This document shows positions 1 to 64,000 of a stretch of 64,000 nucleotides of DNA, in pieces (position 1 is the first letter of the stretch; the number at the start of each line of letters is the position of its first letter). The stretch is taken from the NCBI GenBank assembly GCA_025617375.2, contig JAMYGW020000001.1, positions 2,604,001-2,668,000 of the forward strand, written 5' to 3'. The notes beneath the pieces were generated by a model. It did no database searches. It had not been told where the DNA came from and saw only the letters and a list, made by a program, of their open reading frames with translations. This stretch comes from Acarospora socialis (lineage: Eukaryota > Ascomycota > Lecanoromycetes > Acarosporales > Acarosporaceae). The translations under genes and the position numbers were made by a program.

Positions 1-670
1 TTGTGGACCCTGAAAAGCGCAAGACGTAGGCGGTTGAATGCACTTCATCAGAACCGGAACCCAAATTTCACTCACAGGTGTATTGCCTTGACCGCCAGTG
101 GTCGCTGCGGGAGATGAGGTAGCGTATGTCATACTGTGACCGACATTGTATGCCCTGATTGCAAGATCACCTGGTCAGCTGTATGTAGAACCAGAACGAT
201 AAACGCAAGTTGATAAGGAAGCCGTCCGGGAATGATAGCCAGCCCAAAGTATTACGCGCGCAGAGAGGATGGGTTCCGATGGTGCAAGAAAGTGCAGCGT
301 ACCTCAATTGTGGGGACGGAGCGGACGCGATGGAAGCCAGGGCGGAGAGACCGGGAAGTGAGATTTGCGGATTGTTGATGCTGTGATGTTGGAGGAAGGC
401 GGAAGACGACTGGGTGGATGTGGACGAGGGTCTTGAGATGTCGTTCCCACCTGGAGGCAGCGGCGACGGCGCCCTGTCATCGGCCGAAGGAGCCGTGGTG
501 AAAGCGTGCAGGTGTTGGACCCGCTGCGAGGATGGGGGTCGTAAGGCCGGGTCGATGGGCGAGGCCCGATAAATCAGCGGCGCCAGTGCCGAAGCCGTGA
601 TGACGGATTCCAGAAGCGGGTTGGCTTGATGATGGCGATGATGGCGGAGGTGACGAAAGACGGAGTCAGC
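1..670 (-). CDS. 5' part of a minus-strand gene, possibly a GATA-type transcription factor (cut by window edge)
   Basis: Three consecutive exons can be read on the minus strand: about 303-670, 76-133 and 1-9, with introns 134-302 (GTACGC...CACAG) and 10-75 (GTGAGT...TTCAG), keeping one frame. The visible protein is low-complexity, rich in Ser, Pro and Ala, with a patch reading LPGLSALASIASAPSPQL and then TTGGQGNTP. From memory, a similar LPGLSALAS patch followed by GQGNTP lies just before the zinc finger of AreB/ASD-4/NsdD-type GATA factors, but the finger itself would lie outside the window, so this is a suggestion only. A stop lies at 671-673 in this frame and no ATG follows it, so the start codon must be in a further upstream exon that I could not place. 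Confidence 0.35.
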
Positions 671-1797
671 TCAGTTCGGCGACGTTGTTCTTTTGACTTG
701 GATATTATTATGGTAAGGTAAGGTAAGGTGTGTTGTTCTGGCGATTAGGGATTTTGGCGTATCGTTGGAATTCGCGATAAAGGAGTACGAGTACTTGGTA
801 AGGTACCGTTAGCTGATTAACTATACCTTAGGTACCTAAGGTTGCACAAGTGGTACTTGTAAAGTATCTTATCTTACGAGGTTGCGTGATACGGCGGAAT
901 AAGGTAATTCATGGTAAAGTCTTACAACCACTCAGAGAGCAGAGAAGTAAAGGATATCAAAGAAGCGATTCTACCTTATTAGGAGAGAGTGGTCGTTGCT
1001 TCTCATATCTGAAGGGGAGCTGAAAGAGAATCTATATAATACAGTACCTTACTCTGAGGTACTCCATGGCTGTCATGATACCAGTAAGATAAGGGTAGAT
1101 CTTCCTAAGGTAAGGTAGGCAGGATAAGGGGGTTGCGCAGGGGCCAATCACGGGAAGGACGCACGCGATGCATGAGTACTGTGTAAGATTACATGTGACA
1201 TCTATTTTTAATACTAACTTGCTATCTCAAACGAGTACCATCAAACTATCCTTAATTGATGAGATGTGTTTCACGATCGAATCCTATTCGTTGAGGACAA
1301 GTATAGTACCAGCTAGACCAGCCAGACCATCACCTCTGCCTAAGGTTCAGCTCAGACAACTCATACGGTACCCATACACATACTGTTGCCTGGCTCCGTG
1401 CCATGAATCGTTACCTATTACTGACTCCATCTTCGTAGAGATCGCTAGGTGGGAAGTCATTAGGTGTACCTTAAGCTATCTGTCCGGCAGCTGTAGCGGA
1501 ATAACGATTTTTTACACTCATGAAACCGTGCAGACAGCCATGTCAGTGAAAGCGCAAAGCAGCATTACCGGGTTGTGGCATAAAGTTATGGCAGTACTCT
1601 CGTTGTAGTGTTCTTCGAGCTTTTGACATAGCAAGGAGAGCCTCAACGGGATGGGGATTGGTGATCGTATATGTCGGTTAAACTTGCTCTATGACCCTTG
1701 CTGGTAATGCTTGCATAATAATGATCTTGACGGCCAAGGCAACGGTTCCTTCATAACCACCACAAGAGTTTCCCCTATACCACATACAAAAGTCACT
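671..1797. promoter_or_regulatory. intergenic region with GGTAAGG-type motif cluster, upstream of LSB6
   Basis: About 1.1 kb between two divergently oriented genes. It is dense in a short motif family: repeated GGTAAG at 714-735, GGTAAGGTACC near 798, the perfect 18-bp palindrome ACCTTAGGTACCTAAGGT at 825-842, and more GGTAAGGTA near 900 and 1108. A TATA-like stretch (CTATATAATAC) lies near 1033. A 146-codon open frame at 1168-1608 shows no family features and is not called as a gene. The motif family recurs in other intergenic spaces of the window (see 22,560-22,800 and 30,838-30,905). Confidence 0.5.
825..842. repeat. 18-bp perfect palindrome of the GGTACC/CCTTA motif family
   Basis: The sequence ACCTTAGGTACCTAAGGT equals its own reverse complement. 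It is the best-preserved member of a motif family spread through intergenic DNA here. Function unknown; it could be a protein-binding site or the core of a tiny dispersed repeat. Confidence 0.6.
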
Positions 1798-4203
1798 ATG
1801 CCAAAGCATCGTCCAGCCACTTCTGGCTATGCTCGAATCGCCCAAGCCGAAGAAGATGACGGTCAAGGCTATCAGGACGATTCCGACGACGACATTTATC
1901 AGACGCCAGCCACCATCTCCACCGCAGCTCCGCACTATGCACCGATACAACCGCAACCCCATGGTCAGATGCAGGCCTCGGGCCTGGACTCATTTCCAAC
2001 ACATAGGCGACGTTCGAGTACAGGCAAGCGGCGGATGCGTCGGAATTCCTCCGGTGTCGACATCAAGGCGATCAATGCACGGTTGGAGAAGTGGGCCGAG
2101 GAGATTGCCTCCAAGTTTAAGATCAGCAAGGTGAAGGGCAAGACACAGGAGGAAGAGCAGCTGGAGATTCATCACTCGGTCTTTCAGCCTCCGGATGGTA
2201 TGCGGCCGGCCACCGCCGAGACCCTGGCTTCAGACTCAGGAGACACGATGGCGGGAAGGATGACCGAAGCGGAGTTTGACGCCGTGGTTGAGAGCGTGAA
2301 GGTAGCGATAGAGCTCGGCGTGCACCCGAAGATGATCTCACAGGGAAGTTCGGGGAGCTATTTCGCCCGCAATTCCGAAGGGAAGGTCGTGGGTGTTTTC
2401 AAGCCAAAAGATGAGGAGCCATATGCTTCGAGGAATCCGAAGTGGACGAAATGGATACATCGGAACCTCTTTCCGTGCTTCTTCGGGCGGGCGTGTCTGA
2501 TTCCCAACCTCAGCTACGTGTCCGAGGCGGCAGCATACGTCCTCGACTGTCGACTACGCACCAACCTCGTACCTTATACGGATATCGTCTACTTGTCGTC
2601 AAAGTCCTTCTACTATGATTTCTGGGATCGATCAAGCTACTATCGGAAACGGAAGCCATTACCGGCGAAGGTCGGCAGCTTTCAAGTATTTCTCAAGGGT
2701 TTCAAGGATGCAAATGTCTTCTTGCGAGAGCATCCTTGGCCCGATCAGGTCAACTCAGGGTTTCGTACAGAAGCCGCGCCGAAGAAGAAGGGGAAGCCAT
2801 GGGCGGAGAGCTGTAGGCCCAGCGGTGCACCATCCGACGATGAGGGGGAGGACGATGTGCAAGGCGAGGGTAGATTCATTGCTAGCGAAGACACCACACA
2901 AAGAAGAAGGTTCTTCTGGACAGACGCCCTCCAGATATCTTTTCGAGAAGAGCTGGAGAAGCTAGTCATTTTAGACTACATCATGCGCAACACAGACCGC
3001 GGGCTAGACAACTGGATGATCAAGGTCGACTGGCACACTCAGGAGGTTTCGATAGTGTCAGAACCGCCCAAAATGAACGGGGAAGCTCGCGAGCAAGCTC
3101 CACGGCCCGCAACAAAGACTGTCGATGGGGTCGCCATGGCAGACTTGTACCCGTACAAACGCCAGGAATCCATGGTTGCCATCAGCAGATCAGGGACCCC
3201 TTCGAATGCAGCAGGTGCAGACAGGGGTCCGGCGATATCGATCGGGGCCATTGATAACAGTCTGTCGTGGCCCTGGAAGCACCCCGATGCCGTAAGTTTG
3301 TCCCAATCCCTGCAATGGCTCGATACTAATTTCACCCAGTGGCGTAGCTTTCCCTTTGGCTGGCTTTTCTTGCCTGTGTCGCTCATCGGTCAACCGTTCT
3401 CACAGAAAACGCGAGACCATTTTCTTCCCCTCCTCACTTCCACACAATGGTGGGTACAGACGCAACTAGCCCTGCGCCGTGTTTTCAGCCAAGACTCCGA
3501 CTTCAAGGAAAGCATGTTCGCAAGGCAGATTGCTGTCATGAAAGGACAAGCTTGGAACGTGGTCGAGACTCTCAAGACTCCAGATCACGGCCCCCTCGAG
3601 TTGACACGTCGAACACGTGTCTGCGTGTGGGATGACATTGTGGACATTCCAGTAGCCATCCCACTTCGTGTACCGTCTGCAGAGATGCGACGGAGGAGGG
3701 ATGCACACTCCCGATCACAACCTGACGAAGAGGAGATGGACATCAGTACCGCGATTGCCTCGGCGCCTCTACCACAGCATGACCTCCTGGGTCTGTCTTC
3801 GCCCTCGTCAGATTTACCAAACCCCGATCGCTTTGTGCTATCACATAACGACAGCTCATCTGATTCGAGGGGAGCGACCAATGATCCGAAAACAACAGCT
3901 CCTGTTAACAGCGGTCCATGGACCAATGAGTCCCAACTCGGCGATATAAGAACTGGACCAACTCGAACGAGAACTCAGTCCGACCTGGACCGGAACCATA
4001 AAAGAGTTGGCTCTGGCACCCGCAGGAGACGATTCTCATCCTCGGCACGGTACGGTGGTTCGGCGTTCTGGTACGACGGCGATGAGTCCGAGGGCGATCT
4101 AGGTTATACGGCGGCGGAGGGCATGGAAGGGAACCAGAAGAGAGTTATAATGGAACGGCTGGAAACAGTGAAAAGCCAGAATCCGGTGTTTTCTTGGTGC
4201 TAG
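1798..4203 (+). CDS. LSB6: type II phosphatidylinositol 4-kinase (LSB6-like)
   Basis: Phosphorylates phosphatidylinositol to PI4P on endosomal, vacuolar and plasma membranes. The 801-residue protein begins at the ATG at 1798; the frame is open further upstream but without an ATG. The kinase core shows the glycine-rich QGSSGSYF (about 182-189) with the ATP-lysine region GVFKPKDEEP after it, the membrane-associating segment FPCFFGRACLIPN (a Cys-containing patch like the palmitoylated CCPCC of the family), the catalytic loop NTDRGLDNW (398-406) and the metal-binding AIDNSLSWPWKHPD (from 484). The N-terminal 150 residues and the C-terminal tail are charged, Ser-rich and probably disordered. No intron is needed. 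Longer than yeast Lsb6 (about 600 residues), as is usual in filamentous fungi. Identification is firm from the family motifs. Confidence 0.93.
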   Translation: MPKHRPATSGYARIAQAEEDDGQGYQDDSDDDIYQTPATISTAAPHYAPIQPQPHGQMQASGLDSFPTHRRRSSTGKRRMRRNSSGVDIKAINARLEKWAEEIASKFKISKVKGKTQEEEQLEIHHSVFQPPDGMRPATAETLASDSGDTMAGRMTEAEFDAVVESVKVAIELGVHPKMISQGSSGSYFARNSEGKVVGVFKPKDEEPYASRNPKWTKWIHRNLFPCFFGRACLIPNLSYVSEAAAYVLDCRLRTNLVPYTDIVYLSSKSFYYDFWDRSSYYRKRKPLPAKVGSFQVFLKGFKDANVFLREHPWPDQVNSGFRTEAAPKKKGKPWAESCRPSGAPSDDEGEDDVQGEGRFIASEDTTQRRRFFWTDALQISFREELEKLVILDYIMRNTDRGLDNWMIKVDWHTQEVSIVSEPPKMNGEAREQAPRPATKTVDGVAMADLYPYKRQESMVAISRSGTPSNAAGADRGPAISIGAIDNSLSWPWKHPDAVSLSQSLQWLDTNFTQWRSFPFGWLFLPVSLIGQPFSQKTRDHFLPLLTSTQWWVQTQLALRRVFSQDSDFKESMFARQIAVMKGQAWNVVETLKTPDHGPLELTRRTRVCVWDDIVDIPVAIPLRVPSAEMRRRRDAHSRSQPDEEEMDISTAIASAPLPQHDLLGLSSPSSDLPNPDRFVLSHNDSSSDSRGATNDPKTTAPVNSGPWTNESQLGDIRTGPTRTRTQSDLDRNHKRVGSGTRRRRFSSSARYGGSAFWYDGDESEGDLGYTAAEGMEGNQKRVIMERLETVKSQNPVFSWC

Positions 4204-4885
4204 GTTAGGATGGTTTGAGCGGGTGCATTTCCTTCCAGGGTATTATATGGTTTTGTCTAGCAGCATAGTATTGGCGCTTCTAAGAATCAGGATGGCGGGG
4301 TACTGCGGATCAGTACAGGGAAATTGTCGTGCGACCCTCGTCGTTTGGCTGGGATATAATCTGCTTGTGGTTCGTACGCATGGGTGCTCATGTCATCTCT
4401 AGAAGTTAACCAGTCCGTTGAGGGGATTGTAAAATGCCTGTGTGTGATGATTGTAGCTCGAGCATATCAACAGAAACGTATCCTTCTTAAACCGGACGTT
4501 GGACTCTCTTAGTCAAAACAATATTCCATTACATTAACAATTCATAGAAGTGAACTTCAGCTGCTTTAGGCTGCGTTCTACATGGCTCATGTGATGGGTC
4601 TGCACCAGTCATCAAGGGTTTGAGGTATCTTAACTTATCTTTCAGATCTACAACGTAGGTAATGACCACATGAGGCTTAAAAGCTTATCGGCTTAGCGCG
4701 TTCGCTTATCAATGAGTTATCTGCCTGCGACATCACCAGGGTCTAGATTCGTATTGATGAATGCAAACACTTTGCCTGCCTTTCCCTTTACCTTATTCAC
4801 CTCTCCTTTTGGTTTGACTCACCCTCGTCCTATGATGTCCTGACTCCGCTTCTATTTACATCTCTTTCAAGGTTTGTCGGGCGCC
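4204..4885. other. intergenic region between LSB6 and the SNF2 gene
   Basis: Contains the LSB6 3' untranslated region and the promoter of the SNF2/RING gene. The last 100 bp before the ATG at 4886 are pyrimidine-rich (TGCCTTTCCCTTTACC, CACCTCTCCTTTTGG), as is common just upstream of fungal genes. I see no other gene, RNA or repeat. Confidence 0.5.
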
Positions 4886-7800
4886 ATGAACGGCTATCAA
4901 AGTGCACTCAGCCATGCGGCTTCTTCGGAGCGGCAAGATGCTCGAAGGATGCCAGCCTCTTCAAGTCTGAACGGCTACCCGATTTCACCTACCGCGCTTC
5001 TAAATCCCAGAGCTTATCAAAAGCAAATGGCTAATGGTATCACCTCAGATTTGTCTCTTTCATCTCCCTCGGTCTCTACTTCTTCTTTACGTTCTAGTAG
5101 CGAACCACCTCCTCTCTATCATTCTTATACATCTTCTCCGAACTTACAGGATAATGCTCACCTCTTTATCTACTTACAAGGCCAAGGGCGTCCGAAGAAA
5201 GCTGCGAGCTTAAACGGCGACGCGCCGCTATCTACTCCCCACTTCGACCCTAAGCAGCTACTCAATCCGAAAGGCTTCAACACGCATCAAGGGAAGGACG
5301 ACATCCACTTCAAATCGCCAACCACGCAGAAGTATCAGCTTGAAGACTCCGATTCTGGTCCAAGAGCTCTACCGAGAGGACCACTGCATGCTAATGGAGC
5401 GCCCAAACGTGAGCATGATTCTGTGGTGGGTGAGGAGCAGGGTATGGGCATGGGCAACTTGATCGAGCGTATGCACAATGTTTCAAAGCGAGAAGAGCAA
5501 CCACGGAAAAGACAGAAGAAAGAGCATAGTAGCGAAGAGGATCAGGAGGACATGAAGAAGGCAAACTTCGCCGGTGGTGGCAAAGGAGGGGTGATTGGTG
5601 ATTATATGAAACAAAAACGGGAAGAAGGAAAGCAAGAATCTGGACCTACCAGAATGTTGGTAGATCTTACTACTGGTATGGAGAGCCTATTCAACCTGCC
5701 ACGCTGTCTAACACAAGCTGATCTTGATCGACTCAGCCGACGATGACGACCTGATTGTTGTCAGCGATAGCGCAGAAAAAGAGGTATGCTATGGGCGCGT
5801 TGAGGGTACCAAGGTTCACGCGCATCGTGTTCCTACACCTCATCCTAAGCAAACCAACATAAGCAACACAACGTGGCCCAGCATGAAACTCCAACTGAGA
5901 CGTGTCCCTGGGGCAACTCACATAATCACTGTGTCTGATCCATGCGATCATGACATCGGGAGTGTTGATGTCCGTAGCGCGCTCGGGTTGGCACCTTTAA
6001 TGGATGGAAGAGCGATTAAAATTCGAGTACAAGCTAGACTAAACACCCGACGGAAGAAGCCTTTCGACCAGCCTGGAGGTGTCTGCTCTGAGCATCTGGA
6101 GATGACGGTCAACCTTTATGGTCAAAAGAAGCATGCCGCTGGCATTGGGAAGTTTCTCGGTCAAAGGCAGATTTGGTTACGTCAACCGTTTGCTGTTGAT
6201 GTTGGCATTGAGGTCTGTAACCCCCATGCAGCAAAGACCAATCCAGCACTCCCACGGCCAGGGCTCTCGAGCGTGTCAAGATTAGCACCGGCTGCAGGTT
6301 ACGTTACTCGGACGGTGGAGGAAATCCGGAATGATGTAATCGGCATGTTTGATTCCCTTCCAAAGTCTGAAAATCTGCCGGAAATGGAAGCGGACCGGGC
6401 GATCATTACGCCTCTATTAAGTCATCAGAAGCAAGGGCTATACTTTATGGTAAACAAGGAAAAAGAGCGGGTTTACAGTGACAACGAAGACGACAACAGC
6501 TCGCTGTGGAGGTTGAAATACAGACCAAACGGGCAGAGGATTTACTTCAATGTCATCACTGGAAAAGAGGAACGCGAGAAGCCACCGGAGGTCCTCGGAG
6601 GGATCTTGGCCGATATGATGGGTCTGGGAAAGACGTTGAGCATATTATCTCTCGTAGTAGCCACTTTACCAGAGGCAAGCCAGTGGGCGAAACAGAAGCA
6701 CCCGCCACGGACAGCGGAGGGTGTTGCTATTCAGTGCAACTCAAAAGCGACATTGTTAGTCTCGCCGTTGAGTACAATCGCAAATTGGGAAGAACAGATC
6801 AGAAATCATATCAAGCCTGGCACCCTGTCTTACTACATTTACCACGGTAACAATAGATGCAACGACGCTCTAGAACTGTCAAAGTTTGACATGGTCATAA
6901 CAACGTACGCCGTTGTATCCAGCGAATTGCACAGAAGGAGCAAGAAGCGCGAGAACAGCCCATTGGAACAGACCAGTTGGTTTCGCATCGTCCTAGACGA
7001 GGCTCACCAGATCCGCGAACAGTCAACTAGGCAGTCTAAGGCAATTTGTACGCTCTCAGCCCAGCGCCGTTGGGCCGTAACAGGCACACCGGTCCAGAAC
7101 CGCCTAGACGACTTGGGTGCATTGATCAAATTCCTCCGAATCAAACCTTTCGATGAGAAGGGGGGCTTTACACAGTTCATACTCAGTCCGTTTAAGACGG
7201 CTGACCCAGACATACTACCCAAGCTACGCCTTCTGGTCGATAGTATAACGCTGCGACGACTGAAAGATCGGATCAACCTCCCAGCTCGCCATGATCAAAT
7301 AGTAAGACTTAAGTTCAGTGATGAGGAGCAAATCCTGTACGACTGGTTTGCAAAGGACTCCGACAGTAAAATGCGTATCATTGCTAGCGAAAAGAAGAAA
7401 AGCCTTGGTGGGAAGAGTTATGCACATATACTGCGTGCCATCCTTCGTCTACGCCAAATATGCGCACATGGTAAAGAGCTTTTGAAAGAAGACGATCTGA
7501 AGATGACGGAGGGCTTGAGCATGAATAATGCCATTGATCTCGAGGATGAGGATGATAGCAGACCGGCCATTACGGCAAGACAGGCTTACGAGATGTTGTC
7601 GCTTTCCAAGGAATCTGATGTGGATACCTGTGCTCAATGCGCACGACAGATTTGCTCAAGAGACGGTGTCGTTGAGGATTCCCCTGACGGCAAAGACGAT
7701 ATCATTGGGTATATGCTACCGTGTTATCAGATAGTCTGTTGGGAATGTTCTTCAGATTTCAGGCAACAAATGGCAAAGAAAGCGACGTCCGATAAGCATT

Positions 7801-8489
7801 TCGTTTGCCCTTTTTGTGAGCAGTACTTACGCCTCACCTACTTCGAGCTCACCCAATCCGGATTCGACGGAGCTGAAGCAGCCAAGACGGCAGCGAAAAA
7901 CAATCCGATGCATGCGAAACTGATAGGTCGGTATGGTGGACCGCACACCAAGACGAAGGCTTTGGTCCATTCACTGCTTCGGTCAAAGATCGAGAGCCAA
8001 GCAAATCCAGATGAGCGGCCGATCAAGAGCGTTGTCTTCTCCGGGTGGACAGATCACCTAGATCTAATTCAGATCGCTCTCGACGACAATGATATCAAGT
8101 ATACGCGGCTTGATGGGCAGATGACTCGCACAAAGCGTACCGCCGCGCTTGATGCCTTCCGCGACGACCCTGATGTTCCTGTCATCCTGATATCCATTAC
8201 GGCTGGAGGTCTTGGTCTTAATCTCACGGCAGGATCTAAGGTGTATGTGATGGAGCCACAATTCAATCCAGCAGCCGAAGCGCAGGCTATTGACCGAGTT
8301 CATCGCCTTGGACAGACGCGGGAGGTTACCACAACACGATTCATTATGGACGGGAGTTTTGAGGAGAAGATGCTAGAATTGCAAAGAAAGAAGCAGAACC
8401 TAGCAGATCTCAGCATGAACCGTGGCAAGCTCGACCGGGCTGAGGCTGCTAAACAAAAGTTGGAGGAGCTTAGGAGTCTCTTCAAGTAA
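4886..8489 (+). CDS. SNF2-family helicase with RING finger (SMARCA3/HLTF/Rad5-like)
   Basis: Exons 4886-5675 and 5737-8489, joined by a 61-bp intron (GTATGG, branch TGTCTAAC, acceptor CTCAG); the splice keeps frame and gives 1180 residues. The start is the ATG at 4886. The N-terminal 270 residues are low-complexity. Then come a HIRAN-like/N-terminal region, the SNF2 ATPase with Walker A GLGKT (559-563) and DEAH box (684-687), an inserted RING finger beginning CAQC at 895 and ending CPFC, and helicase C with TRLDGQMTR, ITAGGLGLNL and DRVHRLGQ. This order (ATPase lobe 1, RING, lobe 2) is that of Rad5/HLTF-type proteins, which remodel stalled replication forks and ubiquitinate PCNA in the nucleus. 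Whether this is the Rad5 orthologue or a related SMARCA3-like paralogue cannot be settled here. Confidence 0.9.
5676..5736 (+). other. intron of the SNF2/RING gene
   Basis: 61 bp, GTATGG donor and GACTCAG acceptor. It is needed because the first exon frame runs into a stop at 5744-5746 while the second frame continues open to 8489; splicing yields ...DLTT-A-DDDDLIVV. Confidence 0.85.
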
Positions 8490-9007
8490 AAGTCGGACAG
8501 CTCTAATATCGTGGCCTTATGTTGTGCACCGGAAAGGAAGGTTTACCTCGACATAGCTCTGGTCGCTTCGATGATGGCGTCTTGCGGCCCTGCGAATGAA
8601 GCGTTCTATGACGATAACGCATACGGCGAGGTGGATCAAAACCATCTGCTCTGGATTTACTAAAGTTCTCACTTTGATTGCATCTCTAGCGACCTAGGTT
8701 TTGGCGGCGGCTACCACATCATAAATGGCGTCTCATGCTCAGCGGATATGGGGACATCCAGCGGGAAGCGGTATTTCTTTCGGTTCTGTCTAGGCGGTAG
8801 CGATACCGAATTGCTCTTGCTGCGTAATACCGGCAGCAGTCAGCACAGATACATGCTGACAGTTGTAGTCAGAACAAATCTGACACCTCACATCATATGC
8901 CTCATTCTAATCATCCACTTCGTGACCCCTGCTCGTAGAAGATCGCGTGCCTCCCTACCATTAAACTCCAACCCCGCAGCTCCCACAACGCCGCCCGCAA
9001 AACCCCA
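8490..9007. other. intergenic region between convergent SNF2 and MED21 genes
   Basis: Both neighbours point into this 518-bp region, so it should hold two 3' untranslated regions. A long plus-strand open frame that enters at 8748 is the antisense shadow of MED21. No other feature seen. Confidence 0.45.
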
Positions 9008-9488
9008 TCAAACCCTCCTCACCCCCCTAATAACGCCATCCAACCTCTCCAACACCTCCTCCTTCTCCCTCGCCGCCTTCGCCCTCTCCTCCTCCGCTTC
9101 CCTCAACTCCTTCTCCAGCACCTTCAGCCGCTCCTCCTGCGCTCGCTCCGACGTGCCGATGCCCGGCAGCACGGAGATCAGGTACTCGATCTGCTGCTCC
9201 TTGAGCACCAGGTCGCGCGCCAGCTCGCGCTGCGCCGCCGCGAACATGCGCGGCGAATCGGGCGTCACGTCTTCGGGCGTGATTTTGGGCTCCGTGGAGA
9301 GCGGGAGGGAGTCGTGGTGAGTGGAGATGTAGCGGATTGAGGCGTAGAATTGCGTTGCGAGCTGGGTGGTAGGGGGGTCAGTGTGGTGTGGTGGTAGAGG
9401 GGGTGAGTGGGGTGGGGTGGGAAGAGGAAGGGAGGAGGGGGTTTACCTGGTCGAGGCAGTCTTGGAGTTGGGTTAGTCGATCGGCCAT
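9008..9488 (-). CDS. MED21: Mediator complex subunit 21 (Srb7)
   Basis: Two exons on the minus strand: 9447-9488 (14 codons, [14 protein letters not shown]) and 9008-9361, separated by an 85-bp intron (GTAAAC...ACCCAG, 9362-9446). The 131-residue product starts with the [14 protein letters not shown] signature of MED21, continues [12 protein letters not shown], has the central [14 protein letters not shown] and [22 protein letters not shown], and ends in a highly charged coiled coil. MED21 pairs with MED7 in the Mediator middle module that links activators to RNA polymerase II. Length fits the family (about 140). The start lies 197 bp from that of RRG7 on the other strand, so they probably share a promoter. 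The 3' half is strongly GC-rich. Confidence 0.93.
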
Positions 9489-9685
9489 GCTGGGAAATGT
9501 GTTGTGATGGCTGACGCGTGTAGAGGTACTTGTAAGGTGGGTCCTTTCAACTTCCTTAGCGTGCGATCTTGGTGTAAGGCTGAGATCACCACATGGCTCG
9601 TGCATTGGCGGGCCGCTAAAACCCGTGTTACCGTATGTTTTTCATCTGGAGTTGAGTCTTGTACATATCAACACGAGCAAGGCTC
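9489..9685. promoter_or_regulatory. divergent promoter MED21 / RRG7
   Basis: 197 bp separate the two start codons on opposite strands, so both promoters and 5' untranslated regions must lie here. No distinct TATA box seen. Confidence 0.5.
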
Positions 9686-10453
9686 ATGCTCATGCTACGT
9701 TCCTTACCCAAGTTCAGATCACTACTACGACCTGCTATAGAGTACAACCGTGCCTCATCGCGATGGCAATCCACCACCTCCTCAGGCCCTGAAACCCCAC
9801 ACCCTCTGTCCCAACCAACCTCCAACACCCCAAACCACCATGACCTCCCCAGCTTCCTTTCCTATGCTGAACACATCGGGCTCAGCCCCACCAGCACCGT
9901 CTACGTAGGGACCCATTACGAATACACAGTCCTAACCTCCCTGCGCCGCCTGCGCCTCTCTCTCACACGCGTCGGCGGTCGCTCCGATGCCGGCATCGAC
10001 CTCCTCGGCCACTGGCATCTGCCTCCCAACTCTCCGCACCCCTTACACGTGCTGGTGCAGTGTAAGGCGCTGAAAGACAAAGCGAAGCCGAATCTCGTCA
10101 GGGAACTCGGGGGCATGTTTGCGGGCGCGCCGGCGGGGTGGAGGTCGGATCGGGTGTTGGGCATGTTGGTCAGTCCGAGAGAAGCGACGAGGGGCGTGAG
10201 GGAGGCGATGGCGAGGAGTGCGTGGCCGCTGGTGTGGGCGTTGGTCGGGCTAGAGGGGGAGGTGAGACAGTGTTTGTGGAATCAGAGGGCGGTGGAGGTG
10301 GGGTTGGAGGGGGTGGGCGTTACGGTCAGGTATTTGCCGCAAAAGGGAGGGGAGGGTGTGAAGAGTGAGGTGGCGTTGACTTGGAAGGGGGAGGTTATGG
10401 AGGAACCGAGGGATGTGGAACAGGGTTCGCTTGCACCTCGTGAATACGGTTGA
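9686..10453 (+). CDS. RRG7: mitochondrial RRG7-like protein (required for respiratory growth 7)
   Basis: A 255-residue intronless protein, start chosen at the ATG at 9686 (a second ATG lies at 9692). The N-terminus MLMLRSLPKFRSLLRP is basic, Leu-rich and without acid residues, as expected for mitochondrial import. The body has the restriction-endonuclease-like signature of the RRG7 family: VYVGTHYEYTVL, GRSDAGIDLLGHW and HVLVQCKAL, giving the D...QxK arrangement of a PD-(D/E)xK fold, then GMLVSP. In yeast RRG7 is needed for respiratory growth and mitochondrial genome maintenance; its biochemical activity is not established. Codon use turns very G-rich after about 10,130. Confidence 0.85.
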   Translation: MLMLRSLPKFRSLLRPAIEYNRASSRWQSTTSSGPETPHPLSQPTSNTPNHHDLPSFLSYAEHIGLSPTSTVYVGTHYEYTVLTSLRRLRLSLTRVGGRSDAGIDLLGHWHLPPNSPHPLHVLVQCKALKDKAKPNLVRELGGMFAGAPAGWRSDRVLGMLVSPREATRGVREAMARSAWPLVWALVGLEGEVRQCLWNQRAVEVGLEGVGVTVRYLPQKGGEGVKSEVALTWKGEVMEEPRDVEQGSLAPREYG

Positions 10454-13360
10454 GAGTGGGATCGTGTAGGGCAGTCCACGCTTGCAAAATCCACAGCATA
10501 GACTGGGTAAATTTGCATACCAAACCTGAGGCGGCCCACGAGCTATATCTCATGACAAAACGGCGTGCTGACCGGTTGCGGGCTGGTAGCGTCAGCTGGT
10601 TTGGTATGCCGTGGAAAGGATGCGAGTCCCGGAGACCAAAAAGATTTATCAACCATGGTAAAGTCAGGACGGAAGATGCCCGGATCCTCCAGGTCTGAAC
10701 TGCTGCAAAATACATAGTAGGCTGGGAGGTGTGTATATTTTGCAGTGTTCCAGCTTGCAATTGCTGGAGATACAACAACTTGGAGGGGTCTATGATATAT
10801 CTTCCGACCTTCCCTATGTCCAGCCAGCAGATTTCTGGAAGTATTTCCAGGAAAAGTTCGGTAAGGAAGCCTGAGTTAAAGCTTTATAATGGACTCGATG
10901 GCAAGCTTAGGGCTGATGCAACGCAAAACTTGACTAGAATACGGGGTAACGGTCCGTACCATTCACGGACAACGAGTATCCGCGTAACAAATGCTCTTTC
11001 ATAGGCTCTGTTACAGCAGCATAAAGATTCTACAGAAGAACTCCATCAACCAGTGTTCTAAAGTGCGCCCTCGCCTACCTATACCACCTAAACGTCAAGA
11101 TCGTCGCCCCTTCTACCTCAAAATATCCATGATCCCGTAGGCTCTCCCAAGATCTGGACTTTGCTCTTGTCCACCCATTCATTAGTGACAATTCACGGAT
11201 ATCATGCCGTAATCTGGTTGGACAATCCGGATGCAGCCATTGACTGTTGTCTCTGCCTTGCTCCCTGTAACCTGCATGTCTGTAAGCATCAAAGGTCAAG
11301 AAGGCATAAAGTCCAGCCAAGCCAGATGTAGGTTTATAGCGTGAGCCTGAAGTTGCAAATTCCAATGCTCAGGAGCCACAAGATCCGAAGGATGTGTTCA
11401 GCCAGGTGTATGTGTTCAGGTGGGCTTAGTCGCTAGAGGGGGTTGTGAACTTGGGGCCAGATTTGTTTATCGGACTCCAAGTAGGACAGAGACTTGGACT
11501 TCGACTGTGATTGACAGTAGCCCTGATACCACACATTTTCACTGGTGACTGTTTCCAGTTGTCGAGCCCATTTGTGGTAATAGCTGCTTTCGAAGTACAG
11601 CCATGCACGGGACTGAAATGAGCTGCGGTTGTCTAAAAAGATCGGAATCATCCCGCTGCTCGGCTGATTTAAGCGACTGCCGCCCACTCAGACGACCGCT
11701 GTCAAAGACAAACAACCACCCATCTCAGCATCAAATACAAGGAACTCGGAAAGGAGACTGCCTGGTAATACACAACCTGACAAAGGACAAAGGAGAGGCC
11801 AGTGGTTTCGGAGAAATAGACAGAGCTGCAATCAGTGGACTAGTCTTCTGATACAACGGAACAGGAATCTTTCACCTCTCCAGTTCAACTTGGCTGCATC
11901 CTTGCTCGCCGCCGTACACGGATTGTCCTTGAAGGGACTACATGTGTGTTAAAGTCTTCCTTCGCATCACTTGTCAACTTCAAGCAATGCTCTCGTGACT
12001 GTCTATCGTACTCTTCAGTCATTCCAATGTGGATTCCACTCAATTAATAGCTGCGGAGCGCTCTGCTGCTGCTGTTGTTGCTGTACTGGCGGCCGCCGTG
12101 GGAACGCCTGCAGGTATTTGACTTTGATTGATTTACTGGGAATTCTTCCTGATACTCCAAAAGTGAACATTGTCTCCTTCACGGCTTCGGGCCACCTCCG
12201 ATGTCGACGTCTCCTAACGATCTCCGCCATTGAAAGCCCACTCGCCACTTCATAAGCACTGACTGCGGCGTACAGTGCTTGCAGCTTATTCAGAGCATTA
12301 GTAAACGGCGTGACACTCACATTGTCTCTGACCGGATCAAGATACTGACATTTCTTATATCCCAGGGTACTTCTCCCAGGAACTGATCCCTCCAGTACAT
12401 GTACTGGTCTCTCCATTCAATGACGGTGTTCCCGCGCCCAAACATCTCTTGGAAGAAGGCCGTTGTTTCGATCCAGGACCACTTCAAGCCTAGAGTGTGG
12501 TATAGCAAAAATCAGGCCTCCAGGCGAGCTTCCTGGATATGCTGGGGTCTTGCCCCTTCCGCTGTCTGGTGGAACTGAGCTGTGACGGCGGTAGCGACGG
12601 CGGCCTCCATCCTTCGTTGGCGCTCCTATATCTATTATTCAGTCACTGGTGGACACTGGCATCACACACTACGGTAATTATTGCAGTGGCGTCGCTATCC
12701 AAGCAAGATCGGGTTTACTCACAACGCACGCTTCGCTGATTCGGCGCCCCTCCGAAATCAACGGCTTCTGGTACTCATGAAGGAAGTCTGTCTTGAACTT
12801 CAAAGGGGCAACAATGTCAGCTTGATTGCCCCCTGCTCATCGAGGTCCAACCTACTCTTCCGTTCCTGTAGGACCACAGGCGATAGGGGTCTGGGTCTTC
12901 CATTGAGGTGGAGGGCTTTAAGCTCTGTTAAGCGGATGTGATGGTACGTATGCGAGCTTGTTTACTGATAGCCCTGGAGCCCGTCGAGACTATAGTTGGT
13001 TAGGATAGGCTGTGAACTCTACAGGCCCCCAGGATATCACCATTCACGACGTGCGTTTCAAGCTTCTCTGGTCTCAGTAAAGCTGCTTGCGATTGTGGTG
13101 TAAACTCCAGTCCACCGTAATATATGACAACAACAGTGCAGTTCTTCCTCTACTTTCCACTAGTACTCCAACTACAACAGGATTGATTTCCGTGTTCCAG
13201 TTACAGAGCAGACATACTCGACCCAAGCAATAGCCCTAAGGTCCACAGCGCAGAACGACCATTTAATTTCGATTGTGCCAACTGCCTGTACGCCAAACGC
13301 CCAGAGTGAACCGAAATGCCACATCACAAGAACTCGCAGCCCACGGAATGTCCAACACCA
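10454..13360. other. 2.9-kb region without a confidently modelled gene
   Basis: Base composition stays gene-like, and several short open pieces on the minus strand look protein-like (see the candidate at 11,075-12,950), but no single gene model with consistent splicing emerged. A (CTG)n-like stretch at about 12,060-12,085 would encode poly-Gln on the minus strand. An open frame at 10,395-10,778 (-) overlaps the RRG7 3' end and lacks family motifs. No tRNA or rRNA seen. Confidence 0.4.
11075..12950 (-). pseudogene. possible multi-exon gene or gene relic, unknown function
   Basis: On the minus strand a chain of protein-like segments can be read: about 12,720-12,830 (ending ISEGRRISEACV before a GTGAGT donor), about 12,510-12,615 (AVTAQFHQTAEGARP...), about 12,335-12,490 (LKWSWIETTAFF...YMYWRDQFLGEVPWD, with a possible GTGAGT donor at its end), a piece around 12,190-12,260 (SAYEVASGLSMAEIVRRRR), 11,426-11,685 (YFESSYYHKWARQLE) and 11,075-11,365. 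None starts with a convincing ATG, and at about 12,510 a TGA interrupts the frame without a usable splice site. I recognise no family. Either a heavily spliced gene that I cannot assemble, or a decaying one. Confidence 0.3.
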
Positions 13361-14148
13361 TTACAAAGTCTGCCAGAAATAGTTTGCATAGAAGAACCTC
13401 GAGAACTTCGGGTCAATGTTGACGACATGCACATCCCCTTTTTGATTATTCCGGATGACCGCCTTATTGTAATTTCCCGCACCGTCGGCTTCAACATCAA
13501 TGCCCAAGGAGCGGTAGACCTTCAGCTTCAATCTGTGCCTTTGTGTATTAGCAACCATCCGACCAAAATTCCAACCAAAATCAACCACGATACTAACATT
13601 GTCTGATCCTCCACCTCCCTGCGCTCCCTTGACGCTTCATCCCCCTCCAGCCCCTGCGTCTCCAATTCCTGCAATCGCGCCTTGAGCCCCTCCAACTCCT
13701 GCTCTAACCTTTCGCCCTCGATCTCCAGATCTGACGCCGCTTTCGCGATCCGGAACTTCTGCGTGTCCAGTTCGACGATCTGCGATGCGTGATCGGCCGC
13801 GTTGTGGGAAGCGACGGTTTCGCTGTGGTGCGAGGCGAGGGTGTTGAGGTTGCGGGAAAGTTCTGCAAGAGAAGGGTTTCGTTAGGATTCTATATCGAAG
13901 ATGAACAAGTAGATACAGGGTGCATCTTACTTTTCAGCGCGTTTTCGGCTTCTCGTATTCGCAGGTCTCGCGCTTGTTGAAGGGCTGAGAGCGACTCGTT
14001 GATGCGGCCGAGGGCGAGCTTGTCGGGCTGAATGTTGAAGTTGCCGGTTGTGTGGCGGATGAGCTATAGAGATTCTAGAGTTAGTACGGGAGATTAACAA
14101 TCGTGCGAAGATGATGCTCACAGTCGCGGGGTCCTCGTCGAGAAGCAT
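13361..14148 (-). CDS. SPC24: kinetochore protein Spc24
   Basis: Four exons on the minus strand: 14,122-14,148 (MLLDEDPAT), 13,931-14,063, 13,598-13,862 and 13,361-13,532; introns of 58, 68 and 65 bp with GTGAGC, GTAAGA and GTTAGT donors. The last intron has a clear branch point TTGCTAATAC and acceptor GCACAG. The frame is kept throughout and gives 198 residues. The order of [20 protein letters not shown], a long coiled coil, then [14 protein letters not shown] and a C-terminal globular end ...[11 protein letters not shown] is typical of fungal Spc24. It acts in the Ndc80 complex, where Spc24-Spc25 joins microtubule-binding Ndc80-Nuf2 to the inner kinetochore. It is divergent from FIS1, 398 bp away. 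Confidence 0.93.
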
Positions 14149-14546
14149 CGTGGCAGCGGTTCTACTGCGCGTTGAACGTTGTCTGCAAGAGTATAAGCTT
14201 GCGACTGTGTATTCGGTTTTTTTTGGTTCGTGTAAACGATTCAAATCTAGGTTCGCGATGGTTTAAACGATCACATTCAATCTTGAATTTTCGTTGAGGT
14301 TATTGCCGTTCCTTTGGTTGGCACATCAACCAGGCTGATCTCCCCGCTAACGCCAAGCCTTGCACATGAGCCTCCCTGACGTAGGTTAGTTAAGGTATGC
14401 ACCGCCACGGCTGGCCGGCCCGCTGACGACTGAAAGCTTCCACGTGCATACAAGTAGTTCGAGCCCGGACCACAGTTCCCTTTATATCATACAATCCGTT
14501 GTTATATTCTCTGAAGGAAGATATTGATCTGGGAGGCAAAGCTCCG
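14149..14546. promoter_or_regulatory. divergent promoter SPC24 / FIS1
   Basis: 398 bp between opposite start codons. Contains T-rich and A/T runs near 14,218-14,226 and several CCA/TGG-rich patches, but no unambiguous named element. Confidence 0.45.
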
Positions 14547-15260
<714 letters not shown>

Positions 15261-16064
15261 GCATGGTAGATACGGAAGATCAGTTGGTTTCTTGAAATTG
15301 CTGTCAGTACTTGGTCTTCGAGTGGGAGACACTCTACGGAGCAACCGGGGTGGTTTTTTTGGATCTTCGAAGTGAATTGTCTGCCTTATGGTAATATGTA
15401 TATTGCCTACCGTACGTGATTCGCCGCACGAACGCGGAACGGATTCTACTCGTAGAGCATGTGAGAATAGAAGAACAACCCTAGGGGGTCAGCTGCAATG
15501 AACCTAGTACTACACTGGGGACCACGAGCGCTCGACCAAACTCAGCGCGTTATGGGTAGTTATATCTTCGAGTATCTTACAGCTATAGTTGTGTGTATAG
15601 ATTTCCAGGTTCGCCGTCAAGGTCTCCGATGAGCGACGTCATTTGACAATGCCCAACAACGAGCTTTGACACACCTATATCTGTACACCCGGCTACCTAT
15701 TGATTCACTCCTTGTCGTTCCTTCAGCTGACCTTCATCACAATATTCCCTCGTCCTCCTACTAAGTGCAATTAACTGCACCACCATCTAGGTATTAAGAG
15801 CTACTCCGCCCGTGATCAGGCAGTACCTTAGTTATCGAGGCAAACGGACAAGGCGAATAACTTGAAACGTATCGATAACACAGCTGCGCCACCAGCCCAC
15901 CACGATTCTTTCCGCAACAACCGGACCGTCAGCAGTGTTGTTGACTCAGTTTAAATCGCGACCCCTTGCTGCTATATCTTCTCTCTTAACGTCACTTACA
16001 ACCCGGGTCATAACGGTCGGTTACCTCGCCGCCCACTGTCTTCCTCTCAGATTCAACCGCGCCC
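15261..16064. other. intergenic region FIS1 to RING gene
   Basis: 804 bp, holding the FIS1 3' region (with a T8 run near 15,352) and the promoter of the RING-H2 gene. The 300 bp before the ATG at 16,065 are pyrimidine-rich. No gene or repeat recognised. Confidence 0.45.
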
Positions 16065-17656
16065 ATGGCCGACCGTGGAGCGCCACAGCGAGAGCTTGTC
16101 TTCTGTCACCAATGTCAGAATGAATGGCATAGAGATCAGGGAGGGCTGGTGTGCCCGGAGTGCCACTCAGAATTCACTGAGATAGTGAGTAAGCCCGGCC
16201 GGAGATAGGATTAGCTAGTGGGAGCGATATTGTCATACCCAATCAAGGGATTTAGATGGTATTGCTATCTGTTAACGTATCTATGTCTTCCAGATCGAGC
16301 CCGACAGCGATCCACGGCAGAGTCACGATGATGAGCCTCCCCAGCCAACAGCCCCACAACACCCTCTGAACGACCACAACCCTTGGGCCCACCAGCAGTC
16401 AGATGCGGAGAATGACGGCATTCGACGTGTTACATGGAGTTCTGGGCCGATGGGTATGCAATACACGAGCACATATTTCCGGACCTCTCCTAATGTTGCT
16501 CGCCTTCCTGGAACTCCTATGGATGATCCCGTGCTGCCCGTTTTCCACAATTTTGCCACCATGGTACAGAGCATCATGGGGCCTGCTGGGGATCCAAACG
16601 TGAGGCGGGATGGAAACCAAGGGGAAGCAGAGTCTACTTCGCGCAGAATGCCAGCTGCTTTCAACAGACCAAATTCAGAGCCAGCCACTACCCAGTCAGA
16701 CGGTGCTAATAGGGAAGAATATGCGGGCAGGAACGTTTACACTGCGACTGGAAGATTGTGGCCAAGAGATGCCAACAACGCACAGCCGCCGATGCGGCCT
16801 GTGGATGATCTGAACGGGTTTGTAACTACTGGGCCCCAACCATACCCACAATTCGATAGGCTTATTTCCGCCTGACAGACTCCTTTCCCATCTCTTCCAA
16901 CATCTCGCCCCGATGGGTCCAGGCGGTGCAGCGGGCACCCGCGGGGATAGGCATGATATGCCAGGCGGTCCTTTGGGTGGCCCGTTCGCCATGCTCGCAA
17001 GACTGCTCAATCCTGCAAACGCCGCTTCCGGAGACGCCGTTTATACGCAAGAGGCGCTTGACCGCGTCATCTCTCAGCTCATGGAGCAGCACGCTGGTGG
17101 TAACGCACCGGGTCCCGCTTCGGCTGCCGCAATCCAAGCGCTGCCGAAGCGGAAAGTGGACGAGAGCATGCTTGGTGACAACGGGCAAGCCGAATGTTCG
17201 ATATGTATGGACAACGTCGAGATCGGCGCCGAGGTCACCTTTCTGCCGTGCAACCACTGGTTTCACGGCGATTGCGTGGGCGCCTGGCTGAGAGAGCACG
17301 ACACATGCCCGCATTGTAGACAGGGTATCATGCCGAAGGAAGGGCAAGGTGACACGCCGAGATCCCCGGGACAAGAGCCGCGAAACAGCCAGATGCCGCT
17401 GTCTCCGGGCCGGGAAGGTAGCAGACGGAATCCGTTCGTAATACCCGAGAGCGCGGGGGGCGCCGGCGGTTACTTCCACTTTCAGAGGAATGACGGTAGC
17501 TCGAGACGGGATTTCAGCAGATCGGAACCGGCACCGCCAGAGTCTGGGAATCGGAGAAGTAGCCCGAGAGGCAGCAGGGGTCCTGGCGACGGCAACAGCG
17601 GAGGGGGCGGAATTACGGGATGGGTGAGGAATCGCTTCGGAGGCGGTGGGACTTGA
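16065..17656 (+). CDS. RING-H2 E3 ubiquitin ligase with N-terminal zinc ribbon (RNF115/RNF126 type)
   Basis: Three exons: 16,065-16,184, 16,294-16,817 and 16,879-17,656 with introns of 109 and 61 bp (GTGAGT...TTCCAG; GTTTGT...GACAG). The product has 473 residues. The N-terminus contains a C4 zinc ribbon (CHQCQNEWHRD...CPECHSEF, residues 14-36) like that of the BCA2/RNF126 ligases, which binds ubiquitin there. The RING-H2 finger lies at about 321-362 (CSICMD...PCNHWFHGDCV...CPHCR, C3H2C3). A conserved helix before it reads YTQEALDRVISQLMEQH. The remainder is disordered and Gly/Ser/Arg-rich. It probably ubiquitinates cytosolic or membrane cargo; substrates cannot be read from sequence. The donor of the second intron is chosen by frame and is the least certain boundary. 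Confidence 0.88.
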
Positions 17657-18578
17657 ATCCGCTGCAGATCAAAACAGACGATAAACACATCTCGCAGCTC
17701 CTCGGGCTGGTAGTTTGGGAGACGCCCTTTATTGTCAGAGCTTGCCGTCCGCTTCAAGTTGTGTGTGCTCCTGTTGAGATAGACTTGGTTTGGTCTTGGC
17801 GTATAAATCATGCAAGTGAAATGCATGGGTCAGGTGTTTCGATTGGAGGCTTCTCTGTCATTAAAAAGGGACAACTCAGCGCAAAGTCTAGTGACGACGA
17901 TCCGTTCTGTGCACTCATCTCACCAATGGAAGTTAACCATATGCTCTACACGTTTTGGATTTTTCAGGTTCATCATACGCTGTGAGATGATATGATCCTA
18001 TCGTCTTCTACATCTATGCTATGAGAGTGCTCCAGCCTTTATATCGAGGACTCTCCTCTTCGTAGACACGGGTATCAGGTGTTACTTGTCAACTCCACAT
18101 TTAGGAACTTAAACAAAGAATCCTTCGTAGTAGCAGGTCTTCAGGACATGTGAATATGTGGCAGGCGTAGATAGCACTGACCTCTGAGTTGACTAGACTA
18201 CCATAAGGCATGTTATTAACATTATACCTATCAAGCCCTTTCATCCATCCATCATCCAGCCCTTCTTATCCTCTCCCTTAGCCAATATTAGCCCTTCGAC
18301 CGGACAGGAGAAAGGAACATAGGGAAAGGCGGTCTAAGTCTAACTGCGATAGAAAAAGGTGAGTAGGTATTTACACCAAGAGACGCGTTCTCCCTCCAGC
18401 TAAGTTGCGAGAGGAACCGAAAAATCCCAGTCGCGGCTTCGTGCTTCTATACAACTATCAACAAAAAAAGCTGCCGCGGTTAAGTGGGTTACAGTAGGCA
18501 AAGTTCGATTACAACCGCCTCTGATCGCTCTTTCCTTCTCTCTTCTGTTCTGTGTCGAAGGGGGCTGTAGCTTGCTGA
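17657..18578. other. intergenic region between convergent RING and BST1 genes
   Basis: 922 bp into which both neighbours are transcribed. Open frames at 17,620-17,995 have no recognisable domain and are probably chance. Otherwise nothing distinct. Confidence 0.4.
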
Positions 18579-21500
18579 TCACGGGCGCTTTTTGATGTCA
18601 CCTCCACCAACGCTTTCTCCATCGCCTTCGAGCATCTGACTGAGGCCCGAAAAGGACAAGTCGGTGCCGGAGCAGTGGACGAGAACAAGCCAGGCGGCAA
18701 CGAAATTGGCGAGGTGGTGCAGTAGGTAGGCGTAGGTGACGCCGTAAACGGCAGCGCAGACGGCAAGGAGGAGCATTAAGATATTAGTTATGTAGCGGAG
18801 CCTGGACGGTAAGGAGGTCAGCGTCGGAAGATTCAGCCGCGATTGTCTAAGACAGAGGGAATGGGAACTAACCGCGTAGTGACTCGTGGTATCATTCTGC
18901 CGCTTGTCATTGTCTCAACCAGGAGTATAAACGGCATTATCGACAAGACATTATGATGTGACGAGAACGGAGTGAGCCAATGGACGGCGAGATTATGTAC
19001 CCAAACCACCAAGACCGGGATATTGATGGGCAGGATCCAAACCATTAGTACAAGAACGGAGTGAGAGTAGTTGTAGAAATTATAATGGGCTCCGGACCGC
19101 TATTTGAACATTAACACCAAGACCAAAGGGTTTGCCGGTCAGAGTCGAGGCACTCACTGTTTCTCTAGCGAACCGCAACGCCCGCGTGCAGGTTGCTATT
19201 TGTACAATACACGCTACCATGTAAGCAAATTGATACGGAATAAAAGTCGAGACGAGGAAGAGAAGGACGCTGGTGGTGATCAGGCGCCTTCTGGGCGTGG
19301 TTGGTGTAAAGGCCGGCGACGTCTTCCCCCTGTAGGAGTCGTCAGTTACTAGGTAAGCAAGCACTGATGACAGGTAGAGCACCTTCTATCGTCATTACTC
19401 AGCCAAGCTGGTTTGGCGATGAAGAGACTATAAATGGTAGCAAAGATTTGGATCAAGACCAGCGCTGCGTAATGGATCACAATACAGACACCCGTGCTGA
19501 CCAGACCCAGCAAAGGGACCAGAAACCAGAAAAACGGATCCTGCGACCCGAGCAACAGATCGTTCTGCGCGAAATCAATGGCAGATTCGGTAGCGTTTGC
19601 TCCCCAATGGAAGAAGCCCGTTGAGGCTTGCTTGGGGGGTCTGGAGCTGGATCTTGCTGAGGAGAGAGCGAATAAAGACATAGCAAGCATGAACAATGGC
19701 AGAGATGAGCGTAGGCAGAGATCCATGCTCTCCGCGAAGGGCATAAATAGCCCTATGACTAAGTCAGTTTACACGAAAATCATCAGCGACGTTAGCACCA
19801 ACCTGTTTCATCATATCCTTCGAACTGCTTGCGAAGTACCAGCGCGACAACCAGAAGCGGGAAAGCGGCGAAGACTGTACGGTACCGCATGAAGAGTTTC
19901 CCTAGGCTGCCTGAAACGTCTACCTTCAAGGATAGATCGACAGAGGCGTTGCAACCGGTATCTGACCAAAGCTGCAAGGAAAGCCCACTTGTTGTACTTT
20001 GCTCCCGTAACGGCGGTGGCATGAAAGGCGCGATTCCGTGCAGGTTGATATTGGCTTCTCTGACGTTGACGAAGAACTTTGACTCGTACGGCTCGGATAT
20101 ATACTGGCGCAGGAGTGGAGTAAAAAGCTCAGTTTTATCCTCACAAGCTTGGGTTCCAAAGCTGAGCTTGTAGGCGAGAAGACTTGAGTGGAGAGCCGGG
20201 ATCTCGACCTCTGTCACCATCGGCCGGGAGGCTGGTAAATTGAGCCGTAACCCCATGACCAGCAGACGTTGAAGGCCTACGCTGGTTTTGATTATGGACT
20301 TGGAGTTGTCGCTAAACTCAGCCATGACCCAACCTGAGGTGGGCTCCACTGCTTTATCAACAATCGCCACGAACTGATGTTCTGCGAGATCTTCAAGGTT
20401 GTACTGGAGATAAGAATACGGTTGGGTCTCCTCAAATGCGTTTTTAGACTCCCGAGTAGAAGCTGGGAGATTAATATTGTCAGAAGCGGCATTCTTACAT
20501 GCTAACCTTGTCGAACCTGAGCTGCCACCAGACAGATCCATGTTCATGGAAAACAGAGTCGCAGACTGCCCTGCTTGTAGAGGGAAAACACTGCAGAAAA
20601 GAACTTCCAGCTTGCCCCCGTCTCCGGCAGCATCAAGCTTTTGATCCGAGAGCAGAGTAAACCTCTGGCCTTCCGGGGTACCTTGTGGTGGAACGGGCAG
20701 AAGATGTGCCCTCGCTTTTCCGTAGCGCCCGAAACCTCGTAAGGTCAGTCGCTCACCGGGTGAAATTATTGAGTTTGAGTTATCCTCGAGTGTCAATAGA
20801 GTTGTGGGCTCTTGTTGAGGGAGGAGCTTCTCCGTGACGCTCTCCATTCCAGTAAGGTACCACTTTCTGAAAATACGCATCCTCTCCGCACGTGGTTTGG
20901 TTTGCGCAGATCGGTGAACATCAACGACGTCGACCAACGAGCGAACAATAACCTTTCGAAATTGATCGCACCATAGAATCGACAGATGATCCATTCCAGT
21001 CCAAACATTCGGCACCGACGAAGTGAAAACAGTGAACCCATGTGTGTCTGGCACGAGTGACGAGATACTTGCATAGTCCGAAGGGACCACGGTGTCAAGA
21101 CCACCTCCGGCGATAGATATGAGGGTAACATGCCACAAAGGATTGTTGTTCGCCCACTTCTGGGAGTATGCTTGTCGCCAATAATCGTTGATCTGCTTGT
21201 AAGTTCGAACGATCTCTGCATCGAATGACACAGGCGGTCGGGCATGTGGAGCTGACATCGTGATGATCGTGTTAATGGAATTTGATTGATAATTGGCCAT
21301 GGTGAGCATCGTCCGCGCAACTATTCCCCCCATTGAGTGTCCTACAAGAATCACGGAGCTCGGATCAGGGAGGCTTAGGTCTCTCCTCGACCTGCGAGGG
21401 TCATGGTACAGCGAGAGGATGTATGCGACCGCCTCGTTCAGGTACTCCGCCTGGTCCAACAGAGTCTGTCCGTGAAATGCGGTAATGTCCTCATTGAAAT

Positions 21501-22284
21501 CGACCGTGAAAAAGTCTAGACTCCTTGTGCCTGCCTTGAGCGCCTTGCCGTCATGCTGTACGGTATCGTGAAAGTATTGCGCGGCCTCGGCCGCTAATGG
21601 CCGCACTTGCTTGTAGCTTCCAGCATTGCCTGGTATGAAGAGCACCGGCACACCTTTGACCTGTAACGCGCGTTTAGCGCAGAAGTTTGTGGACCGAGCG
21701 GGCTAACTTACCCTGGTGTCCTCGTCGATGCCTCCTTCCCGGTAAAGGTACAGCGAGTACTTGCTTGCGAAGCGTGTGTGCTCAGTGTCGAAATCGGAGA
21801 ATTTGGCAAAAGCTGGCCTCATCATCGACATCCTGCAACCTTTCGGGTCGAGCTGTCTGGTGACGAAGGAGTTCACAATGGAAAGGAGGATAACGAAGGA
21901 GAGCGCGGTAGTAGTTACCGTGAGCAGCGAACATGACCATGGACTGCGGGTGTGGGATCTTCGAGGCATTGGAGGCTCGTCAACCTGGACCAAAGTGTTC
22001 TCCTGTGTTATAGGATTGTGAGCCTTCTGCTTGCGGTGTAGGGATCCATTTCCCGTAGGTGGGGCGGGGTTCCAGCCAGGCTGTCGTGTCGGCGCAACGT
22101 AAGCTGCGTCGCGTTTCCTCCGATCGAGAGTGCTCGATGTGCTGGTCACCTCGTGCCTCGAGTCACTGCTTGTTCTTCTTGACTGCCCATCGCCGTTTAT
22201 ATCCGAGACGCCTGGCGCTAGACCGTTGTCATGATGGTCGTCGTCTTCGTCCTCCGTCGTCGAACCGGACGACCTTCTTCGCAT
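18579..22284 (-). CDS. BST1: GPI inositol-deacylase (BST1/PGAP1)
   Basis: Six exons on the minus strand: 21,712-22,284, 19,803-21,660, 19,383-19,758, 19,158-19,329, 18,873-19,099 and 18,579-18,801; introns of 51, 44, 53, 58 and 71 bp. All junctions keep frame and give 1142 residues, the usual length. The start is the ATG at 22,284. After a disordered, acidic N-terminus comes a transmembrane helix (about 116-141). The luminal lipase-like domain follows, with FIPGNAGSYKQVRPLA and the nucleophile motif VGHSMGG (Ser about 300), and then the C-terminal multi-pass membrane region. BST1 removes the acyl chain from inositol of GPI anchors in the ER, which is needed for ER exit and quality control of GPI-anchored proteins. 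The 44-bp intron (19,759-19,802) is very short but has normal ends. Confidence 0.94.
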
Positions 22285-23205
22285 TGGATTAGACACTCGA
22301 TTGGCATCCGCGCTTCTGAAAATGAGTTGGAAATCGGTCTTAACCGCGTTGCCAAGTCCCAATGGCAGCGGAGCTGCGAAAGTAACGTCAGGTAAAGGTA
22401 CTCGAATACTTCTTCTCTGCTGCTAGTACGAGTACCGGTGGGTACGAAGTACAGCCAAGGCCGAGTCGGAAAGCCAAGAAAAGGCAACGGCCAACGGCGC
22501 TCTAAATAGGGATGATTTATGACGGGGGGGCTGGCAGCGTTATTAATAGCTCCGCTTGTGACAACAACTACGAGTACTACCTTACGAACGCATACGGATT
22601 AGGTACTTCGCTTCACCTAAGGTAGGTAGGTACTAACTACCTACCTAGGTACCTTATAGGTAGATGGCTACGAGCATAGGTACTCGTAGGTACAGATTAG
22701 CTAAGGTATTGATAAGTTCTCCTTACTCGTAGGGTATCAGATATGAACGGTCACTCATACCTTAGATCTCTAGATAAGAAATACCTTAGTTGACTTCGTA
22801 GCAAAGGATGATTTTTGGTGTAGATGTGGACAAAGAAATACAGTCTCCTGTATAGGTCACACTACCATACGTACACTGTTCCCTCCAACGCCCAATTCTG
22901 TCTATGTCCAGAATGCACCGGGCTACCTCCAAGCTACAGGTACTCGTAGCCGACGTTCAGAATGCTAGCTGCAGCTCACCCTCTAGCCCACTCCCCTATG
23001 AAGAACGGATATCTTCGAGTGAGTCGCAGCAGATATAGGCAGTAACGGAACTCTTCACCACCAGGCTGTGCCAAGGTTGCCGTTCAAGATGCGATGGTGG
23101 TGATGTGTCCGTACTATTCCTAAACCGCTCACCCATACAATTCAGTTGACCTGCGATGTTACGTTGGTGCCGCCGTGAAGTGATATCGTCCGGCCCGTGC
23201 TCGTT
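22285..23205. other. intergenic region with a dense GGTAGGTAGGTAC / GTACTCGTA motif cluster
   Basis: 921 bp between the BST1 start and the 3' end of the IRC3-like gene. From about 22,560 to 22,800 it is packed with CCTAAGGTAGGTAGGTAC, ACCTACCTAGGTACC and GTACTCGTAG, forming overlapping imperfect palindromes (best at about 22,618-22,655). A related GTACTCG/GTACGAGTACC group lies at 22,393-22,450, right upstream of BST1. No coding signal. Confidence 0.5.
22618..22665. repeat. palindromic GGTAGGTAGGTAC cluster
   Basis: GGTAGGTAGGTAC is followed after a few bases by its near-inverted copy ACCTACCTAGGTACC, so the stretch can fold on itself. It is the same motif family as at 825-842 and 30,866-30,895. 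Confidence 0.5.
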
Positions 23206-25295
23206 TCAAGCCATCAACGGGCCCACCTCGACCTGCTCACGCTTCTTGAGATCGGCTAGTTGATCAGCTTTCGCCTTGTCCCTGTCTTCTCTCCTTCGCG
23301 CGACTTCGATCTTCCCGAACCGTTTCTTGGCACCGAACTTCAGCTTGGTGATCATATCCCCCGCTTTCCCCTTGGTGATCGCCTCTGACGTCAGTTGATC
23401 GTCTGCTGTTCTGAATTTGTTCAGAAACGCTATCTGCCCATCACTTGCAGGCTTCGTCCTCCACGCCTCCCTCTTGGAGATAAAGTGCCAAGGAAAGGTC
23501 TCTGAAGCATACGTGTCGGCGGCATGCACCGCATCTGTGAACGTCTCGGTCGTAGCTATCTCTCGAGGTCGCATGAACGGACTTTTGGAGGTGCGGTTTA
23601 CCACAAATTCTGGAATCCTCGATGTGTGGCGAACTGACCACAGCTTCGGCGCTGTTCTCTCGAGGGTAAGAAAATCTCCGCCATTTGTCGACAGTATGTA
23701 TCGATCAGTTTCGACTTCAACCCAAGCCAATGGACTTGTGGCGCGGATGTGTCGCTCGCCTGAAGTATCATCAATGAGATCATAGAGGGACTCATAGTCG
23801 GTGAAGGTTATGCTGCCATTGATAGGCCTTGTCGACGTGGCGTCTCTTTTGCGTAATTCCAACAGTTTTTCTTGTTGAAGTTGCTCTTGTTCCGTGCGGT
23901 CTCGAAGCTCCTTGAGCTGATTAACATCAGCATCTTTGATGATCTCAGAAGGGTCAAGTCCGAATAGCGTTGGCGTGGTGACGACGCCAGTCTCAAGTGA
24001 AGCGACCATGTCCAGAACATGACAATTCTCCTTTCCTGGACTCAACCGCATACCGCGGCCTATCATCTGCACTAGCAGATTCCGTGATCTCGTTGGCCTT
24101 GCCAAAAGGACACAATCAATATTTGGAATATCCGTGCCTTCAGTGAAGACACCACAGTTCAGCAGCACCGGGAACTCTCCTTTTTTGAAAGCGTCTAGTC
24201 TTTCACTTCGAATCTGCTTTGCAGTATCACCCGTAATTGACCGAGCATCAATGCCGTGCTTCCGAAATGTCTCCATAAGACCAGACACATGAGCAAGGCT
24301 GACGCAGAATACTATGGTTGACTTCCTGTTTCCGGCCCTAGCAAGCCAAGCACGTACCGTTATCTCGTTTGTTGGCTCGGTATTTACTGCGTTTGACAGC
24401 TCACCAGGTCGGAAGTCACCGTTGGCTCCGTTCTTAACTTTTGATATGTCTGCCTTTGATTGCACGGTTGTGAAGATCACATCAGAGAGCCACTTCTCCT
24501 CTATCATGTCCACGTAGTCCCTAATGAATTAAGAGTGAGATGGGTATATTGCGGATCGGAGATCTCGCAACTCACTTGTGGTAGACTATATGATCAATAG
24601 CTGCGCCCAGCCTCAGTCCATCAAATCTTGACATTGTAGCAGACACGCCAACCAGGGCCGGCGAATGCTCCGTACAAGCGTCAAGTCCAAAGTGCCTCAA
24701 TGTCTCCATGTAACCTGGAGCCACGATATGATGCGCCTCGTCAACGAGCACGAGCTTGAAATTTCTAGGATTAAACTTCTCAAGGCGATCTCCAGAGATG
24801 ATGCTCCGCACAGATGCGATGGTTATGTCGGCTCCTCCAGAAGCGTGGACATTGCCCATCTCAATTTCAATGGATTTGGATGGGTAAGATTGAAGACAGT
24901 GCCGGGCCGCTTGCTCCACGAGCTCTCGGCGGTGGGCAAGAATGAGAGTCTGAGTGGCGTCATGGTCCGGTGGTTGGATCCTATTAATGAGTTGCGTGAA
25001 AATGACCTATGCTCCGTTACTAAAATAGCTCAAACAATACTACATCATGAACACTGACGGTCTTGCCGCTACCTGTAGCAAGTGATATACCCAGCCTTCT
25101 GTGTCCTTTCTTTAAATAAGAGAGTACGGACTGGATACATTCCTCTTGATACTCCCGTAATCGCACCGGTACAGAGGCATTGGTAGGCTTCTCGGCCAAG
25201 CGATGGAGTGGAGTAGCAGCTGCAGTTAAGTGGCGAGATCTCGGTAATCTGGGAACTTGGAAGAGCTTCGTCAAGCTTCGTGAGATCGCTTGCAT
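23206..25295 (-). CDS. IRC3: IRC3-like mitochondrial DEAD/DEAH-box helicase
   Basis: Three exons: 25,059-25,295, 24,576-25,006 and 23,206-24,520, with introns of 52 and 55 bp (GTCAGT...CATAG; GTGAGT...CATTAG), 660 residues in total. The N-terminus [22 protein letters not shown] is basic and hydroxylated, a likely mitochondrial presequence. It is followed by the Q-motif-like [11 protein letters not shown], Walker [10 protein letters not shown] (75-79), motif Ia [13 protein letters not shown] box VLVDEAHH (168-171), VSATMSR and the helicase C lobe with [29 protein letters not shown] and [13 protein letters not shown]. This superfamily-2 set matches IRC3, a branch-migrating helicase that maintains mitochondrial DNA in yeast. 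The first intron falls directly after the Walker A threonine. Confidence 0.9.
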
Positions 25296-25608
25296 GCTTC
25301 ATGGTGATCATTAGAATGACCTCTCCAAGTTTAGGGAGCTAGCTTTCCTGAGGTTGCGATCCATAGGGCTGAACGTGGAAGCACGGACGCCAACGTATGT
25401 AAAGTTTATTGACTTTAGTCAAATGAAGAAATCGAGCTTCTGGAAAGCCCATCACCACTAGCATTTCCTTTCCATAGCCCGCATCAAACTCACTTGACCT
25501 CCTAACTATCATGGAATTCTATGTCCGCCCCCATACTATGTACAAAAAGCCTCCTTCGCAGTACACTTTGTATATACATGTCCTGCGAGAACCTCGCCAT
25601 ATACGAGC
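25296..25608. promoter_or_regulatory. divergent promoter IRC3 / RRN5
   Basis: 313 bp between opposite start codons; must contain both promoters. A GTATATACATG stretch at about 25,570 is TATA-like for the plus-strand gene. Confidence 0.45.
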
Positions 25609-27606
25609 ATGTCGGTGTCGTCCAGCCCCATCGATACAACGACAGAGGCCGAGTCTCGAGGATCACAGAGTAACGCGAGTTCAACGTCCCATGAGGTTGA
25701 TGCTCTCGACTCAGAAGAGTCAGCCAATTTGGAAGCAGACACAGACTCATCTGGCTATGAGCAGCTAACAGCGACCGGTCCTTGCAAAAAACGAAAGTCA
25801 CGAGATTTGGCTGAAGATCGTCGGAAGAAGCGTTACAACGAACAGTACCGTCAGCTTCTTAATGATACGATCAATACGGCAGTAGGTGAATCAGACCATG
25901 GCGAGCATGAGCGTGCTCCACCAAGTCAACATGGGCTCAGCTGGTGGACAGCCGATGAGAAAGCCATTATGTTCAATGTAATTACCCGGAAGGGCGAGAA
26001 TGATTTTCGCTCTATCGCTGCGTTAGTCAGGACAAAATCCGAACTGGAAGTCCGAGTTTATCTACAATCGATTCGGAAGGCTTTAGAGACGAAACTTTGT
26101 CAGCCTCGCGCGGATCGACTTTCCCTCATCGATATACCTGCTGCGGCTGAAATTGGCAAAGAATGTTGCTATGTTCTCAACCAGCATGCGCAGAGTCTGA
26201 GCTCTCTGCAGCAAGTTCATGAAGAGAAGGTTGAGCACCAAAAGCATGCTGAGTTTTGGCTTCTGACACACGACATAGCTGAATGGGTGGAAGGTCATAT
26301 GGCAGATGAAAGTTTGGAGGGCGCCGACATCCGTGAAAGATTGCCTGCGGTCAGCCTTCTGAATCTTCCGAGATGGCTAGAGCTTTCTGCGCGTATATTT
26401 ATGAACCCAGCAGCACCACGTGAGGACGAGAATTGGCAAGCTATGGTTGAAGGCATGGACGGCCCCTCTATTATGAACACAGCTTTTTCGGATTTTCATA
26501 CGCTAGCTCTCAGCGTCACGAAGCGACTGGTACAATCTTCACTATTTTACGCCATGTCGCGGCTTCGTGCTACAGACTCAAGCCGGTACAGGTATCGCCC
26601 CGTTGTAAGAGCCAAGGATGTCAGAGTCGCTGTTCAGGTCCTTGGCATGAAAGCTACTGCCTATGACTTTTGGACAAGAGCACCAAGAAGATGCAATTTA
26701 CACATCTACCGAAGTAGGGGGAAGAACGGGGGACGCGTTGAAAACTTGGATTATGATCAGGTCGAGCGCCTACTCAGGCGAGAGGAGATTGGAGAGCGGC
26801 ATGAGGACAGGCAAACAGACAGCCTGGAAAACAACATCGCAGAACACGAATCTGACAACAAGATAGCACCCGCGCCTACTAAAGCGACAACAACTGAAGT
26901 GAGTGGTCCTGAGACATCTTGCCGATCATCTAGCTTTACTGGTAGCAACGACTCCCGTAGCACCGAGGGAGAAAGTGAGATTGAGATTGACCAGGAGCGG
27001 CTGAGTAAGCAGCGTCGAGCTCAGCGACAGCTTGAGCGCGATGAAGACGAGTACGTCGAGAAGTTTGACCAACAAGTCAGTCAGGCCGAGGAGGAGCGGA
27101 TATGGAACATATTGGGGGAGACTTCAACTTCGAAGGTCAAAGCGGAGAACATCGACCTGCCCAAAAGACCTGATACCCGAGGAAGGCCGGAACCCAATCT
27201 AGTACATTGGAGGGACAAGATAGAGTTTTGGAGTGATTGGGAAGGCTTCAACACGCCAATCCCTTGTTACTATACCGGTCATCCGAGAATGGACATAGTT
27301 GGGCTACATAATGGGCTTGAGACGAGCGAAGAAGAGGCTTTATTTAGCAGTGGACGCTATGTCAAAGCTGAGACAGTGGACGCGGAAGATGACAAAGGGC
27401 CAGAGGCCGACAGTGCTAAGATAGACCCAGAAAAAGATGTCACGACAGAATACACCTCAATAGGCAGTGGCAATGACGATGTTGAGAGCACTAGCGACAC
27501 ATCTGAAAACAGAACCTGCAGGGCAGATCTGGTGGACAACGACTCGGAGCTCCCTCCTCGCATCAATCGAGAAGATCGAAGCTTGTCGCCGGGAAGTGCT
27601 TATTGA
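25609..27606 (+). CDS. RRN5: RNA polymerase I upstream activation factor subunit Rrn5-like
   Basis: A single-exon gene of 665 residues starting at the ATG at 25,609. The N-terminus is acidic and Ser-rich with a basic patch KKRKSR...RRKKR. Residues about 112-156 (WWTADEKAIMFNVITR...VRVYLQSI) form a SANT/Myb-like domain of the type found in Rrn5. Around 295-350 a histone-fold-like segment follows (FHTLALSVTKRLVQSSLF, then VRAKDVRVAVQVLGM). The C-terminal third is acidic with a coiled coil. In yeast Rrn5 forms the UAF complex with Rrn9, Rrn10 and histones at the rDNA promoter, so a nucleolar role is likely. The domain order supports the call; overall similarity could not be measured. Confidence 0.75.
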   Translation: MSVSSSPIDTTTEAESRGSQSNASSTSHEVDALDSEESANLEADTDSSGYEQLTATGPCKKRKSRDLAEDRRKKRYNEQYRQLLNDTINTAVGESDHGEHERAPPSQHGLSWWTADEKAIMFNVITRKGENDFRSIAALVRTKSELEVRVYLQSIRKALETKLCQPRADRLSLIDIPAAAEIGKECCYVLNQHAQSLSSLQQVHEEKVEHQKHAEFWLLTHDIAEWVEGHMADESLEGADIRERLPAVSLLNLPRWLELSARIFMNPAAPREDENWQAMVEGMDGPSIMNTAFSDFHTLALSVTKRLVQSSLFYAMSRLRATDSSRYRYRPVVRAKDVRVAVQVLGMKATAYDFWTRAPRRCNLHIYRSRGKNGGRVENLDYDQVERLLRREEIGERHEDRQTDSLENNIAEHESDNKIAPAPTKATTTEVSGPETSCRSSSFTGSNDSRSTEGESEIEIDQERLSKQRRAQRQLERDEDEYVEKFDQQVSQAEEERIWNILGETSTSKVKAENIDLPKRPDTRGRPEPNLVHWRDKIEFWSDWEGFNTPIPCYYTGHPRMDIVGLHNGLETSEEEALFSSGRYVKAETVDAEDDKGPEADSAKIDPEKDVTTEYTSIGSGNDDVESTSDTSENRTCRADLVDNDSELPPRINREDRSLSPGSAY

Positions 27607-28149
27607 AGACCAAACTAGCATGGAGCTCGACGTCGATCCTTAGAAATACGTGTATGAAGGAAGCAATGAGGAGGATAAGTCAGAGGGCGATAACAAGCCA
27701 ACTTCGAGGCTGATGAGCGGAGTTCTATCGATGTCCGCATCGGCTTATTTGAGCCATTAATCGTCTCCCGGAGCCACACCGTGACTCAAGCGGAGGTTTT
27801 CGAAACAAGAGATAAGGGTCTCATCCTCTTTGCTGGGAGATATTGGTATTGCACAAACAATCCAACATATTTGCCCGGCTGAGCCGAACCTGATCTGAAC
27901 TTCTGCGGTGCCCTCGACTGATCCCACGCTCGATCTGTACTAGTCATACATGTTCTAAGTAGACGCAACAAATGTGAGATGGTGTTTGGAAAAAGTCAGA
28001 CCCTCGAGACATCCAGGGAAGTAATCCTTGTGGTAACTTCCACTAGAAAGCAAAAGCCACATTATGTTCGGCCAGTGACGACCTTGTAACGCTGGCCGCA
28101 GCCAACAACGCCCCGTAACACCTCTAAGCATCACACATTGTGCCCTCCT
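27607..28149. other. intergenic region between convergent RRN5 and Swi3/Rsc8 genes
   Basis: 543 bp receiving transcripts from both sides. No gene, RNA or repeat recognised. Confidence 0.4.
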
Positions 28150-30518
28150 TCACAGCTCAAAGCTTCGGTAATCCTTATTATCCACACTTATTGGCCTAGC
28201 CGCGTCTGCTGTATCGCCACGGTTCTCCTGAAAGCCAAGCTTCTCCGATCCGCTCACGCTCTCCGCGGCCTCATGCGCGGTCTTCAGTCCTTCCTGGCCC
28301 CCTTGCAAACTCGCCAGCCTGAGCATCTCTTCCACCTCATGTACCCGTTTCTTGAAAGCCAGCCGGTCGAGGAAAAGTTGCTGCCTGCCACGCTCGAGAT
28401 CACGCCGCTCCGCTTGGAGCACTTCTTCCATTCCGGAGAACTGTTTCAGCTTGAGTTCGAATTTCTGGAGGGTGATGTTCACAGCGGCCGCGACCAGGCG
28501 GGTCATCTCACGCTCCTCGTGAGAAGCCAGGGCTGCGGCACGTGCGGCAGAAGCCGCGAGCGCGACAGTGGGCAGTGACGTCGGCTGTTGCGGACCTGTG
28601 TTGAGCGCGACTTGATTGTCCAATTCCGGCGGTGGGCTTCGGCCACGGTCGACTTCCATCGAATCCTCAGACTTCAATCCTGGCTTTCCTCTACCCTTAT
28701 CTGCGTTGTGGTCAGCCGGCGAAGCGCTCACTCCCTTCTCAAGCTGGTTGCGTAATCCACGCCGCAGTTCCTCGACGGACTTGCCGGCAGCCGCAGCGGC
28801 AACACTAGGCTCGCTCATGCCGGCAAGGAAGCTGACAACGGACATGACGGGGTTATCACTCTGTGTGAATGGAACCTTGCCGCCACTGACGACGCCCAGT
28901 GATCCGATACTGTTCATGTCGGACTCGTTCTCCAGATATTTGTCTTCGATCTCAAGTTGCAGGAACTTGAGGACGCATTCCTCGCGTGTCCGAGTCCCGA
29001 CGTGGTCGGCTACAGAGTTCCAGTTTTCATCAAACATCTCCAACCCTTCCAGCAGCAACAGGAGTTCGGCGTCTGTCCAAGGGGCATCCCGATCTGGAAC
29101 TGTAGTGTATGTTTCGTTTTCCAGTTTGAGGAAGTCGCTCGCTTGATGCGTGGCGGGAAACCGGCCTTGCAGGAAGCAGCTCGGGCACAGATCGTACTTT
29201 GTTTTCGCAGCCGCTTGCCCAACGGCTAAAGGTGCAGTCTTACCATAGTGAAATCGAAACCGTGTACAATCAACACCGCACGAATAGCAATTAATCTGCT
29301 TCCTCGGCTCTTTTGCAAGATCCTCAATCGCCTTAACAGCTGACTCTCCGCTGGCAGCGCCATTGGCCGCAACCTCTTCTCCGTTCGCTTGTTTGTCTTT
29401 ACCGCTTGGAGATGTGAGGTCTTTGCCGTTCTGATCATAGAAGTTGCGTCGAATTTCAAGATTCTTCGGTAGCTTCGATGCGGGAGAGTCACTGAGCGCT
29501 CGTTCAGTGCCAACAGTAGGCTTGCCAGGAGTCGTAATGGATCTAGGAGCCGGCTGAAAGGGCTGGAGACCCCGTGGGGTGTCAGCTGTGATGCGGAAAT
29601 GGCCGGTAAAAGGAGGGCCGATGGCGGATGGTCTTGAGTCGGGATCGATCTATGGCAATCTTTGATCAGTCTCGCAGCAAGAACCGAAAGGGGCCAAGAT
29701 ATACTTGATAATTGATCAGCCCCCATTGTTCCAGGAATGCATGAACCCTCATAATGGCACACACATCTCCGGCAAGATTCCTCCTACAAGCTGTAACAGT
29801 GAGATACTCCGGCGGATTCAGTCGGTAAGTATTAATCATAAAGTCTCGGTAGTCCTTGTATACCGCTGGGGTCTTGCTGCGATTGCGATTGTTGAAGAAC
29901 TCTGGCATGGCTTTCTTTTCTAGTGGATGTATGGTGTGCATATCGAACCACGTGCTGTAGCTGGGTAGTACTATCGCATGCGTTTGCGCTATCAAATGAG
30001 AACGTGCTGAAGATTCGAGGGATGCTTTTGTCTGCGTCGGTTGGCTATCTGCCGGCCCGGCTTCCGGTTGTGGTGTGCCCGTCCCCTCAACTCCGTCTTT
30101 GTCCTGGCTGTTACGCTCCTTCTTCGCTTCAGAGCCCATGCCAGCCATTTCTTCATCCTCGCGATCGTCATCCTCCTCATCTTGGGGCCTTGGGGCGTCA
30201 GGTGCATCTAGTGGGTTATCTGACAAAACCGGGGGCGTAAAGTCTGTAAGTTCCTGTGGAGATCTGGCACCCGCCGCTGCATTTGAATCCTCCAGACGCG
30301 CTATGCTCAACGTGTCTGCGCCTACATCAAGACTCGTCAGTATAAAGATTGCTTGTGATATAAGGAAGCATACCTTTATCAACACCGCTATCGGTAGGCT
30401 GCGCGTTGTTGACTGTCCCAGTCCGTGTGTCGGTTGCGCCTTGTGGGTTATGTGGGTGAGTGACATTGCCGGAGACTGGAGCAGCCTGATCTCCCAAGTC
30501 AAGGGACTCGTCATCCAT
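28150..30518 (-). CDS. SWIRM/ZZ/SANT chromatin-remodelling subunit (Swi3/Rsc8, SMARCC type)
   Basis: Three exons: 30,374-30,518, 29,705-30,321 and 28,150-29,649 with introns of 52 and 55 bp (GTATGC...ATGTAG; GTATAT...CATAG), 753 residues. Domains in order: acidic linker; SWIRM (about 168-254: [20 protein letters not shown]...); ZZ-type zinc finger (C375, C378 ... CPSC at 409-412); SANT (from about W445: [16 protein letters not shown]...), which reads [11 protein letters not shown]-like as [16 protein letters not shown]; and a long C-terminal coiled coil. This is the architecture of the core scaffolding subunit shared by SWI/SNF and RSC complexes, which works as a homodimer in the nucleus. I cannot decide between Swi3 and Rsc8; filamentous fungi may have one protein for both. 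Confidence 0.92.
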
Positions 30519-30917
30519 TGTGGCGTTGTAGATTTAGTTGATTGTTTGCGCCTAACTCGTCCTCCACAACCCGCAAGTGTTCCGAGCTGTTGCAATGCTG
30601 TTGTTTCGCTTGGTGGATGCGCGTAAAAGAGGGCGGAGATTCGTCAAATGGTTTGATGACAGAGACAACTCGTGCGGTAGCGATTGGATCGAACGTACAG
30701 GATATTGAAAGATTGTTCAAAGTGCACTGAAGGCACCAATTCGATGACAGCCTTCTGCACGTTTGGACAATGTCGATTATGGTGCAAAAGTGAAGGGTGT
30801 TCAAAGATGGCTTAGTCAGATGAGGCTTTCAGGCTAGGTATAAACGGCTTAGGTACACTATAACTACCTAGGTAGGTAGGTACCTTATCCGCGCTACGGT
30901 ACCGAATAACGCTAATG
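30519..30917. promoter_or_regulatory. upstream region of the Swi3/Rsc8 gene, ending at a transposon target site
   Basis: About 390 bp of GC-balanced DNA with the intergenic motif family at 30,838-30,905 (CTACCTAGGTAGGTAGGTACC, GCGCTACGGTACC). It ends at the 6-bp target duplication CTAATG (30,912-30,917), after which the AT-rich element starts. Originally it probably continued directly into the ETF-alpha promoter at 41,872. Confidence 0.55.
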
Positions 30918-31435
30918 TACAGTGGACAATAACGAGGTTACCAACACATCAAATTTTTTTCAAATTTTCACAAAGTGTTAATGAATATTCATCATTAACA
31001 ACATGTAGCCATAGATTGTAGTAGAGAAATCATGATCTATAAGTAAATAATCAACATTCTCATTGTTGTACAAACAAACTCATCAACTACAACAATGATC
31101 ATCTTCATCTCAGTCATTAATGATATGACACAAACACAGAAAAACAAAGTAAATACTTTTTAATATAAAGACTGATCTGAGAAACTGATTGTATGAAAAT
31201 ATACAATAATGAATTTCAATTTAACAATACTCAGACACAGATTCTGAAGAAGTGAAAAAATGAAATAAAAATCAAAATATAATCAGAAAAAAATCACATC
31301 ATAATCAGCATGCTGCAGCAGACTTTATATATTGAAGTAATTATTATATAGTCTCAGTTTATATGATTTACAGCAATATACAACATTATACATTACTGAC
31401 ATCTTTTTAGCAGAGAAGAGAACAAGAAAAAATGT
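30918..31435 (+). repeat. left terminal inverted repeat
   Basis: Pairs with 41,397-41,871 in inverted orientation. The outermost 35 bp are almost identical and still contain GG, CC and CG. Further in, the copies are diverged but clearly related, e.g. shared CAGACACAGATTCTGAAGAA and CATTACTGACATCTTT blocks. The left copy has an extra segment of about 50 bp near 30,977-31,025. Confidence 0.85.
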
Positions 31436-34400
31436 GTTAACTGTGATAAAAGAAACAACTCATTTCAAGTATTACTCTCTGAAATCTAAATCATACAATA
31501 TTAATGATGTATAGAAATGTATTTCTATATCAGAGAATTTTTGAGATGTTTGTAACAATTATCAATGATATGATCACATGATCAAATGTAATCACAATGT
31601 GAATATCAAGATTAACAAAATCAGAAAAAAAAAGAAAAAAAAGAAACAGAAGAAGTAGATGATTCAGATATATTTAAATTGTATGACTTAGACATTTATC
31701 AAATATTTTAAATAGAAAATAAATATGTATTAATACAACAAGATAACAAGCTGTCAAAAAGTGCAGTGTTCTAACTGCTTTTATTGTTTTAATTAGTTTT
31801 AGTATCAGAGTCTGAATCATATAAGTAGATTAAGTTAATTGCAGTTAACTTATTCAACTAATCAGTCTGCACAGTCAATGATAACAACAGTGTATGTTTT
31901 TAGTACAAGTATTCTATATATCTCTCAATACAAGTACACAAATCATTTTTTGTGATCATCAACTCTCATATAATACATCAATGAACTATCATCTGAAGAA
32001 ACATCAAATTCTGCAGCAGTAAAGTCTTTTAAAATTGTTAATTGATCATTGAATAATGTATCTTTCTGATATAGAGATTAATAGAGAATTTTAGAAATAA
32101 AATTATACAACTTACTCAAGATAAATTGAATAATTGAGTAATATTCAATTTAATTCTTTAAGAAAACTTCTTTTTCTGTTCTTTTTTCTTAATCTTTATC
32201 TTTGTATTTTCATCAATCTTCTTCATTTTAATCTCTTTCAAATTATACAACTCATTCTTTACAAGAGTAATCAATCATAACTTGTATATATGATTTGTTT
32301 TGATGCAATAATCTCTCAATAAAGTCAAGACATTCAAAATCTTCATGACTGCTTTGTTCTCAATATGTTTCAAATCTGTCTTGATATTTCATGCAACTGC
32401 AAAACAGAAGAAATTATGAAAATGTTGTATGACTGAAGAACATTTAATTTCTGAAAGAATGTCACTTTATATGAAAGATAACAGATCATCAATGAAATGA
32501 TTGTTCAACAAAAATGTACAGTGTTGTTCTGTACAATATCAAAAGATTTAAGTTAAAAAAAGTTTGTATGAATTGCAATGATGTTAAGATTTAAATCACT
32601 ATATAATTCAAACTTTTTCAACTTCTTTTCATCATCAGAAGTTTATGAGAACTTTTGTCATGCAAGAGTGATGATTGTGCAATGTTTGAAAACTTAATTA
32701 TTGATGATCATTAATGAAAAAGTTATATAACTACTCAGAGCTGTTGTGTCAGCATGAGTTCTTTAACTTTCAACAGCATGAGTTGCTTGAAGTATACAGT
32801 GATTTACAACTTATTAAGCATCTTTTTCATGTCTGAAAAGAAAGTTTCAAGTTGTATGACTGAAAGAAAGAGCATTCAAATCAATGATGACAGAAAAATA
32901 AAAATTAATAATGTTACAATTATGAGAACAGTATTTGTATTGAGTGAAGAAGTATTCAGTAAAATACACAACATCTTTAAAAATGCAACATGAATTTCAT
33001 GATGATGAAGAAATCATTTTGTACAATTTGAATTATCTAAAAAGAAAGAAGATTTGCAAGCAAAAAAATCACAATTTCTGAAGATAGACATTCAACATGT
33101 TTTTTGAATTAACATCAGTGAATGTTTCATTTTCAACAAAATTTGCTTCATCATCATTTCATACAAAATTCTCACTTAGCTCATGATGTTCATTACATTC
33201 AATCAGCTCTCTGTTTTAATATACATAATTTTTATAAGATTTAGCAGATTCTATCAGAATTGAATATATCTTGAAGACAATATATAATTGTACAATAGTA
33301 TATAATTGCTTGTACATCTCAACATAACATCATGAATCATCAACAAGAACATTTTTCACTTTTACATCTTTCAGAACTATGCTCAATGCTTATAATTATA
33401 ATGTAAATCACTTAAGAGTTGCAGCAGAAAGATATTCATCAACATTTTTTTAGTCAGTATTTATTGTATGATTAATTGTGATGAAAACTTATCTCAGTCA
33501 TTATATAATGCTCTTATGATCATCATCACTTCTTTATTCACTCTTAGCACATAATTCTCAGCATTGATAATTTCTGAACAATGATATAACATTTATGAGT
33601 TACTCACTACTGAATTTGATTGATTGAGTTGCTTTTATACAAGATAAATGTTTCATAATTTCACATAATCATGAACTTCTTATCAAATGATGAACATATA
33701 CAGTGTTATTAGTGTGATGCAGTCTGCAAGACTGATATTATTTTAAAGATCTTGCTGCATAAGATCTTTAAAAAATGTCTGTACAAATTATTTAGTAAAT
33801 TATATAAAGTAATATCAACATAGAAATAACTTACTCATCATCAAAACAGTTGACTTTTAATCAACTGACTTCATCAAGCTTCAATTTGTTGATTTGCAGT
33901 GCTGATATCAAAGAAATAAATCTTTGACAGTTGTGTATGTTCATTTGCAGTTGTACAATTCAGTGCATGATGAACTTTCACACATAATGATGTTTTCTTG
34001 TCTCAATCAGAGCACAAAATTTGAGAATGTGCTTTCAAATTGCAAACAACATTCAGATACTGACAGAGTACATTGATTGTTGTATAATTTGATACATTAA
34101 TATAAATTCATGATAAATATCTGAAATAAACATCAATTTCAACATAGATCTCAATGTCTCAACAGAATAGTTTGTCATGATCATCAATAGATCATAGATA
34201 ATTGAGTCTCAACACAATATATTCTTCATGCTGACATTGAAGATCTTTTGTACAACAAATATGATCTTGAGAATTTAAATGTTTAATCATATTAAACAAA
34301 TAATCTCTAATACAACATGTCAAAAAGTGATCAGAAATAGAATCAGAATGATATACTAATAAATATTGAATTCTTTCATACAAAAGTGAGTATGAAGCAA

Positions 34401-34877
34401 TTCTCATTCATATTTATCAATGACATCAATATTCAACTCTTTCAACACAAGCTGTGTCATTTCTTCTTTTATCTCTTCAATGTTAAACAGAGAATGTCAA
34501 TGAATCATTTTTATTTCTTTTTGTAATTATACAATTTTATGCAATTCAATTTCATGTTCTTTTTTCTGCAATACATGTAGTATTTGAACATTATTGAGAT
34601 ATACTTCATAAAACAAAGCAACAATCTTAATTTGTAGTTCAGAAGTATCAATGATTTTGATTTTCTTTGAAATTTGTTATTCTTGCAATCTTTGCTCAAT
34701 CATACAATAACTACAAGTGATGTTTAACTCATCTTGAAGTTTTCTGCTAATATCTTGACTAAAGTGATTTTCTTAAAACAACTATATGACATAGTCTTTG
34801 CAGAAGTCAAGATTCACAGTTTGTGCTGATATTGTGAACAATGAATTTTATTTGTATGATTTAGAAATTAAAATTTG

Positions 34878-34970
34878 TGTGATTGTGACTGTGTATATTA
34901 TTACATAAGCAAGAAAATTGAAACTCATGTGATTGAAACTGTGTATATCTTCACATAAGCAAGAAAATTA
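34878..34970. repeat. two-copy tandem repeat, 50-bp period
   Basis: TGTGATTG...ACTGTGTATAT...ACATAAGCAAGAAAATT occurs twice in a row at 34,878 and 34,928 with a few differences. It lies in the outer element, just left of the nested LTR element. Confidence 0.6.
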
Positions 34971-35029
34971 ATTTTCTTTCTATAATATCAATGAACTACA
35001 GTATTGTACAAATTGAATACAATTATTAT

Positions 35030-35246
35030 TAAATTTATTGAAAGATAAAAGAAATACTCATGCTATACTGCTGACTAACTGTCTATCTAGTGAAACATAC
35101 ATCATTGACTTGATCATGATCAATGTAAGTTGTAAAGATTGTTTATTCACATGCTTTGTCATACAGACTATATGAGTAATGAGTAATCTCTGATGCTAGT
35201 TTCAACTAAGACTATGAAAGCAGTTAAAACATTGCACTTCTCAACA
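35030..35246 (-). repeat. 3' LTR of the Copia fossil
   Basis: 217 bp, direct repeat of 40,272-40,488, with roughly 10% difference judged by eye. Outer flank ATTAT. Confidence 0.85.
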
Positions 35247-38200
35247 CTTTCACTCAGTGATGCTGTATCTATTGACTTTCACTAACAATAAGTTTCAGTT
35301 GTTCAACAAAGCACTTAAAGATTCATTTAGATAAAAACTTAATTAATTCATCAGTCATCATGTCTTAACTGAGCACAAAGTTCACATCAATCTGATTTTG
35401 CTTGTGCAGATTACAGATATGATGATAAACAATATTAATGTGTTTTAATCATTCATGCACATGTGCATTCTTAATCAGAATCAAGACAGTCTGATTGTCT
35501 CTTTTGAGCTGAAGAGATGAAACTGCTCAATAAACTTCATTCTTTTTGATGCTTACACAGTATAGATTGTTTTCAAGATACTTGTTCATATTCATGTTTT
35601 ACAGCATCTGTGTAAGTCAGATCTCAGTCTTTGCATATATTAATATAATTATGTATTCAGTCTCTATGATTAAAATAACAACAAACTTTTACTTTTGACT
35701 TGTTTATAACATTAATCTGTCTTCAAACATGTACATATGTTTCAGAATTGACTTCTGATTTTGTTTGTCTGATGTATAGTTAAAGTTGAAATATTTAAGT
35801 ATGATTTGACTTTCACTGAATTCATACACAATGTTAAAATTGATGATTAATCTCACATATTGCAACAGTTTCTTAAACATATGTTTATGATGTTCTGCAA
35901 AATCACTAAAATATTGATTTAGTCAGTTTAAAATAAAGACAATGTTCAGTCAAATATGAATCACTGCATATATCAGACTTTCAATTGCATGTTGATACTG
36001 TCTTTAATCTATTCTTTAATCAGCTGAGCTGATGAAACAAAAAACATTATATTCATTAAGTGAGATTGTCATGATCTTGTGCTTATCAAACTGCATATAA
36101 AGATCTCTCAGCATCTTATTTACATAATAAGTCTGATCTAGATGTAGAATTCTTCTTTTGTGATTGTGTGTAACTTATATGTCAAGAATTTTCTGTGTCT
36201 CTCTTAAGTTCTTAACTTTGAACATTTTCACAAGAACTTTCTTGAATCAAAAAACATGTGTCAGACTTACTGAGACTACAATTATATTGTTTACATAGAG
36301 AAGCAGTATGATTCTTTTGATGCTGTTGATAAGAAGACATGAATTGATATTGTTTTAATGAAAGTTTAACTTGTGCAGATCAGTAATGCATCATTTATGT
36401 CAGTTTTGTGCAGTTTATTTCAAATCATAGAGACTACACAATATACACAGTGCACAGTCAGATGCAACTTGAACTTCAGAAAAAACTGTCATGTAAATGA
36501 TTTTTTTAAGAAAGAATTTTGTGAAGATGTTGTTAATATTTACTTAATGATATTTAAGATTCTCAAGAACAACAATGACAAAAAAGACTCAAAGAGTGTT
36601 GAACTTAACTGTAAATGCAAAGATGTTCTCATAATTAATGTTATACATCTGTGAGAAATCTCTCATCATAACTCTTGTTTTAAACTTGTTTAAAAATTTA
36701 TCAATATTCAATTTAAGTTTGAACATCTACTTGCTGATCACTATGTTTGCATTCTTTGATGACACAATTTCTTTTTATATTTCATTAACTGTCAGAGCTG
36801 TCAACTTTGCATAAATAGCATTTTTTTACATCTCTTCTCAAACTGAGTCTTTCACTGCTTCAGCATAGATAACAGATGTAAAAATGTTAAATTTGATGTT
36901 TTCAGTGTCTTTTTCATTATTTGTGATGAATGCTGTGAACATCAGTATCATTTGTGATATTTTGATCATAAGTTTGTTGAAGTCTTCATTGTTGTTATTT
37001 TGTTTTCTCTTTGAAATCTTGATGCACAAGAATGTTTTAACTTTTTCAGTTAAAATATTCAGTGCTTTGCTGACAGAAACTTCAATGTGTAAAAACTGCT
37101 TAATCTCACTTTATTCACTTGTTTGTGATCTGTTTGAATTGATTGCAGTTAATTTATTTATCATATGAATGTCTGATGAGAATGTGTCAAGATTGTCTGC
37201 ATTTAACTTAAATTTTTCTTTGTTATCTAAACTCATTATTCTGAATCTGTGAATCTGTTCAGAGATAATAGACAGAGTTGTAGATGTTGTGAAATCTGTG
37301 ATGATTGCATTCTTTCATGATCATTTGACTGACTTTTGTTCAGACAAAATGTTCAGCATTTATTTTTGCAATTTGAGATCAACACTGTCTTTCTTCTCAT
37401 TCTCAGCAAACTTTACAGCATGATTTTTGATGATTCACTTAAGATCTGAGATTCAAAGCAGATACTGCTTTGTGATTTTATCTATATAATTTATGAAAAC
37501 TTTCACTCATTCTTAATTCATGAACTTGTTCTGTCTGTTCTTCAACAATAACTTGAGATCAACATAAAAGTAGCACTTGCAACTTTAAACACAAATGTAA
37601 TCAATGAATAACTGCACATTAGTGAAGATTTTCTTCAGAGTTATTTATCTATCATTAATTAAGAGATCAGTTGCTGTTCAGTTATAAAAATAAACATCTA
37701 TTCACACTGTCTCTGTTCAGAACTTTATTGAAAGTTCTGTTTTTTTAATTATGATGTATACTGAATTCTCAGTGATACAGATGACTCTTTTAACAATATT
37801 ATTTTGAATAAACATATAAAACACAGTGTACTGCAGTGTAATGTTAAAGAATCTGCATTAGTCATTCAGAATTGATCTTAGTTTTATGACATTGTTACTT
37901 TATACAGCAAGCATTCTCACATCAATCTGAAACTCAATCTTTAATTGTTACTCTTACAGTTTCTGTAAAACATTATTGCATTACTTCAGCAGTATTGTTT
38001 ATGTTTTTCAAAAATAGTTGTTCATAATCTTCAGAAAGTACTGATGTCTGACAAATGATAAAGATAAGAAATTATATATATCAATGAAAATCAGAACAAG
38101 AATGTTGATCTTTTGCTCACTCACAGTGTACTTTCACTGATTGACAAACTTAATGATGACACAAACTTCACACATGTTTTTCTTGTCTTCAGCAATGAAA

Positions 38201-39954
38201 ATTGACTTCTTAAAAATCATGACTTTGTGAAGATCATAGAGTTTTGCAGAGTTAAGATGAACAAATTATTGATGTTACAGCTTGTAGATCTTGATCTTTT
38301 CACTTAAGAATGAAGTGTCAACAAAGCTTAATGAATCAATCTGTATCTGAAAGTTCACATTCAGTATTGTGACTGAAAGAGTCATCTCTGAATTGAATAA
38401 CATGTGTATGACAGATAACAGAGTGAACTCATTCAGTTCTTTTACAATGTATTTGACTATATAGACATTATCTCACTCAGACACTTTTATCATGACATTG
38501 TCATGTTTATTTCACATGTAAAGACTATGCTGATCAAAGCTTTTCTGCAATTTTATTTTGTATATTTGCTTTTCTAATAGAAGATTAACTTCTAGTTCAG
38601 ACATATAGAGTGTTAAACTCAGATTTATAAAGTTTCTGAATCTGTTTCATATCATAGTTACTTCACAGTAGTGAGAGTATAAGTGTTTTTTTTCAACTTT
38701 AATTCTTCAGCATCATATTCATATTAAAGAGCTGCTAAAGAGTTAATATTGATTAATTATGTGTGTAAAGTATTCAGAATTCACAACTCATTCAAAGCTG
38801 AGTATCTTACTGACAGCTTTCTTAAACAGAGTAACAATCTCATTGTCTTTCTCTGCATCAGACTCAGATAAGAATGAGTCATTGTTTTTTTCAATCTCAG
38901 CATCAAAAACTCTATGCTTTCTGTTTCTGTTCTTGAATCTTATTTTATTTTTATGATGTGAGTTGTCTGCAAACAATTTGTCTAACTTTCTGACTAACTT
39001 AACTGTGATTAAAACAGATAACTTTCTTAACTTAATGTTCTTGTAAGCAGCAGAAAGATATTCACAGTTTTAAATGTGATGAGAATCACAATAAAGAAGA
39101 TATTTGACTGATTTATGCTGAGAAAAATGATCATTGTTGAAGTTTGACAATCTTCAATAATGATATCTCACATCATACTGATATAAATGTGTTAAATCTT
39201 TCTTTTTGTGTCAATCTGTCTATAAGACAGTCTCAACAGTTTTTAATTGTATTTTCTTCTCTTGAAACTTCTGCAGACTTTTTTTGATGTTTGAAGTATC
39301 TTGAGTGTTAATTGTATTGTAGATCACTATGTAGTTCTTAAATAATGCTTGAAGAAGTGTTTAAAATTGTTGCTCAGACTTAAATAGATCAGTCATATCA
39401 AACTGAGTTGCAGCAATTTTTCTGTTTAGCTTGCTGAAATATGTTCATGCTTCATCAATGAACACATTTGTTGACATTCTATATTCAATAAACTTCATTA
39501 AATATTGTTTTTCAGTGATCTGCAGCTTCTTCTTGTATTTGAATTTCAAGATATCTCAAATATTCTTTGCATTAATCTTATCTGCAATGTACTTCTGATC
39601 ATCTGCACTGATATAAATAATGAATCAATACAGAGTCTTTATGTTAGACTTCTGACTTCTGAAGTTAAAATTGCTGAATAAAAAGAAGAAGTCACTGACA
39701 GAAGTGTTAATTACTGAGATTTTGATAATGTATTATAGATCTTTATTTATCAGTCATTTTCTCATGAAAGTGAATCATTAATTACAGTTTTTGTGACTGA
39801 GAATTGAGATAAATTGTTGTTTTGTGAAAGAGTTGTCAAAATTCATGATGTAGCTTTTGATGACAGTCAGCACATAATATAAAAAATAAATAAAATGAAG
39901 TATTAAGATGTACAGAAGAAGATAATGTAAATAAGAGAAAGAAGAAGTATGTAT

Positions 39955-40215
39955 GCTTGTTTGCTTAACTGTTGAGCATCATATTAAGTTATCAGTAAAT
40001 CTTGTTTTGCTCAATCTTAAAGTTCTGTATCAAGTGTCAAGAATGTTGTTTTGCTTAATTTTTGAGCTCTATATCAACAGTCAAGAGTGCTTGTTTTAAT
40101 TTTGTATCAAGCTGTCAAGAGTATTGTTTTGCTCAATCTTAAAGCTTTATATTGATGATCAGTAATGTTTGTTTTACTCAATCTTTGAGTTTTCATATCA
40201 AGCTGTCAAGACACT
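39955..40215. repeat. tandem repeats of about 60 bp beside the 5' LTR of the Copia fossil
   Basis: About four to five imperfect units built from TTGTTTTGCTCAATCTTAAAG and ATATCAAGCTGTCAAGA blocks. They sit in the untranslated leader region of the LTR element. Confidence 0.6.
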
Positions 40216-40271
40216 AAAATAGTATGCACTTTCTTTAAGAAGTTTCTTGCTAATCTGAGTTCATAATTTAT

Positions 40272-40488
40272 TAAATTTATTGAAAGATAAAAGAAATACT
40301 TGTGCTATACTGCTGACTAACTGTCTATTTAGTGAAACATACATTGTTGACTTGACTGTGATCAATGTGAGTTGTAAAGATTGTCTATTTACATGCTCTG
40401 TCACACAGACTATATGGGTAATAAGCAATTTCTGATGTTAGTTTCAACTAAGACTATGAAAGCAGCTAGAACACTGCACTTCTCAACA
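40272..40488 (-). repeat. 5' LTR of the Copia fossil
   Basis: 217 bp, direct repeat of 35,030-35,246. Followed by the target duplication ATTAT at 40,489-40,493. Confidence 0.85.
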
Positions 40489-41396
40489 ATTATATTGATT
40501 ATAAATCTAATCTACTGACTTGCTTGACTTCACTATTGATATAACTATTAGTTTTAAGCACTGTAAAGAAGTGCAAGTCTTGTTTAGATGTCATAATAAC
40601 TCATATGATTAGATGAAAAACAAAGAACAAAAATCAACAAGAAGATTAAAAAAAATTTGTATGTATTTATTACAACACAATAACATTCTTTGATGATCAT
40701 TCATCTTTATGCTCAGCAGACTCAGAGTTTAAACTTAAATGATGCTCTTTAACTATCACAATATTATCATCATTCTTATCAACAGTACTTTCATTGTCAT
40801 TTTGTACAAAGCAGTAAGCTGTATGATCACATTATTTGCAGTTTTCACATGTCTCATCAAAATATTCTGCAATGCAACAACATTCTGAAAAAAGTCTTAA
40901 AACTGACATGTACTGCATACATATTTGTTTGATTCTTTCATGAAACTGAATAAAAATATCATTGATGTACAAAGAATAGTGTGTTGAAATCTGCTGTGAA
41001 GTAATTACATTTTATATAAATTTCACAAATTGTTCAAAAAGAATCAGAAGTCTTTTACTTTGTGAACTGTGAACAAAGAGAGTGAGCTTTTACTGTTTTA
41101 CTAAAAATAAAATTCTGCTGAACAGCAGCAGCAGTAATGACTGCATTGTATATGATAAGAGTTCTATATTGTATGATCTGTTAACATCAATGTATCAAAA
41201 TTATTTCTGTGTACTTACATGATGATTATGATTAAAGTTGTGATAGTAATGAATCTGAAAGTGAAAGTAAAAATAAAGTTAAATAAAAAGCAGAGCATCA
41301 GTTGTACAAAGAACTTCATTATTATTCATTTAATAAAACTGTATAGCTTGTAGAATCTATGAACTAACTCAATGATTTACTATAATTTAAAAAATT

Positions 41397-41871
41397 ACAT
41401 TTCTTCTTGTTCTCTTTCTCATTAGAAAGATGTCAGTAATGTTTAATGTAGTATATTACTGTAGATTGTACAAATTAGAACTATATGATAACAGCTTCAA
41501 TATAAAAAGTCTGCTGCAGTATTAAGATCATCATCTGATTCTCTTCTGATTACAGTTCTATTTTTTTTTCATCTTCTCACTTCTTCAGAATCTGTGTCTG
41601 AATAATGTTAAATTAGAACTCACTGTTATATATCTTCATATGATTAATTTCTCAGATTAATCTCTATATTGAGAAGTATCTACTTCATTGTTCTGTGTTT
41701 ACACTATATCATTGATTACTGAGATAGAAGTGAACATTCTTGTAAATGATTAATTTGTTTGTATGATGATGATGATGTTGATTACTTACTTACAGATCAT
41801 CATTTCTCTATGTGTTTGTGAAAATTTGAAAAAATTTTGATGTGTTGGTAACCTCGTTATCGTCCACTGTA
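41397..41871 (-). repeat. right terminal inverted repeat
   Basis: Reverse complement of the left repeat; ends CCACTGTA followed by the target duplication CTAATG. It ends 157 bp upstream of the ETF-alpha start codon. Confidence 0.85.
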
Positions 41872-41877
41872 CTAATG

Positions 41878-42028
41878 ATTGGCTAAAGCCACATTGAAAC
41901 ATTTGCCTCGGCTTTCAATCCCGGACATTGGGTATCGCCATTCAACTGGAAGATCTGCCTTACATCGAAACACAAGGAGTATTTCACCAAACGGGTGGGA
42001 TCAGAGCTGTCGATTGTGTATGTGCATC
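41878..42028 (+). promoter_or_regulatory. promoter/5' UTR remnant of the ETF-alpha gene
   Basis: Only 151 bp of host DNA remain between the transposon target duplication and the ETF-alpha start codon. It begins ATTGGCTAAAGCC, an inverted CCAAT box (bound by the HAP/NF-Y complex in fungi). Regulatory sites further upstream would now lie 11 kb away. Confidence 0.5.
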
Positions 42029-43207
42029 ATGAACTCGCCATGCCGGCGGTCAGTGTTGCGACAAGCTCGAATGCACCTCCGCACCCAAACATCGGTCCCC
42101 GTTACTCAACTATCGCCACTGTCGCGGTTGCTGTCGAGCCTTGCAGTTCTCGAGCACCGAGAAGGCAAACTACAGACAGGATCGTTAGGTTCCATTACAG
42201 CTGCGAAGAAGATTGGGGGATCGATAACGGCCTTTATTGCTGGCAGCGAGGCCAAGTCGGTAGCAAAGGAGGCTGCGAAAGTTGACGGCTTAGAGAAGAT
42301 CATAACAGTAGAAAATGCCGCCTACGACAAGGTAATCTCTTGGCCTGATGGCTTGCGCTGCGAATCCGAAGCTAATCATTCGTATTGGTGGCCCGCAGGG
42401 CTTACCGGAGAACTTTGCCCCCCTCCTCGTTGAGAACATCAAGAAAGGAGAATTCACACATGTGTTTGCTGGTCATTCAGCATTTGGGAAGAACCTTATG
42501 CCACGAGTGGCAGCCCTGTTGGACTCACAACAGATATCAGATATAATAGCTGTTGAGAGCGAAGATAGTACGTTCATTTGCCCTAGCGATTGCCGGACCT
42601 TACGCGGGTCTAACACCCGCGGTTCATAGCATTTACTCGAACGATTTACGCCGGAAACGCCATTATGACTCTTCAGACCTCTGATCCCATCAAAATCATA
42701 ACAATCCGAGGGACAGCATTTCCAGCTACTGAGATGTCGGGTGGCTCCGCCGACATCACTGAAGGCGTAGACCCGAAGGCAGAATCCCCGACGGAATGGG
42801 TCTCCGAGGATTTGGCGAAATCAGATCGGCCGGATCTCGCAACAGCCGGCAAGGTTGTATCCGGCGGCAGAGGTCTCAAGTCAAAAGAGCAATTCGACCA
42901 GCTGATACCTCCGTTGGCGGATGCATTGGGTGCAGCGATTGGCGCGTCAAGGGCTGCGGTCGACAGTGGATTTGCGGACAACAGTCTACAGGTTGGCCAG
43001 ACTGGAAAGAATGTTGCTCCACAACTTTATTTGTGTGCGGGGATATCCGGAGCTATCCAGCATTTGGCTGGCATGAAGGACAGCAAGGTCATCGCTGCCA
43101 TCAACAAGGATGGCGACGCCCCGATATTTCAGGTTGCCGATGTAGGATTAGTTGGAGATCTCTTTGAGAAGGTGCCAGAGTTGACCGAGAAACTTTCTAA
43201 ACAATAG
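42029..43207 (+). CDS. ETFA: electron transfer flavoprotein alpha subunit, mitochondrial
   Basis: Three exons: 42,029-42,331, 42,399-42,567 and 42,630-43,207, introns of 67 and 62 bp (GTAATC...CGCAG; GTACGT...CATAG), giving 349 residues. The N-terminus [18 protein letters not shown] is a likely mitochondrial presequence. The N-terminal domain has [11 protein letters not shown] and the [15 protein letters not shown] core. The C-terminal FAD-binding domain has [53 protein letters not shown] and [22 protein letters not shown], which are hallmark ETF-alpha segments. With ETF-beta it carries electrons from acyl-CoA dehydrogenases to the respiratory chain. The gene is intact although it lies on a 1.5-kb island between AT-rich repeat blocks. 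Confidence 0.95.
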
Positions 43208-43380
43208 AATGAATCTTCAAATAGTCCCAATCCCACGTGGATGGTCTTTCCTCCGATTAGGTACTCAAGTAAACTATGTGAGCAAAGAAACTCGTACTCG
43301 TAGAGAGACTGACAAGACAAGATAAGATTAGATAAGATAAGATTAGATGAGGTTCTTCCTATTGATGATAAGGTTAAGGT
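43208..43380. other. ETF-alpha 3' flank with GATAAG array
   Basis: Short GC-balanced region downstream of ETF-alpha. At about 43,318-43,349 it holds repeated AAGATAAGATTAGATAAG units (at least three GATAAG cores and GATTAGAT spacers). Downstream of 43,381 the sequence turns AT-rich. Confidence 0.5.
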
Positions 43381-43965
43381 ACAAAGTGGAGGACAAAAAT
43401 GTTCACTCACTAGTCAAATCCCCACCAAATCTCATAGTTTTCATTAATAGATATCTGAAGATGCAGTTAATCAAAAATTCTGAAAATCTAACATGTTATA
43501 GATATTTAGTTAGAGAACACAGATATCAACTCAATTTCTGTTGTATTGCTCTGTTGATGTAATAGCTATTGTGATTTTTCAGTAAACAGTCAACATTTTA
43601 CAAATATGTATGTAGAATCATTGATTTTTAGTGAATTTTCTGTAAACAAAAAGAAATCAGTATATGAAACAATATATTATACTTTTAATACACTTATGTT
43701 GAAATTAGAAGACTCTTTAAAAGTTTAACTCTATTTAATTTAGTGTTGAAATCTTCTGTGTCACATGATATTGCTTAGTTATTATACACAAAAGTTATTC
43801 TTTGTGTATTTCAGTCTTCTAGATAATTAAGACATCTAATATTAAGTAATAGAAATGTTTCAAAATTTCAACAAATTATGAACTCAGCTTTCTGTCTTAT
43901 CTAGAATGTTTTTTTGTCTTTAATTGATCTCATTATCATCATTTTAACAGCATCTTTTCTTATAT

Positions 43966-44135
43966 CAATAGTCTACCTGAATGCTTTCTTGAACAACTCT
44001 TTTGTTATTTCAATATTCTCAAACAACATTTTTCTTTTTCATCTTTTCAATAGTTTACCTGAGTGCTTTCTTGAACAATTCTTTTGTCATCTCAATATTC
44101 TTGAATGATGTTCTTTTTTTTTGTCTTTTCAATAG
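43966..44135. repeat. tandem repeat, 82-bp period
   Basis: CAATAGTCTACCTGAATGC begins at 43,966 and recurs at 44,048 with a few differences; a third partial start is at 44,130. The units share CTTTCTTGAACAA, TCTTTTGT and TCAATATTCT blocks. Confidence 0.7.
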
Positions 44136-44991
44136 TCTACACATTTTGATGTTCATTCTGCAGAAATAATTCACATAATTATGATTTTCTTAAACAGCAC
44201 TTTTAACTTTTCTCATCTTGCTAATGCTGATAACTATGTCTTATAAACTATTAACATCAAGTTTGTTCTTATGAACAAAAATCTATAAGCTGTTTGTTAG
44301 AATCAATTTATATGATTGATTTCTAAGTCTATGATAATGTGTTGATTGCTTGAAGAAACTATTTAGAAAGTAATGTTTTACTCAGATACAAATCTTTTAA
44401 AAATTAGTGCTGAGTATTTCTGCAGAGTTTCATCTTATTATAAAGTTTCAATTTTGCTGAGTTCTATGAATTCATAACAACTATTTATGAAAACATTAAA
44501 AGATGACATTCTTGTTACACATGTTAGTCATACTAGTATGAAGTACAACAACAGCAATGTTTTCTGCTAATCTTCTGTGTTAAAATGTTTCTTGTAGTTT
44601 TGTTCATTATATAGTTTTTTCATCAATTTCTTTTCTTCATGATTTGTCTGTGCAACTAAACTGATGATAATGAAAACAATAAAATAAAACATGATCAATG
44701 ATGCAGAGATGCTTATGAAGATTATTTGATGATAAAAAGACTTAATGACATGTGTGACATGTTTGAGAATGTGATTTCATCATTGATTTGTTGTATGTTT
44801 TGAGATGTAATTTGACATTTGAAATCACTGAAATTTGTGTGTTTTTTGAGATCAATTTGTGATAATGTTGTGTAGATGTTTTGACTGTGATTTTATAGTG
44901 AAATGCAACAACTTATGTCTTTAAGTTATCTGTCATCTTTGAGAATTTAGTGAAGAAAGTCATAAATTCATGATGACTATTCATGATTAAT

Positions 44992-45046
44992 GTTAGAAAT
45001 ATAACTCATGATTAGCATGACTAAAGTATGATGTTCACTTTTGACA
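44992..45046. repeat. 55-bp direct repeat, copy 1
   Basis: Starts GTTAGAAATATAACTCATG and ends TTTTGACA. The second copy is at 45,247-45,301, 255 bp downstream, with about six differences. Confidence 0.65.
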
Positions 45047-45246
45047 GATTATGAGCTCAAGTTAGTGCAGTGAAAAAATCTTGCAAAAAATGTGATTAAT
45101 TCTGTACATCTATTGGCCACTTAGAGTGTGAAGAGTAAGCTCAAAGATTGTAGATTTAACACACATTACACACACAAATTCTGTCTGCACAGAGCTGAAT
45201 CTCAGTGATATAAGTACATTGTTGATGATCATGAGTTAGAGAAAGT

Positions 45247-45301
45247 GTTAAAAATATAATTCATGATTAGCATGACTAAAGTGTGATGCTTACTTTTGAC
45301 A
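45247..45301. repeat. 55-bp direct repeat, copy 2
   Basis: Starts GTTAAAAATATAATTCATG and ends TTTTGACA; pairs with 44,992-45,046. Could be the remains of a duplication or of element ends. Confidence 0.65.
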
Positions 45302-47712
45302 ATTAATCTGTCATTTTCACAGTTCAAAATCATGTTCTCTGTCTGCATAACATTCATTTTAACAAGAAGTTCAGTGTTGAGTTTATTCACTATGTGAGTC
45401 TTGCATCTCATGTAGATCTTGTTATTGTTATTATTGATGTCATAAATGTATAGATATAAATTGATGTGCTTGAAGAAGATAAATTTGCTGATGATATCAT
45501 CAATTGATAGAGTTGTTTCACTAGATTGTGAAAGATTTTCAGCAGCTAAACTGTGATCAATAAGTATGTGAGTGATGTTAAAGTCTAAACACACAGATTG
45601 AAGTTCAGTGATAAGATTGTTGATGTTGATCTTTATAATAATATAGTTAATAAAGATAATGACATTGATTTAATACAACAAGACAAGATAGTTGTAGTGA
45701 GTGTTCATGATGTAATATTTGAGATGTGTAGTCAAAGAAAAGATTTTTTTGCATGTCAGACATGAGTAGATACACTGTGTAATTGCTTAATTTGCATAGT
45801 CATGATTTGCTGTGTCATCTTGACTAGAGTCTTGATTAAGATACTCATCATTTTGTTGATTCACATAGTAAACTGTGAAATATACTTCAACATTGTTGTC
45901 AGAGTTTGCATCAACATAATAGACTGACTGTGTATTAAAATCATTATACAAGTGAATAAAAGATGTAATTGCTAAAAATCTACCTATAAAAAATTCTGTC
46001 TAAATATCTATAGAGATGTCTTTCACATCTAGTAACTAGTCATAAGTTCATGATGACAGTAAACTTGCAAAGTGACTTGATAAATCATGTTCAACAACTG
46101 AGATCAAAACAGCAAGACTATACTCTATTCATAACAATCTGTCATTTTCTGCAAAAGTTAATGATCTTGTTGAGTAATCAATATCTGATGATAATACAAA
46201 TTGTGTAATAATGTAAGAACATTATGATACTAAATTGTTCACATCATTGAGATATAGATAGAGAGAATGAAAAGCTTAAAGCTCAATCTGTTTTGATGAC
46301 ATCTGATGACACTTTTTTTTTTTTTTACTGTTGATGAAATCTTCAATAACTACACAATATGTTGTTGTTTGTAGTTCTTCATCAGTTTCTTGACAGAACC
46401 AAAAAACCACAGAACCACAACTAAAGCAGCTATCAAAATTCTGAATAGTGCAAATTCTTTGTCTCATTCACTTCTATAAACCCTCAAAACAGCTTATCTT
46501 CATCATCAATACTGGTGGTGGGGTACCTCAATTATCATTCAGTGAAAATTTTTCGCGTACCTCCAGCCAAAACTCAAAACAACATCTCAGACATCAACAT
46601 CGCCACAATCAACGCATCTTTGAAAATTCTGAATCAACAGTTTTCTTCACCTTGATCTCTTCTAAAATTCATACTATTACTGCTTTTTGATATCTTTACT
46701 GCTCACAAAGTTGTTGGACTGTTTAGTTGTACCCCTTAGTATCTAGTTTTTGAAGTTCGCAAATTTTCGCTTAATTTTTCTAGCTTGCTTGACAGAGTTT
46801 CTGCGCACCAAGCATCACCAGATACCTCAACTAAGCCTCACTCACACCAAAACACCAAAAACACCAAAACAACCAAGAAAACACCAAAAACACCACTTTT
46901 ACGCCAACTACACAGCAATTCCAGCCTATACACACCAAGCCACATCAATTCACGCATTATACAACATACCTACATAGCTCCACCATCAAAACAAGCTATT
47001 TTATCAACAAAATCGACTACTTTTCAGCTATTTTCGCCCAAAAACCAGCGTTTCAGGTCAAATTTTTAAGCGTTACAGGCTGAATTACACCAAATTGCTC
47101 AATTCCAGCAACTGCACGCAGTTTCCGCAAAAACTAGCCGCAAAATAGCCATTTCTTGACGGATTTAGCTGGAATTTGAGCATTTCTTCTGTCAATTGAT
47201 TAGCGTTTTGCATGCAGAAAGAACCTACCAGTGAAGACATACCCTACACTAGAAGCATCTCACAAAGACCTAGTGAAGGGTATAAGCAGGTAGCTATTTT
47301 CTAGCCCTACCTGCTGGTAAAAGCTCAGACTGGCAAACAACGTCGTCTGAGTAGTTGGGATATAAATACGAGGCTCCACGTGGAAATCTTGCCCTAGACG
47401 CATCTGCCCCAAGACCTAGTGGTTGAGTGACTTATAGTATAGTCTTGCTTATAGTAGAGCTGGTAAAAGCCTATTGTAGAGTTTATCTACTCTAGGTGAA
47501 TTGGGATATTAAGCAACATCTGGATTAGGCAATTGGGTACAGCCTATTCTAGATGAAATAAGGATCCAAAGCTTCTATAATCTAGAACCTCAGGAAAATC
47601 TAGTTTTTACCTTTAAAAACTAGATAATTACTGCTAGACATAGACCTTCTGGACCTGGATTTGGATAGGATTTTGGATTTGGACAGGACGGACCCCAAAA
47701 ACACCTCATATC

Positions 47713-49302
47713 ATGACTTTTGCACTGGATTCTAGCAACTTCATGCAAGATTTCAACCTAGAAAACCCAAAAACACCTACAAAACAACAAAAATCACCAA
47801 AAACAGCACTTCCACAACTCTTTATGAGTTCACCAGACCTGTTGGGATCACAAATCACCATGAAACCTTCTCAAAAGACTATTCTAAAGTCTAAAAAGAG
47901 AAGAGCCATTGCCAGTCCAGTGCTAGAAGCTATTTCTTCTGATGAAGAATCAAATCAGCATGAAACTCATCATGCAAACTGCACAAACCTACACCCAAAA
48001 AGTCAAAATGGTGACAAACTACTTCAACAAGCCAGAAACTACCTCAAGCAAGCTATTCAGCAATTCACAAACCCCATAGTTCAACAAGAACTAGAAACTA
48101 GCATCAAGACACTGGATCAAGCAAGACAAAATGCAAATCTAGACTCACTCAAACAGTCAGATGAAGCATTTCATCAGAAACTAGATGTTCAACAACAACT
48201 AGACAGCTTCAAAGATGAAGTCAACATCAAACTAGACAAAATTCTTCACACAATGTCTAAAACAAAGTCAGAAACCACAGAGAAACCAGCATTTGTCTTT
48301 CAGACAAACAAAACAAACCCTATCAACTTTGTACAGACAAACAAAACCAGCTTTGGACAGCCAACATCAACAAAAACAGTGAAATCAGCAACATATGCAT
48401 CAATTGCAAGCAGCAAAGATCAAAATGCTCAAAACTCATGGACAACTGTTCAAAAAAAAGCACCAAAGTCAAAAGTAGTGGATAAACCCATTACTTTCAG
48501 AGAAAGACGTCTAGTTATAAAGTCAAAAACACCCACAACTACTATCAATGCCATAGACATGCGCAACAAAATCAACAACACACTTAAAACAGCAAAAATA
48601 GACAATTTGCTGGTTTCCACAGTTGCTATTTCACAATCCAAAGCTAGTATAGTGCTCACAACCAGTGAAGGCACAGCAGAAGACTTGCTAAAACATCAAC
48701 AAATCTGAAATTCATCATCTGAATTCATAGAAATCAAAAAGGATGAAAAGTGGTACAAAATAGTAGCACATGGAATTCCCACAGCTATTTTCAACGGCAA
48801 AGAAGACATGCAACTAGTCAAAGATGAAGTAGAAATCTTCAACAAAGATATCAAACTAGCTATTTTACCACGCTGGCTTACTTCAGAAGAAGCCAGACAG
48901 GAAAAACAGCATGCATCTATTGTTTTGACAGTCAAATCAGAACAAGAAGCTCAAAAAGCACTCAGAAACAGACTGATAATTACTGGAACATCAGTTAGAA
49001 CTGCAGTCTACAACACTTGCAAACCAACAGATCAATGCAGAAAGTGTCAAAAGTTTGGACATACTCAAAAAGTATGCAAAAATCAAGACACATGTCAATT
49101 CTGTGCGGGAAACCACAATACTAGAGAACATGGCTGTTTCCTTTGTCCCACACAGTCAAAAGGAACCACTTGTGCACATATAGTCTATAAATGCAGCAAT
49201 TGTGGTGAGAAACATCAAGCAAATAGTGCAGAATGCAGTGTTTTCAAAGCACTACAGCCTATTTCTTCAACAGCAGATCCACTATCTATGAAAATGTCAT
49301 GA
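47713..49302 (+). CDS. LINE copy 1 ORF1 (gag-like RNA-binding protein)
   Basis: 530 codons from the ATG at 47,713 to the stop at 49,300-49,302. One in-frame TGA at 48,706-48,708 (after LLKHQQI) splits it into 331 and about 197 residues. The first half is rich in Gln, Lys, Thr with a coiled-coil-like middle. The second half has a PRE/RRM-like region (EKWYKIVAHGIP...) and three Cys-rich knuckles: CRKCQKFGHTQKVC, CQFCAGNHNTREHGC and CSNCGEKHQANSAEC, as in Tad and Jockey ORF1 proteins that coat LINE RNA. The TGA sits where related LINEs, as I recall, have Trp (consensus DIW...). Its context TGAAA fits TGGAA with GG changed to GA. Confidence 0.85.
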
Positions 49303-52300
49303 ATAACACAACAAATTCATCACAAATCACCATTCTACAACACAACTGCGCAAGATCTATGAATGTCATGTACTCATGTCTGAATTCAGCTACAAAAACT
49401 GCAGACATAGTTCTTCTTCAAGAACCATGGGTTGCAAGAGACAACAAAACCACTATTTCACATTCATCTTTTACTAGTTTGATACCCACATCTAATCTAG
49501 ATATTAGACCTAGAACTATGGCATTTGTGTCTAAAACTAAACAAGATTTAGTGTGTATACCAAGACCTGACTTGTCAAAAGACTCAGATTTGCAAATACT
49601 CAGTATTTCAGCAAATGGAATTTCTAGTATACTGTTACTTAACATATACAATGAAAAGTCACAGCAAATCAACAATGATCAATGGACCATAGACAGATGT
49701 TTAACAGCAATTCAACTACCACAAAGAGCTACTATCTGTGGGGATTTTAATGCACATCATGCATGGTGGAATTCATCAATAGAAAACTCTATAAGAGCTA
49801 CTTCTTTGATAAACTGGCTGAAAATTCACAACTGTGAGCTATTAAATACACCAGACATAAACACCTATACACATCACTCAGGAAATGCCACATCAGTGAT
49901 TGATTTGACTTTTGCAACACCCTTACTTTGCAATTTCATCAGAAATTGGCAAGTAAATCAAGACATGGAGTCTGGATCAGACCATGAAGTTATTCAGTTT
50001 CAAATAACTGCAAATGAGTCTGAATGGGTTGAAAGTCCACTGAGTGCATCATACAATATAGACAAAGCAGACTGGGTTAAATTTGCAGAAACTCTGCAAA
50101 TAAACTCAGTACAAACCAGTGTTCAAATTCAAAGCTTAATGCAACATCTATCAGATCAAAATCTAGAAGAAATGGCTATTTCTCTCAGAAATCTGATAGC
50201 AAATGCAGCAGATCAGCATATACCAAAGAGAAAACCTTGTTCAAAAGCCAAAGTATGGTGGTCTGAATCATTATCAGTACTTAGAACTGAAATGAGTGGT
50301 TTTAGAAGATACTGGAAACATCACAAATCACAAGAAAACTGAAATCAATTCAGAAATGCAAGAAATAGATACTTTCACGCAATTCAGAAAGCCAAACATA
50401 CCTCATGGACTACTTTTCTGCAAGGTGCAGCTGGAAAAGATGTTTTCACAGCATATCATTACACTAAACCACGAAAAATAGAGAAAACACCTCCTATAAA
50501 GCATGAAAACAAAGTAGGACTCACATTTAAAGACAAATGTGACTTGTTTCTTGAAGCTATGTTTCCAAAACCACCTCAAACAAGTTCAGTTGAGCTAGAA
50601 TGTGATAATAGTCTCACAAAACCATGGTTTTCAGTCATTTCTAAGGAAATAAAACAAGCTATTATGACTTCATCAACAAAAAAAGCACCTGGGCCAGATG
50701 GATTGTCCTTTTTGATAATTCAACATGCATATCAAGCTATATCTGAGTTATTTCACACTGTTTATTCAGTTTTAATAAATCAAGGTTATCATCCAGTATG
50801 CTGGCGTCAAGGAACTGGTGCAATTCTAAGAAAAGAAGGCAAAGCAGACTATTCAATACCCAAAGCATATAGGCCAATCACTCTACTAAATTGCTTGGGC
50901 AAAATATCTGAAAAGATAATGGCAACAAGACTTTCCTATTGGGCTGAAACCACAAACTTGCTATATCATGAGCAAATGGGCAGTAGAAAGCAAAGATCAG
51001 CTGTGGATGCAGCTATGTGTTTAACACATGACATTCAACAAGCAATCAACAACAACAAAGTCTTGACAGCTTTATTCTTGAATGTTAAGGGTGCATTTAA
51101 CTATGTGTCTTTAAATCAACTGCTAAAAGTCATGAAAAGACTACATTTACCACAAACTGTACTAAAATGGGTGCAATGCTTTCTTACAAATAGAACAATT
51201 GCTCTAGCTTTTGATGGTGAAAAAAATCACCCACAAAGTGTCAATTCTGGAATTCCACAAGGATCACCTATATCACCAATGCTATTTTTGATCTATATGC
51301 GATTTCTATTCACAAAAATCAACAATAAACACACTCAACTAAAGCTACCAAGCTATATTGATGATGTGGCTATTATTGTGGAAGGAAAAACAGCTGCAGA
51401 CAACAGCAAAACACTAGAATCAGTCACAAAAACTGCATTTCAATGGGCTGAAGAAAATGCAGTTATATTTGATGACAGCAAGTCAGAACTCATCCATTTT
51501 CAGAAAGGAAATCAAGCTATATCAACAGTAAAACTACCAAATAACACTGTTATACATCCTTCTAAAGTTGTACACTGGCTAGGTGTTTGGTTTGACACTA
51601 AAATGTCTTTTAAGACACATGTGCAAAAGAAAATAGCTTCTGCAACTAGAACATTGCATTTACTGCATAGACTGATGAATTCTGAATGGGGTTTATCAAC
51701 ATCAGCTGGAAAACAGCTGTACACAGCCTGCATCACATCTATAAGTGACTATGGAAGCCCAGTATGGTGGAAACAACAAAAGAATTTTGAAAAGCTGTTT
51801 CAAAAACTTCAAAATTCAGCAACTAGAAAAATTCTAGGTGCATTTAGGTCTTCACCATCAGCTGCTATGGAGCTAGAATCAGCTATATTACCACCCAGAT
51901 TTAGACTTGATCAAAAAACAGAGCTATATGCTTTAAGAATAGCTACTTTGTCAGAAAATCATCCAATTAGACAAAGAACTCCATACACCTACCCACCAGG
52001 ACTTGGAACTGGATGTGATATTGATGAAAATCATTATCTTGACTGGAATCAACATCCAAACTCTCTCATTAAGAAGAAACACCCAACTCAGTTGATTAAA
52101 GTGCTATATAGCATTTGCAAATATCTACCAGAAACACTAAATTTGGAGGTTTCAACTCAAAATGAGTTATGCTGTGCACCTTGGAGTGTTTCACCAAACA
52201 TAGACATTCAAATCAGCAAATCTGACAAAAAACTAGCTACTTTGGAACATCTAAAGAGACTAGAAACACTTTTCTCTAAGGAAATCAAGTTTAAAAATGC

Positions 52301-53180
52301 TGTTTTGTACACAGATGGGTCAAAACTAGATGAGAATCTAGGTGCAGGTCTTTGCTACATGTATAAAGATATTATACATCAACAATCTTGGAATCTAGGA
52401 ACCACCATGGAAGTCTATGATGCTGAATTGTTTGGAATTTCACAGTCTTTGAAGTTAAGTCTCAAAGAAATCATGAAATATCAAAGAATCAAAGACATAT
52501 GGATCTTTTCAGACAATCAAGCAGCTATACAAAGAATTCAAACTACAAACCAAGGATCTGGACAGCAGCTAGCTATTAAATGTCAAGAAACTCTTCAAAA
52601 ACTCATAGATTATGAAGTTACACCTCATATTCATTGGGTTCCTGGACATGAGGACATTAAAGGCAATGAAATAGCAGATGAAGCTGCAAAATCAGGTGCA
52701 AAGCAGTCAATTTCACCAGATATTGATAGATTTACATCTATTAGCTATATCAAACACAAAATCAAGGTCAAAGCACTGGAAAACTGGACCACTCACTGGA
52801 AAAAGACAACCCAAGGAAGATACTATGCTCAGTTTGATCAAACACCTAGTTTTCACATCAAAGAAGATCTGAAAAGTGCAGACAGACTTTCATTTGCTAC
52901 TTTTACACAAATGAAACTAGGTCATGACTATTTCAAAGCATATCTGCATAGATTATCAGACTATAATAGCAAGAAATGCAATGGTGCATGCAACAAAGAT
53001 CAAACTCCAGAGCATTTGTTGACAGCCTGTCAATATAACAAAAAGGAGCAAACTGAGCTGAAAAATCAGCTCAGAAACATCAATTTGCCATATACAGCAA
53101 AGGTGCTGTTTACTACCAAGGAAGGAATCAAAGCTACTTTGCTGTTTTTGAAGAAAACCAAAGTAGCTACTAGAAAATGA
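49299..53180 (+). CDS. LINE copy 1 ORF2 (endonuclease, reverse transcriptase, RNase H)
   Basis: Begins at ATG 49,299, overlapping the ORF1 stop as ATGA, which suits termination-reinitiation. 1293 codons with one in-frame TGA at 50,340-50,342 (SQEN-TGA-NQFRNARN), most likely a former Trp. AP-endonuclease motifs: LQHNCARS, LLQEPW, CGDFNAHHAWW, SGSDHEV. Reverse transcriptase: KAPGPDG, YRPITLLNCLGKISEK, GIPQGSPISPMLF, SYIDDVAII. RNase H: LYTDGSK, AELFGI, SDNQAAI, WVPGHEDIKGNEIADEAAK. C-terminal CNGACNKDQTPEHLLTAC zinc motif. At codon 595 the first Asp of RT motif A is Asn (LFLNVKGAF; copy 2 has LFLDVKGAF), so this copy's polymerase is probably inactive. Confidence 0.88.
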
Positions 53181-53413
53181 TTATTAGAAGAAGTTGAGGA
53201 TGAAGATGAGATTTAGAAAAGAAGAAAGATATTGATTGACAATCAGCATCAGGTTGACTGAACAGAAGTGATCAAAAAGTATTCAGATTGATTATTCACA
53301 TGTACAAGATTTTGAGTTTTGTTTTGTGTCTACATCTTTCACTATATGTCTATTAACTGCCATAGCTTTTATAGCTGCATGCATAGAATGAAGAATAAAT
53401 AAATAAATAAATG

Positions 53414-53980
53414 ATATTGTTTAAATTTCTTGTGTGAAAGACAAAGAATCACAAAATTGAAATATGCTTATTCAGAGAATATATTATGCAGAATGAAGAC
53501 AGATGAATCTTCAGCAAAGAATATATATTATTTGAATTTCTGCAAAGAGTAAAAGTCTTGAAGAGTTAGTTGCAGATGAAATACAATCAGTATGAACTTC
53601 AATTACACTCAGAAAGACATATTGAGTGATACAGTCTAGAGTATGTGAATTTTATGATTAAAAAAGAATTCAAATGATTTCAAGAACTTTAAAAACAAGT
53701 TAAATGATCAGAAAAGTTAAAAAACAGAAAGTTTTCTTGACAAAATTAGAGAACAAGAAGCTAGCAGTGTCTCAAAGAAATAACAATGATCATTGAAGTT
53801 AAACTCAAATCATGATCAATGAACATTAAATTAATGCATTAATGAATTTTGAAGTGAATAGTAATGTTATGAACTGCAAAATCATCAAGATGTTGAAGTT
53901 AAAGACACAGTGAGCACACTGTTCATTTAACATACAGATGATCAATGAAGTTATGAAAAGAATAGAGAAGAAAATCTGTG
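53414..53980. other. AT-rich spacer between inverted LINE copies
   Basis: 567 bp of very AT-rich sequence without long open frames. It separates the 3' tails of the two LINEs and would be the loop if the inverted copies paired. Probably old element DNA into which the LINEs inserted. Confidence 0.5.
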
Positions 53981-54212
53981 TTTTTTTTATTTATTTATTC
54001 TTCATTCTATGCATGCAGCTATAAAAGCTATGACAGTTAATAGACATATAGTGAAAGATGTAGACACAAAACAAAACCCAAAATCTTGTACATGTGAATA
54101 ATCAATCTGAATACTTTTTGATCACTTCTGTTCAGTCAACCTGATGCTGATTGTTAATCAATATCTTTTTTCTTTTCTAAATCTCATCTTCATCCTCAAC
54201 TTCTTCTAATAA

Positions 54213-57200
54213 TCATTTTCTAGTAGCTACTTTGATTTTCTTCAAAAACAGCAAAGTAGCTTTGATTTCTTCCTTGATAGTAAACAGCATCTTTGCTGTA
54301 TATGGCAAATTGATGTTTCTGAGCTGATTTTTCAGCTCAGTTTGCTCTTTTTTGTTATATTGACAGGCTGTCAACAAATGCTCTGGAGTTTGATCTTTGT
54401 TGCATGCATCATTGCATTTCTTGCTGTTATAGTCTGGTAATCTATGCAGATATGCTTTGAAATAGTTATGATCTAGTTTCATTTGTGTAAAAGTAGCAAA
54501 TGAAAGTCTGTCTGCACTTTTCAGATCTTCTTTGATGTGAAAACTAGGTGTTTGATCAAACTGAGCATAGTATCTTTCTTGAGTTGTCTTTTTTCAGTGA
54601 GTGGTCCAGTTTTCCAGTGCTTTGACCTTGATTTTGTGTTTGATATAGCTAATAGATGTAAATCAATCAATATCTGGTGAAATTGACTGCTTTGCATCTG
54701 ATTTTGCAGCTTCATCTGCTATTTCATTGTCTTTAATGTCCTCATGTCCAGGAACCCAATGAATATGAGGTGTAACTTCATATTCTATGAGTTTTTGAAG
54801 AGTTTCTTGACATTTAATAGCTAGATGCTGTTCAGATTCTTGATTTGTGGTTTGAATTCTTTGTATAGCTGCTTGATTGTCTGAAAAGATCCATATGTCT
54901 TTGATTCTTTGATATTTCATGATTTCTTTGAGACTTAACTTCAAAGACTGTGAAATTCCAAACAATTCAGCATCATAGACTTCCATGGTGGTTCCTAGAT
55001 TTCAAGATTGTTGATGTATAATATCTTTATACATGTAGCAAAGACCTGCACCTAGATTTTCATCTAGTTTTGACTCATCTGTGTATAGAATAGCATTTCT
55101 TGCTCTAGTTTCTTTAGAAACAAGTGTTTCTAATTTCTTTAGATGTTTCAAAGTAGCTAGTTTCTTGTCAGATTTGCTGATTTGAATGTCTATGTTTGGT
55201 GAAACACTTCAAGGTGCACAGCATAACTCATTTTGAGTTGAAACCTTCAAATTTAGTGTTTCTGGTAGATATTTGCAAATGCTATATAGCACTTTAATCA
55301 ACTGAGTTGGGTGTTTCTTCTTAATGAGAGAGTTTGGATGTTGATTCCAGTCAAGATAATGATTTTCATCAATATCACATCCAGTTTCAAGTCCTGGTGA
55401 GTAGGTGTATGGAGTTCTTTGTTTAATTGGATGATTTTCTGACAAAGTAGCTATTCTTAAAGCATATAGCTCTGTTTTTTGATCAAGTCTAAATCTGAGT
55501 GGTAATATAGCTGATTCTAGCTTCATAGCAGCTGATGATGAAGACCTAAATGCACCTAGAATTTTTCTAGTTGCTGAATTTTGAAGTTTTTGAAACAGCT
55601 TTTCAAAATTCTTTTGTTGTTTCCACCATACTGGGCTTCCATAGTCACTTATAGATGTGATGCAGACTGTGTACAGCTGTTTTCCAGCTGATGTTGATAA
55701 ACCCCATTCAGAATTCATCAGTCTATGCAGTAAATGCAATGTTCTAGTTGCAGAAGCTATTTTCTTTTGCACATGTGTCTTAAAAGACATTTTAGTGTCA
55801 AACCAAACACCTAGCCAGCATACAACTTTAGAAGGATGTATAACAGTGTTATTTGGTAGTTTTACTGTTGATATAGCTTGATTTTCTTTCTGAAAATGAA
55901 TGAGTTCTGACTTGCTGTCATCAAATATAACTGCATTTTCTTCAGCCCATTGAAATGCAGTTTTTGTGACTGATTCTAGTGTTTTGCTGTTGTCTGCAGC
56001 TGATTTTTCTTCCACAATAATAGCCACATCATCAATATAGCTTGGTAGCTTTAGTTGAGTGTGTTTATTGTTGATTTTTGTGAATAGAAATCGCATATAG
56101 ATCAAAAATAGCATTGATGATATAGGTGATCCTTGTGGAATTCCAGAATTGACACTTTGTGAGTGATTTTTTTCACCATCAAAAGCTAGAGCAATTGTTC
56201 TATTTGTAAGAAAGCATTGCACCCATTTTAGTACAGTTTGTGATAAATGTAGTCTTTTCATGACTTTTAGCAGTTGATTTAAAGACACATGATTAAATGC
56301 ACCCTTAACATCCAAGAATAAAGCTGTCAAGACTTTGTTGTTGTTGATTGCTTGTTGAATGTCATGTGTTAAACACATAGCTGCATCCACAGCTGATCTT
56401 TGCTTTCTATCACCCATTTGCTCATGATATAGCAAGTCTGTGGTTTCAGCCCAATAGGAAAGTCTTGTTGCCATTATCTTTTCAGATATTTTGCTCAAGC
56501 AATTTAGTAGAGTGATTGACCTATATGCTTTGGGTATTGAATAGTCTGCTTTGCCTTCTTTTCTCAGAATTGCACCAGTTTCTTGATGCCAGCATACTGA
56601 ATGATAGTCTTGATTTATTAAAACTGAATAAACAGTGTGAAATAACTCAGATATAGCTTGATATGCATGTTGAATTATCAAAAAAGACAATTCATCTGGC
56701 CCAGGTGCTTTCTTTGTTGATGAAGTCATAATAGCTTGTTTTATTTTCTTAGAAATGACTGAAAACCATGGTTTTGTGAGACTATTATCACATTCTAGCT
56801 CAACTGGGCTTGTTTGAGGTGGTTTTGGAAACATAGCTTCAAGAAACAAGTCACATTTGTCTTTAAATGTGAGTTCCACTTTGTTTTCATGCTTTATAGG
56901 AGGTGTTTTCTCTATTTTTCGTGGTTTAGTGTAATGATATGCTGTAAAAACATCTTTTCCAGCTGCACCTTGCAGAAAAGTAGTCCATAAGGTATGTTTG
57001 ACTTTCTGAATTGCGTGAAAGTATCTATTTCTTGCATTTCTGAATTGATTTCAGTTTTCTTGTGATTTGTGATGTTTCCAGTATCTTCTAAAACCACTCA
57101 TTTCAGTTTTAAGTACTGATAATGATTCAGACCACCATACTTTGACTTTTGAACAAGGTTTTCTCTTTGGTATATGCTGATCTGCTGCATTTGCTATCAG

Positions 57201-58094
57201 ATTTCTGAGAGAAATAGTCATTTCTTCTAGATTTTGATCTGATAGATGTTGCATTAAGCTTTGAATTTGAACACTGGTTTGTACTGAGTTTATTTGCAGA
57301 GTTTCTGCAAATTTAACCCAGTCTGCTTTGTCTATATTGTATGATGCACTCAGTGGACTTTCAACCCATTCAGACTCATTTGCAGTTATTTGAAACTGAA
57401 TAACTTCATGGTCTGATCCAGACTCCATGTCTTGATTTACTTGCCAATTTCTGATGAAATTGCAAAGTAAGGGTGTTGCAAAAGTCAAATCAATCACTGA
57501 TGTGGCATTTCCTGAGTGATGTGTATAGGTGTTTATGTCTGGTGTATTTAATAGCTCACAGTTGTGAATTTTCAGCCAGTTTATCAAAGAAGTAGCTCTT
57601 ATAGAGTTTTCTATTGATGAATTCCACCATGCATGATGTGCATTAAAATCCCCACAGATAGTAGCTCTTTGTGGTAGTTGAATTGCTGTTAAACATCTGT
57701 CTATGGTCCATTGATCATTGTTGATTTGCTGTGACTTTTCATTGTATATGTTAAGTAACAGTATACTAGAAATTCCATTTGCTGAAATACTGAGTATTTG
57801 CAAATCTGAGTCTTTTGACAAGTCAGGTCTTGGTATACACACTAAATCTTGTTTAGTTTTAGACACAAATGCCATAGTTCTAGGTCTAATATCTAGATTA
57901 GATGTGGGTATCAAACTAGTAAAAGATGAATGTGAAATAGTGGTTTTGTTGTCTCTTGCAACCCATGGTTCTTGAAGAAGAACTATGTCTGCAGTTTTTG
58001 TAGCTGAATTCAGACATGAGTACATGACATTCATAGATCTTGCGCAGTTGTGTTGTAGAATGGTGATTTGTGATGAATTTGTTGTGTTATTCAT
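54213..58094 (-). pseudogene. LINE copy 2 ORF2, interrupted
   Basis: Counterpart of copy 1 ORF2, again starting with an ATGA overlap (58,091-58,094). In-frame TGA codons: 57,051-57,053 (shared with copy 1), 55,209-55,211 (CAP-SVS), 55,002-55,004 (QQS-NLG), 54,663-54,665 (DID-FTS) and 54,594-54,596 (TTH-KKT). At four of the five, copy 1 or related LINEs have Trp (TGG); at 54,663 copy 1 has Arg. The RT motif A Asp is kept here (LFLDVKGAF), as are GIPQGSPIS and SYIDDVAII. The N-terminal endonuclease part differs from copy 1 in only about three residues of 369. Confidence 0.85.
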
Positions 58095-59680
58095 GACATT
58101 TTCATAGATAGTGGATCTGCTGTTGAAGAAATAGGCTGTAGTGCTTTGAAAACACTGCATTCTGCACTATTTGCTTGATGTTTCTCACCACAATTGCTGC
58201 ATTTATAGACTATATGTGCACAAGTGGTTCCTTTTGACTGTGTGGGACAAAGGAAACAGCCATGTTCTCTAGTATTGTGGTTTCCCGCACAGAATTGACA
58301 TGTGTCTTGATTTTTGCATACTTTTTGAGTATGTCCAAACTTTTGACACTTTCTGCATTGATCTGTTGGTTTGCAAGTGTTGTAGACTGCAGTTCTAACT
58401 GATGTTCCAGCAATTATCAGTCTGTTTCTGAGTGCTTTTTGAGCTTCTTGTTCTGATTTGACTGTCAAAACAATAGATGCATGCTGTTTTTCCTGTCTGG
58501 CTTCTTCTGAAGTAAGCCAGCGTGGTAAAATAGCTAGTTTGATATCTTTGTTGAAGATTTCTACTTCATCTTTGACTAGTTGCATGTCTTCTTTGCCGTT
58601 GAAAATAGCTGTGGGAATTCCATGTGCTACTATTTTGTACCACTTTTCATCCTTTTTGATTTCTATGAATTCAGATGATGAATTTCAGATTTGTTGATGT
58701 TTTAGCAAGTCTTCTGCTGTGCCTTCACTGGTTGTGAGCACTATACTAGCTTTGAATTGTGAAATAGCAACTGTGGAAACCAGCAAATTGTCTATTTTTG
58801 CTGTTTTAAGTGCATTGTTGATTTTGTTGCACATGTCTATGGCATTGATAGTAGTTGTGGGTATTTTTGACTTTATAACTAGATGTCTTTCTCTGAAAGT
58901 AATGGGTTTATCTACTACTTTTGACTTTGGTGCTTTTTTTTGAACAGTTGTCCATGAGTTTTGAGCATTTTGATCTTTGCTGCTTGCAATTGATGCATAT
59001 GTTGCTGATTTCACTGTTTTTGTTAATGTTGGCTGTTCAAAGCTGGTTTTGTTTGTCTGTACAAAGTTGATAGGGTTTGTTTTGTTTGTCTGAAAGACAA
59101 ATGCTGGTTTCTCTGTGGTTTCTGACTTTGTCTTAGACATTGTGTGAAGAATTTTGTCTAGTTTGATGTTGACTTCATCTTTGAAGCTGTCTAGTTGTTG
59201 TTGAACATCTAGTTTCTGATGAAATGCTTCATCTGACTGTTTGAGTGAGTCTAGATTTGCATTTTGTCTTGCTTGATTCAGTGTCTTGATGCTAGTTTCT
59301 AGTTCTTGTTGAACTATGGGGTTTGTGAATTGCTGAATAGCTTGCTTGAGGTATTTTCTGGCTTGTTGAAGTAGTTTGTCACCATTTTGGCTTTTTGAGT
59401 GTAGGTTTGTGCAGTTTGCATGATGAGTTTCATGCTGATTTGGTTCTTCATCAGAAGAAATAGCTTCTAGCACTGAACTGGCAATAGCTCTTCTCTTTTT
59501 AGACTTTAGAATAGTCTTTTGAGAAGATTTGATGGTGATTTGTGATCCCAACAGGTCTGGTGAACTCATAAAGAGTTGTGGAAGTGCTGTTTTTGATGAT
59601 TTTTGTTGTTTTGTAGGTGTTTTTGGGTTTTCTAGGTTGAAATCTTGCATGAAGTTGCTGGAATTCAGTGCAAAAGTCAT
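58091..59680 (-). CDS. LINE copy 2 ORF1 (gag-like)
   Basis: Counterpart of copy 1 ORF1: ATG at 59,680, stop at 58,091-58,093, 530 codons. The same in-frame TGA is at 58,685-58,687. The three zinc knuckles are intact. Differences in the first 331 residues number about 19, among them ASPV to ASSV, RRLV to RHLV, MRNK to MCNK and SFGQ to SFEQ. Confidence 0.85.
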
Positions 59681-60818
59681 GATATGAGGTGTTTTTGGGG
59701 TCCATCCTGTTCAAATCCAAAATTCTATTCAAATCCAGGTCCAGAAGGTCTATGTCTAGCAGTAATTATCTAGTTTTTGAAGGTAAAAACTAGATTTTCC
59801 TGAGGTTCTAGATTATAGAAGCTTTGAATTCTTATTTCATCTAGAATAGGCTGTACTCAATTGCCTAATCCAGATGTTGCTTAATATCCCAATTCACCTA
59901 GAGTAGATAAACTCTACAATAGGCTTTTACCAGCTCTACTATAAGCAAGACTATACTATAAGTCACTCAACCACTAGATCTTGGGGCAGATGCGTCTAGG
60001 GCAAGATTTCCACATGAAGTCTCATATTTATATCCCAACTACTCAGACGACATTGTTTGCCAGTCTGAGCTTTTACCAGCAGGTAAGACTAGAAAATAGC
60101 TACCTGCTTATACCCTTCACTAGGTCTTTGTGAGATGCTTCTAGTGTAGAGTATGTCTTCACTGGTAGGTTCTTTCTGCACACAAAACACTAATCAATTG
60201 ACAGAAGAAATGCTCAAATTCCAGCTAAATCCGTCAAGAAATGACTATTTTGCGGCTAGTTTTTGCGGAAACTACGTGCAGTTGCTGGAATTGAGCGATT
60301 TGGTGTAATTCAGCCTGTAATGCTTAGAAATTTGACCTGAAACGCTGGTTTTTGGGCGAAAAAAGCTGAAAAGTAGTTGATTTTGTTGATAAACTAGCTT
60401 GTTTTGATGGTAGAGCTATGTAGGTATGTTGTATAATGTGTGAATTGATGTGGCTTGGTGTGTATAGGCTGGAATTGCTGCGTAGTTGGCGTAAAAGTGG
60501 TGTTTTTGGTGTTTTCTTGGTTGTTTTGGTGTTTTTGGTGTTTTGATGTGAGTGAGGCTTAGTTGAGGTATCTGGTGATGCTTGGTGCGCAGAAATTCTG
60601 TCAAGCAAGCTAGGAAAATTAAGCGAAAATTTGCGAACTTCAAAAACTAGATACTAAGGGGTACAACTAAACAGTTCAACAACTTTGTGAGCAATAAAGA
60701 TATCAAAAAGCAGTAATAGTATGAACTTTAGAAGAGATCAAGGTGAAGAAAACTGTTGATTCAGAATTTTTGAAGACGCATTGGTTGTGACAATGTTGAT
60801 GTCTGAAATGTTGTTTTT

Positions 60819-60968
60819 TCAGATTGATTATTCACATGTACAAGATTTGGGTTTTGTTTGGTGTCTACATCTTTCACTATATGTCTATTAACTGCCATAG
60901 CTTTTATAGCTGCATGCATAGAATGAAGAATAAATAAATAAATAAATAAATAAAAATAAATAAATAAA
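60819..60968 (+). mobile_element. Tad-type LINE, copy 3, 5'-truncated 3' end
   Basis: About 150 bp matching copy 1 from about 53,283 to its end (CAGATTGATTATTCACATG ... GCATAGAATGAAG) with a longer AAAT-repeat tail (60,927-60,968). It starts exactly where copy 2 ends, in opposite orientation. Truncated 3' fragments are usual for LINE target-primed reverse transcription. Confidence 0.85.
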
Positions 60969-61139
60969 TGATATGGTGTATATTTTGCATGTGAAAGCTT
61001 TGCACAATGAAATATTGTGAAAATATCACAATAACTCTCTTGTGAGACATCTGATCACAGACTGAATCTATATACAAGTTTGTGAAAAGTATTGATGATT
61101 AAAGATGAAAAAACAAATTGAAAACTATTGTTTATTCTG

Positions 61140-61760
61140 TCTTGTATGTCTAGAAGCACAGATAATTTATGAGAAGTCTGTGAAGCAGTTACAGTTCTTA
61201 AAGTACTTTATATAACTCTGAAACATAATTACAATGAACTTCATTACAGATTTGTCAAAGAGCAAAGTCTATAAAGATATCTATGATGTGATTCTGAATG
61301 TGATTGACAAATTTTTAAAGATGTATTATTATATTTCATGTCAAAAAAACATGATCACAGAAGATTTCACAAAGATCTTTATACAGAAGATAGTCTGTTT
61401 GCACAGAATTTTGATAGTTATAATGTCAAACTGAAAATCACTGTTCATTTTACAGTTCTAAGTCAATGTGATATATGCTTTAAAGATTAAGTGATGATTA
61501 AACACTGTCTTTCATTCACAGACTGATGAGCAGACAGAATATCAAAATAATGTTCTTGAACAATATCTGTAAAGTTATGTTAATTATGAGCAAGATGACT
61601 GAGTATCATTACTGCTCTTAATGAAGTTCATATATAATGCAAGTAAGCATTCTGCAATTCAAAAGACATCTTTTGAGATGATTTATGAATATCACTCAAG
61701 ATTCAATCTATTGACAACAGACAAGATGATCAAATATACTGTGAAGCAAGAAAGCTCTGT
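61140..61760 (+). mobile_element. Ty3/Gypsy-type LTR retrotransposon fossil, integrase part
   Basis: Plus-strand reading shows a Gypsy integrase core resemblance: FITDLSKSK, then VIDKFLKM, and further on YNASKHSAIQKTSFEMIYEY (about 61,636-61,700), which follows the family order. No LTRs or outer limits could be found in the window, so the element is larger than given, and the LINE group on its left may have inserted into it. It is old and broken in many places. Confidence 0.7.
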
Positions 61761-64000
61761 GAAAACTAAAAATTTAATGAACTGACTTCACACAAGTCAT
61801 GAAAAAATTCAAAGATTTCTCATGAGAGCTCAAGAGTATCAGAAGAAGTACTACAATAAAAAATGAAGAAACATCATGTTTGTACTAAGACAGAAAGTCT
61901 AACTATGTATTAAGAACATATTTATAGAGAAATTCTTGCAGAAGCTAAACTGACTATGCTATGAGCTCTATAGAATTCTTGAACAGATAAAGAATTAAGT
62001 TTATAAGTTAGAGCTGCTGAAGATTCTAAATATTCATAATGTCTTTCATATCAGTTTACTCTGAGTTCATAGATCTTACAAAGACAATGAATCTTCAGAA
62101 CTCAAATCTTTACATTTAGTGATAAACTCATGTTATAGAATCTTAACCACTAAGACAAAAGACCTGCCTGACTTGTGTGATCAGGTTCTAAGTGAATATA
62201 TGAGTGAATGTGCAGATTGTGCAATGTGCAACTGTAACAACTCAGATGTACATGAGTATGAGATTTTCACTATTTTGAATTCATGAGTTCAAACAATTCT
62301 CAATGAACAATCAATACTACAATATCAAATTACATAAAAAAAGTACACAGATTCTACCTGAGAATTCAAAGTTAATGTGAAGAATGTTTGAAGACTAATT
62401 AACAAGTTTCACAAGAAAAATCTCAACAAGCTCAAATCAACATCTGCAAAGCTCACAGAAACTAAAGTCTGACTTAATTTCATCTTGTATTCACATGCAA
62501 AACTACTTGTCACTCACATTGCATAAAAGTACAGACTCTTGTGAGTGTTCTTTACTCAGAACAGTTTAAATAATATGTTAATAAAATTCTTAAAAAGTCA
62601 GAATACTGATCAAAAGAACTCAACAGAGCTTAACAAGATAGATCTGTGATGAAGATTTAACAAAACTGTTGAAGATAACTGAGTTCAGTGAAGCTTAAAT
62701 TGAAGTTTTATGAAGATGTGAGAAAAACTGTGAATTATGATGCTAAAAAATCAATATTCATAACAATATCAGAGATAAGAATCATCTATAGAAGCTGAAA
62801 AAAGAAGTTGACACATAATGAACTGAAGAGCAGAAAGAGAATTTATTTTTTTCAGTCAAAAAAAATATGAATAATGTATTTTCTTCAGTCATAGAAGAAA
62901 AAGAGAATGTTATTAATCAGTATTATAATCATATCTGTATAAAGAAAACTTACAGAAAAAAGAGAAAGAGCTGATCATCATAGTGATGAAAGACATCTAC
63001 TCTGTTTTTTTGATCATGATCTGCTGAACTTTCTTCATATATATAAGTATTTGTGAAGTTTTCTCATTCTCACAAAGCTTCAAAAACTCATTCACATAAC
63101 TCAAAACAATTCACACAATCACACACAGAAGCAGCAACACATCAGAAAACAACACAGAGAACAATAATGATGATAAAGATGATGATGATAACAGCAATAC
63201 AGCACTCAAAACAATAACTGCAACAGCTATAAACTATTAATTTTAGACACAACAGATCAGAAAAAATCACATATTAATTTAATTTTCATCTGAATCATCA
63301 GAAAATCTGCATGTCTGTTCAGAAATCTACAAGTATTCTGTGCACTTGTTAGTTTCTGTAATATAATATTTGTGAAAATAAACAATGATTCTTGAATTAC
63401 TTTGAGCTTCAGAGCACAGCAAACACATTAATATCTGAGCATTTTTCTGTTTCATCATCAGAATGAATTATTGATATGCTTTGTGATAATTCAAAAACTC
63501 AATAACTTACAATACTTTGCAATATTGTCAAAACAGCAAAGTCAGAAGCTCTGTTTTCTGAATAGTTAAGTTTTGTTGAAGAAATTGATTGTTGATGACA
63601 ACAAAAATCAAAAAATGTGTCAAATCAGTGATAAACTCATCATAAGCTTTAAAATGATGATCTGAAGAAGAAGCAGTCATTATTTAGTTATTTATGAAAT
63701 ATTCATGTATTAGTCAACAGTTCACTACACATGCTCAGAATGAACATCTGACACATAGTGAGATGAATGATGTTATCTCACAACTACTCATCAATTATAT
63801 TCAACTTGATTTTGTGTGTGCAAATGATGTGATGCAGAAAAAAGATTGAGAAAACATGTATTTTGTATGCAAAAAAATCAAAATCACTCACTTTTAATAT
63901 GTTTTCACATTCTGCTCAGGAATTCTTATCTGATTATGAGTGAAAAGACTTGATGAAAATTTCACTGCAATTATAATGATGAAGTTACTTGACTGCAAGT
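61761..64000. other. AT-rich repeat-derived DNA to window edge
   Basis: Continues the strongly AT-rich composition without long open frames. Its first part probably belongs to the 3' region of the Gypsy fossil. A TATATATAAG stretch near 63,038 followed by CA-rich DNA could be the leader of another old element, but I cannot support a family. Confidence 0.35.

Follow-up and report, generated by a model that had tools for sequence, protein, structure and literature searches.

Contexts of repeat-induced point mutation (RIP) in ascomycetes were reportedly surveyed by Clutterbuck in 2011, and to our knowledge the determinant of the RIP target base is unexplained to date. Neurospora-type RIP, which depends on RID and DIM-2, converts C to T on both strands of repeats and leaves old copies saturated. 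The repeats described here from Acarospora socialis share these properties, and the genome carries a DIM-2 gene and a putative RID-like one, but CpC and CpG rather than CpA are preferred, CA and TG are enriched, TA is not raised and RIP indices are negative. Like the Dim2-dependent mitotic mutator of Z. tritici, the case at hand combines a DIM-2 homologue with C>T change in transposon-rich DNA; the mutations of Z. tritici fall at CpA, though CG is its most methylated context (excerpts of PMC8016269). Repeats of Microbotryum and the MATE elements of A. nidulans, the latter with CpG and then CpA as targets, also show CpG changed to TpG/CpA, whereas here a CpC site is hit as often as a CpG site and there is no preference for CpA (excerpts of PMC2621366). 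The same excerpts describe repeats of Stagonospora nodorum that are likewise short of CpC, CpG and GpG, but there CpA to TpA dominates and the depletion extends to CpA and TpG.

Species-specific CpA, CpT and CpG signatures have been tied to Dnmt1 subclasses, so 3'-base preference likewise varies there and tracks methyltransferase genes; the term CpC is absent from the main text of that article (PMC4352252, consulted in part). The terms CpC and RIP also occur together in, for example, PMC3017866, PMC5555474, PMC7493409, PMC5496416, PMC8959702, PMC4014442 and PMC4522978. Within the open-access literature searched, much of it in excerpt, CpC was not met as the dominant context, and we do not claim its absence from print. 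With a relative of opposite preference, one would have a natural comparison by which to find what determines 3'-base choice.

Depletion of CC, GG and CG in AT-rich blocks

The window is the whole 64,000-nt stretch that was analysed (GCA_025617375.2, contig JAMYGW020000001.1, forward strand, 2,604,001-2,668,000), and contains the following features.

30918..41871, no strand: repeat element of ~10.95 kb with terminal inverted repeats, interior lacking nearly all CC/GG/CG
30918..31010, + strand: left terminal inverted repeat, outer edge unmutated, last CC at offset 92
35027..35500, no strand: nested repeat from a different family probably begins here (block matches break at 35,026)
41814..41871, - strand: right terminal inverted repeat with an unmutated outer part
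41872..43340, + strand: gene island, CC/GG/CG at normal levels, a single genomic match
43450..46390, no strand: second AT-rich block, CC+GG 5, CG 0 (dinucleotide count)
46576..53411, + strand: LINE copy 1, observed/expected (O/E) CG 0.14, CC 0.66, GG 0.96
53982..60817, - strand: LINE copy 2, inverted relative to copy 1
61001..64000, no strand: third AT-rich block, made up of other repeat families, with CC+GG 6, CG 0 (dinucleotide count and copy search)

The original prediction held that the AT-rich blocks had lost CC, GG and CG, and counting confirmed that the depletion is genuine and extreme. Across 30,960-41,830 (10,871 bp) there remain one CC, two GG and no CG, the sole survivors lying at 31,009 and 40,416-40,417. 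Chance is ruled out as the cause by 200 base shuffles of this block, which gave a mean of 615 and a minimum of 551 CC+GG+CG versus the 3 observed. A recount of 33,121-33,360 returned the 29 CA, 11 TG and zero CC, GG and CG claimed for it, and the depletion claimed for 43,450-46,400 (CC 5, GG 1, CG 0) and 61,000-64,000 (CC 4, GG 2, CG 0) was likewise found. The gene island, said to be rich in all three, has CC, GG and CG at 0.92-0.97x expectation, as does the gene half of the window (1-30,959); these normal values in gene regions exclude a whole-chromosome base bias. Positions 42,665-43,204 of the island encode an electron-transfer flavoprotein alpha FAD-binding domain, and the part upstream of 42,665 is split among frames, probably by introns.

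Genome coverage comprised the window together with 10 kb adjoining it, five 6-kb stretches picked arbitrarily, a small number of gene loci and the repeat copies. Depleted blocks also occur outside the window, in two of the five 6-kb stretches, which were chosen by location alone (L029-L032, L049): L031 has CC+GG 4 and CG 0, and L049 has CC+GG 36 and CG 0. The four AT or LINE stretches in which repeat nature was checked by copy search are all repeats with C:G to T:A transitions, and single-copy gene regions are spared; L031, L049 and 43,450-46,390 lie outside that search.

Composition of the main block bears directly on classical CpA-type RIP with a signature masked by age or composition. CA (857) and TG (891) are each enriched to 1.61x expectation, TC to 1.35x and GA to 1.30x, and TA is reduced to 0.66x. 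Alongside these ratios the RIP product index is 0.70, the substrate index 1.56 and the composite index -0.86, and all three are negative for RIP on the depleted blocks; these three indices and their thresholds have been used in a survey of Ascomycota (PMC7882544, seen in part). A masked CpA process has in its favour a RID-like gene in the genome and the mutation of CpA sites in old copies, but we regard it as highly improbable and reject it on RIP indices, simulation and the contexts of LINE singletons. CpA depletion run to exhaustion gave the worst fit of the simulated rules, and changes in the LINE copies avoid CpA. The contrast with CpA-type RIP originally drawn stands, and CA/TG depletion with TA excess was found in none of the window blocks, family cores or LINE copies. 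Since the three indices are negative on blocks saturated with C>T, surveys that rely on indices can classify repeats of this kind as free of RIP; a 3'-base preference reversed relative to CpA makes the usual indices miss mutated repeats.

The best-fitting simulated rule was mutation of C before C or G (CpS). Applied one site at a time, it ended at a GC content of 0.352, higher than the observed 0.279, a gap that can be explained by simultaneous conversion, which reached 0.269 and fits the observed value, or by an ancestor richer in AT. The mirror rule, under which C mutates after C or before G, was only somewhat worse than one-at-a-time CpS (misfit 0.103 versus 0.079 bits), so composition alone cannot fix the side of the neighbour.

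Mutation spectrum of the LINE copies

The inverted LINE pair was absent from the original prediction and is the most informative part of the window. Its members are 97.6% identical and almost CG-free with many CC/GG retained; copy 1 has frames for an endonuclease (49,227-50,342) and an RT/RNase H (50,343-53,180). The two copies differ by 151 transitions and 12 transversions, and catch the mutation process in progress. By context, the C>T differences number 75 at CpC, 16 at CpG, 32 at CpA and 28 at CpT, where copy 1 offers 357, 64, 1150 and 916 such sites, respectively.

Copy-specific C>T changes (singletons) among 21 LINE copies affected 70/278 CpC and 6/24 CpG sites, or 25% of each, versus 43/989 CpA and 30/751 CpT sites, or 4% (Fisher P 6e-28, odds ratio 7.7). 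A cytosine with C or G as its 3' neighbour is therefore the preferred target. The C-to-T rule first proposed, change before C or G, thus survives as a preference and fails as a strict rule, in that CpA and CpT mutate too. Both strands were mutated (86 C>T and 63 G>A singletons), and the remaining singletons comprised 37 T>C or A>G changes and 23 transversions. Deamination of 5-methyl-CpG alone is rejected, as CpC and CpG did not differ in their rate of change in these 21 copies.

CC is a hot context for APOBEC-like deaminases and for UV damage at dipyrimidines, either of which might be proposed as the source of the changes. However, the mutated C precedes another C rather than following it: singleton rates are raised at ACC (28/115), TCC (25/85) and GCC (5/40), and a 5' C has no effect, with CCA (8/168) and CCT (2/68) at background. 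Given this wrong neighbour, the mutation of CpG as well and the sparing of gene regions, we reject such an origin, which we find barely credible.

A one-strand search covering 10 of 20 loci included five LINE loci ~99-99.7% identical to the window copy; their differences from it number 13 to 31 for transitions at CpS and 0-1 for transversions. This argues against passive decay, in which DIM-2 and DNMT5 would methylate CpC and CpG in heterochromatin and 5-methylcytosine would deaminate spontaneously with no dedicated mutator. In favour of such decay, runs tests gave no signal of strand clustering in the four of the 21 LINE copies with enough sites (10-19 each; P 0.18, 0.69, 0.47 and 0.43), and the genome does have DIM-2 and DNMT5 homologues. 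Non-CG preference also varies among DIM-2 orthologues, being CT in N. crassa and CA then CC in Z. tritici; yet the CGs of Z. tritici, although most methylated, are not its high-rate mutation sites (excerpts of PMC8016269). Together with the near-complete loss in the old family and the sharp boundary inside the repeat end, described below, these points make passive decay unlikely.

Saturated copies and codon usage

The main block belongs to an old, saturated family, whereas young LINE copies are partially mutated. Its element is flanked by a 6-bp target-site duplication, CTAATG (30912-30917 and 41872-41877), and is multicopy, with further copies found in the genome. Core stretches of 11 other copies (32,137 bp) contain two CC+GG and no CG. 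At all eight ends examined, every CC/GG/CG of the first ~0.9-1 kb lies within 92 bp of the terminus; mutation accordingly stops within ~92 bp of the repeat terminus, and the adjoining gene island is intact.

In an alignment of 12 copies, the pairwise comparisons add up to 19,163 transitions versus 376 transversions. Inferred ancestral CpG sites are now CA (502), TG (438) or TA (191), and none is CG. When the alignments were sorted by 3' neighbour, the predicted preference for CpC and CpG appeared in the 21 LINE copies, but the commonest class of the 869 C/T-variable sites in the 12 saturated copies was CpA (361), followed by CpT (264), CpG (194) and CpC (41). CpA and CpT together make up 625/869, and per CpA or CpT site T is present in ~22% of the saturated copies. 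Because the saturated copies are devoid of CC/CG and the order is reversed in young LINE copies, we read the CpA/CpT changes as a slow, secondary process that followed the exhaustion of CpS.

The LINE frames contain 96 avoidable CC/GG/CG versus 566 predicted by host codon usage (minimum 512 in 200 runs); for the host's own frames, this test found 1424 versus 1532 predicted. A reduction of CA, TG, CT and AG was looked for in the LINE and not found. The codon bias of the LINE would document how a transposon lives with a CpS mutator.

The young LINEs also lose CpG more fully (O/E 0.10-0.14) than CC and GG (0.59-0.96), and L049 and L048 have no CG despite residual CC/GG, as might be expected if CpG were lost through DNMT5-type methylation and deamination and CpC through another activity. 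Under codon usage made AT-rich, CpG survival in the LINE frames is 0.06, a quarter of the CC x GG product of 0.24 (0.58 x 0.42), although this null takes away part of the effect under test; under host codon usage, survival is 0.03, about twofold or so below the product of 0.067 (0.29 x 0.23). Each CpG is moreover a target on both strands, and CpC and CpG have the same per-site singleton rate of 25%, the CpG value coming from 24 sites. We accordingly hold two separate processes to be quite unlikely.

Methyltransferase genes and a proposed mechanism

The original prediction called for a search for RID/DIM-2-type methyltransferases, and DIM-2, RID-like and DNMT5 homologues were all found in the assembly. 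The DIM-2 homologue (L027, on C3) matches 9bap with E 4.7e-200, retains the catalytic PCQ (in SPCQGYS) and has a BAH match of 29.5 bits, slightly below the Pfam cut-off of 30.8; BAH and methyltransferase homology to N. crassa DIM-2 identify it as DIM-2. In the putative RID-like gene (L028, on C2), assigned as such by its motifs, PF00145 is divided between two reading frames. PF00145 and SNF2 are also carried by neighbouring same-strand frames (L026, on C8), which from their adjacency probably form one DNMT5 gene with methyltransferase and SNF2 parts. The second of these frames matches 7r76 over 1,162 residues (E 6.5e-207); the PDB name shown is Rad8, and we take the entry to be Cryptococcus Dnmt5.

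Overall, we consider it likely that a RIP-like C-to-T mutator acts on repeats here, preferring CpS on either strand and attacking CpA and CpT only weakly and secondarily. Such a mutator would recognise copies by homology, and a single activity may underlie the loss of both CpC and CpG. The agent could be the fungus's own cytosine-methyltransferase-type protein, RID-like or DIM-2, with DNMT5 a less likely candidate. In the DIM-2 alignment an arginine occupies the position of Asn1170 of Neurospora DIM-2 (N1170 to R). As Asn1170 contacts the base opposite the +1 position, the arginine is a possible structural cause of the changed preference; reading G on either strand, it could favour C:G or G:C at +1. 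More tentatively, a CpS-specific mutator, DIM-2 with its Asn-to-Arg change or the RID-like protein, may have reversed the 3'-base choice of RIP and driven families to about zero CC/GG/CG, and the active LINE lineage may have adapted by purging most of those CC/GG/CG not required by its proteins. The genome also contains a MAT1-1 alpha box.

Dinucleotide loss and the repeats that carry it

Only 3 of the 10,870 dinucleotides in 30,960-41,830 are CC, GG or CG, whereas 200 base shuffles of the same stretch never gave fewer than 551. CA and TG stand at 1.61x expectation, TC and GA at 1.3x, CT and AG at 1.1-1.2x and TA at 0.66x; the loss is specific to CC, GG and CG. The dinucleotide counts made by eye in the original prediction were exact on recount. 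Dinucleotides are normal in the window's gene half and in the island at 41,872-43,340. Of five stretches chosen by place alone and classed by composition, two were AT blocks with a CG count of 0. The assembly spans 31.1 Mb in 38 contigs, of which a 4.08-Mb contig carries the window.

Features of the window
30,918-41,871: TIR element, arms aligned, flanked on each side by a 6-bp duplication, CTAATG
42,665-43,204: electron-transfer flavoprotein alpha FAD-binding domain, inside the island 41,872-43,340; single match in the genome
46,576-53,411, plus strand: LINE copy 1, with endonuclease, reverse transcriptase and RNase H domains
53,982-60,817, minus strand: LINE copy 2, opposite in orientation, with the same domains

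Part of the TIR element (32,001-35,500) used as a query gave at least 49 matches, itself included; over the first 3 kb of this query, eight further copies align at 89-92% identity. Matches are interrupted at 35,026, where a second repeat seems to be nested. Block 61,001-64,000 returned at least 85 matches including itself, all others partial. The mutated interior of the TIR element (~10.95 kb; 30,912-41,877 with its duplications) kept its superfamily from being assigned.

Sequence context of the C-to-T changes

Comparing the two window LINEs gave 151 transitions and 12 transversions. Twenty loci, including the window copy itself, were extracted from among the 44 LINE matches listed, and changes unique to one copy were polarised by the majority base across both window LINEs and 19 other loci. 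Tabulated by 3′ neighbour in these 21 copies, C>T singletons occurred at 70/278 CpC and 6/24 CpG sites versus 43/989 CpA and 30/751 CpT sites, affording an odds ratio of 7.7 for C before C or G (CpS) relative to C before A or T (CpW; Fisher P 6e-28) and upholding the predicted preference. The skew is stronger at sites where at least two copies share T (102 CpC and 13 CpG versus 15 CpA and 12 CpT), and strongest between the window LINE and the five closest of the 10 loci compared with it for this purpose, counted in both directions (CpC 84 and CpG 7 versus CpA 10 and CpT 5). A C that follows C and precedes A or T mutates at background level (CCA 8/168, CCT 2/68), so the mutated base is the first of a CC pair. 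Both strands are affected (86 C>T, 63 G>A), and the remaining singletons comprise 37 T>C or A>G changes and 23 transversions.

From the TIR family, 11 loci were extracted among the 48 other matches listed, giving 12 copies with that of the window. Core stretches of the 11 further copies (32,137 bp) retain 2 CC or GG and 0 CG, and all pairs of the 12 sum to 19,163 transitions versus 376 transversions. Inferred former CpG positions now read CA 502, TG 438, TA 191 and CG 0. T appears in at least one copy at 361/495 CpA and 264/361 CpT sites, together 625 of the 869 C/T-variable sites, although these class counts are biased in that a neighbour is scored as C or G only where some copy retains that base; T occupies about 22% of copies per CpA or CpT site. 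The claim that C changes before C or G thus stands as a strong preference, but not as an exclusive rule. We read this as a process that strongly prefers CpS, uses it up and afterwards slowly erodes CpW.

We also simulated the conversion of window gene DNA under candidate rules and compared the products with the block, a consistency check that depends on the assumed ancestral composition. Simultaneous CpS conversion fitted best (GC 0.269 versus 0.279 observed; dinucleotide divergence 0.018 bits), ahead of one-at-a-time CpS conversion (GC 0.352, 0.079 bits) and the mirror rule (0.103 bits). CpC-only (0.20 bits) and CpG-only (0.28 bits) rules were worse, and CpA rules fitted very poorly (2.7), a value inflated by the complete disappearance of CA on exhaustive conversion.

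Overall, a CpS-preferring C>T rule is well supported, and the process is likely to resemble repeat-induced point mutation (RIP). We consider a RIP-like C>T mutator of repeats, a putative enzyme preferring CpS, the probable cause; passive decay, in which methylation and spontaneous deamination would suffice with no dedicated mutator, appears unlikely.

Codon composition of the LINE

Five host frames supplied the codon usage against which the LINE frames (1,670 codons) were compared. Forced CC, GG or CG (Pro, Gly, Trp, Met) number 167, and avoidable ones number 96 versus 566 predicted (minimum 512 in 200 runs); host frames under the same test gave 1424 versus 1532. Arginine is encoded by 48 AGA and 6 CGN codons, and none of the 1,670 codons ends in CG. 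Relative to host usage, avoidable CC, GG and CG stand at 0.29, 0.23 and 0.03, and CA, TG, CT and AG at 1.30, 1.21, 1.06 and 0.99. Judged from its codons, the LINE may have adapted to the mutator.

A single rate per strand would place CG at the CC x GG product, 0.067, twice that observed. The deficit bears on whether CpG is lost separately, through DNMT5-type methylation and deamination, with another activity removing CpC. Under an AT-rich null (GC3 0.31; CC 0.58, GG 0.42) the LINE CG value of 0.06 is a quarter of the product, as such an additional CpG process would predict, but this null strips out part of the very effect being tested, and we regard two processes as quite improbable.

Known systems, methyltransferases and spared DNA

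The raised CA/TG (1.61x) and lowered TA (0.66x) of the block, together with the rarity of LINE C>T changes at CpA (43/989), bear out the original view that this is not classical RIP. The process works like RIP but lacks its CpA context, and is therefore a variant, not counted as RIP itself. A survey of Ascomycota relies on CpA/TpA indices (PMC7882544), by which the block (product 0.70, substrate 1.56, composite -0.86) reads as having no RIP. CpA preference is described as common to RIP-like defences in a 2025 kingdom-wide k-mer screen (PMC12543289), and ordinary CpA-type indices are reported for Endocarpon pusillum (Verrucariales; PMC3897900). Other contexts on record are CpG, in Microbotryum and, together with CpA, in A. 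nidulans (PMC2621366), and CpT (PMC4352252).

A profile search of the genome with PF00145 gave 4 matches in 3 genes. RID/DIM-2-type methyltransferases were looked for in the assembly, and a DIM-2 homologue and a candidate RID-like gene were found.

Methyltransferase genes
Contig C3 (L027): DIM-2 homologue, E 4.7e-200 to 9bap
Contig C8 (L026): DNMT5 homologue, probably one gene, adjacent methyltransferase and SNF2 frames, the second matching 7r76 over 1,162 residues
Contig C2 (L028): RID-like gene, two frames in a RID-like arrangement

The C2 gene may be RID, going by its motifs. DNMT5, DIM-2 and RID-like genes thus co-occur in one genome, which also has a MAT1-1 alpha-box match. Dim2 is reported as nearly absent from eurotiomycetes (PMC12543289), a point that would bear on this genome if its ITS, as it may, indicates the Chaetothyriomycetidae. 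In the Neurospora DIM-2 structure, N1170 and R1145 contact the non-target strand at the +1-flanking site, and the intercalating residue is R1175; where it describes these contacts, the paper leaves sequence preference open (PMC11315935). All nine residues from that paper map at one offset in our alignment: R1145, T1164, T1166, T1167, D1173 and R1175 are kept, and K1143, T1144 and N1170 are replaced by N, V and R, respectively. The +1 preference varies among DIM-2 orthologues (PMC8016269).

Eight TIR element ends were examined, seven left (including the window's) and the window's right; L038, L042 and L043 (no terminus match) and L040 and L044 (inner match only) were left out. At all eight, the outermost 0.9-1 kb carries no CC, GG or CG farther than 92 bp from the terminus; the L041 end is itself partly mutated. 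The island beginning at the element's right end retains CC, GG and CG, and its frames upstream of the flavoprotein domain are interrupted, we infer by introns. Two 5.8S/ITS copies look unmutated by eye. The edges, spared island and apparently unmutated 5.8S/ITS suit a putative mechanism that recognises repeats and leaves a margin of roughly 100 bp.

A ~130-bp LINE end (60,818-60,947) adjoins LINE copy 2 and matches 53,282-53,412. The 44 LINE matches listed form one cluster per contig, of up to 148 kb, on C1, C4-C12 and C14 (for example C1 2.65-2.80 Mb, C5 1.53-1.60 and C10 0.18-0.27). Clustering of this kind suggests regional centromeres rich in LINEs, in which case the right half of the window would lie at the edge of one. 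The partly mutated L048 family has copies at G000:C1:7146-10252, C2:4438-7530 and C11:1004-4097, each no more than 11 kb from the start of its contig, and is possibly subtelomeric.
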